A DNA stretch of 64,000 nucleotides from Sorangium aterium (GTDB taxonomy: Bacteria > Myxococcota_A > Polyangia > Polyangiales > Polyangiaceae). The notes under the pieces were generated by a model. The model worked only from the letters and a program-made list of their open reading frames with translations, did not search any database and was not told the origin of the DNA. Shown here in pieces: positions 1 to 64,000 of this stretch. The DNA is taken from contig NZ_JAQNDK010000002.1 in assembly GCF_028368935.1 (NCBI RefSeq), positions 1,984,001-2,048,000 on the forward strand, in the 5' to 3' direction. Position 1 is the first letter of the stretch. Each line of letters opens with the position of its first letter. A program made the position numbers and the translations under genes.

Positions 1-1
1 A

Positions 2-250
2 GCCGTGATGGGCTCCGAGGGGGCGGAGAGCGGCTCTCCGGCGCTCCCGGCGCCCCGGGACGACGAGCTCAGCCTGTCGTTCCGCGAGGCGAAGGAGCGC
101 GCCGTGGCGCGCTGGGAGCGCACGTTCCTCACGGCGCTCGTGCGCGCGAACGGCGGCAATCTGTCGCGCGCCGCCCGCGCGGCGCGGATGGACCGCAGCC
201 ACCTGCGCGAGCTCCTCCAGCGGCACGGCGTCTCGGCCACGGAGGCGTGA
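2..250 (+). CDS. C-terminal end of a Fis-type (probably sigma-54-dependent) response regulator, 5' truncated by the window
   Basis: The open frame runs into the window edge without a stop, so only the last ~80 residues are visible. They hold a linker followed by a Fis-type helix-turn-helix: a first helix around FLTALVRANGGN, then NLSRAARAARMDRSHLRELL, which is the usual NxSxAARxxxMxRxxLxxLL pattern at the end of NtrC-like enhancer-binding proteins. Family knowledge predicts an upstream AAA+ sigma-54 interaction domain and a receiver or FHA sensor domain; neither can be seen here. The internal GTG/ATG at 5-10 is unlikely to be the real start. The gene converges on the csbD-like gene. Confidence 0.75.
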   Translation, partial: AVMGSEGAESGSPALPAPRDDELSLSFREAKERAVARWERTFLTALVRANGGNLSRAARAARMDRSHLRELLQRHGVSATEA

Positions 251-335
251 CCGCCGGGCCCGCGGGGCAGCGCCGGAGGCGGCCCACCCCGTCGGACCCC
301 CGAGGGCAGCGCCAGAGCGCGCCCTCTTGCTGGTT

Positions 336-635
336 TTACTGATTGGCCTTCTGCCGGTTCTCTCCCTTGAGCTCCTTGGCCTTCCCTTCGGCGGCCATCT
401 GCTCATTGTCGACCAGCTTGCCGACTCGGTTCTTGAGCGCGCCGGCGGCCTCCTCGAGCGCTCCCTTCGCGCGCTCCTCCGCCTTGGCGTCCTCCTTTTG
501 CACCTTTCCTCGGAGCTCCTTGGCGCGGCCCTCCGCTTCCATCTGCTCGTCGCCGAGCAGCTGACCGAGGCCCTTCTTGATCTTGCCGCCCAGCTCCTCG
601 GCGGCCCCCTCATTGCGATCGCTCGTGTTGCTCAT
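336..635 (-). CDS. CsbD-like stress protein, two tandem CsbD repeats
   Basis: A 99-residue, highly charged, Cys-free protein. Two CsbD-like repeats are seen: residues ~10-42 (AAEELGGKIKKGLGQLLGDE, then QMEAEGRAKELRG) and ~62-93 (AAGALKNRVGKLVDNEQMAA, then EGKAKELKG). CsbD proteins are small, soluble, abundant general-stress proteins whose biochemical role is unknown. The ATG at 635 was chosen over an upstream in-frame start because AGGAGG lies 5 nt before it and the homology begins there; an extension to 899 would be low-complexity read-through. A hairpin (660-678) sits in the leader. The gene is divergent from the GlsB-like stress membrane protein, so both may answer to stress. Confidence 0.9.
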   Translation of the reverse strand: MSNTSDRNEGAAEELGGKIKKGLGQLLGDEQMEAEGRAKELRGKVQKEDAKAEERAKGALEEAAGALKNRVGKLVDNEQMAAEGKAKELKGENRQKANQ

Positions 636-659
636 TGCTTCCTCCTCGTGGCGTGGCCT

Positions 660-678
660 CCGCAGAGCCTCTCTGCGG
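660..678 (-). promoter_or_regulatory. Leader hairpin upstream of the csbD-like gene
   Basis: A perfect 8-bp inverted repeat with a 3-nt loop (CCGCAGAG, CCT, CTCTGCGG) lies about 25 nt upstream of the csbD-like ATG, just before its AGGAGG. It could act in the mRNA leader (stability or attenuation) or as an operator. Function is inferred only. Confidence 0.35.
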
Positions 679-1070
679 CGCGCCGCCGCCGTTGACCTGG
701 CATTGGCAACCTCCGGATGTAGCAACCGGTGCGCCATCGCAGGGCAAACGGTCTTTTCGAGGGCGCGGAAGGGGGATTGGGGCAGGCTACCTCGCCCGCG
801 CTCTGTCTCTCGGCTCGTCTGAGGCAATACGCCACGCGGCGGCCAAGCAAGCAGTCCCACGGTCCGACCGGACGATCCCCGCTCTCCTGGGGGCCGCACC
901 GCGCCGCGGTCGGATTTCGCGCTGGATCGCGGTGACGCGAGCGCTCTGTCCGTGGCGTTCAGCTCGGCTGCGCGTCTGTGGAGAGCCGGGACTCCACGGC
1001 ATGGCGCGGCGCTTGCTGAACAGCCTGCATAGCAACGAGGAGCGCTTCGCTCCTTTCTGGGAGGTTCATC
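679..1070. other. Intergenic region between divergent stress genes
   Basis: About 390 nt with no convincing gene. It must hold the promoters of the divergent csbD-like and glsB-like genes. I could not identify a clear -35/-10 pair or a sigma-54 site by eye. Frames open through the region on both strands look like GC-driven shadows: they have no ribosome binding site and low-complexity Arg-rich translations. Confidence 0.5.
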
Positions 1071-1328
1071 ATGTCATTCATCCTCTTTCTCCTGTTTGGC
1101 CTCGTCGTCGGTGCTCTGGCGCGCCTCATCGTTCCTGGACGTGAGCCGGGCGGGTGGGTCATCTCGATGATCATCGGCGTGGTCGGCTCCTTCATCGGCG
1201 GGCTGCTCGGCCGCATGTTGTTCATGTACCGTGAGGGGGAGCCGGCCGGCTTCTTCATGTCCCTCATCGGCGCCATCCTGCTGACCGCCGGCTATCAGGC
1301 GATCGCGCGGCGCCGTACGGTGGTATGA
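1071..1328 (+). CDS. GlsB/YeaQ/YmgE-family stress-response membrane protein
   Basis: An 85-residue, almost wholly hydrophobic protein. Three membrane segments are seen: residues ~2-20 (FILFLLFGLVVGALARLIV), ~28-46 (GWVISMIIGVVGSFIGGLLG) and ~59-76 (AGFFMSLIGAILLTAGYQA). The LVVGALARLIVPGREPGGW signature and length match the transglycosylase-associated (YeaQ/YmgE/GlsB) family, an inner-membrane family induced by general stress. It is not itself shown to be an enzyme. GGGAGG lies 7 nt before the ATG. The gene is monocistronic and is followed by a strong hairpin (1405-1432). Confidence 0.92.
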   Translation: MSFILFLLFGLVVGALARLIVPGREPGGWVISMIIGVVGSFIGGLLGRMLFMYREGEPAGFFMSLIGAILLTAGYQAIARRRTVV

Positions 1329-1404
1329 GCCGGCCGAGCGATCCCCGCTCGAGGCGCCACGCCCGATACCGGCCCACGGCGCTGGAGGAAGGAGCTCCCG
1401 AACC

Positions 1405-1432
1405 GCTCCCGCGATCTGTAACGCGCGGGAGC
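1405..1432 (+). terminator. Probable intrinsic terminator after the glsB-like gene
   Basis: A 9-bp perfect GC-rich stem (GCTCCCGCG paired with CGCGGGAGC) with a 10-nt loop lies 76 nt after the stop codon. There is no T-tract, which is common in very GC-rich genomes. Other roles are possible. Confidence 0.4.
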
Positions 1433-1533
1433 ACCTCGGGCCGCGAGCAGGAGGCGCGGAGGAGGCGCTGCGGTCCGTGAGCGAGAGCTCGGCTCAGGCG
1501 GCGCGCGCTCTCCTCGCGCTCGGCGGGCTGAGG

Positions 1534-1584
1534 GGCCCTGCTCGTCGCACGGCTCACCCCCAGGGTCGTACGACGAGCAGGGCC
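1534..1584. repeat. 14-bp perfect inverted repeat upstream of the aminotransferase
   Basis: The arms at 1534-1547 (GGCCCTGCTCGTCG) and 1571-1584 (CGACGAGCAGGGCC) are exact reverse complements separated by 23 nt. It sits about 100 nt before the aminotransferase start and could be a terminator stem, an operator for a dimeric repressor, or an mRNA leader structure. The rest of 1433-1660 shows no gene. Confidence 0.45.
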
Positions 1585-1684
1585 TTCGGCGGCCTGTCGC
1601 GCTCGGTCCGGCGCCGGCGCCGCGATTCCGCCGGCGCCGCGCCCGCTCGCCGGGTAACGCTTGACGCCGCAGGAGGCTTTGGGC

Positions 1685-2938
1685 TTGCTAGCGGGCTCCG
1701 CGCTTTTGCCCAAGGTCCTGGCCATGTCGTTCTCGATCCTGCCCCCGCCGATCACGCCCCTCGCCGCGATCCTGCCGTCCGAGCCGCTGCTGCTCATGGG
1801 CGCCGGTCCGGTGCCCATCCCGCAGGCGGTGGCCCAGGCGAACGGGGTCATCATCAATCACCTCGGCCCCACCATGGACCGCGTCATCCAGAACGTGAAG
1901 TACATGGCGGCCTATGCGTTCCAGACGCGCAGCGACAAGATCCTCGGCATCGCCGGGCCCGCGTCCGCGGCGATGGAGATGGCCGTGGCGAACCTGTGCT
2001 GGCCCGGGCGGAAGGTCCTTTGCCTGAAGGTGGGGACGTTCAGCGGGCGCCTCGGCGAGATGGCGCTCGGCGTGGGCGCCGATGTCACCTACCTCGAGGG
2101 GCCGCCCGGGCGGCCCGTGTCGCTCGCGGACGTGCGGGAGGCGCTGAAGAAGCAGCGCTACGACGTGGTCACGATGGCGCACGGCGAGACGTCCTGCGGC
2201 GTCCGCATGGTCGAGCTGCCGGAGATCTGCAGGCTCGCGAAGACGCAGGGCGCCCTCACGATCGTCGACGCGGTGGTCACGCTCACGGCCATGCCGGTGC
2301 ACATGGACGAGTGGGGCATCGACGTCGGCATCGTCGGCGGGCAGAAGGCGCTGTCGTCGATCCCGGGCGTCTCGGCCTGCGCCTTCTCACAGGACGCGTG
2401 GAAGGTCGTCGAGGAGCGCCCCCTGCCGCGCCCGCACTGGTGCTACGACGCCACGCGCGCGCAGCGGTTCTGGGGCTACCAGCAGTACCACTACACGGCG
2501 CCGGTGCCGGGCGTGCTCGCGCTGCACGAGGCGCTGCGCCTCGTCTGCGAGGAGACGCTCGAGCGGCGGTTCCGTCGCCACGAGATGAGCTCTCTGGCCA
2601 TGCAGGCGGGCATCGAGGCCATGGGGCTCGAGCTGTTCGCGTCGAAGGACGTGCGCCTCAACAGCGTGCTCGCCATCAAGCTGCCGACCGGCGCCGATAG
2701 CGCGCGGATCCGCGAGTACATGACCAAGGCCTTCCGCGTCGAGATCTCGGGCGCCTTCGGCCTCAACATCGTGCGTGTGGGCCAGATGGGCGAGCAGTGC
2801 CGCTCGCACAACCTGTTCAAGACGCTCTACGCGATGGGCATGAGCTTCCAGCGAGAGGGCGTGAAGCTCGACGTCGCCAAGGGAATGGCCGCGCTCGAGC
2901 AGGGGCTGGCGGGCGATCGCGAGTACTTCGTCGACTAG
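1685..2938 (+). CDS. Class V aminotransferase, alanine-glyoxylate/serine-pyruvate aminotransferase type
   Basis: PLP-dependent fold-type I enzyme of about 417 residues, the usual family length or slightly longer. Visible signatures are the N-terminal LLLMGAGPVPIP substrate loop, the AHGETSCG segment, IVDAVVTL with the PLP-contacting Asp, and the Schiff-base lysine in GIVGGQKALSSIPG (about residue 221). The family transfers the amino group of alanine or serine to glyoxylate or a related 2-oxo acid in the cytoplasm; the exact substrate cannot be told. TTG at 1685 is preferred because AGGAGG lies 8 nt upstream; TTG 1661 and ATG 1724 lack such a site. The stop overlaps the stop of the convergent CLC gene in a shared CTAG. 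Confidence 0.85.
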   Translation: MLAGSALLPKVLAMSFSILPPPITPLAAILPSEPLLLMGAGPVPIPQAVAQANGVIINHLGPTMDRVIQNVKYMAAYAFQTRSDKILGIAGPASAAMEMAVANLCWPGRKVLCLKVGTFSGRLGEMALGVGADVTYLEGPPGRPVSLADVREALKKQRYDVVTMAHGETSCGVRMVELPEICRLAKTQGALTIVDAVVTLTAMPVHMDEWGIDVGIVGGQKALSSIPGVSACAFSQDAWKVVEERPLPRPHWCYDATRAQRFWGYQQYHYTAPVPGVLALHEALRLVCEETLERRFRRHEMSSLAMQAGIEAMGLELFASKDVRLNSVLAIKLPTGADSARIREYMTKAFRVEISGAFGLNIVRVGQMGEQCRSHNLFKTLYAMGMSFQREGVKLDVAKGMAALEQGLAGDREYFVD

Positions 2939-4824
2939 CTCTGCCCGACGGAGGCGCGGTCCCGGATGGCCGGACCTCCGCGCCGCGTCGCGGCGGCGAG
3001 GGCTGGCTCGCGGCGCTTGCCGGCGTCGATCCGGCTCCGATGCGCGTCGAGCAGGTCGCTGCGCGTCAGGATCCCGAGGACCTTGCGGGGGGCCTGCCTG
3101 GACACGACAGGGAGCCTCCCCACGCCCTCGGTGACCATGTGATCGGCGGCTTCGCGAAGGGAGCTGTCCTCGAACACCACGGCGGGCGGCCGCCGGACCA
3201 GGTGGCGGATCGAGATGGTACCGGCCTGCTCGGTGAGCACGTCGCGCTGGGTGACCACACCGACGAGCTCCCCCCGGCCGTCCACGACCGGGAAGCCCTG
3301 GTGGCGGGAGCCCGCCGCCTGCGACAGCAGAAAGGCGCGGGCCGTCTCGACCGTATCTTCGGCGGCGAGCGTGACGGCGGGGCGCGAGGCGGCCTCGCCC
3401 GCGGTGATCTGCGCCAGGTGATCGGCCGCGTACTCGACCGTCACGCGCGCGCCGCGGCGGGCGATCTTCTCCGTCATGATGGAGTGCCGCATCAGCAGGC
3501 TGGAGACGAGGAAGGCCGCGCTGCAGCCGCCGAGCAGCGGCAGGAGCCCCATGGGCTGCCGGGTCGTCTCGAAGGCGAAGACGACGGACGCGAGGAGCGC
3601 CCGGGACGCGCCCGCGAAGATCGCCGCCATCCCGACGAGCCCGGCGACGCGAGGGTCCACGCCGAGCCCGGGGAGGAGCGCGGCCGCGGCCAGGCCGAGG
3701 ATCGCGCCGAGCCCGCCGCCGATGGTGAAGAGCGGCGCGAGCGTCCCGCCCGAGGTGCCGCTGCCGAGCGCGATCGACCAGGAGATGAACTTGAACAGCG
3801 AGAGCGACACGAGCGCGGCGAGCGCCAGGCGGCCGCTCAGGATGTCGTCGATGTTGCTGTACCCGACCCCCAGCGTCCGCGGCGCGAAGGCGCCCACGAC
3901 GCCGATCGCGACGGCGCCGATCGCCGGCCACCACATCCAGTGGAGCGGCAGCCGCTCGAACGCCTCCTCGATCGCGTAGATCGCGCGGGTCGCGCCCATC
4001 GCCGCGAGGCCGAGCGCCGCGCCGAGCACGATGTAGAAGGCGAGCGCGGGGCCGGTCGAGGGCGCCACGGCAGGCATCTCGAACGCGGGCGCGGTGTGGC
4101 CTGCGACCAGGCGGGCTGCGGTCGCCGTGGTCGCGGCGAGGGCGACGGGGATCACCGACCGCGGGCGGTACTCGAAGAGCAGGAGCTCGATCGCGAGCAG
4201 CACGGCCGCCACCGGGCTGCCGAAGGTCGCCGACATGCCCGCCGCCGCGCCCGCGGCGAGCAGCGTCTTGCGCTCGTCCGCGGTGATCCGCAGCAGCTGC
4301 CCGACCAGCGAGCCGAGCGCGCCGCCGGTCGCGATGATGGGGCCCTCCGCGCCGAACGGACCGCCGGTGCCGATGGCGATCGCCGCGGAGAGCGGCTTGA
4401 GCAACGTCATCCGCGGCGGGATGCGGCTCTGGTTGAACAGCACCTGCTCCATCGCCTCCGGGATCCCGTGGCCGCGGATCGCCTGGGAGCCGTAGCGCGC
4501 CATCACGCCGACGACGAGCGCGCCGGCGATCGGCACGACGAGCACGAGGAGGCCGAGGTTGTGCTCGGCGGGCGACGCGGGGGCGGCGGACAGCCGGCCG
4601 AAGAACGCGAGGTTCGTGATGATGGCGATGAGCGTGGTGAGCAGCTCCGCCGCGAGGAAGGCCACGCCGCCGAGCGCGATCGCGAGGCCGCTGACGAGGA
4701 CGACCCGCCGGTCGACGGCGGCGCTGGGCGGGGGGACGCGGAGGTCCTCGAGGGTGGGGCCCATCGAGGGGGCGACCGGGATGCTCTCGGTGACTGTTGG
4801 GGGTGGGGCGTTCAATCTGGACAA
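2935..4824 (-). CDS. CLC-family chloride channel/transporter with C-terminal CBS pair
   Basis: 629 residues: about 20 hydrophobic segments of the CLC fold up to ~residue 460, then two CBS domains (~470-530 and ~535-590) that in this family bind nucleotides and tune gating. CLC signatures seen are GHGIPEAME, GPFGAEGPI with the external gating glutamate, and GSGTSGG in the second half. The internal proton-glutamate position after helix H appears to be Leu (AIELLL where E. coli ClcA has IIEEM), suggesting channel-like behaviour rather than coupled H+/Cl- exchange. The TTG start is supported by GAGGAG 7 nt upstream and by tight coupling: the MarR stop is 1 nt away, so the two genes form an operon. 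Confidence 0.9.
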   Translation of the reverse strand: MSRLNAPPPTVTESIPVAPSMGPTLEDLRVPPPSAAVDRRVVLVSGLAIALGGVAFLAAELLTTLIAIITNLAFFGRLSAAPASPAEHNLGLLVLVVPIAGALVVGVMARYGSQAIRGHGIPEAMEQVLFNQSRIPPRMTLLKPLSAAIAIGTGGPFGAEGPIIATGGALGSLVGQLLRITADERKTLLAAGAAAGMSATFGSPVAAVLLAIELLLFEYRPRSVIPVALAATTATAARLVAGHTAPAFEMPAVAPSTGPALAFYIVLGAALGLAAMGATRAIYAIEEAFERLPLHWMWWPAIGAVAIGVVGAFAPRTLGVGYSNIDDILSGRLALAALVSLSLFKFISWSIALGSGTSGGTLAPLFTIGGGLGAILGLAAAALLPGLGVDPRVAGLVGMAAIFAGASRALLASVVFAFETTRQPMGLLPLLGGCSAAFLVSSLLMRHSIMTEKIARRGARVTVEYAADHLAQITAGEAASRPAVTLAAEDTVETARAFLLSQAAGSRHQGFPVVDGRGELVGVVTQRDVLTEQAGTISIRHLVRRPPAVVFEDSSLREAADHMVTEGVGRLPVVSRQAPRKVLGILTRSDLLDAHRSRIDAGKRREPALAAATRRGGPAIRDRASVGQS

Positions 4825-4825
4825 T

Positions 4826-5386
4826 TCAGCTCTCCTCGCGGTCGATGGCTTTGGCTTCGGCGGGGGTCTCCTCGCCTTCGAAGAACAGCGGGGGGGCCTC
4901 GTCGCCGGCGCCGAGCGCCCGGGCGAGGGTGGTGAGGCTCTGCGCGAGCCCGCTGCGCTCGTCGGCGGGCAGGCGGTCGACGGCGGCGACGAGCTCGGCC
5001 TGCGCGGTGCGGGGCGCGCGGCGGAGCAGCGCGCGGCCGGCAGGGGTGAGCGAGATCTCGGTCCGGCGCGCGTCCTCGGGCGAGGCGCGCCGGGTGACCA
5101 GCCCTCGCTCGGCGAGGCGCGTCACCACGACCGACACCGAGCTCTGGTGCGTCAGGGTGCGGTGCGCGAGCTCGGCGATCGAGGACGCCGCGGCCTGATC
5201 GAGCTGCTGCAGCACGAACAGCTGCGCGCTGCTCAGCCCGAGCTGCCGCTCGCACGCGCGCGACGAGACGCGCAGGCGCTGCACGATCGCGCGGATCGAA
5301 TCCATGACCCGCTGCGCGTCGGGCCCGCCGGGAGCCTGCCGCGCGGGGCTCTTCCGGCGCGCTGTCGAAGAACCATGGGATCCCAT
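4826..5386 (-). CDS. MarR-family transcriptional regulator
   Basis: 186 residues with a winged helix at ~45-125: SSAQLFVLQQLDQAAASSIA, then ELAHRTLTHQSSVSVVVTRL (recognition helix) and the wing ERGLVTRRASPEDARRTEI, followed by the classic LTPAGRALL. MarR proteins are dimeric ligand-responsive repressors that often control the adjoining transporter. Here the gene is the first of a two-gene operon with the CLC transporter, 1 nt apart, so control of that operon is the natural inference. The ligand cannot be predicted. The N-terminal ~25 residues are a basic extension and the C-terminus is acidic. It is divergent from glyQ. Confidence 0.93.
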   Translation of the reverse strand: MGSHGSSTARRKSPARQAPGGPDAQRVMDSIRAIVQRLRVSSRACERQLGLSSAQLFVLQQLDQAAASSIAELAHRTLTHQSSVSVVVTRLAERGLVTRRASPEDARRTEISLTPAGRALLRRAPRTAQAELVAAVDRLPADERSGLAQSLTTLARALGAGDEAPPLFFEGEETPAEAKAIDREES

Positions 5387-5640
5387 AGATTTGCGGGGAA
5401 CCTACGCCGCTCGCCGGTCAACCGCAAGCAGTCTGCGGTCCTCCGAGGGGCTTGGGCGGATCGAGGCGGACCGTCCTCGACGGGGTGATCGCGGGCGGCG
5501 GTGGAATGGCGGCGGGGCGCCGGCGCGGCGTCCGGCGCGCGGCGCGCCGGCCCGGGGGCAGCGCGCCGGGCGGACCGTGCGGGCGACGCTACGCGGGGCG
5601 TCGCCTGCGCGGGCGATCCAGGCTAAGAACCGGCCCTCCC

Positions 5641-6588
5641 ATGACCTTCCAAGACCTCATTCTCACCCTGCAGAAGTTCTGGGCCGATCGCGGCTGCCTC
5701 ATCGTGCAGCCGTACAACTCGGAGGTCGGCGCCGGCACCTTCAACCCGGCGACGTTCCTGCGCGCGCTCGGCCCCGAGCCCTGGAATGTGGCCTTCGTCG
5801 AGCCTTCCCGGCGGCCCGCGGACGGTCGTTACGGGGAGAACCCGAACCGTATGCAGCAGTTTCACCAGTTCCAGGTGATCCTCAAGCCGAGCCCGATCGA
5901 CATCCAGGACCTCTACCTGGAGTCGCTGCGGGCGATCGGCACGAACCCGCTCGATCACGACGTCCGGTTCCTCGAGGACGACTGGGAGTCGCCGACGCTC
6001 GGGGCGTGGGGGCTCGGCTGGCAGGTGTGGATCGACGGGCTCGAGATCTCGCAGTTCACCTACTTCCAGCAGATCGGCGGGATCGACTGCCGCCCCGTCT
6101 CCGGCGAGCTCACCTACGGGCTCGAGCGGATCGCGATGTACCTGCAGGACAAGGACAGCATCTACGACGTCGTCTACTCGGACCGCGGCGGGAAGATCGT
6201 GCGCTACGGGGACATCTACCAGCGCGCCGAGTGGGAGTGGTCGACCTACAACTTCGAGGAGGCCGACATCGCCGAGCACTTCGCGGCGTTCGATGTCTGC
6301 GAGGCCGAGGTGAAGCGGCTCCTGTACCGGGGCGCGGATCCGGCGGCGAAGGGGGCGGCGATCGATCCGAAGAAGGCGCTGGTGCTCCCGGCCTACGATT
6401 TCGTCGTGAAGGCGGCCCACCGCTTCAACGTCCTCGACGCGCGGGGCGCGATCAGCGTCACCGAGCGGCAGCGCTTCATCGGCCGGGTCCGCGCGCTCGC
6501 GCGGGCGGTCGCCGAGACGTACGTCGCGCAGCGCGAGGCGCTCGGCTACCCGCTCCTCGGCGAGCAGCAGGCGAAGGCGGCGGAGTAG
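5641..6588 (+). CDS. glyQ: Glycine--tRNA ligase alpha subunit
   Basis: 315 residues, collinear with bacterial GlyQ. It starts [18 protein letters not shown] and has [40 protein letters not shown], the motif-2 region and the motif-3-like [14 protein letters not shown]. The alpha chain carries the ATP and glycine site of the alpha2beta2 class II enzyme; the beta chain (GlyS) supplies tRNA recognition. The ATG at 5641 fits the family start exactly; in-frame extension to 5452 is low-complexity. No glyS follows: the next gene is pyrE on the other strand, so the beta subunit must be encoded elsewhere. Confidence 0.98.
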
Positions 6589-6652
6589 CGCACAGCAGGC
6601 CGAGGCGGCGGGCAGCGCGCCGTCGCCTCGGCCGGCCGCGCGTCGCGCGGCC

Positions 6653-7231
6653 TCAGCCGGCCGGGTTGTCCGGGATGAAGTCGTGGCGGGTGCAGATCGC
6701 GACGACCGGCAGCCCCGCCGCGCGGATCGCCTCCGCGCCGCCCTCGAGGCGGTCGACAAGGGCGATCACGCCGACCACCGAGGCGCCCGCGGTGCGCAGC
6801 TTCTCGACCGCCTTCAGCGTCGAGCCGCCCGTCGTGATCACGTCCTCGAGGATCGCGACGGGCATCCCGGGCACGAGGCCGCGATCGCCCTCGACGAGGC
6901 GCCGCGAGCCGTGGTCCTTGACCTCCTTGCGCACGTAGAGCGCGGGGAGGGGGCGGCCGCGCAGGAAGCTCGTGAGCGACACCGCGCTCGCGAGGGGGCA
7001 CCCCCCGAGCTCGACGCCGGCGACGGCCTCGCACCGCGGGAGCGCGTCGAGCGCCTCGAACATGAGCGAGCCGACGAGGGCGTGGCCCTCGGCGGTCAGC
7101 ACCGACTGCTTGCAGTCGATGAAGAAGTCGCTCTCCCGGCCGGACGCGAGGACGACGCGCTTCTGCTCGAACGAGCGCTCGCGCAGCAGCGCGACGAGCC
7201 GCTCCCGCTCCGAGGCGCCGGCGGCGCTCAC
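6653..7231 (-). CDS. pyrE: Orotate phosphoribosyltransferase
   Basis: 192 residues. The PRPP-binding signature VAILEDVITTGGST (residues ~127-140) is complete, and YVRKEVKDHG and LGGCPLASAVS correspond to catalytic-loop and substrate regions of PyrE. It converts orotate plus PRPP to OMP in pyrimidine synthesis. The GTG start at 7231 overlaps the stop of the upstream bactofilin gene by 4 nt (GTGA), so it is translationally coupled to a cytoskeletal operon, an odd partner for a housekeeping enzyme. No other pyr gene is nearby. Confidence 0.95.
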   Translation of the reverse strand: MSAAGASERERLVALLRERSFEQKRVVLASGRESDFFIDCKQSVLTAEGHALVGSLMFEALDALPRCEAVAGVELGGCPLASAVSLTSFLRGRPLPALYVRKEVKDHGSRRLVEGDRGLVPGMPVAILEDVITTGGSTLKAVEKLRTAGASVVGVIALVDRLEGGAEAIRAAGLPVVAICTRHDFIPDNPAG

Positions 7232-7935
7232 CGGCCGCCCCGCTTGCGCAGCGAGGCCTTCGCGGCGCCCTTCCGGAGCGCGGGGACCACGGGCGGCGGC
7301 GGCCCGCCGGTGCTCTCGGCCGCATCGGGCTCGTCACCCTCACCGGCGGCCGAGGCCGACAGGTCGGCCTCCTCGTCGTCGTGAACGGCTGCGAGGCGCG
7401 GCTCCGGCGCAGGGGCGGGCCTCGCCTCGACGACCGGGGCGGGGCGCGCCGCCGGGGCGGGGCGCGCGGGGGCAGGCGCGGCGCGCGGCGCAGGCCGGGC
7501 GGGCGGCGCAGGCGCGCGCTGCTCCGCCGGCGCACGCGCCGGCCGCGCCGCCGCGGCGCGCGGCGCAGGTGCAGCGGCGGCGGCCCGCGCCGGGGCAGGG
7601 GCGGGGGCCGCGGCGAGCGGCGCGCCGGTGGTGACGTTGCCGCGCACCAGCGCGCCGGCGTGGATGCCGATCTGCGGCGCGCCGAGGTCGCCGACGACGC
7701 GCGCGCCGGGCTCGAGGATCACGGCCTCGTCGCCGGAGATGTTCCCGGCGACGGCGCCGCGGACGACAACGCGCCGCCCGCGGACGTCGCTCTGGATGAG
7801 CGCGCCCTCGCCGATGGTCACGTCGCCGGTCATGACGACGCTCCCCTCGACGCGGCCGAGGATCTCGAGATCCCCGTCGCCCTGCACGTTGCCGCGGATG
7901 GCCGTCGTCGGCCCGATCGAGGACTGGGCGGCCAT
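7228..7935 (-). CDS. Bactofilin with long Pro/Ala-rich C-terminal tail (BacP-like)
   Basis: 235 residues. The bactofilin beta-helix core spans ~15-110, with hydrophobic/Gly turns such as IRGNVQGDGDLEILGRVEGS and VRGAVAGNISGDEAVI. It is followed by a ~115-residue tail of Ala/Pro repeats and an RKR-rich end (residues ~110-235). Bactofilins polymerise without nucleotide into cytoplasmic filaments; long-tailed forms such as Myxococcus BacP recruit partners through the tail. The gene is third of three consecutive bactofilins, 3 nt after the previous stop, and overlaps pyrE by 4 nt. The specific partner is unknown. Confidence 0.92.
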   Translation of the reverse strand: MAAQSSIGPTTAIRGNVQGDGDLEILGRVEGSVVMTGDVTIGEGALIQSDVRGRRVVVRGAVAGNISGDEAVILEPGARVVGDLGAPQIGIHAGALVRGNVTTGAPLAAAPAPAPARAAAAAPAPRAAAARPARAPAEQRAPAPPARPAPRAAPAPARPAPAARPAPVVEARPAPAPEPRLAAVHDDEEADLSASAAGEGDEPDAAESTGGPPPPVVPALRKGAAKASLRKRGGR

Positions 7936-7938
7936 CGG

Positions 7939-8301
7939 CTACACGTCCATGTCGACGTTGCCCTTGAACGAGGCTCCGTCCGCGATGGTCAGCCGCGACG
8001 CCTTCACGTCGCCGACGAGGCGACCGCCGGCGAGGAGATCGACGCGATCGGCCGCCGTGACGTTGCCGGTCACGTTGCCGCCCACCTGGAGCGACGCCGC
8101 CCCGATGTCCGCTTCGACCAGCGCCCCTGCGTCGATGGTGAGAGGCCCCTCGACGGTGAGCTTTCCGCGCACCGTGCCGGCGACGATCACCTCCTCGTCG
8201 GAGGTGATCTCGCCCTCGATCGTGAGCCCGTTTCCGATGATCGTACCCGCCACGTTCGTGCTCCTCGCCGCGCCCTCGCGGCGCGATTCTTCGTCCGTCA
8301 A
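7939..8301 (-). CDS. Bactofilin, compact form
   Basis: 120 residues, nearly all bactofilin core: residues ~15-118 with repeating short beta-strands (VAGTIIGNGLTIEGEITSDE, VIVAGTVRGKLTVEGPLTI, VGGNVTGNVTAADRVDLLAG) ending in KASRLTIADGASFKGNVDMDV. N- and C-terminal tails are minimal, the architecture of Myxococcus BacN/BacO-type filament proteins. It lies 6 nt downstream of another bactofilin and 3 nt upstream of the tailed one, so co-assembly is likely by analogy with BacNOP. Confidence 0.93.
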   Translation of the reverse strand: MTDEESRREGAARSTNVAGTIIGNGLTIEGEITSDEEVIVAGTVRGKLTVEGPLTIDAGALVEADIGAASLQVGGNVTGNVTAADRVDLLAGGRLVGDVKASRLTIADGASFKGNVDMDV

Positions 8302-8307
8302 CGCGCG

Positions 8308-8736
8308 CTACCGCCCTGCCGGTTCACGCCGGGGGGCCTGCCCGCGACCGCCGGTCGTCCGCTCCGAGAGCTCGGCCGGGAGGTCGAACTCCGCCTCGAT
8401 GCGGCCGGCGAACGCCGCGCCTTCCTCGAGGATCACCTCGCTGCCGCCCACGTTTCCGGCGTACTGCGCGGTCGCCCGGATCGTGACGGGGCCGCGCGAC
8501 GCCACGTCCCCCGTGAGCTGGCCGGAGACGACGAGCGAGCTCGCCTCGACGTCCCCCGTGACCGACGCCCCGTCCTCGATCTCCAGGTCGCCAGCCAGCT
8601 GGATGTTCCCCTCGACGCTCCCCTCGACCCGGAGCGAGCCGTCGCCATGGACACGCCCGCGGATGCGGGCGCCCCGTCCGATGAGCGATTCGGCAGCGTC
8701 CGATTCGCTGCGCGTCGTTGTCGAGCCTCGGGCCAT
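8308..8736 (-). CDS. Bactofilin, first gene of the operon
   Basis: 142 residues. The core runs ~18-118 (LIGRGARIRGRVHGDGSLRV, VEGSVEGNIQLAGDLEIEDG, SGQLTGDVASRGPVTI) and a short basic tail ends GRGQAPRREPAGR. The ATG at 8736 matches the family start, and an in-frame read-through upstream is composed of G/C repeats rather than coding sequence. A 618-nt region with a very large inverted repeat lies upstream, so the operon promoter must be there or between the repeat and the gene. Confidence 0.92.
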   Translation of the reverse strand: MARGSTTTRSESDAAESLIGRGARIRGRVHGDGSLRVEGSVEGNIQLAGDLEIEDGASVTGDVEASSLVVSGQLTGDVASRGPVTIRATAQYAGNVGGSEVILEEGAAFAGRIEAEFDLPAELSERTTGGRGQAPRREPAGR

Positions 8737-9354
8737 TCTCGTCTCCTGTGCGCGGAGGGAGCCGCGCGAGCCGGGGCGCGCACCAGACGCCCGGCTCGTC
8801 CGCTGGCGCTGGGCGAACTGGATCGCCCGGGGCCGCGGCGGCGCGGACGCTACTCCAAGCGGCTGCGCCTCGCAACCGGCGGGCGGGCTCGGTGGCGGGG
8901 GTGCTCCCCCCATGGACTGACTGCAGCGGAGCCCTCGGGGGGAGGGGGCGTCGCGCGGGGGGCGAGGGGGGCCCTCCCACGAACTCGCGCCTTTTGGTGG
9001 CAATGGCCTGCTGTACGGAGCTGGCGAGTCCGTGAGGACTGGCTGCGATGCGGGCCGGCGCTCGGGTTCGTAGGGCCCTCCCCCTCGCCCCCCGCGCGAC
9101 ACCCCCTCCCCCCGAGGGCTCTCTCCGGCGGGATGCGCGGCGCGAGGGGAACGGGGATCGATGCGCGGCACCGGAGCGTGCGGGCGTGCGGGGTGGGCGC
9201 TTCCTGCAGGGGTGGCTCGGGTGATACGGTCTCTCTTGACTGGGCTTTCCTTGCTCGCGACGCCCGTTGTGGCCCTGGCGGCGAACCGACTCGGATGGCT
9301 CGGCGCGCGTCGCCCGTGAGGCGAGCGCAGACCAACCCAACCCGGGGGTTCCTC
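8737..9354. other. 618-nt region between bactofilin operon and monooxygenase
   Basis: No gene is supported. Its main content is a G-tract-rich inverted repeat (8930-9120). A TTGACT at 9236-9241 could be a -35 element for the rightward monooxygenase but has no convincing -10. GGGGG at 9343-9348 lies just upstream of the monooxygenase ATG. Confidence 0.55.
8930..9120. repeat. Large imperfect inverted repeat, possible MITE-like element
   Basis: The left arm 8930-8978 begins AGCCCTCGGGGGGAGGGGGC. The right arm 9073-9120 is nearly its exact reverse complement, ending CCTCCCCCCGAGGGCT. Arms are about 48 nt with only a few mismatches. The 94-nt centre continues to pair imperfectly (CGAACTCGCGCC against CGAACCCGAGCGCC in reverse complement) and contains a small hairpin around GGCGAGTCCGTGAGGACTGGC. 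The arms contain many G-runs of 4-6, so G-quadruplexes are possible on either strand. It has no ORF of its own. Confidence 0.8.
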
Positions 9355-10749
9355 ATGCGGAAGATAGCTATCGTGGGGTCTGGACAGGCCGGCCTGCTCG
9401 CGGCGCACGGCCTGGTGAAGGCCGGCTACGAGGTGACGCTCTACTCGGATCGCACGCCCGAGCAGTGGCTCAACGAGTCGAAGCCGACCGGGACCGCGGC
9501 GCGCTTCGACGTGGCGCTCGCGTTCGAGCGCGAGCTCGGCCTGGCCTTCTGGGAAGACGCCGCGCCCCGAGGCCACGGGGCCCAGCTGACCGCGTGCGCC
9601 GCGCCGGGCAACCGCCTCCTGACGCTGGCGGGCCGCCTGGAGCAGCACTTCTTCGCGATCGATCTCCGGCTCCAGAGCCACCGGTGGATGCTCGAGCTCG
9701 AGCGGCGGGGCGGCAAGATCGTGATCGAGCCCGTCACGATCGCGCGGCTCGACACGATCGCCGCGGAGAACGACCTCACCGTGGTCGCCGCGGGGCGCGG
9801 CGAGCTGTGCAACCTGTTCGAGCGAGACCCCGCGCGCAACGTCCACACGGAGGCGCAGCGCAACGTCGTCATGATGTGCGTGACCGGCCCGAAGCTCGGG
9901 TTCGACGGCATCCCCATGCTGCCGGTCAAGTTCAACCTGTTCGCGGGCATCGGGGAGGCGTTCTGGGTGCCCTACCACCACAAGGACGTGGGACCGAGCT
10001 GGAACTGTCTCGTCGAGGCGGTGCCCGGAGGGCCGCTCGACAGGTTCCAGGGCGCGAAGTCAGGCGAGGAGATCATCGCGATCGCGAAGGGACTGGTGAA
10101 GGAGCTCATCCCCTGGGACTACCAGTGGTTCAAGGGAGCCGAGCTGTCGGACAAACACGGATGGCAGAACGGGCGGGTCGTCCCCGCGGTGCGCAAGCCC
10201 GTCGGACGGCTGCCCTCCGGCCGGATCGTGACGCCGCTGGGTGACACGGCGATGTCGATCGATCCGATCGGCGGCCAGGGCGCCAACAGCGGCAACAAGA
10301 TGGCGCGCAACCTGGTCGAGTGCATCGTGCAGCACGGCGAGCGCCCGTTCGACGCCGAGTGGATGACGCGCACCTTCGATCGCTTCTACGCGCGGCACGG
10401 CGGGCCCACCGACCGGTTCAACAACATCCTGCTCGCCGGGGTGACGCCCACGATGGCCCACTTCCTCATGGCGCAGTACGGCAGCGACGGGCGGGCGGAC
10501 AACACGAGCGGGCAGCAGGCGCTCGCCAACGCCTTCGTGAACAACTTCAACGATCCGGCGCGGCTGACGGCGGTCCTCGAGGACGTCGGGCGGGTGCGCG
10601 CCTTCATCCGGCAGACGACCGGGAAGCCCTGGCCGCTCGCGCTCGCAGCAGGGGGCGTGGGCGTCGGCATCGCGCAGGTGCGGCAGCGCATCGGGCTCCC
10701 GCCGGGGCATCCGGCAGCGCCGGTGCACGCCGGCGGAGCGCTCGCGTAG
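9355..10749 (+). CDS. Styrene/indole monooxygenase-like FAD-dependent oxygenase (StyA family)
   Basis: 464 residues. It starts with a Rossmann FAD motif, KIAIVGSGQAGLLAAHGLVK, then YSDRTPEQWLN, characteristic of the styrene monooxygenase oxygenase component. The second FAD motif is near GDTAMSIDPIGGQGANSGNK (about residues 300-320). StyA-type enzymes use reduced FAD, delivered by a separate StyB reductase, to epoxidise styrene, indole or related alkenes. No reductase or aromatic-pathway gene lies in the window, so the substrate is open; indole or a secondary metabolite is as likely as styrene. GGGGG lies 7 nt before the ATG. The C-terminus has an Ala/Gly/Pro tail. Confidence 0.82.
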   Translation: MRKIAIVGSGQAGLLAAHGLVKAGYEVTLYSDRTPEQWLNESKPTGTAARFDVALAFERELGLAFWEDAAPRGHGAQLTACAAPGNRLLTLAGRLEQHFFAIDLRLQSHRWMLELERRGGKIVIEPVTIARLDTIAAENDLTVVAAGRGELCNLFERDPARNVHTEAQRNVVMMCVTGPKLGFDGIPMLPVKFNLFAGIGEAFWVPYHHKDVGPSWNCLVEAVPGGPLDRFQGAKSGEEIIAIAKGLVKELIPWDYQWFKGAELSDKHGWQNGRVVPAVRKPVGRLPSGRIVTPLGDTAMSIDPIGGQGANSGNKMARNLVECIVQHGERPFDAEWMTRTFDRFYARHGGPTDRFNNILLAGVTPTMAHFLMAQYGSDGRADNTSGQQALANAFVNNFNDPARLTAVLEDVGRVRAFIRQTTGKPWPLALAAGGVGVGIAQVRQRIGLPPGHPAAPVHAGGALA

Positions 10750-10789
10750 CGCTCGCGGTGCGCCTCGCCGGGCGCCCGCTTTCCTCTGT

Positions 10790-11015
10790 CGTAGCGGTAC
10801 GCCGTCGCCCCCCGACGCGCACGTCGTCGACGCGCTGGACGCGCCCGCGCGCGTGGTCCGCGACACGGGCCGGCCCATCCCGTCGTGCGCGTACGCCGTC
10901 CGCGCGCCCCGCGCGTCCGTCTCCGCGATCACGTTGTGCGGCGCGTCGTGCTCAACCGCGACCAGCGCATCGAGCGCGTTGTCCTCGCGCCGTTCGGCAT
11001 CACCCGTTCCACGCT
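10790..11015 (-). pseudogene. Scrambled Rhs/YD-repeat remnant
   Basis: Reading the minus strand in changing frames gives three short blocks that match the intact Rhs protein at 14406-18635: ERVMPNGART (parent ERVMPDGART), then EHDAPHNVIAETDARGARTA (parent EHDAQHDVIAETDARGARTA) with the following YAHDGMGRPVSRT, then GRVQRVDDVRVGG (parent GRVERIDDARWGT). The blocks are joined without intervening sequence, out of frame, and in a different order from the parent. This is debris from recombination between YD repeats, with no possible product. Confidence 0.8.
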
Positions 11016-11053
11016 CCGGCCGCGCATCTGTCGGTCGGGCGGAATCCGTGCCA

Positions 11054-11578
11054 TCAGATAAAGGGCGAGGGGTCCTTGCCTTCCGCTACATGCTGGACGA
11101 AGTAGGTTTTCTGAAACGAGGCCTCGAGCAACCGTGCATGCACCAAGAAGTCGACTGGGGGCACGCCTGGCTCTCGAGCCGCAATGACTTGCGTCGATGT
11201 CGCGAGCCCGAAGCGCTCGAGCTCCCGGACTGGTCCGTCCGGCAGCGCCTCGCAGTGAGCGAGCGCCTCGCTTGCGCGCTTGATCGCGCCAGCCGCCGCT
11301 GCTGCCGCAACACGTGCGCGGAGCTCGGAAGGGTCGATCGATCCCGAACTGCCTGACGCGATCATGGCGACGCGCGCCCGGTCGGCGTAGATCGCCTCGA
11401 GGCAGTGCGTGTATGTGAGCATATCCAGGTGCAGCGGAGAGTCGCCAGGCAGCAGGCAATACGAGGACAGTAGATCAATGAGACCCTGATGGACGAGTAT
11501 TCTCGTGAATCGGTCGGTGATCGAGTCAAGGTGTTGAAACGCCTCTTGCCCGTTCGCGATGACGTCAGGTTTGTCCAT
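11054..11578 (-). CDS. Uncharacterised 174-residue protein in the Rhs locus, candidate immunity protein
   Basis: Soluble, mostly helical protein with no signal peptide or membrane segment. I do not recognise the family. Features are an amphipathic N-terminal half (HLDSITDRFTRILVHQGLID), an Ala-rich stretch (ARVAAAAAAGAIKRASEALA) and an aromatic C-terminus. The ATG at 11578 lies 4 nt after the stop of the preceding small ORF, so they are probably co-transcribed. Its place just after a possible toxin-tip fragment and between Rhs remnants suggests an immunity role, which is inference from position only. An in-frame extension upstream overlaps the preceding gene and is not preferred. Confidence 0.55.
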   Translation of the reverse strand: MDKPDVIANGQEAFQHLDSITDRFTRILVHQGLIDLLSSYCLLPGDSPLHLDMLTYTHCLEAIYADRARVAMIASGSSGSIDPSELRARVAAAAAAGAIKRASEALAHCEALPDGPVRELERFGLATSTQVIAAREPGVPPVDFLVHARLLEASFQKTYFVQHVAEGKDPSPFI

Positions 11579-11582
11579 GGGA

Positions 11583-11873
11583 TCAGAACGTCCTTGTCCC
11601 CGGCGGGCCAGGAAAGTTAGGCGGCCCCATGAGGAGCCGCGACGGTGATGTGCTCCGGTCAAAGGTGATTTGTTTCGGATCCGTGTTGATGAGCCCTGGC
11701 GGGCCGACATGAATCGTTCTGTCGGGTGCAATCACCAGCTCGCGCCCACCGCCCTCGCCTTTAAAGGCGAATGAGCCGTCGACGCAATTCATTCGCGCTG
11801 CGCCCCATGATTGACCGTGCTGGTTCGCAGCGCCGTGGATCTGCTTCACCATCCCCTGGTCCATGTCGGCCAT
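11583..11873 (-). CDS. Small protein, possible remnant of a third Rhs toxin tip
   Basis: 96 residues starting MADMDQGMVKQIHGAANQHG, then a mid-section GRELVIAPDRTIHVGPPGLI and a Pro-rich end. No family recognised. Upstream, a different frame reads DSDGILVAERGAQVGADPFD followed by AIRG. One extra G in the run near 11883 would fuse the two into a continuous polypeptide. That suggests a tip domain broken by a single-base indel, either natural or an assembly error. The translated product as it stands would begin at ATG 11873, which has no strong ribosome binding site. Confidence 0.4.
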   Translation of the reverse strand: MADMDQGMVKQIHGAANQHGQSWGAARMNCVDGSFAFKGEGGGRELVIAPDRTIHVGPPGLINTDPKQITFDRSTSPSRLLMGPPNFPGPPGTRTF

Positions 11874-11965
11874 CTCCCCCGGATCGCGTCGAATGGATCG
11901 GCCCCGACCTGCGCCCCGCGCTCTGCAACAAGGATCCCGTCTGAATCGTGGAGCGCTCACCTTTC

Positions 11966-12331
11966 TCAAGCTGAGCCCCGAGCTGACACTCTTTCCTCGG
12001 TCAACACGTCATTGTCGACCTTGTAAACGATGATGTTCTCCCCGTCTTCCCCTCGTGCGTGGAAATATCCTGAAATTTCGACCTTCAGGAGTGCAATCTC
12101 ATGGATCGTGTCGCAGAGCAATGTCAGGCCTTCCTCTGTGATATCTGCGCCATAGAACAGATACCGTGTCCAGTTGATGGGCTCATCGCTCCAGCACCAG
12201 CCCTTCATGTAGAGCCGCTCTTTGTCGTGGCTCTGCCACCGCTCGCGAAGAGCGGTGATGGTGGATACAATCTTCGGGAAGTCGCTGGGTGATGCTTCCA
12301 GCCAGCCACGGACCGAGTAAAAATACGACAT
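11966..12331 (-). CDS. Candidate immunity protein for the displaced Rhs tip
   Basis: 121 residues, acidic, with no signal peptide or membrane segment. It starts MSYFYSVRGWLEASPSDFPK, has an aromatic middle (YMKGWCWSDEPINWTRYLFY) and ends in alternating strands and acidic turns. Lower GC than the surroundings. It lies 56 nt downstream of the truncated Rhs ORF carrying a nuclease-like tip, the standard place for the cognate immunity gene of a polymorphic toxin. The ATG at 12331 begins the recognisable domain; the longer in-frame ORF upstream overlaps the Rhs tip. Family not named with certainty. Confidence 0.65.
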   Translation of the reverse strand: MSYFYSVRGWLEASPSDFPKIVSTITALRERWQSHDKERLYMKGWCWSDEPINWTRYLFYGADITEEGLTLLCDTIHEIALLKVEISGYFHARGEDGENIIVYKVDNDVLTEERVSARGSA

Positions 12332-12387
12332 GGTGCGCCTGAGGGCTCGGTTGTTGATTCGTGTCAGTCCTGTTCGAGCTTTGAGTG

Positions 12388-13925
12388 TCAAGAGGAGCAC
12401 TTCCCCTGCGTCGGTGGGGATAGGCCGATGCGTACTTCGGCGCCCTTGTCTTCGATGTAGCTCCGCACTTCTGGGTGCGGTTCCTCTTTGAACCAATAGA
12501 CGGGCTTTTTGCCGTGGTCGTCGGCGAGGCGGACCGTTTCCTTGATCTGGTTTCTCGTGCTCTTGCTGAGGAAGTTCTTCGGCTTGTCGACCGCGGTCGG
12601 CGAGTCTTTCGCCTGGATGAGTTCTGCGGATGTTACCGAGTCGATTTCGCGCCCCTCAATAATCTGAGATGTGCCTCCGCTGATTCTTCTGACATCTTCC
12701 TCCCACGCCTTTCCTGCCTCTCCGAGGACCTTGCCCTTGGCAAGGCCAAGGGGATCGAACTGCGTGGTCGGGCTGCCATCAAACGCGAACAAGTGTAGGC
12801 CTCCCGCTGCTCCAAGCGGGTCAGGGCTGCACCACCCGCCGATCTCCGGATCGAAGAACCGGAACCGCGTGTAGCAGAGCCCCATCTCGGCATCGGCGTA
12901 CTGCCCGAGCAGCCTGAACGGCGACTCCACCGTGGTCCTGTGGTTGAGGACGCTGATCGGATCGCGCTGCTCCTCCAAGACCTCGCCCCAGGCCGAGTGC
13001 GCGGCCGCCCACGCCACGAGCCCGCGCGGATCGAGCAGCTCCTTGGGCGTGCCGAGGTGGTCGTTGACATAGGTGAGCACGCTCCCGTCCTGCTGCTGCA
13101 GGAGCGGCACGAAGGTCCCCGGCGCATGGACGAACGTTCGTGCCCCCCGCTCCCTGCCGATGTCGGCCGCCAGCACATCGCCATCCCAGACGAACTCCAC
13201 CACGCGCGGCAGATCGACCGTGGCGGTGCCGATCACCTCCTTGCGCACCCGCCTGCCAAAGGCGTCATAGGTCATGACGACGCGGGCGCCATCGGGCAGG
13301 CGCACTTCGCGCAGCCGGTCGCGGCAGTCCCAGACGTAGCGGGTCATGTCCTGCTCGGTCGCGGCGCCGCTGCCGGGGTGGTTCTCTCGGTAGTGTGCCA
13401 GGTCCACCTTGGCGGTCCGCCGCCCGCGCGCGTCGATTTCGTAGGCCGCCGTCTCGGTCTTGCGCAGCACGCCGCCGCGCTCGATCTGCCACGACGGCTG
13501 CATCCAGTCCTGTGATGACCGCGATGCCTCCGCGAGCAGCCCTAAGTTGCTGGGCTCCGCGAGCTCCGCGAGCATGCGCGTGATCGAGCCGGCCGGATCG
13601 TAGGCGTACTGCACCGTCCTGTCGCCTTGCCGCTCGCACACGACGCGCCCGAACGCGTCGCGCTCGAACCACGTCTCGATGCGCTGCCCGTTCTCCTCCT
13701 CCAGCACGGCGCCGACCAGCCGCCCCATCCGGTCGCGCGCGTAGCCGATCACCCCATCCGGCATCTCGTCGCCGATCAGGTTGCCCGAGCGGTCATAGAA
13801 CAAGTGCGCCACGTCTTGTCCGTCGCGATCTCGATGCGCCCGAGCTGCGGTATCCGTAGCGCAGCCTGCCGCGTCGTCGTCCGCCCGAGCGCGTCGGTCT
13901 GCGATACGGGTCGTCCGGTCCTGTC
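12388..13925 (-). pseudogene. N-terminally truncated Rhs protein with a distinct nuclease-like tip (displaced orphan tip)
   Basis: In-frame from about 13815 it is closely similar to the last third of the intact Rhs: LFYDRSGNLIGDE, TFVPLLQQQDGSVLTYVNDH, HLGTPKELLDP, CYTRFRFFDPEIGGWCSPDP. Above 13815 the match continues out of frame (GRPVSQTDALGRTTT joined to LRYGYRSSG), a deletion and frameshift scar, so no complete Rhs can be made. After FDPLGLA comes a different ~117-residue tip, not shared with the intact Rhs, with GREIDSVTSAELIQAKDS resembling a PD-(D/E)XK nuclease core. The tip has lower GC. Such orphan tips are thought to be stored behind the active rhs gene and swapped in by recombination in the core. 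An N-terminally shorter product could still be made from internal starts. Confidence 0.82.
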
Positions 13926-14103
13926 GTGCGTGGAAGTCGCGCCGATGCCTCCTCAACACATCCCAGCATGCGTCACCAAACTCCCGGCATGCATCACCAG
14001 GTGATCGCCTCATAAGCTGGTGCAGGAGTAGCGACTTCTTTGGCATGGCGGGGGTGTGGAGCCGTCGCTGGTCGGCGAATCGCAGGCCGCGTACATGCTC
14101 TCC
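13926..14103. other. Junction between orphan tip and immunity gene
   Basis: 178 nt with no gene. A fortuitous in-frame ATG at 14046 opens the Rhs frame, but the sequence from there to about 13925 shows no Rhs similarity and no ribosome binding site. Confidence 0.5.
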
Positions 14104-14409
14104 TCACCCGGTCCAGCCGCTTAAATAGTCATCAATTGAGATGCTCACAATCTCGTCGCCGCCAATCTCTTGATAGTCTCCGATGCTATCAAAATCGGCG
14201 TCGCCCTCGACGATTACGCGAATCGCGTGGCCTGCATGGTCGGCAAGGAATTTCCATATCACCCGGTTGAGCTTGTTGTTGAGCGAGTTTGCTGGGTCGC
14301 TCTCCTGGCCTATGTGGAATCGATCGACCCTGTCGCCCTTATATATCGCCTTTCCGAGCCACAGGGCGACACTGCACTCGACGCATGTGAGATACGCGTA
14401 ACGGCTCAT
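14104..14409 (-). CDS. Immunity protein of the intact Rhs toxin (candidate)
   Basis: 101 residues, acidic, cytoplasmic by appearance. The N-terminus has a C-x2-C pair (LTCVECSVALWLGKAIYKGD), the middle FHIGQESDPANSLNNKLNRV, the end EIGGDEIVSISIDDYLSGW. Its ATG overlaps the Rhs stop codon by 4 nt (ATGA), the tight coupling expected of a toxin-immunity pair, so that immunity is made with every round of toxin translation. GC is lower than in the Rhs core, as is the case for the adjoining toxin tip. I cannot name the immunity family; the role rests on position, size and charge. Confidence 0.72.
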   Translation of the reverse strand: MSRYAYLTCVECSVALWLGKAIYKGDRVDRFHIGQESDPANSLNNKLNRVIWKFLADHAGHAIRVIVEGDADFDSIGDYQEIGGDEIVSISIDDYLSGWTG

Positions 14410-17400
14410 TGTCCACCGTTGCAGCTTAATGGTCCACTGTACAAAGTGTTCCCGTCTGTGTCTGTAATAACGAGCTTGGTGCCGGAGTACTTGGCCAGGT
14501 CGTCTGAGGTTCGTGAGCCTCGAAAGCGGGCGACCATTCTGCTTGCGTCGTCGGGGCTTGTGCTACGTTTGACCTGAACAAATACTTCTCCGCCGCTGCC
14601 GGCTTGAGCTTTTGCAGCATGGCTCACTTGCTTGTTGAAAGCTCCTTGCGAGCTCCCGCCTATGCACTTCACCTCTCGGCGCCCAACAATATTGCCGTGC
14701 GGATCCTCGAACGTGACGTCAGCTCCTGCACCGCCAGAGCCAGCAACCCTTGCGGTCGAGCCTGTAGGGCCGGTCCCTAGGATGTTCTCGGCATTTTCCT
14801 GAGTCAGCGGGAACTCTGGATTGCTGTCGGCAATAAGTGCATTGACATCGCTTGGCGTATAGCTGCTTAAGCCGAAAGGATCGATGCTGCTGGTTGGACT
14901 ACCGTCAAGTCGGAATAGTCCCGGGCCGCCACGTATGCCCAGCGGATCCGGGCTGCACCACCCCCCGATCTCCGGATCGAAGAACCGGAAGCGCGTATAG
15001 CAGAGCCCCGTCTCCTCGTCGGCGTACTGCCCCAGGAGCCTGAACGGCGACTCCACGGTGGTCCTGTGGTTGAGCACGCTGATCGGATCGCGCCACACCT
15101 CGGTGACCTTGCCCCAGGCGGAGTGCGCCGCCGCCCACGCCACGAGGCCCTGCGGGTCGAGCAGCTCCTTGGGCGCGCCGAGGTGATCGTTGACGTACGT
15201 GAGCACGCGCCCGTCCTGCTGCTGGAGCAGCGGCACGAACGTCCCCGGCGCATGCACGAAGGTCCGCGCGCCTCGCTCGCTGTCCACGTCCGCCGCCAGC
15301 ACATCCCCATCCCACACGAACTCCACCACGCGCGGCGGGTCGGCCGCGGCAGTGCCGATCACCTCCTTGCGTACGCGCCGCCCGAAGGCGTCATAGGTCA
15401 TGACGACTCGAGCGCCATCCGGCAGGCGCACCTCGCGCAGCCGGTCGCGGCAGTCCCAGGTGTACCGGGTCAGCTCCTCCTCGGTCACGGCGCCGCCGTT
15501 CGGGTGGCTCTCTCGGTAGCGCGCGAGCTCCACCTTGGCGGTGCGCCGCCCGCGCGCGTCGACCTCGTACGCCGCTGTCTCGGTCCGGCGGAGCACGCCG
15601 CCGCGCTCGATCTGCCACGACGGCTGCATCCAGTCCTGCGATGAGCGCGATGCGTCGGCGAGCAGCCCGACGCTGCTGCGCTCGGCGAGCTCCGCGAGCA
15701 TGCCCGTGATCGAGCCGGCCGGGTCGTACGTGAACACCTCGCGCACATGCCCGCGCTGCGCCGACAGCAATCGGTCGGCGCGGTCGTAACGGTACGCCGT
15801 CGTCCCCCAGCGCGCGTCATCGATGCGCTCGACGCGCCCGCGTGCGTCGTAGAGCCACTGCCGTGCGACGAGCGCCTTGGGTGCCCCGGGAGCCGGCGCC
15901 GTCGCGCGCTGGTCGATCAGCCGGTCCATCGCGTCGTAGCTGCTCCGCACCGCGATCGCCGCCGCCTCGGCCGCCGTATCTCCGTCGCCCTCGCGCAGCG
16001 TGCGGCTCGTCCGCTGGACCTCGCGTCCCAGCGCGTCGCGCTCGATCCGCAAGCGGTGCCCGTCGTGCTCGATCGCGCTCAGCGCATCGAGCGCGTCGTA
16101 CGCATACCGCGTCCTCGCCCCGTCCGGCATCACGCGCTCGGTGCGCCGCCCACGCGCGTCGTAGGCGTACCGCACCGCCTCGTCGCCCTGCCGCTCGCAC
16201 ACAACGCGCCCGAACCTGTCGCGCTCGAACCACGTCTCGATGCGCTGCCCGCTCGACTCCTCGAGCACGGCCCCGAGCAGCCGCCCCATCCGGTCGCGCG
16301 CGTAGCCGATCGCCCCATCGGGCGTCTCGTCGGCCGTGAGGTTCCCCGCGCGATCGTAGAACAGGTCGCGCCACGTCCCGTCCGCCGCCTGCTCGACGCG
16401 CCCGAGCCGCCCCGAGCTGCGGTAGTCGTAGCGCAGCGTGCGCCCATCGAACGTGTCCTCCTGCGCCACCCGGCCCGCGGCGTCGTAGTGAAAGACGTAC
16501 CTCTCGCCCTTCGGGTTGGTGACGGCGCGGAGCCGCTCCTTGTGCGTGTATGCGAACCTCCACACGCCCCCGCCCGGCTCGACGATCTGGGCCAGCACGC
16601 CCGTGCCCTCGTACGCGAGCTGCGTCGTCTGCCCCAGCGCATCGACCAGGCGCGCCGGGTTGCCCATGCGATCATAAGTCGCGACGGTCCTCGTCCCGTC
16701 GGGCCGCTCCACGCGCACCGGCCGCCCCATCGGGTCGTACGCCACGCGCGTGGTCCGCCCCAGCGCGTCGGTCCGCGACATGGGCCGGCCCATCGCGTCG
16801 TACGCGTACGCCGTCCGCGCGCCGCGCGCGTCCGTCTCCGCGATCACGTCGTGCTGCGCGTCGTGCTCATGGCCGAGCAGCAAGCCCTCGTGCCCACCCC
16901 CGTGCCCGTACACGCCGGTGACCCGCCCGCGCTCGTCGCGCGCGAACGAGGTCGCCTCGCCGGTCGGCAGCAGCACCGCGCTCACCCCGCCGCGCGCGTC
17001 GCGTACCACCTGCGTGACGAGCCCCTCGGGGCTGATCTCGCGCACCACGAGATCGCCATCGTGCTCCCACCGCGTCTCGTTGCCGAGCGCGTCCACCTCG
17101 CGGATCGCGTTCCCGCGCGCGTCGTACCAGCGCTGCATCCCCTCGCCCGCGCCGTTCGCCTCCGCGACGAGGAGCGCGTCCTCGTCGTACGCCCGCTCCC
17201 ACAGCGCCGTCCCGTCGGGCAGCGCCGCGCGCGTCACAAGGCCGTCGGCGTTCCAGCTGTACACCCGCGGCTCCACGCCTCGGACCTCGGTCGTCTGCCC
17301 CTGCGCGTCGCGCCGGAGCTCCACCTCGTGCAACCCGTCCCGCCCGCCGGTCTTCCTGCACCGGTGCCCGTGGTGGTCCTCGTAGGCGTACCAGAACCGC

Positions 17401-18635
17401 TCGCCGTTCTTCAGCGTCGTCGCGGTCATCCGGTGCCGGACGTCGACCTCGTACGCCTCCACGCCGCCCACCGCGTCGACCGCCGCGATCAGGCACCCCG
17501 CGCGATCGTAACGGTAGTCCACCCACTGCCCAAGCCGCCGCTCCGCCCACAGCTCCAGGCGCGTGATCCGCCCGTCCTTCCACCGCACCTTGAGCTCTCG
17601 CCCCGCCGTGTCGACGACCCGGACGAGCCGCTCGCCTTCGTAGTGCAGCCGCACCTCGTTGCCGTGGACATCCCGGATCGCGCGCAGCAGCGCCCTCGCC
17701 GAGCCGTCCTCCGCCGCGAACAGCCGCACCTGCCGCGACCGGAGCTCCACCACCCGGTACTCCCGCGCTCCCTCTCGATGCAGCTCCAGCCGCTCGCGCC
17801 GGTGGAACGCGCTCTCCCCGGGCTCCACCTTCTCGAACCAGATCCACCGCCCCTCGCCGTCGCGCAGCGCGAGGACCTGCTCGCCCTCCTCGATCCATTG
17901 CTCGTACGAGAATGCCCAGCCAGGCCCCAGCGCCGCGTCTCGCTCCCCGTGACGCGACGAGCGATAATGCCGCGCCCACACGAGCGGGATCATCCCCGGG
18001 ACCGAGAGGTCCGTCGCCGTGTCGACCACCGCGCCGTCCGTGGCGTCGACCGGGTGCCCCTCGGTCGTGCACTGCTCCACCGGCGGCGACGACGACTTGC
18101 CCGCCTTCGCCCCCTTGTGGCTGCGCCCGCCGCCGCCCCCACCGCCGCCTCCCGGCGCGCTCGGCCCGCCGCCTCCCGGCGCCCCCGCGCCGCGGCCTCC
18201 TCCGCCGCCGCCCGCGCCCCCGGCGCCGCCCGCCCCGCTCGCCGCCGTCCCGGCGCCGGCGGTGACCGACTTGTTCATCTGCCCCATGCTGCCGGTGATC
18301 CCGGCCATTCCAAGCTCGACGAGCACGTTCGGCGCGCCGAGCCACGGGAAGCAGGGGCCGCCCGTGTTGAGGCTCAGCACCTCTCTCATGGTGCCTGGCT
18401 CGTTGCCGTGACACGCCTTCATGCACCCGCCGACCGTCAGGATCTTCCTACCTTCGATCGTCGTCCGCATCGGCGCGTCGATGATCCCTTCGGCCACCGT
18501 GCCCATCGTCGGATAGGGGATCGGAAGAGGGCTCGGCGCGGCCGGCGTGGTGCACACGCTCACCGCCATGCCAGTCATCTGGTGGCCAGAGCCCTCGTGC
18601 ACGGTATCCAGACCCAGCGCCGTGACCTTGCTCAT
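14406..18635 (-). CDS. Rhs polymorphic toxin with PAAR-like N-terminus and nuclease-like C-terminal tip
   Basis: 1409 residues. About 1-120 is a DUF4150/PAAR-like domain (GGCMKACHGNEPG, GPCFPWLGAPNVLVELGM) that would sit on a type VI secretion spike. About 125-190 is a Gly-rich linker. About 195-270 is a DUF6531-like segment (GHPVDATDGAVVDTATDLSV). YD/Rhs repeats then fill to ~1180 and build the hollow cocoon. The core ends with YTRFRFFDPEIGGWCSPDPL and IDPFGL, where autoproteolysis releases the tip. The 153-residue tip has GADVTF (Asp ~1306) and RREVK (Glu ~1321, Lys ~1323), a PD-(D/E)XK nuclease arrangement. ATG 18635 begins the PAAR-like domain. No T6SS genes are in the window. The immunity gene follows with a 4-nt overlap. 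Confidence 0.93.
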   Translation of the reverse strand: MSKVTALGLDTVHEGSGHQMTGMAVSVCTTPAAPSPLPIPYPTMGTVAEGIIDAPMRTTIEGRKILTVGGCMKACHGNEPGTMREVLSLNTGGPCFPWLGAPNVLVELGMAGITGSMGQMNKSVTAGAGTAASGAGGAGGAGGGGGGRGAGAPGGGGPSAPGGGGGGGGGRSHKGAKAGKSSSPPVEQCTTEGHPVDATDGAVVDTATDLSVPGMIPLVWARHYRSSRHGERDAALGPGWAFSYEQWIEEGEQVLALRDGEGRWIWFEKVEPGESAFHRRERLELHREGAREYRVVELRSRQVRLFAAEDGSARALLRAIRDVHGNEVRLHYEGERLVRVVDTAGRELKVRWKDGRITRLELWAERRLGQWVDYRYDRAGCLIAAVDAVGGVEAYEVDVRHRMTATTLKNGERFWYAYEDHHGHRCRKTGGRDGLHEVELRRDAQGQTTEVRGVEPRVYSWNADGLVTRAALPDGTALWERAYDEDALLVAEANGAGEGMQRWYDARGNAIREVDALGNETRWEHDGDLVVREISPEGLVTQVVRDARGGVSAVLLPTGEATSFARDERGRVTGVYGHGGGHEGLLLGHEHDAQHDVIAETDARGARTAYAYDAMGRPMSRTDALGRTTRVAYDPMGRPVRVERPDGTRTVATYDRMGNPARLVDALGQTTQLAYEGTGVLAQIVEPGGGVWRFAYTHKERLRAVTNPKGERYVFHYDAAGRVAQEDTFDGRTLRYDYRSSGRLGRVEQAADGTWRDLFYDRAGNLTADETPDGAIGYARDRMGRLLGAVLEESSGQRIETWFERDRFGRVVCERQGDEAVRYAYDARGRRTERVMPDGARTRYAYDALDALSAIEHDGHRLRIERDALGREVQRTSRTLREGDGDTAAEAAAIAVRSSYDAMDRLIDQRATAPAPGAPKALVARQWLYDARGRVERIDDARWGTTAYRYDRADRLLSAQRGHVREVFTYDPAGSITGMLAELAERSSVGLLADASRSSQDWMQPSWQIERGGVLRRTETAAYEVDARGRRTAKVELARYRESHPNGGAVTEEELTRYTWDCRDRLREVRLPDGARVVMTYDAFGRRVRKEVIGTAAADPPRVVEFVWDGDVLAADVDSERGARTFVHAPGTFVPLLQQQDGRVLTYVNDHLGAPKELLDPQGLVAWAAAHSAWGKVTEVWRDPISVLNHRTTVESPFRLLGQYADEETGLCYTRFRFFDPEIGGWCSPDPLGIRGGPGLFRLDGSPTSSIDPFGLSSYTPSDVNALIADSNPEFPLTQENAENILGTGPTGSTARVAGSGGAGADVTFEDPHGNIVGRREVKCIGGSSQGAFNKQVSHAAKAQAGSGGEVFVQVKRSTSPDDASRMVARFRGSRTSDDLAKYSGTKLVITDTDGNTLYSGPLSCNGGQ

Positions 18636-18818
18636 GGCGACAGCAGCAGGTTCACCCACGCCCCGCCGGGAATGCAATCGAGGCCCGCACGACGCGGACA
18701 CGACGCCGGCCTCACCGGTCCTGGCGGCGAAGGGACCGTGCTCAGGCCGCCGAGATCCTCGCGCGCCACGAAGCGCGGCATCTCGCAGACGTGCGCGGCA
18801 CGGCCGCGCTCCGTCGCG

Positions 18819-21800
18819 TCACCTCCGCCCACGACGTCGCGCCAAGATCTTCTCCGCCGCCGTGAGCGGTCGTCCCTCCGGCGCCGCGCCGCCCGCGCCC
18901 GTTGCGTGTCCGCCCCCCGGGGGCGCAGGTTGAGGCCCCACCGCCGGCTCAGGTCGAGGCCACGAACCAGGTTGAGGCCCCGACGCCGCCGACCCAGGTT
19001 GACGTCCCGGCGCCCCCGCCGGCGGCGCTGTCCTCCCTGGCATCGTCCCTGCCAGCGGCGCTGTCCTCCCTGGCATCGCCCCCGCCTGCGCTCCGTCGCC
19101 GCGCTCACCGGCGCGCGGTGCCGGGCTCGCCTGCGCGCCCTCGCCGCGCCCGTCATCGCGCAGCTTCGGTCCCGCCTCCGTGCCCTCGCGCTGCGCGCGC
19201 CCCCGCTCCCGAGCCGACAGCAGCGCCCCCACGGTCGCACCCGCGCCGGCCGGCTCTGTGGCGGCTTCCCACCGCGCCGCGCGGAGCCGCTCTCCCGCCC
19301 GCGCGATCCACGCCGCCGCCGCCTCCGGCAACGCGAGCCGCCGCGCCGCCACCGCGAGCAGCAGCGCGAGCGCGGCGAAGAACACCAGGCTCGGCGTCGC
19401 GTTCCGGTACGCGAAGCGCTTCGAGGCCCGATCCTCGAAGATGCCCGCGAGCGTGTCGCGCCGCTTGCCCCCGGTGAACTCCGCGATCCGCCCGAGCAGC
19501 GACAGATCGCTGCCCGTCGGGCGCAGCTCCTCGCCGGCGGTCATCGCCGCCCCCGTCGTCCCGACCGCCTCCCCCGTGAGCTCGTCCCGCGCAACCGCCA
19601 CGTAGGTCCCCGGCCGCGAGAGCGGCAGCTTCGCCGTGTACGCCCCCGCGCCCGTCGCCTCGAGCGGGAGCTCTCGCGAGAAGCCGTCGGGCCCCGCGAC
19701 GTGCACGACCAGCCGGCGGAACGACTGCGCGCGCCCGTCGTCGCCGATCACGCTCGCCCGCACCGACAGCTCGCCGCCCGACGCGTCCGCCTCCAGGCGC
19801 ACGCGCGGATCCTCCTCCTTGCGCGTCACGTCGCGCGCGGCCTGCGCGATCATCCGCGCCGCGCCGGGCCAGCGCGTCCACGCGGCGCCCCAGCGGCCCT
19901 TGAGATCGCTCGTGAACGCGGCGGCCCGGCCGAGCCCCGCCGACCACACAGCGAGCACCGGATCGCCCTCCGGCCCGGACAGCAGCACCGTCGATCGGCT
20001 CTTGGGGACCGTCACCACGTAGCCCCCGAGCGCCGGCGCCTCGCCGAACGGCACGCCGGCGGTGATCGACGACGGCGCGCCCAGCGCCACGCGGAACGGC
20101 TCCTCCACGATCGCGCTCTTCGCCGCCATGATGGTCTCCTGCGTGAACACCGCGGGCAGCCGCGTGGCGTCCTCGACGAGGTAGAAGCGACCACCGCCGA
20201 TGCGCGACAGCGCCTCGAGCTCCGGCACGTCGTTGCCCTGGCCCAGCGCCACGACGCTCGTCGTCGTCCCGCGGCGCATCGCCGCCTCCACCATCGCGCG
20301 GCACGGCCCCATGTTCTCCGCGTCCGACCCGTCGGCGAAGAGCAGCACGTGCTTCAGGCTCGAGGTGTCCCGGTCGAGCGCCTGGTACGCCGCCTCGAGG
20401 GTGATGTCGACGTAGATGCCGCCGCCGCCCGGGCCCACGGCGCGGATCGCCTTGTCGATCGCGGCGCCGTTCGTGACCGGCCCGAGCGGCACGCTCCACC
20501 GCACCGCCGTGTCGACGTGCGCGACGCCGAGCCGATCGCCGGCGCCGAGCAGCGAGGCCGACCGGGCGGCGGCCTCGTTGGCGAGCTCGAGCTTCGTGTG
20601 CGCGCCGGCGGTCGCCGCCATCGACCCAGAGATGTCGATGCCGATCACCTCGGCCAGGCTCGCCCGCCGCCGCTCCTGCTTCAGGTCGAACGCGACGGGC
20701 GAGATCTCCTCGAGCGGCGTCCGCGCATAGCCGCCCGGCCCCATGCTCCGATCGCCGCCCATCAGGATGAGCCCGCCGCCGAGATCGCGGACGTAGCTCG
20801 CGAGCGCGTCGATCTGGCCAGGCGAGAGATCCGACGCGCGGATGTCGCTGAGCACCACGACGTCGTAGCCGGCGAGCTCCCCGAGATCGGCGGGGACGCG
20901 GCTCAGGCCGCCCTCGTCCACGCGGAACGCGCCGTCCGCGAGCGCCCGCGCGATGAACGCGCCCTGCCCGGCGTCGCCCTCCAGCACGAGGGCCGCCGCG
21001 GCCCCGCGGACGCGCAGGAACGCGCTCGCCGCGTTGTCCTCGGCGGACTCGTCGAGCCTCGGATCCTTCGCGGTGATCTCGACGTCGTAGCGGTGCAGCC
21101 CGGGCCCCGGCGCCTTCTCCCGGATGCGCAGCACGTCTTCTCCCGCGGCGATCGAGGCCTCGGTGCGGGCGATGAGCTCGCCGTCGCGGCGGAGGCGGAT
21201 CTCGACCTCGGCCGGGGACGGCGACGAGGTGACGAGCCGCAGATCGAGCGCCTCGCCCTCGTCGGCCCGCGCGGGCGCGCGGAGGGCGACCACGCGGACG
21301 TCGGGGACGAGCCGCTGCTCCAGCGGGATCACGTCGACAGGGAGGCCGGCGGCGACGGCGGCGGCGGCCGCGGCCATCGTGTCGCCGCGGGTCGCGACGC
21401 CGTCGCTGAGCAGCACGACGCGCGCCGCGGAGTCCGGCGGCACCTCGGCGAGCGCGCGCCGGATGCCGGCGGCGAGGTCCGTCCCATCGCGGCCGAGCGC
21501 GACCCGCTGCGGCGCCGCGAGCTGCGAGCGCGGGCGCGGCGGATCCTCGGTCGCCGCGCCCGCGGCGAACGCGATGGTGGCGATCCGATCGTCCTCGCGC
21601 ATACCGAGCTCGGCGACGGAGAGCTCCTGCGCGACGCGCCGATCGGCGCTCGGCACGAGGTCGATCGAGCGGCTGCGATCGATTGCGACCAGGACGGTGA
21701 GCCGGTCGAGTGGCCGGCCAAGCTCTGGCCCGGCCGCGGCCATGGCTGCGGCGAACGCGGCGAAGGGGGCGAGGAGGTCGCCGAGCCGCGAGCGCCACGC

Positions 21801-21980
21801 CCCCTGCCGGCGAGCGTGCGCCGAGGCGAGCGCGAGCGCGAGGTACCGGAGCGCGATGAACGACGTGGCGCCCAGCGCGAGCAGCGCGCCCCAGGGCCGC
21901 GCGAGCCGCAGATAGGCGTCCGGGAGCAGGCCGCACCAGACGAGGCCCACGTAGAGCGCCGGCAGGGCGCCAGCCACCAT
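18819..21980 (-). CDS. Large membrane protein with two VWA domains and a glutamine-amidotransferase-like domain
   Basis: 1053 residues. N-terminal membrane segments lie at ~5-20 and ~30-52. VWA 1 (~95-240) has the MIDAS start VAIDRSRS with VLLSDGV. A GATase-like domain (~330-425, DVVVLSDIRASDLSPGQIDA, GGGLILMGG) follows. VWA 2 (~445-610) has GIDISGSM and LLFADGSD. A late membrane segment (SLVFFAALALLLAVAA, ~870) and a ~120-residue Pro/Gly/Ala tail with imperfect PGRTAP repeats end it. This architecture is known in bacterial VWA membrane proteins of unknown function. Two intact MIDAS motifs imply metal-dependent partner binding. The start is uncertain: no ribosome binding site precedes ATG 21980, and the sequence just upstream in another frame is strongly hydrophobic. 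Confidence 0.85.
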   Translation of the reverse strand: MVAGALPALYVGLVWCGLLPDAYLRLARPWGALLALGATSFIALRYLALALASAHARRQGAWRSRLGDLLAPFAAFAAAMAAAGPELGRPLDRLTVLVAIDRSRSIDLVPSADRRVAQELSVAELGMREDDRIATIAFAAGAATEDPPRPRSQLAAPQRVALGRDGTDLAAGIRRALAEVPPDSAARVVLLSDGVATRGDTMAAAAAAVAAGLPVDVIPLEQRLVPDVRVVALRAPARADEGEALDLRLVTSSPSPAEVEIRLRRDGELIARTEASIAAGEDVLRIREKAPGPGLHRYDVEITAKDPRLDESAEDNAASAFLRVRGAAAALVLEGDAGQGAFIARALADGAFRVDEGGLSRVPADLGELAGYDVVVLSDIRASDLSPGQIDALASYVRDLGGGLILMGGDRSMGPGGYARTPLEEISPVAFDLKQERRRASLAEVIGIDISGSMAATAGAHTKLELANEAAARSASLLGAGDRLGVAHVDTAVRWSVPLGPVTNGAAIDKAIRAVGPGGGGIYVDITLEAAYQALDRDTSSLKHVLLFADGSDAENMGPCRAMVEAAMRRGTTTSVVALGQGNDVPELEALSRIGGGRFYLVEDATRLPAVFTQETIMAAKSAIVEEPFRVALGAPSSITAGVPFGEAPALGGYVVTVPKSRSTVLLSGPEGDPVLAVWSAGLGRAAAFTSDLKGRWGAAWTRWPGAARMIAQAARDVTRKEEDPRVRLEADASGGELSVRASVIGDDGRAQSFRRLVVHVAGPDGFSRELPLEATGAGAYTAKLPLSRPGTYVAVARDELTGEAVGTTGAAMTAGEELRPTGSDLSLLGRIAEFTGGKRRDTLAGIFEDRASKRFAYRNATPSLVFFAALALLLAVAARRLALPEAAAAWIARAGERLRAARWEAATEPAGAGATVGALLSARERGRAQREGTEAGPKLRDDGRGEGAQASPAPRAGERGDGAQAGAMPGRTAPLAGTMPGRTAPPAGAPGRQPGSAASGPQPGSWPRPEPAVGPQPAPPGGGHATGAGGAAPEGRPLTAAEKILARRRGRR

Positions 21981-22364
21981 CCAGCCGAGCAGGATCGGGC
22001 GGCGGAGCGCGCCGCGCCGGAGGGCGAGGCGCAGCAGCGCCGCGAAGACGAGCGCGCCGGCGAGCGTGGCGGCGTAGGGGAGGGCGCGCAGCGCGGCCGC
22101 CGGGATCAGGGACGCCTCCGTTCGGTCCGCATGCGGGGGAGCCGCAGTAAATCATCTTTACGCGGGCCCGGGGACGCCGCTTCGGCGGGTGTGGCCGAGT
22201 GCCCCATCGGCGAAGCCATGGGGCGTCTCTGTCGGTGTCGTGCGGGTTTCATGGGGCGCTCCGGCGCATCAGAGCACCTTTCCATGTTTGTCAGGGATGG
22301 CACGCTGTCTGCTTGAGCGCGGGCATGGGCGCGGCGAGGCCGCGCAGCCGGGGCAGGAGACATC
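21981..22364. other. Region between the VWA protein and the kinase gene
   Basis: The first ~130 nt on the minus strand encode, in a frame other than that of the VWA gene, a hydrophobic stretch (AAALRALPYAATLAGALVFA) that would make a good extra membrane segment of that protein. There is no ATG/GTG in that frame, so it may be a lost or frameshifted N-terminus. A 7-bp inverted repeat (GCCCCAT/ATGGGGC, 22201-22224) lies upstream of the kinase and may be an operator. No clear promoter seen. Confidence 0.4.
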
Positions 22365-23510
22365 ATGTCGCGCATCGAGACCACGGACACCTGGAGCGGC
22401 ACGGACGGCGGCACATGGGATCTCGATGAGGGGTTCGGTGAGCCCGCGCGCAGCGCGCACTACCAGGACGGGGATCTCGTCGCGGGCAAGTACCGGCTGG
22501 TCCGCAGGATCGGCGAGGGGGCGATGGGCACGGTCTGGGTCGCGACGCACGTGGCGCTCGGGTCGGAGGTCGCGATCAAGCTAATGCGGCCCGAGCTCCG
22601 GTCGCCGGAGCTCGCGGAGTACTTCGTCCGCGAGGCGCGCGCCGCGGGCCGGCTGAACCACGCGGAGGTCGTCCGGATCTTCGATCTCGGCGAGACCGCG
22701 GCGGGGGACCCCTACCTGGTGATGGAGCTCATCGAGGGCGAGTCGCTGAGGAGCGCGCTCTCGCGCGAGGCGGCGATGACGCCGGAGCGGGCGATCGCGC
22801 TGCTGCTCCCGGTCGCGGGCGCGATGCACGCGGTGCACGAGAAGGGGGTCGTCCACCGCGACCTCAAGCCGGACAACGTGATGCTGGTGCGCCACGGCGG
22901 CGGCCGGCTCCAGCCGAAGATCGTCGATTTCGGCGTCGCGAAGCTCGTCTCCGAGCGCGAGGCGAGCAACGCGTCGGCGAGCTTCGAGGTCTTCGGCACC
23001 CCGGATTACATGCCGCCGGAGCAGGTCCTCGCCGTCCCTGACATCGATCGCCGCGCCGATGTCTGGTCGCTCTGCGCGATGCTGTACGAGCTCCTGTCGG
23101 GCCGGCCCCCGTTCTCATCGAGGAACGCGCTGGACGGCCTGCGGGCGGTGCTGCAGGACGCGGTGCCGTCGCTCGTCGACACGTGCGGCCTCGACGCGGA
23201 TCTCTGGGCGATCGTGGAGCGCGGGCTGCGGAAGGAGCCGTCGTCGCGCTGGTCGAGCATGCGCGAGCTCGGCGAGGCGCTCGCGGCGTGGCTCCGGGCG
23301 CGGGGCGTCCGGGAGGACGCGCGCGGCGTGTCGCTCGAGGGGGAGTGGCTTCCTTGCGAGGAGCCCTGTGTGCCTGCGGGCAACGGCGCGACGCCGCGCG
23401 TTTCCTGGGTGGAGGAGCGGGGCCGGCCGAGCCGCCGGTGGTCGTCGCGCCGCCGGGTGCACCGGGGGTCCCGGGGCCGGCCTCACGGCGAGCAGACGGC
23501 CTGCCCTTGA
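22365..23510 (+). CDS. Soluble eukaryote-like Ser/Thr protein kinase
   Basis: 381 residues, with the kinase domain at ~44-320. All key motifs are intact: GEGAMGTVW P-loop (~51), VAIK with Lys72, HRDLKPDN with catalytic Asp166, DFG Asp188, and the activation segment ending GTPDYMPPEQ. The Arg before the catalytic Asp marks it as an RD kinase likely activated by loop phosphorylation. No membrane segment follows; the C-terminal ~60 residues are an Arg/Gly-rich tail that may be disordered. It is therefore cytoplasmic. Neighbours do not point to a substrate. Confidence 0.95.
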   Translation: MSRIETTDTWSGTDGGTWDLDEGFGEPARSAHYQDGDLVAGKYRLVRRIGEGAMGTVWVATHVALGSEVAIKLMRPELRSPELAEYFVREARAAGRLNHAEVVRIFDLGETAAGDPYLVMELIEGESLRSALSREAAMTPERAIALLLPVAGAMHAVHEKGVVHRDLKPDNVMLVRHGGGRLQPKIVDFGVAKLVSEREASNASASFEVFGTPDYMPPEQVLAVPDIDRRADVWSLCAMLYELLSGRPPFSSRNALDGLRAVLQDAVPSLVDTCGLDADLWAIVERGLRKEPSSRWSSMRELGEALAAWLRARGVREDARGVSLEGEWLPCEEPCVPAGNGATPRVSWVEERGRPSRRWSSRRRVHRGSRGRPHGEQTACP

Positions 23511-23550
23511 GAGCCCATGGAGCGGCCGGCGCCCGCCATACGAGCGCGGG

Positions 23551-25383
23551 TCACCGCGAGGGCTGACCCGTGCGCAGCGGGCCGCCTCGCGAGGTGGGCC
23601 AGAGCATGCAATTGGCCGCCGAACCCGGGATCGTGAAGACATCCATCCCGTGCTCGAAGGTCTGCACGAAGACCTCGAGCTGGCCATCTCCGTCGAGATC
23701 ACCCACCGCCGGCGCGGCGGGCGCGCCGTTGCCGTTGCCGTTGCTGCCGGGGTTCGGCAGGGGTACGTCGTGCAGGACCGCGCCGTTCGCGCCGAGGATC
23801 ACGAGGTTGCCCGAGTCGAGCACGTCGGGAGCGCCATAGGTCGCCAGCAAGACCTCGGGTGATCCGTCCTGGTTCAGGTCGGCCACGGTGGCCTCGGTCG
23901 CGAACATGATCGATTTGCCGTGCATGTAGTTGTATCGCCACAGGAGCGACGCGTCGGGGCCGAACGCATAGAGGTAGCCGTCGTTCATCGGGACGATGAT
24001 CTCGGGCCGCGCGTCCCCCTGGACGTTCACCGTCGTCGGCGAGGGCACGCCGCTCGGCGGGTAATAGCCGTCGATCGCGAGCGGCCTCTCGCCCCGCGGC
24101 AGCGTCTCCCACCCGGGTTTGCGCATCGCCGATCGGCTGCCGTCGCCGTGCGCGCCCTCGAGCACCATCACCGCATACGCCTGCGTCTCGTAGGGCTCGT
24201 GCATCTCGACGTTCGGTACGCCGACGACCTCGTTCCGCCCGTCCCCGTCGAGATCGACCACGTTCGGCGGCGACGCGGTCCACTGCAGCCACTCGGCGAA
24301 GCTGGGGTGCGGCCACGTCCCGGTATGGAGATGGTAATGGTCGCCCTCCACCTTCGGGTCCGCCCAGCGGATGAACTGGCCCCAGGTCAGCGGCTTGCCG
24401 GCGAAGGACTCCTCGCGATTCTTGAAATATGGCGCGGCGTCGATCGCCACGCCGTCGTGGTCGAACGCCTGGATATGGTGGTTGTCGTAAGTGGCCAGGA
24501 TCTCCAGCTCCGGGTCGTCGTCGATATTGCCGATGCCGACGTTGAGCCCATAACACCCGAACCCCGAGTGCCCCATACCGTTGCGATCGGCGTCGTTCCC
24601 CGGGCCGCTCTGGTTGTTGTACCGAGGCCAGGCCGCGAAGGCGGTGCCTGCGGGGCGATAGAGCGACCCATCCGCGCTGAAGACGAAGACCTGCGCGCCG
24701 CCGTCCTCGGTGGTCGCGGTCTGGGTCGTCGTCGCCACCACCTCGATGGTGCCGTCGCCGTCGAGATCCGCCGCGGCTAGCCCGCGCACCTCGGGGGCGC
24801 TGCCGGCCGTGGTGGTGTCCACCGGCCACCCGGCTTTCAGCGAGAGCCCGTCGTTCCATTCGAATGCGAACACCTGATGACCGTTGCCATAAACGATGTC
24901 GATCGCGCCGTCGCCCTCGAGGTCGGCGACCACGTGCGGCGCGTAGATCCTGTCCTCCCCGACCTCGGCGCGATCGATCTCCTTCCCGCGCGAGTCGAAG
25001 ACGAAGAGCGAATAGTAAGCGGCGATGAGCTCGTTCTGACCGTCGCCGTCGAGGTCCATCACCACAGGAGACGCGTACCAGCTCGTCTGCCCGGGCAGGA
25101 CCATCCGGTGCTCGGGCGCCTGCACCTCGCCGGCGCTCGTGCCCACCTCGCAGATCGGGTTGCGCGTGCCGCCCGTGCTGCCCGCGCCGCCGCCGGCGCC
25201 GCTCGCGCCATCCCCGATCTCGCCCCCGGCGCAGGCTGCCGCGAGCAGCGCGAGGAGCAACGCCGCGCTGCCGAGAGGCCACCCACCCAGGCCGGCGCGC
25301 GCGGCCCATGGTGAAGGGTGCGGGTGCTGAGGTCCGGCGGCGAACCCGCGACCGGAACGGCACGGGGGGTCCTGGGTAACCAT
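23551..25383 (-). CDS. FG-GAP/VCBS-repeat lipoprotein
   Basis: 610 residues from ATG 25383 (GGAGG 4 nt upstream; a longer in-frame ORF has no such site). A basic N-terminus and hydrophobic stretch end in the lipobox LAAAC followed by AGG, so it is an outer-envelope lipoprotein. The rest holds about eight D-x-[DN]-x-D-G FG-GAP-type repeats (VMDLDGDGQNE, AADLDGDGTIE, VVDLDGDGRNE, VADLNQDGSPE, VGDLDGDGQLE), expected to fold as a calcium-binding beta-propeller. Such propellers bind ligands or other proteins on the surface; the ligand is unknown. A Gly/Ala-rich linker separates the lipobox from the propeller. Confidence 0.88.
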   Translation of the reverse strand: MVTQDPPCRSGRGFAAGPQHPHPSPWAARAGLGGWPLGSAALLLALLAAACAGGEIGDGASGAGGGAGSTGGTRNPICEVGTSAGEVQAPEHRMVLPGQTSWYASPVVMDLDGDGQNELIAAYYSLFVFDSRGKEIDRAEVGEDRIYAPHVVADLEGDGAIDIVYGNGHQVFAFEWNDGLSLKAGWPVDTTTAGSAPEVRGLAAADLDGDGTIEVVATTTQTATTEDGGAQVFVFSADGSLYRPAGTAFAAWPRYNNQSGPGNDADRNGMGHSGFGCYGLNVGIGNIDDDPELEILATYDNHHIQAFDHDGVAIDAAPYFKNREESFAGKPLTWGQFIRWADPKVEGDHYHLHTGTWPHPSFAEWLQWTASPPNVVDLDGDGRNEVVGVPNVEMHEPYETQAYAVMVLEGAHGDGSRSAMRKPGWETLPRGERPLAIDGYYPPSGVPSPTTVNVQGDARPEIIVPMNDGYLYAFGPDASLLWRYNYMHGKSIMFATEATVADLNQDGSPEVLLATYGAPDVLDSGNLVILGANGAVLHDVPLPNPGSNGNGNGAPAAPAVGDLDGDGQLEVFVQTFEHGMDVFTIPGSAANCMLWPTSRGGPLRTGQPSR

Positions 25384-25650
25384 GGGTCCTCCGGGGAATG
25401 CGCCCGCGGGCGACGCCCGCCGGTGGAAAAGGACAGGAGCCAAGCTCATCGAGATTACCAGGAACCTTCAGAGCCGGGGATACGAGAGTCCACCGGAGGG
25501 GAGATGCACCGGATTACTGTGAGGGTGGTTGTCCAGAGCAGGGTGTGGTTCGTCGTCCGGGGGTGCGCCCCGCCCCTCGAGCAGGGATTCGCGTGCATCG
25601 GCGAGCTCGTCGAGCTCGTCGAGCACATTGCGCCCCTGCAACCGCAGTGT
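25384..25650. other. Gap between the FG-GAP lipoprotein and the BatA-like gene
   Basis: No gene is supported. It contains a repeated GAGCTCGTC element around 25600-25622. The lipoprotein promoter is presumably here. Confidence 0.4.
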
Positions 25651-27693
25651 TCACGACCGTAGTGGCACGCGCGTGAAATACCAGACGTCGAAGAGCACGA
25701 AGCCGAGCGCCGCCAGCGCCAGCACCCAGGTCCACTCGACGTGGGCGTCCGGCTGTCCCGCCGCGCTGGAGACGGCGACCTCGCCGCCCCCCTCCGCGAC
25801 GAGCGGCCTCGGCGTGAGATCGCTCTCGGCGACGCTCGTGAGGTTCGCCGGCACGACGACGGACCCGGCCTGCGGTCCCTGCCAGGCGAGGCGGTAGAAG
25901 CCGGCGCGGGGCGTCTCCGCGATCACCGCGACGCCTGCGCGCTGCGCTACCTCGATCCGCTCGCCTGCAGGGCCGGTGGCCTGGAGGTCCCGCGCGGTCG
26001 CGGGGACGCTCACGCGCAGCGGCTCGCCGGTGCGCGCGGGGCCTGTGATGCCGTGGGCGCGGTGGGCTCGCGCCTGCTCGATCAGGTTGCGCACGAAGAG
26101 CACGAAGGAGGCCTTGAGCGGCCAGTCGCTCTCGCCGACGTCGAAGCCGAGCAGCGTGCCTGTCCGCGAGGCGGTGGAGATGTCGGTCGCGATCGTGCCC
26201 TCCTGGGCGCGGATCAGCTCCTGCGTCGCCGCTTCCGGCTTGAGGGACGAGGCCACGCGGAGGTTCACGCCGTCCAGCGTCAGGAAGCGCAGCCGCGGAT
26301 CCGCCGTGTCCCACGACGTGAGCGTGGGGCGCTCGAGCGTCTGTCCGACGAGCGTGCCGGCGCAGCGCCCGGGCGGCGGGTTCACGATCAGCAGATCGCC
26401 CCCCGGAGGATCGGGCGGGCACGCGCCGTCGATCACGACGAACGTGTCGGGATCGAGCCCGGGCTTCCCGAGCAGATCCGCGAGCGCGCCCGAGGTCACC
26501 GAGGTCATCGGGTCGGACGCGAGCGCCCGCTCGAGCCAGACGGAGCCGCCGGAGGGCGCTCCCGGCTGCGCGCCCTGGGCGTCGCCGCCCTGGCCCGTGC
26601 CGGCCGACGCGAGGAACACCGGGAGCTTGTCGCCGGCCGGCACGCGCCCGTAGGCGACGTCGTCGAGCGGCATCGCGTCGCGCGGCGAGAGCTCGAAGAC
26701 GAGCCCCTTGCGGTAGTCGCCGGGCGACGGGCGGAACGTGACGACGACCGGGAGGCGCTCGCCCGGCTTGACCAGCACCCGCCGCGAGCCGAGCACGTCC
26801 GACGCGTTGTCCTGCCGCATCGTCACGTACACGTCGCGCGGCTGCGCCCCGAAGTTCGCGACCACGAGGAAGGCCTGCACCTCCTCGCGCTGCTCCGATC
26901 GCGCGCCGTCCGCGCCGCTCGCGCCGCTCACGTCAACGGCTGCGCTCCCGGAGCGCACGTCGACGCGGACGATGGCGGCGTTGTCGACCGGAGCACCCAC
27001 GGTGATGACCTCCACCGGCAGCGACGCGCCGCGCAGCGAGGCGGGGCGGGCGAGGTTGCCGTCGGTGATCGCGACGACCCGGCGGGCGCCGCCGAGCTGG
27101 CGGAGCCGGTCGATCCCGAGCGCCACCGCGGCCCCGAGATCGCCCTCGACGTCGCGCGCCGCGATGGGGTCGATCGCCGCCTTGAGCCGGACGAGATCGC
27201 GATCGAGCGCCGCGACGAGGCGCGCGTCGCGCCCCGCCTCGACGATCAGCGCGTCGCTGCCCGGGGCGAGGCCGGAGAGGAGGTCCCTGGCGAGCTGCTT
27301 CGCGAGCTCGATGCGCGTCGTCGCCTCGCCGGCCGGCCCTCGAGCGGCCGCGGACATCGAGGCGCTCGTGTCGAGGACGATCGCCACGTGATCGCCGGTG
27401 AGCTCGCGCCCACGCGAGGCGGGGCGGGCGAGCGCGAGCGCGAGGAGCGCGAGCGCGAGCGCCTGCAGGACGAGCGGCAGCTGCGCGATGAGCTTCCTGA
27501 ACGGCGCGCGCGCCATGAGGTCGCGCTGCGCGGCGGCCCAGAGCCACGTCGAGGGGACGCGCCGGCGGCTCCGCTTGATCTTGAGGATGTAGAGCAGGAC
27601 GAGCGGGCCGAGCAGCGCGAGCAGCCACAGGCCGCCGGGCGAGAGCAGCGCGAGCGGAGCGCCCGCGGAGGCCTGTGCGAGCGGGGCGGCCAC
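25651..27693 (-). CDS. BatA-domain and VWA-domain membrane protein
   Basis: 680 residues. The N-terminal BatA region (residues ~20-95) has two membrane segments (GLWLLALLGPLVLLYILKIK and LVLQALALALLALALA) bracketing a basic loop with RRVPSTWLW, typical of aerotolerance-type proteins. VWA follows (~100-260) with MIDAS Asp108 in IVLDTSASM and VVAITDGN. A long extracytoplasmic part leads to a final membrane helix (~660). The GTG start at 27693 lies 1 nt after the DUF58 gene stop, with GAGGGG about 10 nt upstream, so the two form an operon. The usual MoxR-type AAA ATPase partner is not in the window. Confidence 0.9.
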   Translation of the reverse strand: MAAPLAQASAGAPLALLSPGGLWLLALLGPLVLLYILKIKRSRRRVPSTWLWAAAQRDLMARAPFRKLIAQLPLVLQALALALLALALARPASRGRELTGDHVAIVLDTSASMSAAARGPAGEATTRIELAKQLARDLLSGLAPGSDALIVEAGRDARLVAALDRDLVRLKAAIDPIAARDVEGDLGAAVALGIDRLRQLGGARRVVAITDGNLARPASLRGASLPVEVITVGAPVDNAAIVRVDVRSGSAAVDVSGASGADGARSEQREEVQAFLVVANFGAQPRDVYVTMRQDNASDVLGSRRVLVKPGERLPVVVTFRPSPGDYRKGLVFELSPRDAMPLDDVAYGRVPAGDKLPVFLASAGTGQGGDAQGAQPGAPSGGSVWLERALASDPMTSVTSGALADLLGKPGLDPDTFVVIDGACPPDPPGGDLLIVNPPPGRCAGTLVGQTLERPTLTSWDTADPRLRFLTLDGVNLRVASSLKPEAATQELIRAQEGTIATDISTASRTGTLLGFDVGESDWPLKASFVLFVRNLIEQARAHRAHGITGPARTGEPLRVSVPATARDLQATGPAGERIEVAQRAGVAVIAETPRAGFYRLAWQGPQAGSVVVPANLTSVAESDLTPRPLVAEGGGEVAVSSAAGQPDAHVEWTWVLALAALGFVLFDVWYFTRVPLRS

Positions 27694-27694
27694 G

Positions 27695-28582
27695 TCAGTC
27701 GACGCCCCTCGCGACGAAGCGGCGGACGGCGCCCTCGAGCGGCTCGTCGCTCCGCGCGCGCACGTACGTCGCGCCGTGGCGGCGGGCGAAGGCGCGCAGC
27801 GCCTCGCACAGGCCGGCGAAGCGGGCCGCGTAGGCGGCGAGGGCCGCGGCGTCCAGGGTCACGTCGACGAGCGCCCCGGTCTCGGCGTCCTCGAGCGTCA
27901 GGTCGCCCTCGAAGCTCGGCTCGAGCTCGTCGGCGGCGACGACCTGGAGGGCCGCGACGTCGTGGCCGGCCTGCGCCGCGCGCCCGAGCGCGGCGGTGAC
28001 CGGGCCGGGGTCGAAGAAGTCGGAGACGACGCAGAGGAGGCCTGGCCGAGCGCTCTGCCGCACGACGGCGTCGATGGCGCGCGCGAGGTGCGTCCCGCCG
28101 GAGGCCCTCACGCCGTCGAGGGCGCGGAGGAGCGCGGCGAGCCCTGCGCGCCCGCGCACCGGCGCGTGCTCGCGGGCGATGCCGTCGCCCGCCACGAAGA
28201 GCTGCGCGCGCTCGGAGCGCGCGAGCGACATGTACCCGATCGCCGCCGCGAGCCGGCGGGCCGCGTCGAGCTTCGTCGGCTCCCCGAAGTCGAGGGACGC
28301 CGACGCGTCGCAGACGATGCGGGCGATGACGTCCTCCTCGGCGCAGAACAGCTTGAGCACCGGCTCCCCGGTGCGGGCGTAGGCGGCCCAGTCGATCCGC
28401 CGCATGTCGTCGCCGGGCGCGTACGCCCGGTGCTCCTTGAACTCGGCCGAGCCGCCGCGGCGCCGCGCGAGGTGCTCGCCGGCGCCGCCGGAGCGAGCGC
28501 GGATCTCGAGCCGCCGCTGGAGCACCTCGAGCTCGCGGACGAAGCTCGCGCCGAGGAGCGGCCCGGGGGACGAGGGGAGCAT
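27695..28582 (-). CDS. DUF58-domain protein
   Basis: 295 residues. The DUF58 signature is complete at ~52-82: HRAYAPGDDMRRIDWAAYAR followed by TGEPVLKLF, and further on VCDASASLDFG (a degenerate VWA-like MIDAS). DUF58 proteins occur with MoxR ATPases and BatA/VWA membrane proteins in operons thought to mature or assemble envelope or metal-bound complexes. Here the BatA-like gene follows 1 nt downstream. The ATG at 28582 begins the recognised domain; the upstream in-frame extension is low complexity. Confidence 0.92.
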   Translation of the reverse strand: MLPSSPGPLLGASFVRELEVLQRRLEIRARSGGAGEHLARRRGGSAEFKEHRAYAPGDDMRRIDWAAYARTGEPVLKLFCAEEDVIARIVCDASASLDFGEPTKLDAARRLAAAIGYMSLARSERAQLFVAGDGIAREHAPVRGRAGLAALLRALDGVRASGGTHLARAIDAVVRQSARPGLLCVVSDFFDPGPVTAALGRAAQAGHDVAALQVVAADELEPSFEGDLTLEDAETGALVDVTLDAAALAAYAARFAGLCEALRAFARRHGATYVRARSDEPLEGAVRRFVARGVD

Positions 28583-28934
28583 CGAGAGGAGTAGACATCG
28601 GCGCGGGCGGCGGTGCCAGCGGGGTCGCGGACGAGCGGCGGCCCGCGCTCCGTCAGGGGCGCCGGCCGCGCCCGGCCCGCGCTCGGCGGGGGTGCCGGCC
28701 GCGCCCGGTCCGCGGTCGCCGTGGTCGCTCCGCGCGCCGAGACAGACCGCCACGGTGGGGCAGAGCACCCCGTTCGCGCTCGGCGTGGCCGACAGGACCC
28801 CCGTCCGCAGGCGCGCCGCTGCGCCGTGGCTCGCTTTATGCGAGCCAGCGCGGTGGTTCAGCTGTCTGTGCGCCGGCCCGGCCCGCAGAGCCGCCGAGCG
28901 CCCCGTACCGATGTGTCACCCGAAAGGAGGCACC
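28583..28934. other. Divergent promoter region, DUF58 operon and alcohol dehydrogenase
   Basis: About 350 nt with no gene. A 15-nt direct repeat GCCGGCCGCGCCCGG occurs at 28661-28675 and 28694-28708 (33-nt period). AAAGGAGG at 28923-28930 is the ribosome binding site for the dehydrogenase. No recognisable promoter hexamers. Confidence 0.5.
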
Positions 28935-30092
28935 GTGAAGGCCCTGGTTTTCCACAAACCTTCGGACGTCCGCATCGAGGACGTCCCGGATCCCCGGATC
29001 GAGGAGCCCACCGACGTCATCGTGCGCGTCACCGCGACAGCGATCTGCGGCTCGGATCTGCACATCTACAACGGCTTCTTCCCCCAGGCGAAGCCCATGG
29101 TGCTTGGCCATGAGTTCATGGGCGTCGTCGAGGAGGTCGGCCCGCAGGTCACGAAGCTGCGGAAGGGCGACAGGGTCGTTGTCCCGTTCCCCATCGCGTG
29201 CGGGCGTTGCTTCTTCTGTCAGGCGGAGCTGCCCGGCCATTGCGAGAGCTCCAATCCCAAGCACTACGGACCCGAGGGCGGCACCCTCGAGGGCAAGGGC
29301 GGCGCTCTCTTCGGGTACACGGACCTCTACGGCGGTTACAACGGGGGGCAGGCCGAGTACGTGCGCGTCCCTTACGCCGACGTCGGACCACGGAAGGTGC
29401 CTGAGCGCCTCACCGACGAGGAGGTCCTGTTCACGACCGACATCCTCCCCACCGGGTGGACGGCGATCGAGTGGGCCGAGCTCAAGGGTGGAGAGACGGT
29501 CGCCGTGTTCGGATGCGGGCCTGTCGGCCTCGCGACCATGAAATGCGCATGGCTCCGCGGCGCGGCGCGCGTCATCGGCGTCGATCGGGAAGAGTACCGC
29601 CTGACGAAGGCCCGCGAGATCGCCAAGGCCGAGACCGTCAACGTCGACAAGGTCGACGCCGTCGAGGCGATCCGCGCGATGACGGGCGGGCGAGGCGCGG
29701 ACGTGTGCGTCGACGCGGTCGGGATGGAGGCCCACCGCGGCCTCCTCGAGAAGGCCTCCAGCGCCCTTCACGGCCAGGTCGGGACGATATCGGCCCTCCG
29801 GCTCGCCCTGAGCGCCGTGCGCCGGGGCGGGGTCGTGCCGGTCGTGGGGGTCTACGGCGTGCCCTACGACAACTTCCCGCTGGGCCAGATCTTCGACAAG
29901 GGCCTGAGGCTCCAAGCCGGCCAGGCGCCGGCGCACAACTACATCGACCGGATCCTCAAGCACATCGAGGACGGTCACCTCCGGGCGGACGACATCATCA
30001 CCCACCGCCTGCCGCTCTCGCGCGCCCCGCAAGGCTACGAGATCTTCAACAAGAAGCTCGACGACTGCGTCAAGGTCGTCCTCAAGCCCTGA
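28935..30092 (+). CDS. Zinc-dependent alcohol dehydrogenase (formaldehyde/threonine dehydrogenase-like)
   Basis: 385 residues, medium-chain dehydrogenase fold. The catalytic zinc site starts at ICGSDLH (Cys ~38) with GHEFMGVVEEVG. The structural zinc loop has four Cys (CGRCFFCQAELPGHC). The NAD-binding motif is FGCGPVGL (~194-201). The long insert after the structural zinc loop (GPEGGTLEGKGGALFGYTDL) is typical of glutathione-independent formaldehyde dehydrogenase-like members, which use NAD to oxidise alcohols or aldehydes. Substrate is not decidable here. The GTG start has AAAGGAGG 4 nt upstream. Followed by a strong hairpin, so likely monocistronic. Confidence 0.93.
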   Translation: MKALVFHKPSDVRIEDVPDPRIEEPTDVIVRVTATAICGSDLHIYNGFFPQAKPMVLGHEFMGVVEEVGPQVTKLRKGDRVVVPFPIACGRCFFCQAELPGHCESSNPKHYGPEGGTLEGKGGALFGYTDLYGGYNGGQAEYVRVPYADVGPRKVPERLTDEEVLFTTDILPTGWTAIEWAELKGGETVAVFGCGPVGLATMKCAWLRGAARVIGVDREEYRLTKAREIAKAETVNVDKVDAVEAIRAMTGGRGADVCVDAVGMEAHRGLLEKASSALHGQVGTISALRLALSAVRRGGVVPVVGVYGVPYDNFPLGQIFDKGLRLQAGQAPAHNYIDRILKHIEDGHLRADDIITHRLPLSRAPQGYEIFNKKLDDCVKVVLKP

Positions 30093-30265
30093 CGGAGGGC
30101 GCAGATCGCCCCCTCCGGCGCTCGTCCGGCGCGCCGTCATACGGCCTCTGTCCTTCGAACACCGCCATCACGGCCCCTCGTCGGAGCCCGATGCGCCGCC
30201 GGCCGATCCGGCGCTCGGGAGCGGCCCACGCGCTCGGGCGGCGCGAACGCGCGAACCATGGCCCG

Positions 30266-30308
30266 CCGCGCGCCCCTGACGCCTGACACCGGCGTCAGGG
30301 GCGCGCGG
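30266..30308 (+). terminator. Very strong hairpin downstream of the dehydrogenase
   Basis: An 18-bp perfect stem (30266-30283 and 30291-30308) with the 7-nt loop TGACACC. It lies ~170 nt after the dehydrogenase stop and 140 nt before the next gene. There is no T-run directly after, but an AT-rich stretch (TAATTTATTGAATTCATG) begins 13 nt later. Terminator is most likely; an insulator or cruciform site is possible. Confidence 0.6.
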
Positions 30309-30449
30309 CCGCGGTGCTGTGTAATTTATTGAATTCATGTTGGTTTGTTCAGGGTATGGCGCTTGCTTGGCGCCGGACCTCGGCGAGCGCCTCGCTCGCT
30401 TGCTTGGCCACCCGCGATGGCCTCTGATCGCACGGAGGGAGAGCTCCCG
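30309..30449 (+). promoter_or_regulatory. AT-rich leader upstream of a four-gene exported-protein row
   Basis: The stretch 30320-30350 is markedly AT-rich for this genome and is the best promoter candidate for the genes at 30450-33589. I could not assign -35/-10 hexamers. CGGAGGGAG at 30434-30442 precedes the ATG at 30450. Confidence 0.35.
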
Positions 30450-32012
30450 ATGGCTCGAGATCTGCGCTCAACTCGAACGCTCCTTCACCCCTTGTGGTTG
30501 GGAGCCCTGGCGCTCCTCGTCCTCAACGATCACGCCCTCAAGGGCTCCGGCCTGCTCCCCGGGTGGTTGACCGGGAAGCTCAGCGACTTCGCTGGGCTCC
30601 TTGTCGCGCCCGCGGTCCTCGCCTCGCTGCTCCGCGTGACCTCACGCCGCGGGTTCCTCGGCGCGCACCTCGTCGTCGGCGTGGTCTTCTCGGCCATCAA
30701 GCTCGCTCCGGAGGCCGCCCGCGCGGTCGAGGGGCTCATGGCGCTCACGCCGCTCCCGTGGCGGATCACCGTCGACCCGACGGACCTCATCGCGCTGCCG
30801 GTCCTCCTCGCCTCGTACCGCGTGCTCGGCGAGGCGATGGCGCGGCCGGAGCCCGCGCGCCCGGTCGCCCACCGCCTTGCGCTGATGGCCGGCGGCCTGT
30901 CCTGCGTGGCCACGAGCTACGATCCGCCTCCGTGCGGCGAGGCCGAGGGGTGCATGCCGCCGCAGCCGCAGGAGCTCGCGTCGCTCGTGATCGGCAACAC
31001 GACCGGGACCGAGCAGCTCATCCGCGTGCGGCGCCTCCGGGAGTCGGTGCGGGTCGACTGCGGCGTCGTGCTCGACGACCCGACGGGCGCCCTCTCGCGC
31101 GATCTGTTCGCGAACGCCGAGATCTGGCTCATCGCGCCCGGCCGCGCGCTCCCGCTCGGCAACGCGGGGTGTGACGCCTACCTCATCGACGCCGACGGGC
31201 TGCCGCTCACGCTCCTCGCCTGGTCCGCGACGGACTTTCCCGAGCAGCTGCTCGTCACGTCGACGGAGAACCCGCGGCCGGATCGGATGATCGTCCTGCA
31301 GCGCGCCGGGGCCAGGCTCGCGCTTGCCGAGCACCCGGCGGTGTTCCCGGCGCCGCCGCTCGAGACGCCGTCGCCCGCGAGCGCGTGCGGCGTCCACGCC
31401 ACGGGGAGCGGGCTCGACTGGACCATGCCCGTCCCCGGGGCGGGGGTCCTCACCGGCGTGACATCGTCTCCGGACGGCTGTCATGCCCTCACGCTCGAGC
31501 GCGGCGAGACGTTCTTCCTCTGCGCTCCTGCCGAGGCGATCCCGTTCAGCGAAGGCGACGTCCTCCGCGTGAGCTCCGTCGCGATCGACCGCGGCAGCTA
31601 CCCGGAGCTCCCGCGGGACCAGCTCGCCTTCGCGCGCGGCATCCACATCGAGAGCGCGACGCACGCCGTGCTCGCGCTGCGGGGCAACGTGCTCGCCCGC
31701 TGGTCGATGGTCGGCCGGCAGCCCGCCGCCGATTTCTCGGCCGATCTCTCGCCGCTCGCGGGCTGCGACGCGTTCCACGACGCGTGCGGAAGCCTCGTCG
31801 CGCCGCTCGAGGCGTCGCTCCTCGGCGAGGGGGTCTCCGGGGTCGCCTCGCTGCGGCCGGGTGAGAGCGCGGAGCTCGCCGAGGGCGCTGGCGCGCTCTT
31901 CCTCGTGCGCGCCGACGACATGCCCGTGCGTGACGCGGAGTGCTTCACCGTTCCCATCGATCAACCCCGCCTGCTCGAGTCGGTCTTGGTCGCCGCCACC
32001 GCGGCGCCGTAG
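30450..32012 (+). CDS. Uncharacterised membrane-anchored protein with large extracytoplasmic part
   Basis: 520 residues. The N-terminal third has about four membrane segments: LHPLWLGALALLVLNDHA, FAGLLVAPAVLASLLRV, FLGAHLVVGVVFSAIKLA, DLIALPVLLASYRVLGE. A conserved-looking GWLTGKLSDFAG precedes the second. After ~160 comes a soluble domain with several Cys (CGEAEGCM, CGVVLDD, CDAF..ACGS) suggestive of disulfides and an extracytoplasmic location. No family recognised. The ATG at 30450 follows CGGAGGGAG; ATG 30417 is an alternative. The stop is 11 nt before the next gene, which has AGGAGG in the gap, so the two are an operon. Confidence 0.75.
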   Translation: MARDLRSTRTLLHPLWLGALALLVLNDHALKGSGLLPGWLTGKLSDFAGLLVAPAVLASLLRVTSRRGFLGAHLVVGVVFSAIKLAPEAARAVEGLMALTPLPWRITVDPTDLIALPVLLASYRVLGEAMARPEPARPVAHRLALMAGGLSCVATSYDPPPCGEAEGCMPPQPQELASLVIGNTTGTEQLIRVRRLRESVRVDCGVVLDDPTGALSRDLFANAEIWLIAPGRALPLGNAGCDAYLIDADGLPLTLLAWSATDFPEQLLVTSTENPRPDRMIVLQRAGARLALAEHPAVFPAPPLETPSPASACGVHATGSGLDWTMPVPGAGVLTGVTSSPDGCHALTLERGETFFLCAPAEAIPFSEGDVLRVSSVAIDRGSYPELPRDQLAFARGIHIESATHAVLALRGNVLARWSMVGRQPAADFSADLSPLAGCDAFHDACGSLVAPLEASLLGEGVSGVASLRPGESAELAEGAGALFLVRADDMPVRDAECFTVPIDQPRLLESVLVAATAAP

Positions 32013-32023
32013 GAGGTCACGCC

Positions 32024-33589
32024 ATGAAGCTCCGCATCCATGATGTCCTCGCGCTCAGCGCCGCCGCCGCGCTCGGCGCGGCCGGCTGCGCCGATTCCGG
32101 TGACGCTCGGGGCAGCGTCGCCGCACCGACGGATCCCCCGGGCAGCGTGGGCGTCTCCCAGGGGGGCGCGCAGGATTTCGGCCTGTTCCGGCAGATCCTC
32201 GAGGACGGCGAGATCCCCGGGCCGGACACGCTCGACGACGTCGGCTTCTTTGCCGAGCACAAGCTCGATTACCCGGCAGCGACCTGCGGCGAGGACGTGT
32301 GCATGCACGGGCTGCTCGGGATCATGGGCAACATGATCAGCGGCTCGCCCTGCACGCTCATCCAGATCGGGATGAACTCGCCCGTGGATCTCGGCGCGAT
32401 CGAGCGGCCGCCGCTGCACCTCGTCATCGCCGTCGACACGAGCGGCTCGATGCAAGGCGACCCCATCGCCTACGTCAGGGCGGGGCTCGTCGAGATGATC
32501 GACGCCCTCCAGCCGACCGACCGGATCTCGCTCGTCCGGTACTCGGACGCGGCCGAGGTCGTCCTCGAGCAGGCCGAGGGCTCGGACAGGGAGGCGCTCA
32601 CAGAGGCGTTCGAGGGCCTGACCGCGCAGGGGTCGACCAACCTGTACGAGGGGCTCTTCACGGCGTATGCGCTCGCCGAGCGGCACCTCGATCCGGCCTG
32701 GCAGAACCGCGTGATCTTCCTTTCCGACGGCGTGGCTACGGCGGGGCTCACGTCGCCTCAGCGGCTCGTGTCGCTCGCGGCCGGGTACGCGGAGAAGGGG
32801 ATCGGCCTCACGGCCGTCGGCGTCGGGGCCGAGTTCGACGTCGACGCGATGCGCGGGATCAGCGAGGTCGGCGCGGGCAACTTCTACTTCCTCGAGGACC
32901 CGAAGGCGGTGGAGGAGGTCTTCGCCGAGGAGGTGAAGACGTTCCTCGTGCCCCTGGCGCTCGACGTGGAGCTCGACGTCGCCGTGGGCGACGGCTACGT
33001 CGTGCGCGGCGCGTACGGCACGAACGGCTGGCAGGGCGGCGAGCGCGGCGGCGCCGTGCACATCCCGAGCCTCTTCCTCGCCGGCCGGACGAGCGCCGCG
33101 GAGCCCGTCGGCTCCGGCCGGCGCGGCGGCGGAGGCGCCATCCTGCTCGAGCTCGTGCCGAAGCCCGACCAGCGAGGCGTCGAGGAGCCGCGCGCCGTGG
33201 GCAGCCTCGCGCTGTCGTGGCGGCACCCGCTGACGGGCGAGGCGCACGCGCAGGAGGTCGACATCGAGGCGCCGAGCGCGCCCGACGCGCCGCCGGAGGC
33301 CGGCTATTTCTCCGGCGACACCGTCGAGAAGGGCTTCGTGATGCTGAACCTCTTCGCCGGGCTCAAGCTCGCCGCCCAGCTCGCCGCGGACGCCGACCCC
33401 CGCACCGCGCGGCGCACGCTCGAGGCGCTGCGGCCGAACGTCGAGGCGTGGCTCGCGGATCATCCGGACCCCGACGTCGAGGACGACCTGCGCTACGTCG
33501 ATCTGTTCATCGAGAACCTCATCAGGGCGGAGGCGAACGTGCAGCCCTACACGCCGGCGGATCCGCCGAACCCCTGGCCCGCGGACTGA
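32024..33589 (+). CDS. VWA-domain lipoprotein
   Basis: 521 residues. The signal peptide ends in lipobox LGAAGC|AD, so it is a lipid-anchored envelope protein. The VWA domain (~130-310) has an intact MIDAS: VIAVDTSGSMQG, the Thr/Ser in GSTNLYEGL, and VIFLSDGVATAGL. A beta-rich domain of VIT/TIGR-like type and a helical C-terminus (AAQLAADADPRTARRTLEAL) follow. Proteins of this layout resemble YfbK-like VWA proteins and inter-alpha-trypsin-inhibitor-type adhesins. AGGAGG lies 7 nt before the ATG and overlaps the end of the upstream membrane-protein gene, so they are co-transcribed. Confidence 0.92.
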   Translation: MKLRIHDVLALSAAAALGAAGCADSGDARGSVAAPTDPPGSVGVSQGGAQDFGLFRQILEDGEIPGPDTLDDVGFFAEHKLDYPAATCGEDVCMHGLLGIMGNMISGSPCTLIQIGMNSPVDLGAIERPPLHLVIAVDTSGSMQGDPIAYVRAGLVEMIDALQPTDRISLVRYSDAAEVVLEQAEGSDREALTEAFEGLTAQGSTNLYEGLFTAYALAERHLDPAWQNRVIFLSDGVATAGLTSPQRLVSLAAGYAEKGIGLTAVGVGAEFDVDAMRGISEVGAGNFYFLEDPKAVEEVFAEEVKTFLVPLALDVELDVAVGDGYVVRGAYGTNGWQGGERGGAVHIPSLFLAGRTSAAEPVGSGRRGGGGAILLELVPKPDQRGVEEPRAVGSLALSWRHPLTGEAHAQEVDIEAPSAPDAPPEAGYFSGDTVEKGFVMLNLFAGLKLAAQLAADADPRTARRTLEALRPNVEAWLADHPDPDVEDDLRYVDLFIENLIRAEANVQPYTPADPPNPWPAD

Positions 33590-33845
33590 GCCCCGAGCGC
33601 CCGTCGCGCCGGCGGACGAAAACGACGCTGGCGCCGCGCCCGTGGCCCCCCTTTCACATCGAGCTCCCTCAACACGCGTCTCGACGTCTCCACGTCTCCA
33701 CATGCGGCCGGCGTGCCCGCGTGCCCGCGTACCCCACAACGCATCCCGTGCGGCGCAAACGTGCGCCGCGGAGATGTCGCTTCCTCGCGGCAATCGCCTT
33801 GTGTAGGATCGAATTTTCGCGGCCGTCGAGGAGGAGAGTGCGCCT
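33590..33845. other. Gap before the Cys-rich protein gene
   Basis: 256 nt. It contains short direct repeats (CGTCTCGACGTCTCCACGTC and CGTGCCCGCGTGCCCGCGTA). No gene is supported. GAGGAGAG at 33830-33837 is the probable ribosome binding site for the next gene. Confidence 0.4.
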
Positions 33846-34703
33846 ATGCGAAGATCCATGTTGTTCGGGTTGGCGAGCATCACCGTCTGTCTCACGGCCG
33901 CTCTTCCGGCGAGCGCGGGTGTCCCGGAGTGCGGCAACATTCGCTTCGAGGGCCTGTCGAACTGCGAAGTGCGCGTCACGGGCGAGTGCTCCGCGGGCTG
34001 CAGCGAGCTCGGGATCTACAAGACAGCGTGCGCCACGAAGCTCGTGCAAGTCTGCAAGACGGAGTGCACCCTCTCGGCGGACGCGGGCTGTACGGACAGC
34101 TGCACCGAGCAGTGCAGCGGTGAATGTGACCGCGGCGTCGCGATCACCTGCTCCCACAACTGCTTCAAAGAGTGCACCACCACGCGGGACGTCGAGTGCT
34201 CCGGCGCCGTCGATGCCGTCCAGTGCGCCGCCACGTGGGACGCGAACTGCGACAGCGAGTGCGACGCGCAGTGCGTGACGGTGGACGGCGACTGCTACCA
34301 GCACTGCATCGAGTGCTGCGGCGGCTCGTGCACGGCCGACGCGAACATGGACTGCCAGACCACGTGTCAGAATGAGGAGTTCGAGGACTGCGAGCACGAG
34401 TTCCGCGCGAACTGCGATGCTTCCTGCAGCGGCGACGGCGCGCTCTTCTGCAATGGGAAGTACATCATCTCCGGATCGCAGATCCCCGCGTGCGTGAACG
34501 CGCTGCTCGCGCAGGGCGTCAGCGTGGAGGCCGAGGCGGAGGTCACCATCGGTCCAGATGGCATCGACGGGAACCTCTCCGCCGGCATGTGCGCCTTCAG
34601 GCCTGCGAGCAAGGCCTCCCTCGCCGCGCCGTTCGCCGCGCTCGCGGCCGTGGCCGGCTGGCTCGCGCGGCGCCGCAAGCGTTCATCCCACACGTCGAGC
34701 TGA
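33846..34703 (+). CDS. Secreted Cys-rich protein with C-terminal membrane/Arg sorting tail
   Basis: 285 residues. The signal peptide MRRSMLFGLASITVCLTAAL ends PASA|GV. The mature part holds about 32 Cys in ~225 residues, largely in C-x3-C runs (CTDSCTEQCSGEC, CDSECDAQC, CIECCGGSC), implying extensive disulfides or metal binding outside the cell. A less Cys-rich segment (~205-245) leads to a C-terminal Cys, a hydrophobic helix (SLAAPFAALAAVAGWLA) and RRRKR, which resembles the MYXO-CTERM type surface-sorting signal although spacing is atypical. No known family is recognised. The lipoprotein gene follows 10 nt downstream. Confidence 0.82.
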   Translation: MRRSMLFGLASITVCLTAALPASAGVPECGNIRFEGLSNCEVRVTGECSAGCSELGIYKTACATKLVQVCKTECTLSADAGCTDSCTEQCSGECDRGVAITCSHNCFKECTTTRDVECSGAVDAVQCAATWDANCDSECDAQCVTVDGDCYQHCIECCGGSCTADANMDCQTTCQNEEFEDCEHEFRANCDASCSGDGALFCNGKYIISGSQIPACVNALLAQGVSVEAEAEVTIGPDGIDGNLSAGMCAFRPASKASLAAPFAALAAVAGWLARRRKRSSHTSS

Positions 34704-34713
34704 TCGACCCCAG

Positions 34714-35625
34714 ATGAGCGTGCGGCCGATCCCCGAGGCGCTGCTCTCGCTGCTCCTCCTGTGCTCCGCAGGTTGCGGGAGCGACGCGGACTCGGCCGAT
34801 GCGCTCGTTGTGGTCGGCCTCACGACGGATATGGCGGTCGGCTTCGATATCGAGCGCGTCGAGAGCACCACGAAGGTGGATGGCGTCGTCACGCGCACCG
34901 AGCGCCTCTCGTATCGGAGGGGAGAGCTGTCGCTCCCGGCGGAGCTCGAGGTGGGGCCAGCGCGGGACGGCGCGGAAATCGAGCTATCCATCGCGGCGTT
35001 CCGCGACGGTGAGGCCTCTCCCATCCTGACGCGGAAGGCCGCGACCCGCGCTGCTGGCGGGCGGAGCGTGCTCCTGCCCGTCTCGCTCGACGAGGCGTGC
35101 TGCGCGAGCTCCTGTGCGGCGAGCGCGACCTGCGCGGCGGGGGCGTGCGTCGACCCCTTCATCGCCCCGTCCGCGCTCGACGACCACGACCCGCTGTGGA
35201 TCGCGTCGGCGAGCGACGCGTGCAAGACGCCGTCCTCTGGCGCGCCCGCGGTCGTGATCGGGCAGGGGCAAGACGCGTTCACCTCGCTGGAGCATGGTGA
35301 GGTGGTGCCGATCGAGGCGGGCCCTCAAGGGGGCCACCACGTGTGGCTCGCGCTGCGCGTGACCGGCCTCCGCCAGATGGGCTCGCGCCTGACCGTGGAG
35401 GGGTACTTCCCCGAGCTGGAGTTCGAGCTCCTTCCGTTCACTGCGCAGGTCACGCTGCACAAGGTCGGAGAGGGCCGCTGCGAGATCGATGGCGTGCGCT
35501 TCCAGGTGGACCGGGGGCTCCCTGTCGAGACCATCCGGGGGCAAGCGCTCGACATCGAGATCTCCCTGGAGGACCCGAACGGCGACGTCGGGACGGCCAC
35601 GCAGCGGGTCGTCATCTCTCCCTGA
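34714..35625 (+). CDS. Uncharacterised lipoprotein
   Basis: 303 residues with N-terminal lipobox LLCSAGC|GS. The mature part is beta-rich with a central Cys cluster (ACCASSCAASATCAAGACVD, residues ~128-147) and a C-terminal beta-sandwich-like region (HHVWLALRVTGL, VTLHKVGEGRCEI). The pattern HHVWLALRV is seen in myxobacterial lipoproteins of unknown function. The 10-nt spacing after the Cys-rich protein gene suggests one transcript, and both may form a surface assembly. Confidence 0.8.
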   Translation: MSVRPIPEALLSLLLLCSAGCGSDADSADALVVVGLTTDMAVGFDIERVESTTKVDGVVTRTERLSYRRGELSLPAELEVGPARDGAEIELSIAAFRDGEASPILTRKAATRAAGGRSVLLPVSLDEACCASSCAASATCAAGACVDPFIAPSALDDHDPLWIASASDACKTPSSGAPAVVIGQGQDAFTSLEHGEVVPIEAGPQGGHHVWLALRVTGLRQMGSRLTVEGYFPELEFELLPFTAQVTLHKVGEGRCEIDGVRFQVDRGLPVETIRGQALDIEISLEDPNGDVGTATQRVVISP

Positions 35626-35669
35626 CACATCCGCTGTCGGAGCGGCCCTAGGAGGTGTCGACTGCGTTG

Positions 35670-35935
35670 CCGGATCGACGCGGCCCCCTCGCGAGGGGGG
35701 CGCCGGCACGTCGCGACCTGGCAGGGGCGGCCCTCGAGGCCGTCGATTTCGGTTCCGGATCGACGTTCCCCCCCCTCGCGAGGGGGCGCCGGCACGTCGC
35801 GACCTCGCAGGAGCGACCCTCGAGGCTGTCGATTTCGGTTCCGGATCGACGTTCCCCCCCTCGCGAGGGGGCGCCGGCACGTCGCGACCTCGGAAGAGCG
35901 ACCCGCGAGGCTGTCCGTTTTGGTCCTGGCTCAGC
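35670..35935. repeat. Three-copy ~86-bp tandem repeat, each with a 16-bp palindrome
   Basis: Copies begin at about 35670, 35755 and 35841 with CCGGATCGACG, a period of 85-86 nt. Each contains the palindrome CCCCCTCGCGAGGGGG or a close variant followed by CGCCGGCACGTCGCGACCT. A fourth, decaying start is near 35921. The array fills the gap between two convergent genes and could work as a bidirectional terminator, a protein-binding array or a selfish repeat. No ORF is supported. Confidence 0.85.
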
Positions 35936-37472
35936 CGAGCGCGCCTCGTGCGGCGACGCCAGCGCGTCGAGATCTCCGCCGCGCCGCCGCGACCGCCGCC
36001 AGGCACGCGGCGGCAAGCGCGCCGGCCCGACCGTCCTCCGCGCCGCCGGTGCGGCAGCTGCAGCCCTCTTCGCTCGGTCGCGCCCCACCGGAAGGCGGCG
36101 CCCCGCCGTCTGGTACATCGGGCGCTCCACCCGCGCCTGCGGCGCTCGCCCGATCTCCGCCGCCGCTCGCCGCCGTTGCCCCGCCGACGCCGGACGCTCC
36201 GCCGGCGCCGGTCGCGCCGGCGCTCGTGCCGCTACCGGCCGCGGCTGGGCCGGCGTCCGACGTGCAGTCCCGGTGGCCCGTCATCAGCGCGATCCTCGGC
36301 CAGTCGGTCGGGCAGACCGCTCCGACCGCCGTGCTCGCCGCGCAATCCAGAGGACCACGGATGCATGCCTGCTGGAGCAGCGGCTCGAACGTCGCGCCGC
36401 CGTCGAGCGAGCGGCCGATCGTGAAGCCGTCCACGAACTCGCTCGCGCACGCGTAGAGGCCGGAATCCGTCCAGGCGAAGCAGCGCGGCGCGACGCTCGA
36501 GACGCGCTCGAACGCCAGCGTCGACGAGGCCGCGCGGAAGACGCCGTCGATGTCGCTCCCCACCGCCACCGTCGCGCCGTCCGGCGAGATCGCGAACGCG
36601 CGCACGAAGCCCTCGGTCGCGAACACGGGCGCGAACGTCGCCCCGCCGTCCATCGAGACGAACAGGCGCCCCGGCGCGCTCGCGATCCGCACGTACAGCA
36701 CGTCGGCGTCGCGCGGATCGACCCCGGCGATGTAAGGCTCGCGCGACGTCGTGCTCCCCGGCACCGCCGCGGTCTGCCACGTCTCCCCGCCGTCGGCCGA
36801 GCGCGCGATCACCCCCTTGACCGAGCCGCCCTCGCTCGCGAGGCCGCTCACGTAGACCCGCCGCGGATCCGAGGGCGCGACGTCGACCGTCCGCGCCAGA
36901 AAGCCCTCCGGGAGCGGCGTCCCCGCGCTGGTCCAGGTCGCGCCGCCGTCGCGCGACGCCCAGAGGCCGTGCCTGGTCCCGGCGGCCACCGCGACGACGT
37001 GCGACGGATCGCCCCGCCGGACCGAGAGATCGATCACCTCCCGCCCCGCGAGCTCGGCGCCGCGCGCGCGCGCCCAAACGCAGCCGCCCTCGGTGCCGAC
37101 CGCGATCCCGTCGGTCAGCGCGGCGAGCACTCGGCCGCTCGCTGCCGCGGCGATGGGCGGGGATTGGCCGCCCGCGTCGTCGTACCCGACAGCGCCCTCG
37201 CAGATCCAGCGCCAGCTCGCGCCCCCGTCCCGCGTGGTCAGCAGGCCGTACGTCATCCGGGCGACGGCGCGCGCTGGATCCGCCGGGTCGAACACGATCT
37301 GGTCCGCCGAGGGAAAGACGCCGTTCGCAGCGGCAGGGGAGGGGAGCGCCATGGCGACGAGCGCGGCGGCGAGCGCGACGGCGCGCGCCGCGGAGGCGAG
37401 CGCGACGGCGCGCGCCGGGCGAGATCCCGGCCTCACGGCGCGCGGGGGAGACGAGCGCATCACGGGATCCAT
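35931..37472 (-). CDS. BNR/sialidase-like repeat surface protein with MYXO-CTERM-type tail
   Basis: 513 residues from ATG 37472 (37460 is an alternative). The signal peptide ends AALVAMALPSPAAA|NG. The body has repeated Asp-box motifs S-x-D-G-G-x-[TS]-[FW] (TTRDGGASWRW, ASRDGGATWTS, SADGGETWQT, SMDGGATFAP, SLDGGATFEP), which form a six- or seven-bladed beta-propeller. After a Gly/Ala linker the C-terminus shows GCSC, a hydrophobic helix (AGALAAACLAAVAAA) and RRRSRR, a good MYXO-CTERM-type sorting signal for surface anchoring. Asp boxes are structural, so enzymatic sialidase activity should not be assumed. Confidence 0.87.
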   Translation of the reverse strand: MDPVMRSSPPRAVRPGSRPARAVALASAARAVALAAALVAMALPSPAAANGVFPSADQIVFDPADPARAVARMTYGLLTTRDGGASWRWICEGAVGYDDAGGQSPPIAAAASGRVLAALTDGIAVGTEGGCVWARARGAELAGREVIDLSVRRGDPSHVVAVAAGTRHGLWASRDGGATWTSAGTPLPEGFLARTVDVAPSDPRRVYVSGLASEGGSVKGVIARSADGGETWQTAAVPGSTTSREPYIAGVDPRDADVLYVRIASAPGRLFVSMDGGATFAPVFATEGFVRAFAISPDGATVAVGSDIDGVFRAASSTLAFERVSSVAPRCFAWTDSGLYACASEFVDGFTIGRSLDGGATFEPLLQQACIRGPLDCAASTAVGAVCPTDWPRIALMTGHRDCTSDAGPAAAGSGTSAGATGAGGASGVGGATAASGGGDRASAAGAGGAPDVPDGGAPPSGGARPSEEGCSCRTGGAEDGRAGALAAACLAAVAAARRRSRRAGVAARGALG

Positions 37473-37536
37473 CGTACCGCGGCGCGCGCGCCGAGAACCG
37501 CCCACGCCGCCTCCGCGCCCCGCTACACTCGCCGTA

Positions 37537-40302
37537 ATGCCGGAGCGCATCGTCGTGTCCTTTCGAGGTACTGCGGCCCTCTCGCAGCCAGACGGCACGG
37601 ACGCGGTCGCGCCGTGGCCCGGCCGCCGCGGCGCGCCGCGGGCGCCCGCGCCGCCATCGCGCCAGAAGGGCGCGGCGCGCGGCGCCGGCGGCGCGGCGCG
37701 CGGCGAGGAGAGCTACCTCGCGAGGGCGCTCGCGCTGAAGAAGCGCGCCGAGGCGCTCGGCGCCACCCTGTGCGCCTGGAGCGCGCAGACCTTCTCCTTC
37801 GAGTTCACCGCCGACGACGTCGAGGAGGCGGTGCTGCTCGCCGCGCTCGCCGCGGAGGACGCGGGGGTGCACCCCGACGCGCGCTTCGCGGTCGGCATCG
37901 CGCAGGGCGAGATGACCTACGTCGGCGAGGCGGGGCGCTTCACCGCGCTGTCCTGGGGGCAGCCGCTGCTCGTCGCCGTCATGCTCGCCCGCGTCGCGCC
38001 CCCCGGCGACGTGCTCCTCGATCCCGCGCTCCCCGCCGTGATCTCGGGCGAGCTCATGACCCTCGGCGCCCACCGCGGCATCGACGGCGCGCGCCGGGTG
38101 CGCGGCCTCCGCCTCGACGCGCAGCAGCCGCTGCGCAGGCAGGTCGCCGAGAGCGTGGCGCGCCTGTGCAAGCCGCCGCTCATCGGCCGCGACGCCGAGC
38201 TCGCCGAGCTCGCCGTGCCCCCCGGCTCCCTCGCGATCGTCCGGGCCGAGCCCGGCGCCGGCGGCACGCGGCTGCTCCACGAGCTGGAGCGGCTGCTCGC
38301 GCCGTCGCGGAGCCTCTTCGTCGCGCCGATCGGGGCCTCGCGCGAGCCGTTCGGCGCGCTCCGGCGCGCCCTCGCGCGCGCGGCGCTCCGCGCCGAGAAG
38401 AGCCGCGCCCGCGCGCCGGCGCTCCCGGATCGGCTGAAGCCCGCGCTCGCGCGGCTCCTCGCCGGCGAGGGCGTCGAGCCGAGGATCGCCGCCGAGGTGC
38501 TCGCCGCGTGGCTCGCCCCGTCCGACGTCCGCGTCGGCCTGCTCGCCGTCGACGACGCCTCCGAGGTCGACGCCGCGAGCCTCGACGCGATCGCCCTCGC
38601 CCTCTCGCCGGGAGGCGGCCCGCGCGCCGTCGCCCGGCTCGGGCGCTCGGAGCCGCTCCCCGCGCCGCTCACCGCGCTCACCCCCGCCGCGACGGTCACG
38701 CTGGGGCCGCTCTCCGCGACGGGCGCGCAGGATCTCGTCCGCCGCCTGTTCGACGGCTGCATCGACGAGGCGGGCGCGCGCCGCTGGGCCGCGCGCGCGC
38801 CCGCCTTCCCGCTGGCCGTGCGCGAGCTCCTGTGCGAGGCCCTGGAGAGCGGCGCGCTGCGCTGGATCGGCAGGAGCGTCGGGCCGCGCCGGCGCAGCGC
38901 CGGGCGGGGCAGGCCCGCGCGCACCATGACCGGCGCCGAGCTCGCCGCGCCCCCCGCGTTCCGCCCGATCGAGGGCCGCCTGCGCCTGCTCGCGATCGGC
39001 CACCGCACGGTGCTCACCGCGCTCGCGACGCTCGGCGGGGACGCGTCGGACGCGGCGATCGACGCGCTGTGCGACGGCACCGGCGCCCCGAAGGTCGCCG
39101 CGGTCCAGGCAGCGCTGCTCGGCGCCGGCTGGGCCTTCCGGCCGGAGCCCGGCTGGCTGCGGCTCTCCTCGCGCACGCTGCGCGACGCCCTGATCGCGGC
39201 CGTCCCGCCGGGCGAGCGCGCCGCGTGGCACCTGGCCGCGGCGCGGGTCGTCGAGGACCACGCCAGCGTGCTCGGCCTCGCCGACGCCGCGTGGCACGCC
39301 GCGAAGGCGGGCGACCGGCGCTCCGCGGCCGATCTCGCCGGGCGCGCCGGGCGCGCGGCCGGCGACGCGCTGCTCGAGTCCTCGGCCGCGGAGCTGCTCG
39401 CGTTCGCCGACGAGCAGGAGACGGCGAGAGAGCCCCGGGACGGGGCGCCGGACAGCTCGTCGAGCCAGCCGCCCACCTACCGCACGCCCATCGAGGTGGT
39501 CGGCGACGTGCCGGAGCCGCAGCGCGCGGCGCCGGCTCGGGAGCGCTCCGGCCCCGACGCGCTCGGCGGGGCGGCGGACGGCTCGGCGAGCGAGGCGCGC
39601 GCGGCGTCCCGCCAGCGCGGCGCGGCCTCCGCGCTCGCCGCGGAGGGCGAGCGTCGCGAGAGCGTGGGCGACGTCGCGCCGCGGAGCGCGGGGCGCGACG
39701 TCGCCCACGCTCTCGGCGCGCTCGCGGCGCAACCGGACGACGCACCCCAGGACTTTCCCGACGCGACCTCCCCGGACGTGGGCCTTCCGTGCTGCGACGC
39801 CTCCGGAGATCCGCTCGCGAAGACCACGGAGTCGCCCGTCCTGTCGATGAACGACATCGCGGTCCGCCTCGCCGAGCTGGCCAAGCAAGCGCTCGTCCAG
39901 GGCGACCTCCGCACGCTCGAGCGGCTCGTGGGCGAGCTCCGTCGCACCGGCGAGCACCTCGATCTGGCGGAGCGCATGACCGGCCTGATCTCGCTCGGGC
40001 GCGGCGCGAAGGAGGAGGCGCTCCGGCGCTTCCGGATCGCCGCGGAGGCCGACGCGTCGCCTTCGCAGCGGGCGCGGGCGCTGCTCGCGTACGGCGTCGC
40101 GCTGGCCGCCGCGGGCCGCACGGAGGGCGCGCTCCTCGAGGCGCTGAGCGCCCTCGCGCGCGCCCGCGAGGCCGAGGATCACCACGGCGAGCAGGCGTGC
40201 GCGCAGTTCCTGGCGCAGCTCGCGGCCGCGACCGGGCACGAGGAGGCGGCCCGCGCGTGGGCGCAGGTGGCGCGCCTCGCCGGCGCGGCGCCCCCCTCGT
40301 GA
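37537..40302 (+). CDS. Large regulator: cyclase-homology-like N-terminus, AAA-like domain, TPR-type C-terminus
   Basis: 921 residues, soluble. About 60-190 resembles a class III nucleotide-cyclase homology domain without obvious catalytic residues (FAVGIAQGEMTYVGEAGRFT, ALSWGQPLLVAVMLA). About 208-470 resembles the STAND/AAA ATPase of signalling proteins, but the P-loop reads RAEPGAGGTRLL, where the invariant Gly-Lys-Thr is Gly-Thr. ATP hydrolysis may be lost. About 700-921 is helical and TPR-like (FRIAAEADASPSQRARALLA). The linker at ~700-730 is encoded by a perfect inverted repeat (39657-39715). Start ATG 37537; upstream in-frame sequence overlaps the divergent gene. Function not assigned. 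Confidence 0.7.
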   Translation: MPERIVVSFRGTAALSQPDGTDAVAPWPGRRGAPRAPAPPSRQKGAARGAGGAARGEESYLARALALKKRAEALGATLCAWSAQTFSFEFTADDVEEAVLLAALAAEDAGVHPDARFAVGIAQGEMTYVGEAGRFTALSWGQPLLVAVMLARVAPPGDVLLDPALPAVISGELMTLGAHRGIDGARRVRGLRLDAQQPLRRQVAESVARLCKPPLIGRDAELAELAVPPGSLAIVRAEPGAGGTRLLHELERLLAPSRSLFVAPIGASREPFGALRRALARAALRAEKSRARAPALPDRLKPALARLLAGEGVEPRIAAEVLAAWLAPSDVRVGLLAVDDASEVDAASLDAIALALSPGGGPRAVARLGRSEPLPAPLTALTPAATVTLGPLSATGAQDLVRRLFDGCIDEAGARRWAARAPAFPLAVRELLCEALESGALRWIGRSVGPRRRSAGRGRPARTMTGAELAAPPAFRPIEGRLRLLAIGHRTVLTALATLGGDASDAAIDALCDGTGAPKVAAVQAALLGAGWAFRPEPGWLRLSSRTLRDALIAAVPPGERAAWHLAAARVVEDHASVLGLADAAWHAAKAGDRRSAADLAGRAGRAAGDALLESSAAELLAFADEQETAREPRDGAPDSSSSQPPTYRTPIEVVGDVPEPQRAAPARERSGPDALGGAADGSASEARAASRQRGAASALAAEGERRESVGDVAPRSAGRDVAHALGALAAQPDDAPQDFPDATSPDVGLPCCDASGDPLAKTTESPVLSMNDIAVRLAELAKQALVQGDLRTLERLVGELRRTGEHLDLAERMTGLISLGRGAKEEALRRFRIAAEADASPSQRARALLAYGVALAAAGRTEGALLEALSALARAREAEDHHGEQACAQFLAQLAAATGHEEAARAWAQVARLAGAAPPS
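39657..39715. repeat. 24-bp perfect inverted repeat inside a coding sequence
   Basis: The arms at 39657-39680 and 39692-39715 are exact reverse complements, separated by GCGGAGCGCGG. Left arm begins CGAGAGCGTGGGCGACGTCG. It stays in frame and encodes ESVGDVAPRSAGRDVAHALG in the disordered linker of the AAA/TPR protein. It looks like a palindromic element inserted in a tolerant position. I found no second copy in the window. Confidence 0.85.
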
Positions 40303-40345
40303 CGGCGCATTGACAGCGTCGCCGCGGCTGTCCATACCGCCGGCC

Positions 40346-41122
40346 ATGTCGTCCCGAGAGCCCTCCGGCGAGCCGGCTCCCGCGCCGGAGACCGGCGAGG
40401 AGCGCGCCGCGCCGAGCGAGAGCGCCAGCGCCGGAGAGCGCGCCGCGCCGAAAGCGCGCGCCAGCGCCGGAGCGCGCGCCGGCGCGCGCCGGGTCGCCGC
40501 GCTCCTCGCGCTGGCGCTCTCGCTCGGCGCGATCGCCGGCGTCGCGTACCAGCGCTACGCCGCGGTGCACCTGCGCGCCCTCCCGAGGGTCCCGGGCTGC
40601 GTCCGCGGGGCGCGGGTCGCGCTTCGCAAGCCGGTCGCCGTGTCCGGCACGGAGCCGCGCCAGACGGCGTCGGGCGAGACGGTCTACCTCACGCCCGGGG
40701 AAGATCGCGCCGTCGCCTGCGCCTTGCAGCTCGACGAGGCGCTCGCGCGGCACCTCGCCGGAGCGCTGGCCGAGCAGGCGCCGGCGCAGCGCGCCGCCCG
40801 GTTGGTCGAGCTCGTGCGCGACCGCGTGCCGGCCGACCCGGCGTACGATCGCGCCGCCTCTGCGGCTTACATGATGGCCTCCGCGGCCCTGCGGGGCCTG
40901 CCGGACGACGTGGCCGAGGTCGGCGCCGCTGCGGAGGAGCTCGATCGGCATCACGCCTGCCGCTTCGACACGCGCCGCCCCTGTCCGACGCGCCCGCCGA
41001 TGCCGGCGCTCGTCTGGCTCACCGGCGCCCCGGCGGCGCTGAGCCTGCTCGGGCTGCTCTGGATCGGCCTCGCCGCGAGCGCCGCGCGCTACAGGCGCTG
41101 GAGGGCGCGCCGGAGCCGCTGA
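40346..41122 (+). CDS. Uncharacterised two-TM membrane protein
   Basis: 258 residues from ATG 40346; a TTG at 40310 is an alternative. A Ser/Ala/Arg-rich cytoplasmic N-terminus (~1-47) precedes a membrane helix (VAALLALALSLGAIAGVAY, ~49-67). A ~150-residue extracytoplasmic domain with paired Cys (VPGCVRGA, VACALQ, HHACRFDTRRPC) follows, then a C-terminal helix (ALSLLGLLWIGLAASAA) and an Arg-rich end. No family recognised. It lies 43 nt downstream of the AAA/TPR gene on the same strand and is possibly co-transcribed. Confidence 0.65.
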   Translation: MSSREPSGEPAPAPETGEERAAPSESASAGERAAPKARASAGARAGARRVAALLALALSLGAIAGVAYQRYAAVHLRALPRVPGCVRGARVALRKPVAVSGTEPRQTASGETVYLTPGEDRAVACALQLDEALARHLAGALAEQAPAQRAARLVELVRDRVPADPAYDRAASAAYMMASAALRGLPDDVAEVGAAAEELDRHHACRFDTRRPCPTRPPMPALVWLTGAPAALSLLGLLWIGLAASAARYRRWRARRSR

Positions 41123-41162
41123 TCGCCCGAGCGCGTCGCGCGCCCCGGTCGGCCCGAGCGCC

Positions 41163-42200
41163 TCAGTCGATCGCCTCGACGCGAAAGCTCGACTGGACCA
41201 GGCGGCGGGGTCGGGCCCCGATGTCGGCGACGTCGAACCCGAAGCCCGCGCCCTGCTGGTGGATCCCGCCCGACGTGGCGCCGCTCGGCATCTGCACCGA
41301 CGAGTTCACCGTGACGTAGACCTTCGCCCCTTTGGCGAACGCGGCGGTCATCGCGAGCACGCGCCCGGCGAGCTGCGCCGCCGCCTCGCGCGCCACCAGC
41401 GCCCAGAGCGCCGCCGCTCCTGCCGTCGACGACAGCGCGCGCACGCCGAGCACCGCGCCGGCGCCGCTCAGCTGCACCTCGAACACCGCGCGCGCCGTCG
41501 CGGGCGTCTCGGAGGAGCGCACCGCGTCCGCCACCACGGACGCGACCGTCCCGGCGGCGGGCAGATCCAGCCCCAGCGTCTTGTCCCGATCGCGCATCGC
41601 CTCGCGCAGCACCTCGCCGGCCCTGTCCACCGAGACCTCGCGCGGCGCGGTCGGCGCGGTCGGCGCCGGCGGTGGCGGCGCGCGATCCGGCAGAACGCCG
41701 GGCAGCTGCCACACCGGCGCCCCCCCGAGGCCCGCCACCCCCCGCGGTGGGGTCGGCGCGCTCGGCGGCCCGTCGTACTCGCTCGATGGCGCAGGGGCCG
41801 GAGGCGCCACGGGACCCTCTCGCGGCTCGACCGGCGCCTCCGGCGGCGCCGACGGATCGAGCGGCCGCCGGTCGCGGCGCGCCGTCCGGCCGAGGACCGG
41901 CTCCGCCTCGCGCGGCCGCGCCTCGTCCGGCGCGCGTGGCAGGGGCGCGCGCGCCTCGTCCTGCTCCGGCTCGCGCGGCGGGACGGGCTCTATCTCGATC
42001 TCCACCTCGCGGCGCGCGCCGCTCGAGCGGGCCTCGAGCGCCGGCCCCGAGGAGCCCGCGATCCGCGCGAGCAACGGGATGGCGGCATGGAGCAGCGTCG
42101 CTGCGAGCAGGAAGCGGACCTCTCGGGAGAGCAAGCGCCGAGCACCTTGGTGGGTGCCGGAGAGGGGCGCAAGTGCGTGTTTCGTCGCCGGCGTGCTCAC
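41163..42200 (-). CDS. TonB-like / energy-transducer-like periplasm-spanning protein
   Basis: 345 residues. A short basic N-terminus is followed by one membrane helix (FLLAATLLHAAIPLLARIAG, ~30-49), a ~100-residue Pro/Glu/Arg-rich spacer (~70-175) with many PxP runs, and a C-terminal beta/alpha domain (~220-345, FEVQLSGAGAVLGVRALSST). This matches the layout of TonB/TolA/AgmX-type transducers, but the C-terminal domain does not show a recognisable YP-type TonB motif. No ExbB/ExbD genes nearby. The start is GTG at 42200, without a clear ribosome binding site, so the exact N-terminus is uncertain. Confidence 0.55.
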   Translation of the reverse strand: MSTPATKHALAPLSGTHQGARRLLSREVRFLLAATLLHAAIPLLARIAGSSGPALEARSSGARREVEIEIEPVPPREPEQDEARAPLPRAPDEARPREAEPVLGRTARRDRRPLDPSAPPEAPVEPREGPVAPPAPAPSSEYDGPPSAPTPPRGVAGLGGAPVWQLPGVLPDRAPPPPAPTAPTAPREVSVDRAGEVLREAMRDRDKTLGLDLPAAGTVASVVADAVRSSETPATARAVFEVQLSGAGAVLGVRALSSTAGAAALWALVAREAAAQLAGRVLAMTAAFAKGAKVYVTVNSSVQMPSGATSGGIHQQGAGFGFDVADIGARPRRLVQSSFRVEAID

Positions 42201-42531
42201 GGCGTGCTCGCGTCACCGCTCGCGCGCACCTGCGCGGCCCCGGGCACACCCCACCCGCTCCCTCGCTTTGCGGTCCGACAGGCTCACCCGCGCGTGTTCC
42301 AGCAGGGGCCAGGGTCTTACGGCCACGCTTAAATATGCGCGTACGGAACGGTTGTCGCTTGAGCTCGAGACCGTACTGGTCGATGCTCCGCCTGCCGCGA
42401 CGCCTTCCGGGTTCACGGCAGGAGCAGAAACGCAGCGTGCTGCCGCCGTGCGGCGCGCTCACGGAACAGACGCAGCGCCTGGCGAACCAGGGCTGGGCGC
42501 TACATCCCCGTTGTAAGGGAGGGGTATCGAA
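42201..42531. other. Divergent promoter region between TonB-like and hydrolase-like genes
   Basis: 331 nt with no gene. GGGAGGGG at about 42517-42524 is the ribosome binding site of the hydrolase-like gene. No hexamers were identified. Confidence 0.45.
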
Positions 42532-43902
42532 ATGAAGGGAAACGTGCGCGCTGACGGGTCGCCTGCGGACCTATCGCCGACGCCCACGCCGCCGCCCGTC
42601 ACCGTGGTCCAGGGCTGCCCGGATCGCGGTCTTCCCCTCGACCTGCCGCCCCTCGGCATGGCCCCCGCGCCGGAGGAGCAGGCGTTCCTTCCCGATTTCG
42701 CCGCTCCAACGCTGCAGGGGACGCCGCCCTTCCCCGGGGCCGGGCCGTACGGCTCCTGGTCCGCGCCCTCGCCGGGCGAGCGCCGCGCGCGCGTGTGGCG
42801 CGCCCTCGGGGCGTTCGTCCTGGCCGCGGCCACCGTGATCGTCGTCGTCGCCATCACCGCGCGCGGGCTCGTCGCGCGCATGCCGGCCGCCTCCGCCGAG
42901 GCGTTCCGCGCCATGACCCCCGTCAACCGCGCGTCGCTGCTCGCGCTGCGCTCCTCGCGCGAGGACGCCGGCGCGAGCGCGGCCGTCGCGCCGGAGGGGC
43001 TCGCGCGCTTGCAGCTGCCGGCGCCGCCGCCCGAGCCGGCGACGCCGCCGCCCGCGATCCGGCACGAGGGCTACGCGTCGATCCGCGGCGGCGTGCTCTT
43101 CACGCCCGACACGTTCAGGCCCACCGGGTCGAGCTACGATCTCCTGCTGCACTTCCACGGCAACACCCAGCTCGTCCGCGAGAGCGCCGAGGTCGCCGGG
43201 CTGAACGCCGCGGTCGCCGTCATCAACCTCGGCATCGGCTCGGGCGCGTACGAGGACTTCTACGCGACGCCGGGCGTCTACGAGAGCCTGCTCGCGGACA
43301 TCGACCGGGCGCTCGCGCAGCGCGGGCTGCCGACTCCGCGGCTCCGCCGGGTCGCCCTCTCCTCGTGGAGCGCGGGCTACGGCGCGATCGCCAAGATCCT
43401 GGAGCTCCGCCGCGGCGCCGAGACCCTCGACGCGATCCTCGTCACGGACGGCATCCACTGCGGCTTCGTCCCGGAGCAGCCGAGCGGGCTCAACCCGCTG
43501 CAGCTCGCCTCGTTCGCGCGCGCCGCGCAGCTCGCCGCCTCGGACAAGCTGCTGTTCACCATCACGCACTCGGAGATCGACCCGATCGCGTACGCCAGCT
43601 CCACCGCCACGGCCAGCTACCTGCTCGACGCCGCGGCAGGGCACCACGTCGAGCGGTCGCCCGCGTCGGACGCGCCCCCGCACCTGCGGCTGCGCGCGGC
43701 CGAGGGCGCCGTCTCGAAGAAGCTCGAGAAGCAGATGATCCCGACCACCGAGGCGAGCGTCGGCGAGCTCCACGTCCGTGGGTTCCGGGGCAACACGCCC
43801 GAACACCACATGGCGCACCTGCTCCAGATGGCCTCGACCGTCCTCCCGGAGCTCGTCGAGCGCTGGCGCGTAGGCGGCGATCCGCCGTCGTCCGGGCGCT
43901 GA
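42532..43902 (+). CDS. Membrane-anchored alpha/beta-hydrolase-like protein
   Basis: 456 residues. A Pro-rich cytoplasmic N-terminus (~1-85), one membrane helix (LGAFVLAAATVIVVVAITA, ~92-110), then an alpha/beta-hydrolase-like domain (~180-440). LLLHFHGNTQ matches the oxyanion-hole strand and SSWSAGYGAI the nucleophile elbow with the G-x-S-x-G Ser in WSAGYG. THSEIDP and a late His (PEHHMAHLL) could complete the triad. The N-terminus would place the enzyme domain outside the cytoplasm. Substrate unknown. It starts at ATG with GGGAGGGG 7 nt upstream. Confidence 0.72.
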   Translation: MKGNVRADGSPADLSPTPTPPPVTVVQGCPDRGLPLDLPPLGMAPAPEEQAFLPDFAAPTLQGTPPFPGAGPYGSWSAPSPGERRARVWRALGAFVLAAATVIVVVAITARGLVARMPAASAEAFRAMTPVNRASLLALRSSREDAGASAAVAPEGLARLQLPAPPPEPATPPPAIRHEGYASIRGGVLFTPDTFRPTGSSYDLLLHFHGNTQLVRESAEVAGLNAAVAVINLGIGSGAYEDFYATPGVYESLLADIDRALAQRGLPTPRLRRVALSSWSAGYGAIAKILELRRGAETLDAILVTDGIHCGFVPEQPSGLNPLQLASFARAAQLAASDKLLFTITHSEIDPIAYASSTATASYLLDAAAGHHVERSPASDAPPHLRLRAAEGAVSKKLEKQMIPTTEASVGELHVRGFRGNTPEHHMAHLLQMASTVLPELVERWRVGGDPPSSGR

Positions 43903-44005
43903 TCGCGCCTGTCCGCCAGGCCACCCCGGCGCGCCTCTGTCCGGCCAGGCCGCCGATGGGCGCGCCTGCCCGCTGGGCCGTCCACCGCGCCCGCAGGCGG
44001 CGGGG

Positions 44006-44980
44006 TCAGCTCCGGCTCCGCGCCTCTGCCATCCAGGCCTCGATCGCCGTGGCCACCGGGTGATCCACCCCGAGCTCCGCCTCGGCGAGCGCGAGCGCCC
44101 GCTCGTACAACGGCAGCGCCGTGGACAGCCGCCCCGCGGCGTGGTGGACCTGCGCGAGCCGGACCAGCGTGGGCCGGAGCGACGGGTGGGCGGCCCCGGC
44201 CAGCGCCTCCCGCGCGGCGAGCGCGCGCTCGTACAGCGCCGCCGCCTCGGCCGCGTCCCCGAGCGCCTCCCGCGCGGCCGCCAGGTTGTGCAGGATCGAC
44301 GCGAGGAGCGCCCCCTCCACGCCCGCCCCCGCCTCGGCGATCTCGAGCGCCCTCCGGAGCATCACCTCCCGCTCGGCGGTCGGGAGGTCCTCTTCCAGCT
44401 CCAGGAACGTGGCGGCGTTGTAGAGCGCCTCTGCGACGAGCGCGTGACGGGCACCGAGCGCCCCCTCCCGCAGCGCGATCGCCCGCCGGAAGAGCGGCGC
44501 CGCCTCGGCGCGGGCCCCCCGCCTGCCGAGCAGCAGGCCGAGCCGGTTCAGCAGCGCCGACAGCTCGATGGGGTCGGGGTCGCGCATCCGCTCGTAGCCC
44601 GCGAGCATCCGGCGGAACAGCGCCTCGACGTCCTCGAGCTCGCCCTGCCGCTCGAGGATGGCGGCCAGCTGCTCGAGCAGCCTCGGCAGCGGGGGATCGG
44701 TGCTCGCCGCCGCCTCGGCGATGGCGATCGCCCTCGCGGAGCTCGCGCGCGCCTCGTCCAGCCGCCCCTGCGCGAGCCGGGCCGAGCTCAGCGCGTAGAG
44801 CGGCGCCGTCAGCTCGGCGTCCCCCTCACCGTAGATCTCCTCGGCGATCCGGAGCGCCCGCGCGCACGTCGCCTCCGCGTCGGCGTGGCGCGAGCCGGCG
44901 AGCTCGGACGCGGCCACGTCGAGTAGGCGCCGGTACTCTCTCCCCCTCCACCAGCGCAGCACGGCGCGATCCGGTCGCAT
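44006..44980 (-). CDS. Tetratricopeptide-repeat protein
   Basis: 324 residues made of about seven TPR motifs of the 42-residue kinesin-light-chain type (ALRIAEEIYGEGDAELTAPL, RAIALREGALGARHALVAEA, RALAAREALAGAAHPSLRPT, RALALAEAELGVDHPVATAI). Such TPRs bind partner proteins. No signal peptide, so cytoplasmic. An AGGAGG abuts the ATG with no spacing, which is unusual and may weaken initiation. The gene is followed by no close minus-strand neighbour, so its partner is unknown. Confidence 0.88.
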   Translation of the reverse strand: MRPDRAVLRWWRGREYRRLLDVAASELAGSRHADAEATCARALRIAEEIYGEGDAELTAPLYALSSARLAQGRLDEARASSARAIAIAEAAASTDPPLPRLLEQLAAILERQGELEDVEALFRRMLAGYERMRDPDPIELSALLNRLGLLLGRRGARAEAAPLFRRAIALREGALGARHALVAEALYNAATFLELEEDLPTAEREVMLRRALEIAEAGAGVEGALLASILHNLAAAREALGDAAEAAALYERALAAREALAGAAHPSLRPTLVRLAQVHHAAGRLSTALPLYERALALAEAELGVDHPVATAIEAWMAEARSRS

Positions 44981-45447
44981 CCTCCTCTACTACCTCGTCC
45001 CCACCCGGGAGGGCGAGAAGGCCGGCAGGGACGTCCGGCGCGCACCGGCCGGCGTCCGGCGGCGGCACCCGACAAGGATGATCGGAAGAGCATCGCGCGG
45101 GCGCGGAGCAGTGTACTCTGCTCGCAGGATCTCGTGGCGCGAAGGTGCGATGCAAACGCTCGATGCCAGCAACTGGCGGTTCCCGTCGATCGGGGCTATG
45201 GCGCACGGCGCATGGTGCAGCGCCTCACGGCCGGCCTCTCGCGCGGGGGTCCCGGCCTCACGAACGGGGCGATCGTGGAGGCGATCGAGGAAAGGTCGCC
45301 AAGGACATTTCTTCCGTTTAGACTGCCCCGACGGCCCCACGCGCCGACGCTCCCCACGATCATGAGGTCCAGGCTCACGCATCGCGAGGCATCGTCACCG
45401 AGGGGAGGGCTCGCCCGCGCCCGCACGGGGAAGGCGACGGAGTTCAT
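44981..45447. other. 467-nt region upstream of the PEGA kinase
   Basis: No gene is supported; short Arg/Ser-rich frames here have no ribosome binding site. An 18-bp inverted repeat (GAGCAGTGTACTCTGCTC, 45106-45123) is a plausible operator. The kinase promoter is presumably between it and 45447. Confidence 0.45.
45106..45123. promoter_or_regulatory. Candidate operator palindrome
   Basis: GAGCAG and CTGCTC half-sites are separated by 6 nt. It lies in the long gap between divergent TPR and kinase genes. The regulator is unknown; the spacing resembles dimeric HTH operators. Confidence 0.3.
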
Positions 45448-47157
45448 ATGAGTGGTGCCAACGAAAACGTCGTCGATGAAGTAGCGCGCAGCGAGCCGAT
45501 CGATCCGTTGCTCGGAAAGGTGCTCAACGGAAAGTTCAAGATCCTTTCCCAGCTCGCGACCGGCGGCATGGGCACGATCTATCGCGGCGAGCAGATCCCG
45601 CTCGGGCGCCCGGTGGCGATCAAGGTCTTGATCCCGAACCAGGCCTCGCGGCAGCTCGACCCGAACTTCCACAAGCGCTTCTTCCTCGAGGCGAGCATCC
45701 TCGCGCGCCTCCAGCACCCGAACATCGTCACCGTCTTCGACTACGGCCGCATCGAGGCCGATGATCAGGACCGGTTCTTCATGGCGATGGAGTTCCTCGA
45801 GGGCGAGACGCTCTTCCGGCGCGTGCGCCGGCAGGGGCGCCTGCCGCCGCCCGAGGCGATGCGCATCGCGCGGCAGATCGCGCGCGGGCTGCGCGAGGCG
45901 CACAAGCACGGCGTCGTCCACCGCGACCTCAAGCCGTCGAACGTCATGCTCGTCTCCAACGAGGACGCGGAGGAGGCGGTCAAGATCCTCGACTTCGGCC
46001 TCGTGAAGCAGCTCGGCGACGACTCGGAAGAGCTCACGCAGCAGGGCGCGTTCCTGGGCTCGCCCCGCTTCATGTCGCCGGAGCAGATCTCGCACGGCAA
46101 GGTTGACCTCAGGACCGACATCTACTCGCTCGGCGTCATCCTCTACCAGATGCTCTGCGGGAAGGTCCCGTTCGAGTCCGAGAAGTCGATCCAGATCCTG
46201 ATGGCGCACCTCCAGCAGCCGGTGCCGCGCATGAAGGAGCGGAACCCGGACGTCGACATCCCGGAGCCGCTCGAGGCGCTCGTGATGCGCTGTCTCGCGA
46301 AGGATCCGGACGGCCGGCCCGCGACGATGGACGCCCTCATCCAGGGCCTCGGCGAGTGCGCCCGCGGCATGGGCGTGACGACCGCGTTCGGCGGCACGCA
46401 GATCACCTCGTTCGAGTCGCTGCCCGGCGTGCAGATCTCGTCGCGTTCGTCCACGGTGCAAGCGCTCAAGGACGCGGTGACGCTCCCCGCGCCGTCGAGC
46501 GATGACGATCCGAGCGGGCGCACCTCCGGCGTCGGCTCGGGCCCGGGCGCCGCCGCGACCGCGGCGGGCGCGTCCAAGGGCGCGACCGGCGCGCAGGAAG
46601 CGCCCTCCGGCGGCGGGCGCAAGGCGGTGATCTTCGCCGCCATTGGCGCGGTCGTCGTGGCGGCGGGCGCGTTCGCGCTGACCCGCAAGCCCGCGCAGAA
46701 CAGCGAGGCCACGCCCGAGGTCGCGACCGCGCCGACGACCGCGCCCGCGGCGACCGGCACGCCCAGCGAACACAAGGGCGCGCCCTCGTTCATGCTGATC
46801 ATCGAGTCGATCCCGGCGGGCGCCGAGGTCCTGGAGGACGGGAAATCGCTCGGGCAGACGCCGCTCCAGCTCTCGATCGCGAACGACGAGGTGCGCGCGT
46901 CGCCTCGCCGGCTGACCCTGCAGAAGGAAGGCTTCCAGCCCTACTCCATCGTGCAGGGGCCGTCGGAGATGTCCGTGCAGACGGTCGCACGGCTCGCGCA
47001 GGTGGCCGCGCCCGCGAAGACCGACGACGCGCCGTCGAACACGAGCTCGGGCGGCAGGCGAAACTGGGGCCGCCCCGTTCGCCCCGCAGCGCCCACGGCC
47101 ACGTCGAAGCCCAACCCTCCGGAGAACACGGCGCCGTCGATCCGGATCGACCGGTAG
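45448..47157 (+). CDS. Membrane Ser/Thr protein kinase with PEGA-type C-terminus
   Basis: 569 residues. Kinase domain ~30-305: TGGMGTIY glycine loop, VAIK Lys59, HRDLKPSN Asp160, DFG Asp182, GSPRFMSPEQ activation end. A Ser/Thr/Gly-rich linker leads to one membrane helix (VIFAAIGAVVVAAGAFAL, ~394-411). Outside follows a PEGA-like domain (~450-515: IIESIPAGAEVLEDGKSLGQ, TPLQLSIA). PEGA domains are small extracellular beta-sandwiches that probably sense or bind surface components. All catalytic residues are present. It is 99 nt upstream of the trehalose gene on the same strand; whether they are linked in function is unknown. Confidence 0.96.
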   Translation: MSGANENVVDEVARSEPIDPLLGKVLNGKFKILSQLATGGMGTIYRGEQIPLGRPVAIKVLIPNQASRQLDPNFHKRFFLEASILARLQHPNIVTVFDYGRIEADDQDRFFMAMEFLEGETLFRRVRRQGRLPPPEAMRIARQIARGLREAHKHGVVHRDLKPSNVMLVSNEDAEEAVKILDFGLVKQLGDDSEELTQQGAFLGSPRFMSPEQISHGKVDLRTDIYSLGVILYQMLCGKVPFESEKSIQILMAHLQQPVPRMKERNPDVDIPEPLEALVMRCLAKDPDGRPATMDALIQGLGECARGMGVTTAFGGTQITSFESLPGVQISSRSSTVQALKDAVTLPAPSSDDDPSGRTSGVGSGPGAAATAAGASKGATGAQEAPSGGGRKAVIFAAIGAVVVAAGAFALTRKPAQNSEATPEVATAPTTAPAATGTPSEHKGAPSFMLIIESIPAGAEVLEDGKSLGQTPLQLSIANDEVRASPRRLTLQKEGFQPYSIVQGPSEMSVQTVARLAQVAAPAKTDDAPSNTSSGGRRNWGRPVRPAAPTATSKPNPPENTAPSIRIDR

Positions 47158-47256
47158 CGATCAGGGCGCGCCCGACGAGCACCATCGGCTAGCCCCTGAT
47201 TTCACCGCGCCGCAAGGGCGTGGTGCAGGGGCCATGCGCTAGCTTCCTGGCCGCGC

Positions 47257-49446
47257 ATGTCCCGCCTGCTCATCGTCTCGAACCGCCTCCCCGTGACCGT
47301 CCACGCCGATCAGGGGGACGTCTCCGTCGTCCCCTCGGCGGGCGGCCTCGTGACCGCGCTACGTGGCCCCCACGAGCGGCACGGCGGCCTCTGGCTCGGA
47401 TGGCCGGGCGACCTCGCGCAGCTCACCGAAGAGCAGCGCCGAGAGGTCGAGGAGCGGCTCGATCAGCTCGGCGCGGTCCCGGTGCACCTCACGTCGGCCG
47501 AGGTGAGCCGCTACTACGACGGCTTCTCGAACAGCGTCCTGTGGCCGCTGTTCCACTACCTCGTCGAGAAGCTGCACCTCGACGCCCGGCAGGACTGGGA
47601 GAGCTACCGCGAGGTGAACGAGCGCTTCGCCGACGCCATCGCCTCCCGGTACAGGCCGGGCGACAGGGTGTGGATCCACGACTACCAGCTCACGCTCGTG
47701 CCGGCGATGCTGCGGAGGCGCATCCCCGACGCGCGGATCGGCTTCTTCCTGCACATCCCGTTCCCCGCGGCCGAGGTCTTCCGGATCCTGCCCTGGAGGG
47801 AGCAGGTGCTGCGCGGCATGCTCGGCGCCGACGTCGTCGGGTTTCACACGACGGCCTATCGGTACCACTTCGTCTACTCCGCCGCGCGCGTGCTCGGGCT
47901 CGATCCCGATCTGGAGACGCTCGCGTACGAGGGGCGGCGGGTGCGGCTCGGCGCGTATCCGGTCAGCATCGACGTCGACGAGTTCGTGCGGCTCGCGCGG
48001 GACGAGGAGGTCCGCGCCGAGGCGCGGCGCATCCGCGAGAGCGCCAAGGGCCGGAAGATCGTGCTCGGCGTCGATCGGCTCGACTACACGAAGGGCATCC
48101 CGCGGCGCATGCTCGCCATCGAGCGCTTCCTGGAGCGCGAGCCCGAGCTCCGGAGCAAGGTCCGGTTCATCCAGCTCGCGGTGCCGACGCGCGAGAAGGT
48201 CGACGCCTACGCCGACTTCCGGCGCGTCGTGAACGAGCTCGTCGGCCGCATCAACGGCAGCTACGGGACGCTCGACGACATCCCGATCCACTTCCTGCAC
48301 CGGTCGATGCCCATGGCCGGGGTCGTCGCGCTCTACCTCGCGGCCGACGTGATGATGGTGACGCCGCTGCGCGACGGGATGAACCTCGTTTGCAAGGAGT
48401 ACGTGGCCTCGCGGATCGACGACACCGGCGCGCTCGTGCTGAGCGAGTTCGCGGGCGCGGCCGCCGAGCTGATCGAGGCGCTCCAGGTCAACCCGCACGA
48501 CATCGACGCGGTGGCGTCGACGATCCAGCGGGCGCTGGTCATGTCGCCGTCCGAGCAGCGCGTCCGGATGCAGGCGCTCCGCCGCCGCGTCGTGACGCAC
48601 GACGCGCACCGCTGGTCGCACCGCTTCCTGAACGATCTCGAGCGCGCGAGCGGCGCGGCGCCCGCGGTGGGGGCCGTCCGGCGGCCTGAAGGCGCGCCCC
48701 AGGGGAGCACGATCGCGAGCGCGCTCAGCGCGCCGTCGCTGATCGTGATGCTCGACTACGACGGCACGCTGGTCCCGCTCGAGGCCATGCCCGAGCTCGC
48801 TCAGCCGGACGAGGCGCTCGTCGCCGAGCTGCGCGAGCTCGCGGCGCGCCCGCGGACGCAGGTGCACGTGGTGAGCGGCCGGCCGCGCGAGGACCTCGAG
48901 CGGTGGCTGGGCGAGCTGCCCATCAGCCTCCACGCGGAGCACGGGTTCTTCTCCCGCGCCGCGCCCGGCGAGCCCTGGGTGGCGCTCCGCGAGGCCGCGC
49001 TCGACTGGAAGCCGAGGGTCCGCGACATCCTGCAGGGATTCGTCGACCGCACGGCGGGCAGCTTCATCGAGGAGAAGATGGTGTCGATCGCGTGGCACTA
49101 CCGGGCCGCCGACCCGGAGCTCGCCAGCCAGACGGCCCGCGAGGTGCCCCTGGAGCTCGGCGAGGCGCTGCGCGAGCACGATCTCGAGCTCATCCCGGGC
49201 CGCAAGGTGCTGGAGGTGCGGCTCCGCGGGGTCAACAAGGGGGTGATCGTGCCGCGGGTGCTCGCGACGATGGGGCCCGACGCGGTGGTGATCGCGCTCG
49301 GCGACGACAGGACCGACGAGGATCTGTTCGCGGCGCTCCCCCCGACCGCCCTCACGATCCACGTGGGCGGCGGGGAGAGCTCCGCGGCGTTTCAGCTGCC
49401 CGACCCGGCCTCGGCGCGTCGCTTGCTGCGCGCGCTCGTGGCCTGA
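47257..49446 (+). CDS. Bifunctional trehalose-6-phosphate synthase/phosphatase (OtsA-OtsB fusion)
   Basis: 729 residues. Residues 1-~470 are a GT20 glycosyltransferase: SNRLPVTV, WPLFHYL, VWIHDYQLTLVPAMLRR, FFLHIPFPAAE, VDRLDYTKGIP, MTPLRDGMNLVCKEY-type (MVTPLRDGMNLVCKEY) motif. Residues ~490-729 are a HAD-superfamily trehalose-6-P phosphatase: nucleophile in MLDYDGTL (~500), VVSGRP, GRKVLEVR, and GDDRTDEDLF. The fused enzyme makes trehalose-6-P from UDP-glucose and glucose-6-P and dephosphorylates it to trehalose, an osmoprotectant also important for spore maturation. The fused architecture is common in Bacteroidetes and myxobacteria. Confidence 0.97.
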   Translation: MSRLLIVSNRLPVTVHADQGDVSVVPSAGGLVTALRGPHERHGGLWLGWPGDLAQLTEEQRREVEERLDQLGAVPVHLTSAEVSRYYDGFSNSVLWPLFHYLVEKLHLDARQDWESYREVNERFADAIASRYRPGDRVWIHDYQLTLVPAMLRRRIPDARIGFFLHIPFPAAEVFRILPWREQVLRGMLGADVVGFHTTAYRYHFVYSAARVLGLDPDLETLAYEGRRVRLGAYPVSIDVDEFVRLARDEEVRAEARRIRESAKGRKIVLGVDRLDYTKGIPRRMLAIERFLEREPELRSKVRFIQLAVPTREKVDAYADFRRVVNELVGRINGSYGTLDDIPIHFLHRSMPMAGVVALYLAADVMMVTPLRDGMNLVCKEYVASRIDDTGALVLSEFAGAAAELIEALQVNPHDIDAVASTIQRALVMSPSEQRVRMQALRRRVVTHDAHRWSHRFLNDLERASGAAPAVGAVRRPEGAPQGSTIASALSAPSLIVMLDYDGTLVPLEAMPELAQPDEALVAELRELAARPRTQVHVVSGRPREDLERWLGELPISLHAEHGFFSRAAPGEPWVALREAALDWKPRVRDILQGFVDRTAGSFIEEKMVSIAWHYRAADPELASQTAREVPLELGEALREHDLELIPGRKVLEVRLRGVNKGVIVPRVLATMGPDAVVIALGDDRTDEDLFAALPPTALTIHVGGGESSAAFQLPDPASARRLLRALVA

Positions 49447-49462
49447 GGGTTCGCGCCGCGGC

Positions 49463-51187
49463 TCACGCCCCGGCGCGGCGACCGCGCCGCCGGAGGGCGG
49501 CGCCGAGGAGCGCCGCCGCCCCGGCGAGGAACGCCCCCGAGCCGGCGACCGGCCCGCCCGCGAGCGCCCCGCCGACGCTGCACGCGCTGGCGTGGGGGTC
49601 GTGCGGCGCGTCCGCGTCGCCCTGCGCGGCCTCGGGGCACGCAGCGGCGCGCGCCGCGGTGTCGTCGCCGGCCGCGTCGCCGTCCGCGGCGCAGTCGCCG
49701 GCGGACGCGTTGCCTTCGGCGTCGGCGTCGCTGGCATCGACGTCGTCGGTGTCGCCGGCGCCCGCCTCACCGTCGCTCGGGGCGGCGTCCCCGTCGACGT
49801 TCCACTCTTCCTCCACGGCGCTGCTGTCGCTGTCGCCGAGGTCCCGATCGCTGTCCACGGTCCTCATGGCGAGCGCCGCGAGGCTGGAGCCGGACTCGTA
49901 GGCCCCGATGTCGATCGCGCCGGCGACCGGCCGCTGCAGCGGTCGGCTGGCCGCGCGCACGCTCCTCACGGGCGAGGACTGCGGCGCGGCGAGCGGCCTC
50001 GGGAACGGGTGCCCTGCCGGGCTCGGCGTCGCGCTGGAGCCGGCGTTGACGAGCGGGCTGTTCGACGCCGGGCGGAGGTCCAGCGAGCCGAGGTTGGTGA
50101 AGCCGGGGTCGGCGCCCTGCACCGTGCCTGTCCACGCCGCGGGGAGGGCCGAAGAGCCGGTGGGGACCCAGTTGTTCGCGCCCGAGATCAACGCCGCTCC
50201 CGTCTTCCAGGTCGCGCTCCTGTCGACATAGACCTCCACGCCGCCGCCGCCGCGCCGATAGAACACGTTGTTGCTCATCTCGACGCTCTCGATTCCATCG
50301 AACATCCTGAGCGCCGGCCGCGACCCGGGGGCGAGCAGGAACGTGTTGTTGACGAACCGGAAGCGGCCCCACGTCTGCCCCGTGCCGTCGCCCCCGACGC
50401 GCACGGCGAAGTGCTGGCCGGTCTTGACGAGGACGTTGCCCACGACGTCGGAGTCCTCGCGCGCGAGCCCCTCGTCCTGGCCGTCCGGCCCGATCAGCTC
50501 GAGCTCGTGGTATTTCGCGCCCTCGATCCAGTTGTAATAGATCTCGTTCCGCTCCGCGCGGCTCTTCACGTTGTTGCCGCCATTGCCGTCGTGCACATAG
50601 CAGTGCCGCATGCGGAACACGGAGCCGAGGCGCGTCTCCTCGTCGGTCGCGATGTAGATGGGGTGCCTGCTGTCGCCCGAGCCGCAGGCATAGACCTCGA
50701 CGTACTCCAGCGTGAGGGAGCCCGACTCGGAGTCGGCGCCGAGGATCCCGTGCCCGGCGCAATCGTGCACCACCGAGTCGCGGATCGTGATGTCGTGCGC
50801 TTTGTTGAACACGCAGCGGCCCGAGCCGCCGGTGATGTCGAAGCCTTCGAAGGTATAGTGATTGCCAGCGAAGACCACCGTGTTCGTCCCCCCGGATAGG
50901 ACCGGGCGGCGGCCGTTCACGCGAACGCCGCGGATCGTGATCTTCTGCGCCTCGGTGCCCGACTTCTTGAAGAACAGATCCCCCGGATAGGTCGCGTCGC
51001 CCTCGACCAGGACCACGTCCCCGGCAGCGAGGCGAGGGGCGACCTCCGCGAGGCTCGCATGAGGCTTGCCCCGCCCCACCTCGTACGTCGCTGCGCTCGC
51101 CGGCGAGGCGGCGAGCAGCACGGAGAGCCCGATGCCCGGCGCGACGAGAGAGAGTGTGACGAGGTGCCTTGTGTTGAGTTGCTGCAT
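49463..51187 (-). CDS. Secreted parallel beta-helix protein with MYXO-CTERM tail
   Basis: 574 residues from ATG 51187. Signal peptide (HLVTLSLVAPGIGLSVLLAA) ends PASA|AT. Residues ~25-380 form a right-handed parallel beta-helix: repeated short strands and Asn-ladder positions (VVFAGNHYTFEGFDITGGSG, DITIRDSVVHDCAGHGILGA, EMSNNVFYRR), as in pectate-lyase-like and polysaccharide-binding proteins. A ~120-residue Asp/Ala/Gly-rich acidic linker follows. The C-terminus has ACSVGG, a hydrophobic helix and RRRGRR, a clear MYXO-CTERM surface-sorting signal. Catalytic residues were not identified, so enzymatic action is unproven. Confidence 0.9.
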   Translation of the reverse strand: MQQLNTRHLVTLSLVAPGIGLSVLLAASPASAATYEVGRGKPHASLAEVAPRLAAGDVVLVEGDATYPGDLFFKKSGTEAQKITIRGVRVNGRRPVLSGGTNTVVFAGNHYTFEGFDITGGSGRCVFNKAHDITIRDSVVHDCAGHGILGADSESGSLTLEYVEVYACGSGDSRHPIYIATDEETRLGSVFRMRHCYVHDGNGGNNVKSRAERNEIYYNWIEGAKYHELELIGPDGQDEGLAREDSDVVGNVLVKTGQHFAVRVGGDGTGQTWGRFRFVNNTFLLAPGSRPALRMFDGIESVEMSNNVFYRRGGGGVEVYVDRSATWKTGAALISGANNWVPTGSSALPAAWTGTVQGADPGFTNLGSLDLRPASNSPLVNAGSSATPSPAGHPFPRPLAAPQSSPVRSVRAASRPLQRPVAGAIDIGAYESGSSLAALAMRTVDSDRDLGDSDSSAVEEEWNVDGDAAPSDGEAGAGDTDDVDASDADAEGNASAGDCAADGDAAGDDTAARAAACPEAAQGDADAPHDPHASACSVGGALAGGPVAGSGAFLAGAAALLGAALRRRGRRAGA

Positions 51188-51540
51188 TGGCGTACTGTCG
51201 CGTGCTGTAGAGTCCGAGTGCAAGCTGCTTTTTAATGAAATGCATGATGGGTAATTCAGGCGACACCTGACGGCGGGAATTCCTGTGGTTATTCCCGCAT
51301 GCCCAGCGGCTGTCACCATTGCTGAGAATCCTCGAGGTCTGCCATTTCTCGATAAAATTTGGTAAATAAAAGCAAGTCGGTGCGAACGCCGCGAAGAGCG
51401 TGAAGAGCAGGTAAGAGCGGGTGAAGCGCAGGTGAAGCGCGCGAGGAGCGGGAGTAGCGGGAGGAGCGCGACGGGCGGGAGGAGCGCGAGGCGGGCGGTT
51501 CCTCTCGGCACGCGCGTCGTTCCGTGCCATGGAGCCGGCC
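51188..51540. other. AT-rich promoter region and purine-rich repeat between divergent genes
   Basis: The part 51230-51380 is unusually AT-rich for the genome. It likely holds the beta-helix gene promoter and a hairpin (51273-51298). From about 51393 to 51490 lies a polypurine run of degenerate 8-14 nt repeats (GAAGAGC, GTGAAGCG, GAGGAGCG). No gene is supported here. Confidence 0.55.
51273..51298. promoter_or_regulatory. Hairpin or operator upstream of beta-helix gene
   Basis: A perfect 8-bp inverted repeat (GCGGGAAT, 10-nt loop, ATTCCCGC) about 85 nt upstream of the beta-helix start. A second small palindrome (CAGGCGACACCTG) is just to its left. Confidence 0.35.
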
Positions 51541-52158
51541 ATGTTCCCGGTTGTCCTCGCCTCCACGTCGCCCTTTCGGAGGGCGCTCCTCGATCGCCTC
51601 GGGCTCGCGTACGAGGCCGTCGCGCCGGCCTTCGAGGAGATCGCGCCCGAGGGGATGTCGCCCCTCGCGTGCGCCCGCCTCTTCGCGGAGGGGAAGGCGC
51701 TGAGCCTCACGCCCGCGCGGGAGGGCGCCGTGATCATCGGCGCCGATCAGGCGCTCGAGCTCGATGGGGAGCTCCTCCGCAAGCCGGCCTCGCTCGACGA
51801 GGCGGCAGACCAGCTCGGGCGGCTCGCGGGGCGCGTCCACGCGCTCCACACCGCCGTCGCGGTGCACGCGCCGCCGGCGGTGCCGCTCGCGGCCGGCGAG
51901 CCGCGGACGCTGGCCGAGATCGTCACGGTGGAGCTCCGCGTCCGCCCCCTCGGCCGCGCGCAGATCCGCCGCTATGTCGAGCTGGATCGGCCGATCGGCA
52001 GCGCGGGAGGGTACCTCTTCGAGAGGCACGGACCGTGGCTGTTCGACGACGTGCGCCACGCCGACGAGGCGGCCATCGTGGGGCTGCCGCTCGTCCCGCT
52101 CTGCCGCCTGCTGCGCCGCTTCGGGGTCGATCTGCTCGACCCGCCCGCGCGCGCGTGA
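51541..52158 (+). CDS. Maf-family nucleoside triphosphate pyrophosphatase
   Basis: 205 residues. It starts MFPVVLASTSPFRRALLDRL, the conserved N-terminal substrate-binding segment of Maf; IIGADQALELDG is the metal-binding strand, and KPASLDEAADQLGRLAGR and GSAGGYLFE (here usually GKAGGYAIQ-like) are present. Maf proteins hydrolyse non-canonical or canonical dTTP/UTP-type nucleotides to monophosphates. Subfamily YhdE or YceF cannot be decided. ATG 51541 gives the canonical start with GGAG 7 nt upstream; ATG 51529 would add four residues. Monocistronic by appearance. Confidence 0.9.
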   Translation: MFPVVLASTSPFRRALLDRLGLAYEAVAPAFEEIAPEGMSPLACARLFAEGKALSLTPAREGAVIIGADQALELDGELLRKPASLDEAADQLGRLAGRVHALHTAVAVHAPPAVPLAAGEPRTLAEIVTVELRVRPLGRAQIRRYVELDRPIGSAGGYLFERHGPWLFDDVRHADEAAIVGLPLVPLCRLLRRFGVDLLDPPARA

Positions 52159-52530
52159 GCGCAGACGTGCGCGCAGGCGTCAGAGCGCGCCGGCAGGCTC
52201 CACGCAGGCCGGGCAAAGAGCCTGCATCCTGGGAGATACGGTAGGTTCCCGCCAAACCGCGCCATTGCGCGTCGGCGCGATCCGAGCACCGGGAAGAAGT
52301 CCGAGGGAACCAGGAATATGCCGGCTTCCCCAGGCGCTTCGCTGTCCGACGGCGCAGGCGGGGGGGCCGCTGCGCTGTGTGCGTGCCGGGGCTTCCAGGG
52401 AGGGGCGGCCGTGGCGCGCCCGTTGCTAATCGTGGTTCCAGGGTCGAGCCTGCCGCTGGGCCCTCGCGGATGCGCATCTTCTGCCGGGCGACGCCGACAG
52501 GGCGGGCCAGGCGCTCGACGAGGTGAGGCG
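52159..52530. other. Region upstream of the Mg2+ transporter gene
   Basis: 372 nt with an in-frame but non-coding-looking extension of mgtE. I looked for a magnesium-responsive leader such as the M-box and did not recognise one; several small GC-rich stems exist. GAGGTGAGG precedes the ATG. No promoter assigned. Confidence 0.45.
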
Positions 52531-53865
52531 ATGATGGAACGCCCGCCCTTCAACGCGGCCGAGGCGCTCACGGCGGCTGATCTGATCCTGTCCTGGTCGG
52601 CCCTGCAGAACGAGGAGCGGGTGCAGGCCTATCGCCGCCTGCGGCGCGAGGAGGCGGAGGACTTCTTCGAAGGTCTTCCCACGGCCGACCAGGCCGCGCT
52701 CCTGGCGGGCCTCACGAAGGGCGAACGCAGGCTGTGGCTCCGCCTGCTCGCGCCCGACGACGTGGCGGACATCCTCCTCGAGGTGGCGCCGGCCGACCAG
52801 GCGGAGCTCCTCTCCTTGCTCGACGAGCCGACGCGGCGCGAGGTGACCGCGCTCCTCGCGTACGCCGAGGATGAGGCTGGCGGGCTCATGAGCCCGTGGT
52901 TCGCGCGCGTGCGGCCGGAGGCGACGGTCGACCAGGCGATCAGCTACCTCAAGCGGCAGGCCAGGGATCACCTCGAGACCATCTACTACGGTTATGTGCT
53001 CGACGCCGAGCAGCGGCTGCGCGGCGTGGTGTCGCTGAGACAGCTCATGATCGCCCCCGGCGACCGGCGCGTCAGCGACGTGATGAAGACCGATATCGTG
53101 TCGGTCAACGAGGACGCCGACCAGGAGGCCGTGGCGCGGCGCTTCGCGGAGCACGATCTCGTGGCGATACCCGTCGTCGACAGCGAGGGTCGGATGAAGG
53201 GGATCGTCACCGCAGACGACATCGTGGACGTCGTGGAAGAGGAGGCGACCGAGGACATCCAGAAGCTCGGCGGCATGCAGGCGCTCGACGCGCCCTACCT
53301 CCGGACCCCCATCTCCAGGATGCTCGGCAAGCGCGCGGGCTGGCTCTCGGCGCTGTTCGTGGGCGAGCTCCTCACCGCCACGGCGATGGGGCACTACGAG
53401 AGCGAGATCGCCCGCGCCGTCGTGCTCGCCCTCTTCGTGCCGCTCATCATCTCGAGCGGGGGCAACTCCGGCTCTCAGGCGACGACGCTGGTCATCCGGG
53501 CCATGGCGCTCGGCGAGATCCGGCTCGCCGACTTCTGGCGCGTCAGCCGCCGGGAGCTCGCGTCGGGCCTCGCGCTCGGCGGGATCCTCGGCACCATCGG
53601 CTTCGCGCGCGTCATCGCCTGGGAGAAGCTCTTCGGGGCCTATGGCCCGCACTACGGGCTCCTCGCGCTGGCCGTCGCGATCAGCCTGGTCGGCGTCGTG
53701 ACCTGGGGCACGCTGGCGGGGGCGCTCCTGCCGTTCGTGCTCCGGGCGCTCCGCTTCGACCCGGCGAGCGCCTCGGCCCCGTTCGTCGCGACGCTCGTCG
53801 ACGTCTCCGGCCTCGTGATCTACTTCAGCGTGGCCGAGCTCCTGCTCCGCGGGGTGCTGCTGTGA
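52531..53865 (+). CDS. mgtE: Magnesium transporter MgtE
   Basis: 444 residues in the standard order. The N domain of superhelical repeats (~15-130, FEGLPTADQAALLAGLTKGE) is followed by two CBS domains (~135-260, with VVSLRQLMIAP and IVTADDIVDVVEEEATED), a plug helix, then five membrane helices (~290-444). The pore segment LIISSGGNSGSQATTLVIRA and the Mg-binding Asp in FVATLVDVSGLVIYF are present. In this family cytoplasmic Mg2+ binding to the N/CBS region closes the channel. The start ATG 52531 is the first of two Met codons behind GAGGTGAGG. Confidence 0.97.
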   Translation: MMERPPFNAAEALTAADLILSWSALQNEERVQAYRRLRREEAEDFFEGLPTADQAALLAGLTKGERRLWLRLLAPDDVADILLEVAPADQAELLSLLDEPTRREVTALLAYAEDEAGGLMSPWFARVRPEATVDQAISYLKRQARDHLETIYYGYVLDAEQRLRGVVSLRQLMIAPGDRRVSDVMKTDIVSVNEDADQEAVARRFAEHDLVAIPVVDSEGRMKGIVTADDIVDVVEEEATEDIQKLGGMQALDAPYLRTPISRMLGKRAGWLSALFVGELLTATAMGHYESEIARAVVLALFVPLIISSGGNSGSQATTLVIRAMALGEIRLADFWRVSRRELASGLALGGILGTIGFARVIAWEKLFGAYGPHYGLLALAVAISLVGVVTWGTLAGALLPFVLRALRFDPASASAPFVATLVDVSGLVIYFSVAELLLRGVLL

Positions 53866-53943
53866 AGCGGGCGAGCGCCCCCCGCGCGCGCCCCGGCAGC
53901 CTCCTCGAAGCGCGCGACCGGGGAGAGCCTGGGCGACCGGGGC

Positions 53944-54549
53944 CTAGGGGTGGACGCGCGACGCGAGGTAGCGCGCCACATACGCGCCGATCACGCGCGC
54001 GTCCTCGCGCCAGCGGCCGCCGGGCTTCAGCTTGTCCGCGTCCGCGGAGCTCAGGTTCGTGTTCGGGATGGGCGACGCCGTGCGGCTCGAGAACTGGACC
54101 TCATCGAGCACCCGGCCGTCTGGCGTCGTGAGCCGGAGCGTCAGCCGGATCTGGCTCGGGGCCGAGGAGACGACCGCGTAGAAGCCTGGATTCATGTAGC
54201 CGATATAGGGCTTGATCACGAACGGCGCCGACGTGGGGCCGTCGGACGGCGCGACCTCGATGCCCTCCTCCTGGGCCGTGGCGACCAGCGCCTTCGTGAA
54301 CTCCTCGTTGATGGACTCCTTGTCCGCCACGAAGCGCTGGTGATCGTCCGCGTCCTTGCCGGCGAGGTACTGGTCCTCGCGCTGGTCGAGGATGAAGAGG
54401 CCCACGTAGTCGATGGGCATCAGGGCGAAATACCGCTGGCCGACGAACGTGTCGGGGCTCGCCTGGGTCACGACGCGCCAGCGCGGCGCGCACCCGGCGA
54501 GGGCCGCGACGCCGAGCAGCGCGGCCGCGATGAAGCTGCGACGGTGCAT
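53944..54549 (-). CDS. Uncharacterised lipoprotein
   Basis: 201 residues. Signal peptide with lipobox VAALAGC|AP. The mature part has a small alpha/beta appearance (YFALMPIDYVGLFILDQRED, PFVIKPYIGYMNPGFYAVVS, IRLTLRLTTPDGRVLDEVQF), reminiscent of small outer-membrane lipoproteins of Pal/YajI-like size; no family name is justified. AAGGAG 7 nt before ATG 54549 fixes the start. It converges on mgtE and is divergent from the small protein gene. Confidence 0.85.
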   Translation of the reverse strand: MHRRSFIAAALLGVAALAGCAPRWRVVTQASPDTFVGQRYFALMPIDYVGLFILDQREDQYLAGKDADDHQRFVADKESINEEFTKALVATAQEEGIEVAPSDGPTSAPFVIKPYIGYMNPGFYAVVSSAPSQIRLTLRLTTPDGRVLDEVQFSSRTASPIPNTNLSSADADKLKPGGRWREDARVIGAYVARYLASRVHP

Positions 54550-54867
54550 GAAAGTCTCCTTCAGAGGGCTCGCCTTGTAGGCCATGTCCGAGCGAGCTGG
54601 CAAGGGCGGTGCAGCGCGCCGCGCCCGGGCGGGCCGGTCCGGCGCCGCGCGCCGGCGCTGCAGCGGCCCGAGCGCGCCCTCCGACCCGGACGGGGCAGGC
54701 GGCCCGCGGCCCGCGTATTCGACGGCGCGGGCTCGCCCCGCGCTCGCGCGCGCCTGTGCACTGGGCGGACATGACCCGAGCTGGCCTGTCGGATGCATGT
54801 TGGATTCGACAGCTGCAATGGCTACCTCGCACGAGGATGCCTTTCTATCGACGCTGGAGGTAAACCC
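54550..54867. other. Divergent promoter region
   Basis: 318 nt with no gene. GGAGG at 54856-54860 is the ribosome binding site of the small protein gene. No promoter hexamers assigned. Confidence 0.4.
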
Positions 54868-55173
54868 ATGATCCCGAATTTCGTAGCCGGTCTCTTCAGC
54901 CTTTTTCCCATCTTGGTGCTCCCCTTGCTCGGCGCCGATCCGCCGGAGGACGCCGGCGATAGCGGCTCGCAGGTGGGCCAAGGCTCCGAGCTGGAGATCC
55001 CAGGCTTGCCCGGGGAGGGCGCCTCGCGGTTCGCCTATTCGATCTCCTGCATCGAGGGCAGCACGGGAAAGAAGACCTTCCTCACGGAGGACGACTTCTG
55101 CAGCGCCCTGCGCGACGAGCAGGTCTGCTCCGAGAGCGCGGCCATCTTCGCGCTCTTCCACGGCTGCCCCTGA
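54868..55173 (+). CDS. Small exported or membrane-associated protein
   Basis: 101 residues. N-terminal hydrophobic stretch (FVAGLFSLFPILVLPLLGA, residues 4-22) is a signal or anchor. The mature part is acidic with four Cys (ISCIEGS, DDFCSALRDEQVCSESAA, HGCP) likely forming two disulfides. No family recognised. Strong ribosome binding site GGAGG 7 nt before ATG. The next gene begins 122 nt downstream. Confidence 0.78.
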   Translation: MIPNFVAGLFSLFPILVLPLLGADPPEDAGDSGSQVGQGSELEIPGLPGEGASRFAYSISCIEGSTGKKTFLTEDDFCSALRDEQVCSESAAIFALFHGCP

Positions 55174-55200
55174 GCGCCCGCGCGGCGGCGGTACAAACCC

Positions 55201-55229
55201 TTGACATTCGAGGGGGGCCTTGCTCTTCC
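55201..55229 (+). promoter_or_regulatory. Weak sigma-70-like promoter candidate upstream of histidine phosphatase
   Basis: TTGACA at 55201-55206 is a perfect -35 hexamer. The -10 position 17 nt downstream reads TCTTCC, a poor match, with CCTAGC 3 nt further on. It lies ~95 nt upstream of the GTG start. Confidence 0.3.
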
Positions 55230-55295
55230 TAGCGAGCGCGGACCGCCCCGCGCGGCCCTCCCCCCACGAGGTCGCGCGCCTCGGAGGCTCAGATC

Positions 55296-56033
55296 GTGAC
55301 GAACCTCTATCTCATCCGGCATGGAGAAGCGCTGGTCAACGTGAACCATATCGTGGGCGGGATGCGCGGGGACACCGGGTTGACGCAGCTCGGCATCCTC
55401 CAGGCGGAGCGCCTGCGCGATCGCCTGGCCGCGACGCGCGAGATCCCCGCCGACGTCCTGATCGCCAGCACCTATCGCCGGGCGCAGCAGACGGCCGAGA
55501 TCGTCGCTCCCGCCCTGGGGCTGCCCGTCACGCTCGACGACGAGATCCAGGAGCTCCGCCCCGGCGAGGCGGACGGGATGCCGGTCGGCGAGGCGATGGT
55601 GCGCTATGCGATCGATTTCGAGCGCGAGCCGTACCGGCCGGTGAGCCCCGGTGGAGAGAGCTGGGCTCAGTTCATGCTGCGGGTCTCCGTCGCCCTCGAT
55701 CGCGTCACCCGTGAGCACGAGGGGCGGACGATCGTCGTCGTCACCCACGGCGGCTTCATCGACGTCGCGTTCCTCCATTTCTTCCGGATGAACGCGCTCG
55801 CCTTCCCGAGCGCGCACTTCGCCACCCGCCACACCTCGCTCACCCACTGGCAGCGAAGGCGGCGCTGGGGTCGGGCCGAGGCCTGGCACCTCATCTATTA
55901 CAACGACTGCGCGCACCTGCGCGACGTCGAGCGGACCGTGCGCATCCCCTGGGCGGAGCTCTCCACGCTGGCGCCGAGGCTCGCGGAGGATCCGTCTGGG
56001 CCGCCGTCCTCCGAGAGCGGCGAGGGGCGCTAG
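55296..56033 (+). CDS. Histidine phosphatase (phosphoglycerate-mutase-like) family protein
   Basis: 245 residues. The catalytic RHG motif is at the start (LYLIRHGEALVN, residues 4-15). YRRAQQTAEI carries the second basic residue, ELRPGEADGM the proton-donor Glu, and VVVTHGGFIDVAF the second catalytic His. This is the dPGM/phosphatase branch of the family; specific activity (phosphoglycerate mutase, cobalamin phosphatase, sugar phosphatase) is not decidable. The C-terminal ~45 residues are longer than the family core. GTG start with GGAGG 8 nt upstream. Confidence 0.9.
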   Translation: MTNLYLIRHGEALVNVNHIVGGMRGDTGLTQLGILQAERLRDRLAATREIPADVLIASTYRRAQQTAEIVAPALGLPVTLDDEIQELRPGEADGMPVGEAMVRYAIDFEREPYRPVSPGGESWAQFMLRVSVALDRVTREHEGRTIVVVTHGGFIDVAFLHFFRMNALAFPSAHFATRHTSLTHWQRRRRWGRAEAWHLIYYNDCAHLRDVERTVRIPWAELSTLAPRLAEDPSGPPSSESGEGR

Positions 56034-56112
56034 CGGGTAGGCAGACAGGCAAGCGCCCGCCCGCGGTCCCTCCCGGCCCTCGCGCTTGCGCCTCCGCCTC
56101 GGGGCGAGCTAC

Positions 56113-57018
56113 ATGACCCGTATGATGGGTCCCGTTCACGCAACCTTCCTCATCGCCGCTCCCGACCAGCCCGGTCTCGTCGCGCGACTCGCAGGGTTCT
56201 TCTACGACATCGGCCTGAACATCATCGACGCGAGCAATCACACCGATGCGTTCATGGACGAGGGCCCGCGCTTCTTCATGCGTCTCGTCGTCGATCTGTC
56301 CGGCCTCGCCTCGCCGGCCGCCGTCGCCGCCCTGGGCGGCTCCGCCACCCGCAGCGCGATCGAGGCCGCCTTTCGCGAGCTCGCCTCGGCGCTCTCGGCG
56401 CGATGGTCGGTGGAATACAGCGATCACGTCCCGAAGATGGCGATCCTGGTCACCAAGGATCCTGCGTGCCTTTACGATCTGGTGCTCCGGCAGCGCGCGG
56501 GCGAGCTCCGCTGCGAGATCCCGCTCGTGATCTCCAACCACCCCACGCTCGAGGCGGTGGCCGAGAGCTTTCGAATCCCTTTCTTCTGCATCCCCATCAC
56601 CCCGGAGACCAAGCGCGAGCAGGAGCGTCAGGTGCTTCACCTGCTGAAGAGGCACCATGTCGATCTCGTCGTGCTGGCGCGGTACATGCAAATCCTCTCC
56701 GAGCAGATGCTCGATGAGGGGCCGCCCGTCATCAACATCCACCACGGGTTCCTGCCCGCGTTCCAGGGCGCGAAGCCTTACCATCAGGCGCACGCGCGCG
56801 GCGTGAAGCTCATCGGCGCGACGGCGCACTATGCGACGCGGGACCTGGATCAGGGGCCGATCATCGAGCAGGACGTGGCGCGCGTGAATCACCAGATGGG
56901 CCCCGAGGAGATGACCCGGATGGGGCGTGACGTGGAGCGGCTCGTCCTCTCTCGCGCCGTCCGGGCGCACCTGGAGCGGCGGGTCATCGTCGAAGGCCGC
57001 CGCACCGTTGTTTTTTAG
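56113..57018 (+). CDS. purU: Formyltetrahydrofolate deformylase
   Basis: 301 residues. An N-terminal ACT domain (residues ~8-90, FLIAAPDQPGLVARLAGFFY) is followed by the formyltransferase-fold domain: MAILVTKDPACLYDLVLRQR, VDLVVLARYMQILSEQML, VINIHHGFLPAF and RDLDQGPIIEQD. Asn, His and Asp of the catalytic triad (NIHH, DLDQGP) are retained; the usual HHSFLP is HHGFLP here. PurU hydrolyses 10-formyl-THF to THF and formate, balancing one-carbon units. ATG 56113 chosen over TTG 56086; ATG 56122 is also possible. It is followed by a terminator (57029-57060). Confidence 0.94.
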   Translation: MTRMMGPVHATFLIAAPDQPGLVARLAGFFYDIGLNIIDASNHTDAFMDEGPRFFMRLVVDLSGLASPAAVAALGGSATRSAIEAAFRELASALSARWSVEYSDHVPKMAILVTKDPACLYDLVLRQRAGELRCEIPLVISNHPTLEAVAESFRIPFFCIPITPETKREQERQVLHLLKRHHVDLVVLARYMQILSEQMLDEGPPVINIHHGFLPAFQGAKPYHQAHARGVKLIGATAHYATRDLDQGPIIEQDVARVNHQMGPEEMTRMGRDVERLVLSRAVRAHLERRVIVEGRRTVVF

Positions 57019-57028
57019 GTCTCCAAAC

Positions 57029-57060
57029 AATGCCCCGACCGACCTGGCAGTCGGGGCATT
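57029..57060. terminator. Bidirectional terminator between convergent genes
   Basis: An 11-bp perfect stem (AATGCCCCGAC/GTCGGGGCATT) with a 10-nt loop. On the minus strand it is followed by TTGTTTGG, a modest U-tract; on the plus strand by CTGGGCG. It lies 10 nt after purU and serves the convergent repeat-lipoprotein gene as well. Confidence 0.75.
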
Positions 57061-57138
57061 CTGGGCGATCGAGAGCGGGTGAGGTGGGCGCGGCAGGGCG
57101 TGCTCTCCTGGGAGCCCGACGAGCGCGCGCGCGGGGCG

Positions 57139-57762
57139 TTACGGCCGGCCCTGCTGGCCGGGCGCGCTGATCTGGCCCTGCTGACCATAAGCGCCCGACT
57201 GGGAGATGGCCGCCTGGCCAAGGCCGGCCTGCTGACCAGCATAACCCTGCATCCCCTGGCTGGATTGCTGGCCGGCATAACCGCCGAACCCGGCCTTGGA
57301 CGGCATCTGCGCCTGCCCGGGGAACATCCCGGCCTGGCTCGGCACGAGCGCGCCCTTGCCAGGGAACATCCCGGCCTGGCTCGGCACGAGCGCGCCCTTG
57401 CTGGGGAGCATCTGGCCCTTGCTCGGTCCGAGCATGCCCTTGCTGGGGAGCATCTGGCCCTTGCTCGGTCCGAGCATGCCCTTGCTGGGGAGCATCTGGC
57501 CCTTGCTCGGTCCGAGCATGCCCTTGCCGGGGAACATCTCGCCCTTGCTCGGGCCCATCTGGGCCTGTCCGGGCGCGAGCTGCGCCGCGCCCATCCCCAT
57601 GTATCCGCCTCTCTCCTCCTCCAATGCTTGATTGACGGCCCCGGTCTCGTCGTCACCGGGATCGGTTTGATCGAAGTCCGCGTCGTCCGTATTCGCGGTA
57701 CAACCGGCGGCCAGAGCAGCGAAAAGAAATGCAGGCACCAGCATCTTGCTATGAATCGACAT
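57139..57762 (-). CDS. Lipoprotein built of 14-residue PSKG-type repeats
   Basis: 207 residues. Lipobox LAALAAGC|TA near residue 21. After an acidic linker (~22-50) comes a run of imperfect 14-residue repeats: MLGPSKGQMLPSKG three times in a row, then ALVPSQAGMFPGKG and ALVPSQAGMFPGQA, preceded by MGPSKGEMFPGKG. Two PSKG-like heptads make each unit (42 bp). The C-terminus is Gln/Gly/Ala-rich with YAGQQ repeats (prion- or adhesive-like). Such a Pro-Ser-Lys-Gly pattern suggests an extended, surface-exposed, cross-linkable polymer. No family recognised. GGGGGAAC lies 5 nt before ATG 57762. Confidence 0.82.
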   Translation of the reverse strand: MSIHSKMLVPAFLFAALAAGCTANTDDADFDQTDPGDDETGAVNQALEEERGGYMGMGAAQLAPGQAQMGPSKGEMFPGKGMLGPSKGQMLPSKGMLGPSKGQMLPSKGMLGPSKGQMLPSKGALVPSQAGMFPGKGALVPSQAGMFPGQAQMPSKAGFGGYAGQQSSQGMQGYAGQQAGLGQAAISQSGAYGQQGQISAPGQQGRP

Positions 57763-58241
57763 GATCGTTCCCCCCGATGTCCGCGAGGGCCCACCAGGCC
57801 CAGACATCTCGGCTCACCGCAGAGCAGAGTGTGTGCCCGGCGGAGCTGTGCAGACGTTTCCGCTCCCAGCGTGCTTGACGTCCGCGAGGGGTGAATGCAG
57901 CGCGCTCGCTCGAGCAGCGCCCCGCAGCGGGGCCCGCGCGATCCGGGCCGAGCGGATCGTCGAGGAGCGCTGGTTCTGTTTTTCTGCGGCAAAAGGACGT
58001 GTCGGGTCCAGCCAGGGCGCACCAGCGGCTCGGCGCGCCCGGTGAAGCCCTACCGCAGGGCGGGCTGCGCTGGTGGCCCCGCCCTGCTCAGGACGCTCTG
58101 TGGTGCGTCGCGCGTGCAGCGCTGGCGCGCTGGACGGTTCGTTCGATCGTGGCTTGTCCGCCCCGGTCGCAGCCCGTCAGCGAGGCGCCGCGCGCCCAGG
58201 GCGCACCGCGGCGCGGCCGCTGCACATGCGGGACGGGCGGC
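57763..58241. other. 479-nt gap upstream of the repeat lipoprotein
   Basis: No gene is supported. Frames on both strands are shadows with no ribosome binding site. It must carry the lipoprotein promoter; none could be assigned by eye. Confidence 0.45.
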
Positions 58242-58934
58242 TCACGCCTCGGGCTTCTTCCCGAACAGCCACTTCTTCGCCTCGTCGTCCATGGGCTGGC
58301 TCGGGTTCCGCAGCTCATTTCCGACCGCGAGCCCGCGCTCGACGGCGGGCCTCGCGCGCACCGCGTCGAGCCACCGCTTGAAGTTCGGGAGCTCGTCGGC
58401 CGATATCCCGTACCGGTCGTGCGGCATCGCCCAGGGATAGCTCGCCATGTCGGCGATCGAGTACTCGCCCGCCAGGAAAGGCCGGTCCGCGAGCCGCTTG
58501 TCCATCACGCCATAGAGCCGGCGTACCTCCTTGGTATAGCGCTCGATCGCATAGGGGATCTTCTCCGGCGCATAGTGATTGAAATGGCCTGCCTGGCCGC
58601 TCATGGGGCCGAGGCCGCCCATCTGCCACATGAGCCACTGGGTCACCTCGTAACGACCGCGGACGTCCGAGGGGATGAACTGGCCCGTCTTCTCCGCGAG
58701 GTAGAGCAGGATCGCGCCCGACTCGAACACGGAGATCGGCGCCCCGCCGCCCGGAGGGTCGTGATCGACGATGGCGGGCATCCGGTTGTTGGGGCTGATC
58801 GCGAGGAACTCCGGCTTGAACTGCTCGCCCCGCCCGATGTTGATCGGGATGAGCTTGTACGGGAGGCCCGTCTCCTCGAGCATTATGCTGATCTTCCAGC
58901 CGTTCGGGGTGGGCCAGTAATAGAGATCGATCAT
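58242..58934 (-). CDS. Glutathione S-transferase, YfcG/Nu-class type
   Basis: 230 residues. The N-terminal thioredoxin-fold (1-80) has IDLYYWPTPNGWKISIMLEE with the catalytic Asn/Thr region of YfcG-type enzymes, MPAIVDHD (cis-Pro) and SVFESGAILLYLAE (GSH gamma-glutamyl binding). The all-alpha C-terminal domain (~95-210) has RPFLAGEYSIADMASYPWAM, the N-capping box motif. Nu-class enzymes mostly act as glutathione-dependent disulfide-bond reductases rather than classical transferases. ATG 58934 begins the conserved domain; the longer frame to 59081 is low-complexity. Lies 168 nt downstream of the methyltransferase gene on the same strand. Confidence 0.93.
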   Translation of the reverse strand: MIDLYYWPTPNGWKISIMLEETGLPYKLIPINIGRGEQFKPEFLAISPNNRMPAIVDHDPPGGGAPISVFESGAILLYLAEKTGQFIPSDVRGRYEVTQWLMWQMGGLGPMSGQAGHFNHYAPEKIPYAIERYTKEVRRLYGVMDKRLADRPFLAGEYSIADMASYPWAMPHDRYGISADELPNFKRWLDAVRARPAVERGLAVGNELRNPSQPMDDEAKKWLFGKKPEA

Positions 58935-59102
58935 CTTGCGCTCCGTGTCCGTGGGGCGCCGCCGATCGCGGCGGCGTGCTGTCTCAGGCGATGGATCGTG
59001 CCCGCCGGGCGCCGCGCCGCTTCGCGCTGGCGTCGCCCGGCCCGTCGGGCAATCGGTGGCACGTCGCCCCGTGGGGAGCAACCGGCGATCGGCTGCATGG
59101 CC

Positions 59103-60032
59103 TCAGCGCGGCGATCCCGCCGGGGCGCGCGCGGGCCTCGCCCCGTCGACGAGCGCGCGCAGCGCCGCGATGTGCGCGGGCCCCGTCCCGCAGCACCCGC
59201 CCACGATCGTGGCCCCCGCCTCGAGCCAGCGGCGCGCGAGCTCCGCGTAACGCGCGGCCGCCGAGCCGCGCTGGTCGACGCCAACGCCCCAGCCGAGCCC
59301 CTCGGCCTCGGCGCCCGCGTTCGCGTAGGCCCCGAACGGGACGCCGCACGCCGCGAGCCGCTCGATGTGCGCGAGCGTGCGAGTCGCAGGGGTGCAGTTG
59401 ACGAGCACGGCCCTCGCGCCTCGAGAGGCCGCCTCCCGCGCGGCGAGCCCGATGTGCTCGGGCGAGAGCAGATCCGAGCCCGGACCCGCCGTGAACGACA
59501 CCCATGCTTCGACGCCCGTGGCGACCGCCTCCTCGAGCGCCACGAGCGCCTCGCCGACGTGCGGGAACGTCTCGCAGAGGAGGAGGTCGACGCCCGCGCC
59601 CGCGAGCGCCTGCGCGAGCTCTCGGTGCTCCTGCCGCGCGTCGGCCGGGCTCAGGTCGGGCCGGTAGCAATCCTCGAGCGGCGCGATGCTGCCGGCGACC
59701 CGGTGCTGCGGGCCCTCGTCGCGCACGGCCTCGCGCGCCAGCGAGACCGCCCGCGCCGCCAGCTCGGCCCAGGCGGCGCCCGCCTGCCTCCGCTTCGTGC
59801 GGAACGTGTTCGCCGTGTGCACCGTCGCGCCCGCGCGCGCGTAATCCCGGTGGATCGCGCGGACCACGTCGCGGCCCCGCGCGTCGAGCAGGGCCGCGGC
59901 GCTCCAGAGCGGCGCCGGCGTCTCGACCCCGCGCGCGGCGAGCTCGGTCCCGAGCGGGCCGTCGAGGACCACGATGGCAGCCTCGGCGGCCACAGCAGTT
60001 GAACCGAGCGGCGATCTGGCCACGTCCACCAT
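59103..60032 (-). CDS. Homocysteine S-methyltransferase family protein
   Basis: 309 residues, TIM-barrel methyltransferase. VVLDGPLGTELAARGVETPA is the N-terminal signature, HTANTFRTKR follows, VDLLLCETFPHVGEA is the central strand, and the zinc ligands are in VLVNCTP and GGCCGTGP (three Cys). Family members transfer a methyl group from S-methylmethionine or betaine to homocysteine; the exact donor is unknown. ATG 60032 has GGAG 6 nt upstream. No MetF or B12-binding domain is attached. Confidence 0.9.
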   Translation of the reverse strand: MVDVARSPLGSTAVAAEAAIVVLDGPLGTELAARGVETPAPLWSAAALLDARGRDVVRAIHRDYARAGATVHTANTFRTKRRQAGAAWAELAARAVSLAREAVRDEGPQHRVAGSIAPLEDCYRPDLSPADARQEHRELAQALAGAGVDLLLCETFPHVGEALVALEEAVATGVEAWVSFTAGPGSDLLSPEHIGLAAREAASRGARAVLVNCTPATRTLAHIERLAACGVPFGAYANAGAEAEGLGWGVGVDQRGSAAARYAELARRWLEAGATIVGGCCGTGPAHIAALRALVDGARPARAPAGSPR

Positions 60033-60391
60033 GTAGGCTCCGGTATGTCCGCGGCCGGCTCCCACGGCAACCCCTGAGTCGGGTCATGGCCCGTCTGCCG
60101 CTCGGGGTAAGCGAGTCCCCGCACAGCGCACCGTCCCGACCACTGTGCGGCAGAAAGAACGATGGAATTATCTTTCGCGCCGGGAAATTACTTGCCAGGT
60201 ATGGGGGGCCTGCGGCACCGTTGAAATGAATTCATCTTCCCCTCATTCCACTCGACTCGCCGGAGTCGTGGCGTCCGACAAGCAAGCGATCGTTTGCAGG
60301 ACCGACGCAGGACCGACATGGGGGAGCTCCCGCTGGCCCGCGCGAGGCCAGGCGAGCGCCGTCAGTGAGCCCATAAGAAAGGAACGCCATC
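60033..60391. other. Divergent promoter region of the 60-kb lipoprotein row
   Basis: 359 nt with no gene. The segment 60165-60240 is AT-rich and includes the palindrome ATGAATTCAT (60226-60235). AAAGGA at 60378-60383 is the ribosome binding site of the next gene. Confidence 0.45.
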
Positions 60392-61012
60392 ATGATTCGA
60401 CAGTCCATCCGTTCTTCCAAGTCGCTCGCTCTCAGTGTTGCGCTCGGCGTCATCGCAGCAGCCGGTTTTGCCGGATGCAGCGCGTCGGAGGAGGCTCCCG
60501 TCGATGACGCGGCGGCGCACGAGCGGATCACCCAGGCGGACGTCTCGAAGGCCCTCGAGACGAGCGAGTTCCTGAACCTCGACATGAGCCGAGACACGGT
60601 CTACGCCCTCGACTACTCGGGGGGGCCGATCGACTACGCGCGCATCAAGCTCTCCACCGGCAACGGCAAGGAGATCTTGCTCTCGGAGCAGATGGCCGCC
60701 ATCGAGCAGGCGGACTACGGCGACTACCCGGCGCCCGCCCTGACGGAGGCGTCGGACCAGCGGTTCAGCATCTCCTCGGACGAGGCCGCCTTCGGGAAGC
60801 TGTCGGACAGCGAGCTCGACCAGCTGAAGACCGACGGGTTCTTCTACTCCGAGAAGCCCGTGTCGAGCCCCGGGGCGAAGCCGCAGAGCACCGACCCCGA
60901 CTGCATCCACGCCTACTGCGAGATTTGTACCGACAACACGACCGGCGGGCACCCCGAGACCTGGCTGCCGGGGACCTTCACCTGCTACCTCATCGAGCAC
61001 GTGTGGTGCTGA
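60392..61012 (+). CDS. Uncharacterised lipoprotein with Cys-rich C-terminus
   Basis: 206 residues. Lipobox AAGFAGC|SA (Cys ~29). The mature N-terminal half is helical and acidic; residues ~100-165 carry SISSDEAAFGKLSDSELDQL. The last ~35 residues hold five Cys (DCIHAYCEICTDN, FTCYLIEHVWC), probably a small disulfide or metal knot. No family recognised. AAAGGA lies 8 nt upstream of ATG. It begins a run of four plus-strand lipoprotein genes. Confidence 0.78.
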   Translation: MIRQSIRSSKSLALSVALGVIAAAGFAGCSASEEAPVDDAAAHERITQADVSKALETSEFLNLDMSRDTVYALDYSGGPIDYARIKLSTGNGKEILLSEQMAAIEQADYGDYPAPALTEASDQRFSISSDEAAFGKLSDSELDQLKTDGFFYSEKPVSSPGAKPQSTDPDCIHAYCEICTDNTTGGHPETWLPGTFTCYLIEHVWC

Positions 61013-61059
61013 GCCTCGCCTGACGGACTCCTTTCCCCCTCGCTCGCAGGGCCTCGTTG

Positions 61060-62667
61060 ATGCGTTCGCTCTCGGTTTGGTGCGTTGCGCTGCTCGCCCT
61101 CGGGGGCACGGCGTGCGGAGCAGACGGACCCGTGCTCCCGAGCGGCCTTCCCCGGCCGGCCGGGGGGATCTACTTCGACTTCGGCGCGGCGCCGGAGGAG
61201 GACCGCTTCCGCGCGCTGATGGGGTTCCCGACCCGGGATGTCGCCGGGCTCGAGAGCGCGATCGAGGACATGTACGATCCTGGGAAGCCGGACACGTTCC
61301 GGAAGTACATGTCGGTCGAGACCTGGATGGAGCGCCACGCCCCATCCGAGAGCGACGTCGCGGCCGTCGAAGACTGGCTCGTCCAGCAGAAGATGGAGAT
61401 CCGAAGGCGGTCCAAAAACCGGCTCCTGCTCGAGTTCGCGGGCACGGTCGAGCAGTTCAACGCCGCGTTCGACACGGAGCTCCGCGACTTCGAGCGCGAG
61501 AACCCCTCGGCCGGCGGTAAGCCGCTGCGCACGTTCGGCGCGCTCGATCCGCTCAGGCCGCCGCAGCGGATCATCGATCTCGCGTCGGGCGTCGTCTCGG
61601 TCGAGATCCCCGCGGACACCGAGCCGCTCGCGGCCGAGGGGGGCTCGATCGAGACGGACCCTCCGCCGGAGCAGGAGAAGGGGTACACGCCCGCGCAGAT
61701 CGCGCGGGCCTATGGGGTCGAAGCGCTCCACACCGGCGGCCACAGCGGGCAGGGCGTGAAGGTCGGCGTCGTGGTCGGGGCGACGTTCAAGAAGCGGGAT
61801 CTCCAGTCGTTCTGGCGATCGTTCGGCATTCTCTCGCGCGACAACCCCGTCGAAGTGGTCACCGCCGATCCGATCTCCACGCGTTATGTCGAGACCACGC
61901 TGGACATGCAGTGGTCGGGCGCGATGGCGCCCGAGGCCGAGCTCATCGCGTACCAGGGGCCGGACGCGCGCACCCACTCCATCCTCTATGCGTGGAACGA
62001 GGCGATCGCTGCCGGCGAGGTGTCGGTGCTCTCGACGTCGTTCGCGCACCGCGAGGAGACGGAGGCGCAGATGATCCGGGAGCAATACAACGAGGCGGCG
62101 CGCATGGGCGCGGCGCTCGGGATGACGATCGTCGTCGCGAGCGGCGACTCGAGCAGGCCCGACGTGCCGTCGTCGAGCCCGTATGTGACGTGCGTCGGCG
62201 GGACGGTGCTCGAGCTCGGCGACGGCGGCGAGGTCGCGCGCGAGGTGGCGTGGAGCGGCTCCGGCTCGGGCCGATCGCGCGCCTTCGATACGCCGTGGTG
62301 GCAGGAGAGCGTCGTCCAGGACGCGCAGGGCACGCGCGCGGTCTCCGATGTCGCGCTGAGCGCGTCGTCGGACTCCCCGTACTGGCTCTACTTCCTGGGC
62401 GAGTGGGAGCGGCGCAGCGGCACGTCGTTCGCCGCGCCGGTGTTCGCCGGGCTGATGGCGTCGGTGAACAGCCACCGGATCGCGCAGGGCAAGCCCGTCG
62501 CCGGGTGGCTGAACCGGGCGCTGTACACCGATGCGGGCGTGCAGGCCGCCTTCCGCGACATCACCGAGGGCAAGACCCCCGAAGGGTTCAGCGCGGGGCC
62601 CGGCTGGGACTATCCGACCGGCTGGGGCGCTCCGCTCGCGGACAAGCTCGCGGAGGCGCTCCCCTAG
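61060..62667 (+). CDS. Lipid-anchored S53 (sedolisin/kumamolisin) serine-carboxyl peptidase
   Basis: 535 residues. Lipobox GGTAC|GA at the N-terminus. A pro-domain (~60-180: MSVETWMERHAPSESDVAAV, LLLEFAGTVEQFNAAFDTEL) is followed by the catalytic domain. Catalytic residues are Glu278 and Asp282 (YVETTLDMQW), oxyanion Asp363 (VASGDSSRP) and nucleophile Ser456 (GTSFAAP). The spacing Asp282-Asp363 fits kumamolisins; the Asp363-Ser456 distance is about 20 residues shorter, a loop loss. S53 enzymes are active at acid pH and cleave after removal of the pro-domain. Cell-surface attachment is inferred from the lipobox. ATG 61060 preferred over TTG 61057. Confidence 0.94.
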   Translation: MRSLSVWCVALLALGGTACGADGPVLPSGLPRPAGGIYFDFGAAPEEDRFRALMGFPTRDVAGLESAIEDMYDPGKPDTFRKYMSVETWMERHAPSESDVAAVEDWLVQQKMEIRRRSKNRLLLEFAGTVEQFNAAFDTELRDFERENPSAGGKPLRTFGALDPLRPPQRIIDLASGVVSVEIPADTEPLAAEGGSIETDPPPEQEKGYTPAQIARAYGVEALHTGGHSGQGVKVGVVVGATFKKRDLQSFWRSFGILSRDNPVEVVTADPISTRYVETTLDMQWSGAMAPEAELIAYQGPDARTHSILYAWNEAIAAGEVSVLSTSFAHREETEAQMIREQYNEAARMGAALGMTIVVASGDSSRPDVPSSSPYVTCVGGTVLELGDGGEVAREVAWSGSGSGRSRAFDTPWWQESVVQDAQGTRAVSDVALSASSDSPYWLYFLGEWERRSGTSFAAPVFAGLMASVNSHRIAQGKPVAGWLNRALYTDAGVQAAFRDITEGKTPEGFSAGPGWDYPTGWGAPLADKLAEALP

Positions 62668-62690
62668 GAAAGCGTCATCCTCTGGGTCGG

Positions 62691-63611
62691 ATGACGTCCC
62701 CCGTCGCGCTCCTCTCGCTCTCGCTCGCTTCGCTCCCGCTCCTCGTGGCGGCGCTCGGCTGTGACCGCCCAGGCCGCTCCGTCGGCCCGACGCCCGCGCC
62801 GCCCAGCGTGGCGCCCGCCCCGGCGCGGGAAGGGGCAGCGCAGGCCGCGGACGGCGGCGCGACGCCGGCGACCGCTGCAAGAGACGCCGCGCCCGCTGCC
62901 GGCGACGCGGCCGCCGCTGTTGCGGGGGCTTCGCCGCTCCGCGCGGACGCGCCGTTCGTGGAGCTCCCTGTCGAGGGGTTCCCGACCGCCGTGGTGTCGG
63001 TGCCGATCGGCGCCACGGCGTGGCGTCCCGTGCTCATCGCGTCGCACGGCAACTACGATCGGCCCGAGTGGCAGTGCCAGGTGTGGCGCGACATCGTGGG
63101 TGACGGCGCCTTCGTCCTGTGTCCGAGGGGCGTCGCGCGGCCCGATTCGCCGTCGGCGAGCGACGTCCGCTTCACGTACGAGAGCAACGCCCGCCTGGAG
63201 CAGGAGATCGACGCGGGGCTCGCGGCGCTGCGGGCGCGCTTTCCCGAGCACGTGGATCCCGGCGCGGTGCTCTACACGGGCTTCTCGCTGGGGGCGATCA
63301 TGGGCTCTGCGATCGCCGCGCGCCGGGCGGCGCTCTTCCCGCGCCTCGTGCTGGTCGAGGGCGGACATGACAAGTGGACCCCGGCGACGGCCAAGGCGTT
63401 CGCGGACGGCGGCGGGCAGCGGGTCCTCTTCGTTTGCGCGCAAGCCGGGTGCGGCGCCGCCGCTGCCGCGGCCGCCGCGCGCCTCGACAAGGCGGGGGTG
63501 CTCGCCCGCGTGGCGCGCAGCAAGGAGGCCGGCCACCGGTACGACGGGCCGGTCGCGGAGGAGACCCGACGGGCGCTGGACTGGCTGATCGACGGCGACC
63601 CACGCTGGTGA
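62691..63611 (+). CDS. Alpha/beta-hydrolase lipoprotein
   Basis: 306 residues. The N-terminus is hydrophobic with a Cys (LLVAALGC|DR), so it is lipid-anchored. An Ala/Pro-rich linker (~25-85) precedes the hydrolase domain: LIASHGNYDRPEWQ (oxyanion-hole HG), FVLCPRGVARPD, nucleophile elbow YTGFSLGAIMG, and a late His in EAGHRYDGP. Resembles dienelactone-hydrolase/PHB depolymerase-like lipoproteins; substrate unknown. It follows the protease gene by 23 nt, so co-transcription is likely. Confidence 0.85.
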   Translation: MTSPVALLSLSLASLPLLVAALGCDRPGRSVGPTPAPPSVAPAPAREGAAQAADGGATPATAARDAAPAAGDAAAAVAGASPLRADAPFVELPVEGFPTAVVSVPIGATAWRPVLIASHGNYDRPEWQCQVWRDIVGDGAFVLCPRGVARPDSPSASDVRFTYESNARLEQEIDAGLAALRARFPEHVDPGAVLYTGFSLGAIMGSAIAARRAALFPRLVLVEGGHDKWTPATAKAFADGGGQRVLFVCAQAGCGAAAAAAAARLDKAGVLARVARSKEAGHRYDGPVAEETRRALDWLIDGDPRW

Positions 63612-63745
63612 GCCGGAGCGGCGCGTGGCGCATGGGGAGCGCGCGCGATGAACTGCCGCGGCTGCTCGGCGGGTCGAGATGTCGCGCCGCGCGGGCGGCC
63701 TGGTCGGCGGGCGGCCTCTGAGCTAGACGAGGCCAGTTGCTCGTC

Positions 63746-64000
63746 ATGGCTTGCTCTTTCCCGGATGCGCGCGCGCGCCGCCGCGGTGGTCGGCTGCGGC
63801 GCGCGTCGGCGCTCGCCGCGGCGGCGCTCGTGGCGGCATGCGGCCCGGGCGAGGAGCCGCCGGGGCGCTCGGCCGCCGCGCAGCCGGCGGCCCTGGAGCC
63901 GGCGCTCGCCGACGCGGGCGTCGTGGAGCCGCTGGACGGCGGCGCGGCCGTCGAGGCCGAGCCCGCGGCGTCCAGGGAGGCGCTGCGGCCCGGGCGCGGC
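63746..64000 (+). CDS. N-terminus of another lipoprotein, cut by the window end
   Basis: 85 codons without a stop. It starts MACSFPDARARRRGGRLRRA, then a hydrophobic stretch with lipobox LVAAC|GP (Cys ~35) and an Ala/Pro/Glu-rich linker, the same N-terminal design as its upstream neighbour. Function cannot be judged. No strong ribosome binding site is seen; the gene starts 134 nt after the hydrolase gene. Confidence 0.7.
   Translation, partial: MACSFPDARARRRGGRLRRASALAAAALVAACGPGEEPPGRSAAAQPAALEPALADAGVVEPLDGGAAVEAEPAASREALRPGRG

Follow-up and report, generated by a model that had tools for sequence, protein, structure and literature searches.

Displaced tip/immunity modules downstream of a PAAR-type rhs gene in Sorangium aterium

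The arrangement of a main rhs gene followed by an orphan module, as well as its recombination, has been documented in Salmonella (PMC3967940), and orphan cdiA-CT/cdiI and rhs modules have been documented for CDI/Rhs systems (PMC3150448). Rhs proteins of Myxococcus are described, in the accessible text of a review on myxobacteria (PMC10433427), as T6SS-independent, probably surface-located, far larger and provided with signal sequences; the word "orphan" is absent from that text. The open-licence literature reports no locus of this kind for Polyangiales and none, by title, for Sorangium, and the arrangement is also absent from the titles and abstract beginnings of the papers on myxobacteria and, among the matches listed, on Myxococcus xanthus. 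Here we describe a PAAR-type Rhs locus of Sorangium aterium in which, with a probability that we put at roughly 80%, incoming cassettes made of a core 3' end, a tip and an immunity gene have repeatedly replaced the main tip and pushed the older pairs downstream.

The main rhs gene, its tip and its predicted delivery

The window, i.e. the whole stretch of DNA that was analysed, comprises 64 kb (C2:1984001-2048000) of a 13.47-Mb genome in 7 contigs. The original prediction had recognised a complete Rhs gene, an immunity gene, a truncated core with a different tip and a second immunity gene, all of which were confirmed. Along the minus strand the order is main rhs, imm1, orphan core with tip2, imm2, a tip3 remnant, imm3 and a core scar (Table 1), and the frames of imm1, imm2 and imm3 are all intact.

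Table 1. Features of the rhs locus (positions in the window)
Feature	Position	Strand	Remarks
main rhs (PAAR-like, DUF6531, RHS repeats, RHS-associated core, tip1)	14406..18635	-	ORF extends to 18701; probable ATG 18635
tip1, unclassified C-terminal domain behind DPFGL	14406..14870	-	relative with adjoining imm1 relative in G419
imm1, presumed tip1 immunity gene	14104..14409	-	ATGA overlap with rhs; relatives in G419 and G457
orphan core remnant, without PAAR, two internal deletions	12812..13930	-	BLASTN and tblastn blocks
tip2, Tox-REase-3 restriction-endonuclease-fold toxin including DPLGL junction	12388..12765	-	Pfam PF15647; Streptomyces relatives
imm2, presumed tip2 immunity gene	11966..12331	-	relative downstream of tip2 relatives on two Streptomyces plasmids
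tip3 remnant, 98 residues from the C-terminus of a tip	11583..11881	-	ORF listed from 11969; G005 homologue
imm3, presumed tip3 immunity gene, frame intact	11054..11578	-	G005 homologue directly downstream of tip3
scrambled Rhs core scar, parts of three core regions in altered order, without a recognisable tip	10788..11025	-	BLASTN/tblastn blocks and control windows

The main protein contains a Tox-PAAR-like domain at its N-terminus (residues 42-148; PF13665, 70.6 bits, cut-off 31), DUF6531 (residues 215-287), 15 RHS-repeat stretches (PF05593, 176.3 bits, cut-off 22) and an RHS domain, each above the Pfam cut-off, as well as the RHS-associated core domain at residues 1194-1278 (NCBIfam TIGR03696, 55.4 bits, cut-off 32.5). 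The core ends at a DPFGL junction, behind which tip1 begins, and imm1 starts within the last 4 nt of rhs. By its domains the gene is a PAAR-type Rhs polymorphic toxin, whose tip toxicity and delivery are predicted.

Delivery in trans by a T6SS is plausible given the PAAR-like domain. On the other side stand the Myxococcus Rhs proteins that travel without a T6SS (PMC10433427), although they are far larger and have signal sequences. Five TssC/VipB matches over the cut-off were found in the source genome, none of them near the locus; the one on the same contig is found at C2:1604779, some 380 kb ahead of the window, and all six genomes of the genus were positive. Among the Pfam matches (E<=1e-5) of the other window ORFs there was no T6SS family by name, in a scan of 37 of the 41 predicted ORFs plus one more (the other 4 belong to the locus) in which 12 of the 38 had no family at that threshold. 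The claim that T6SS genes are lacking nearby was thus borne out for the scanned ORFs of the window, and sheath genes sit elsewhere in the genome.

Neither tip1 nor imm1 reached the cut-off of any Pfam or NCBIfam family. Tip1 has 154 residues and contains a candidate D...ExK nuclease motif (D51, E66 and K68), presumably the mark of a PD-(D/E)xK nuclease but taken here as a candidate only, which is kept in both of the two sequences at hand. A single-sequence structure model of tip1 had a pLDDT of 66.3 (the remaining four models were below 37); with this model Foldseek gave no match at E<=0.001, the best VIA match was a zinc-transporter domain (Z 5.8), and no restriction-type nuclease appeared among the matches listed. 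The imm1 model had a pLDDT of 41. Against PDB sequences, tip1 had no match and imm1 a single one at E 0.25.

Tip1 is rare, being present in 2 of the 183 genomes of the order with the source genome included. Its relative in a member of the same family, G419 (57% identity over 149 residues), surfaced only by way of the imm1 search; it is directly followed by an imm1 relative (48.5%) and sits on an Rhs core just 48% identical to the main core. Relatives of imm1 were found in 3 of the 183 genomes, again counting the source, with 48-50% identity in G419 and G457; in G457 imm1 stands alone, with tip1 and core matches absent from the surrounding 10 kb. Twenty related genomes gave a tip1 match in the source genome alone, and neither six peptide patterns of tip1 nor, in a second scan, two patterns of the tip1 alignment retrieved a relative from a collection of 84,980 species. 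A search of plasmids yielded no relative of tip1, imm3 or tip3, and viral contigs contained none of imm1 or imm2. Twelve weak tip1 matches (E 0.0015-0.01) in 377 genomes of the phylum besides the source were realigned and judged to be chance, as they were either absent at that place or short alignments of composition-driven look.

Tips and immunity genes have lower GC than the core (0.559, 0.579 and 0.616 for tip1, tip2 and tip3, 0.542, 0.538 and 0.621 for imm1, imm2 and imm3, 0.731 for the core and 0.724 for the window), as the original prediction had stated. Its reading of the low GC as a sign of acquisition fared less well, because tip3 carried on its own core in the congener G005 is also low (0.64), so that GC says little on when a tip arrived. 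The use of GC as a clock, with the rise from tip1 to tip3 as ageing towards genome GC, was dropped on the same value, which holds for tip3/imm3 on the G005 core.

The orphan core and the displaced tips

The cores had been said to be closely similar over about 1 kb, which is correct, with two internal deletions in the orphan. The DNA-level alignment proposed along with that claim gave three blocks (BLASTN). The largest, an ungapped one of 791 bp at 87.7% identity (990 bits), pairs orphan 13602-12812 with main 15728-14938; the second pairs 13869-13598 with 16441-16159 (83.4%, 300 bits), and the third 13930-13870 with 16804-16745 (78.7%, 49.1 bits). From the block coordinates the deletions measure about 303 and about 435 nt (145 codons), the second of which preserves the frame of the orphan ORF. 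This frame, shared by core remnant and tip2 as of about position 13800, contains no stop from 14046 down to 12388, where it terminates, and Pfam recognised in it RHS, RHS repeat and Tox-REase-3 only, with no PAAR or N-terminal delivery part.

Within the 791-bp block the longest exact run is 47 bp, and the differences fall on the three codon positions as 17/17/63, which indicates that the divergence between main and orphan arose mostly under coding constraint. DNA similarity between the two stops roughly 55 nt short of the DPxGL junction, and beyond it the copies are unrelated. Similarity of the orphan to the related cores L078, L080 and L082 reaches further, to 12743-12776; because of this, it appears that the end of the main core arrived together with tip1. 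The dS between main and orphan (0.37) is as large as that between the main core and cores of congeners (0.30-0.48 in six comparisons, G004 left out), so no recent exchange between main and orphan is visible. As to the predicted recombination that could swap tips, the shared block is there; the swap itself would be a step reconstructed from homology, and 87.7% identity with a 47-bp exact run is weaker than in the documented case.

Tip2 belongs to Tox-REase-3 (PF15647, 122.1 bits, cut-off 25, E 1.3e-35, positions 9-102 of 102), so that at least one tip is assigned to a curated nuclease-fold toxin family; tips related to no toxin or nuclease fold had been named as an outcome that would speak against the original prediction. 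Compared with the residues listed for the family in PMC3482391, [KR]ExD and ExQxK, tip2 has REID, and it has QAK with the E three rather than two before the Q. Among the 183 genomes of the order tip2 occurs in the source only. Relatives of tip2 and imm2 lie adjacent to each other in 2 of 72,556 plasmid records, both from Streptomyces (tip 55-56% and immunity 30-32% identical), with the imm2 relative directly downstream and the tip terminating genes of 7.0-7.1 kb annotated as restriction endonuclease fold toxin. No Pfam family matched imm2 at E<=1. Two results were set aside: a marginal imm2 match in the 377 phylum genomes besides the source (E 5.5e-4, 46 residues), which has an internal stop, and matches of tip2 to PDB sequences, namely nine designed or ankyrin-type proteins over about 35 residues (best E 1.2e-5).

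Tip3 consists of the last 98 residues of a tip whose N-terminal part and core are lost, and no Pfam or NCBIfam family reaches its cut-off with tip3 or imm3. The pair, which had been called possible, is nevertheless real, as the same two genes are adjacent in the congener G005. There, a core matching the main one at 83% identity (residues 195-1279; the contig breaks off ahead of the PAAR part) continues via DPLGL, without change of frame, into a tip that shares 89.8% identity with the 98 C-terminal residues of tip3, and an imm3 homologue (75.9%) comes directly after it. Outside the core, DNA similarity between the window and G005 is confined to 11046-11881, where it sets in within the tip and ends shortly behind the imm3 stop codon. 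All three tip/immunity pairs of the locus therefore also occur as neighbours in other genomes (tip1 in G419, tip2 in Streptomyces, tip3 in G005). Matches to imm3 were found in 4 of the 183 genomes of the order, i.e. the source, G005, G003 and, weakly, G370 (E 7.5e-4). In G003, a tip3 fragment is accompanied by imm3 fragments in two frames with stops, and there is no core match within 6 kb around.

The predicted scar was also found: read along the minus strand, its three blocks match main 16155-16058, then 16869-16744, then 15850-15783, a scrambled order, with 165, 75.2 and 54.5 bits. In 17 control windows of 3.2 kb from other parts of the 64 kb, the same core gave at most 41.9 bits, less than any of these blocks or of the three orphan blocks. 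Of the broken third tip that had been proposed, tip3 and imm3 stand, and the scar drops out as its core; tip3 has none, and the scar, lying downstream of imm3, is the remnant of a further module.

That the orphan pairs serve as intracellular toxin-antitoxin modules, as reported for a Salmonella orphan rhs in the available text of PMC7043789, would suit the open frame of tip2 through the core remnant; against the missing N-terminal part of tip3 we consider it very improbable.

Decay offers another account of the region downstream of imm1, sharing the origin by tip displacement and differing in taking what is left as debris of no present function, neither a reserve of tips nor a bank of immunity. 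The two deletions and the out-of-frame start of the orphan core, the coreless and N-terminally truncated tip3, the scrambled scar, the broken tip3/imm3 of G003 and the congener G004, which has just one tip and a scar, all suit it. On the other side, frames have been kept open in tip2, imm2, the tip3 remnant and imm3, and the imm1 relative of G457 is kept alone. Comparison with G005 by NG86, which is approximate in DNA this GC-rich (YN00 gives a far higher core dS of 1.22), yielded a dN of 0.056, dS of 0.782 and ratio of 0.07 for tip3, 0.153, 0.622 and 0.25 for imm3, and 0.092, 0.337 and 0.27 for the core. Since long neutral drift would bring dN near dS, at most a small part of the tip3 path was neutral, and either the displacement is recent or the fragment is still under constraint; the pairwise ratio averages both lineages, so a recent displacement would give the same low figure. 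Taken together, we regard decay without function as a serious contender that is nonetheless somewhat improbable.

Related loci in the genus

The congener G004 carries the same locus. Window positions 3051-10792 are 89-90% identical to it, as far as a shared styrene-monooxygenase-like neighbour (Pfam Smoa_sbd); its rhs core is 87% identical, and beyond an additional stretch of about 8 kb the upstream VWA gene matches at 71-91%. The stretch between neighbour and core holds a single tip, different from those of the window, which falls into the Tse2 ADP-ribosyltransferase family (PF18648, 32.8 bits against a cut-off of 26.6); an ORF lies downstream of it, and 89 bp matching at 83% form a core scar. 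G004, the one congener in which this locus was seen, has one rhs gene, and the truncated core did not turn up as an intact, independent rhs gene in relatives, an outcome named beforehand as contrary to the original prediction. The G004 core copy contains a TAG stop codon.

In G003, a main and a truncated core are 99.2% identical over 2,571 bp and each has its own different tip and downstream ORF; the truncated copy matches from residue 397, and so is without the PAAR part. The region G003:10172000-10178000 (L094) shares no block longer than 100 bp with the window. The tips of seven related cores from three congeners (L078, L079, L080, two in L081, L082 and L083) matched neither tip1 nor tip2 at E<=1e-3. 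A comparison of tips across relatives, which had been suggested as a check, therefore gave variable tips behind a conserved core, with another tip at the same locus in G004.

In a tree of 19 core ends, some of which span part of the segment and one of which (G005:C643, L093) was included as a distant core, main and orphan grouped together with a support of 83/82 within a group of nine at 100/100. This weak grouping and the near-identical cores of G003 are what would be expected if the whole rhs gene had been duplicated in tandem, with later divergence and decay, instead of capturing new tips. The tips and immunity genes are unrelated, though, with cores 88% identical and the change near the tip junction, and tip2, which none of the 182 further genomes searched in the order yielded, is present in Streptomyces. 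Duplication of a core may be one step of the process and leaves the tips unexplained, so as a full account it appears very unlikely.

A proposed history and comparison with known systems

We favour the repeated replacement of the main tip by incoming cassettes. The view that the locus holds one complete Rhs effector and displaced tip/immunity modules, put forward in the original prediction, is supported by the sequence and by the relatives, and a storage function would be a further step. The main product, with its PAAR-like N-terminal part, would deliver tip1, probably by a T6SS with sheath genes at other places in the genome, and imm1 would protect the producing cell. A single crossover within the 791 bp would put tip2/imm2 in place of tip1/imm1 on the intact core, and tip2 could perhaps be recruited in this way. 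Tip3/imm3, with no core left, would no longer be recruitable by core recombination, its immunity gene being still intact, and of the last module there is a core scar only. If the immunity genes are expressed and neutralise their toxins, the array would serve as a bank of immunity, with tip2 as the one possible reserve weapon.

A wider proposal, which we hold to be rather doubtful, starts from the three states of tip3/imm3 within the genus: on a long Rhs core in G005, displaced and coreless with intact immunity in the source, and broken in G003. The immunity gene would thus outlast a tip that can no longer be used, and the array might then be mainly a heritable record of past weapons that guards against still-armed neighbours, and a weapon reserve only in second place, with tip1/imm1 and tip3/imm3 representing perhaps two undescribed families.

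With this locus, the arrangement of main and orphan rhs, established in enterobacteria, is extended to a genus whose genomes are very large. Comparative material on tip displacement and decay comes with it: two species have different tips at the same locus, a third has a near-identical main/orphan pair, and one tip is seen at three stages. Two tip/immunity pairs, tip1/imm1 and tip3/imm3, moreover stay below every Pfam and NCBIfam cut-off.

Tip2/imm2 has the features of an orphan module, namely a truncated core, a different tip and an immunity gene on the same strand, and tip3/imm3 is without the core part. Both orphan tips are found on longer proteins elsewhere, tip3 on the G005 Rhs core and tip2 on the 7.0-7.1 kb Streptomyces genes. 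Judging from the accessible text on the rhs-main/rhs-CT-orphan locus of Salmonella LT2 (Koskiniemi et al., 2014; PMC3967940), the two loci are alike in having a full rhs gene with immunity gene, a downstream core fragment, a different tip with its own immunity gene, a shared core block, a DPxGL junction, and an orphan tip that relatives carry on full-length genes. The shared block in LT2 is 522 bp at 95%, whereas here it is longer and less identical (791 bp at 87.7%); the Sorangium locus also has a second orphan without core and an extra core scar, and its recombination is predicted from homology.

In the CDI/rhs arrays described in the available part of PMC3150448, displaced pairs likewise lie downstream, and some keep homology to the main gene before the junction while others, like tip3, have none; the CDI arrays use a VENN junction and two-partner secretion, in contrast to the PAAR-type Rhs main gene found here. 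As far as the text at hand on polymorphic toxin systems (PMC3482391) goes, they share with this locus Tox-REase-3, the family of tip2, and the order of toxin then immunity gene, and trailing immunity genes are there taken as remnants of past tip replacements. In the table of that paper, Tox-REase-3 is entered for beta/gamma-proteobacteria and for firmicutes, its partners being Imm-SUKH or Imm7, whereas imm2 matched no Pfam family at E<=1. The arrangement is therefore one already known from the orphans of Salmonella and of CDI/Rhs systems, and what is new is the comparative series and the two unclassified tip/immunity pairs.

End of the main core and Rhs relatives in the same genome

The orphan core was similar to cores of other species (loci L078, L080 and L082) over a stretch adjoining its tip, and this similarity extended 36-69 bp nearer the tip than that to the main core of the window, so that the final stretch of the main core may have been replaced together with tip1. 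Across the whole S. aterium genome (G000), 45 regions show similarity to the main Rhs protein, several of them with long open frames. A short remnant of the N-terminal part of this protein (residues 16-61) contains a TAG.

Positions of Rhs-related features
Feature	Genome:contig	Locus	Position
Orphan-core stretch similar to other species	G000:C2	window	12743-12812
N-terminal Rhs remnant	G000:C2		157022
Broken rhs copy	G005:C347	L079	7617-9714
imm1 relative	G457:C1	L091	2698-3006
Broken tip3/imm3 remnant	G003:C1	L092	2664-2981
Tandem rhs cores	G003:C1	L081	2188-9887

Broken copies and remnants in other genomes

A broken rhs copy was observed in the congener G005, in which core residues 12-60 are directly joined to residues 751-1279, as if the roughly 690 intervening residues had been lost, and the reading frame is interrupted by a stop after the joint. 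Its tip is still present and, judged by eye, resembles that of L082. In the congener G004 (L083, L095), about 8 kb of DNA without match to the window separates rhs from the VWA gene.

An imm1 relative in G457, a genome of the same order, had no match to tip1 or to the Rhs core around it in the 10 kb fetched, and is a presumed immunity gene that stands alone. The 6 kb fetched around a broken tip3/imm3 remnant in the congener G003 held no Rhs core match.

Tandem cores in G003

Main and truncated rhs cores lie in tandem in G003, sharing 2,571 bp at 99.2% identity and bearing different tips. As a natural test case for tip swapping, this pair is better suited than the locus of the window.
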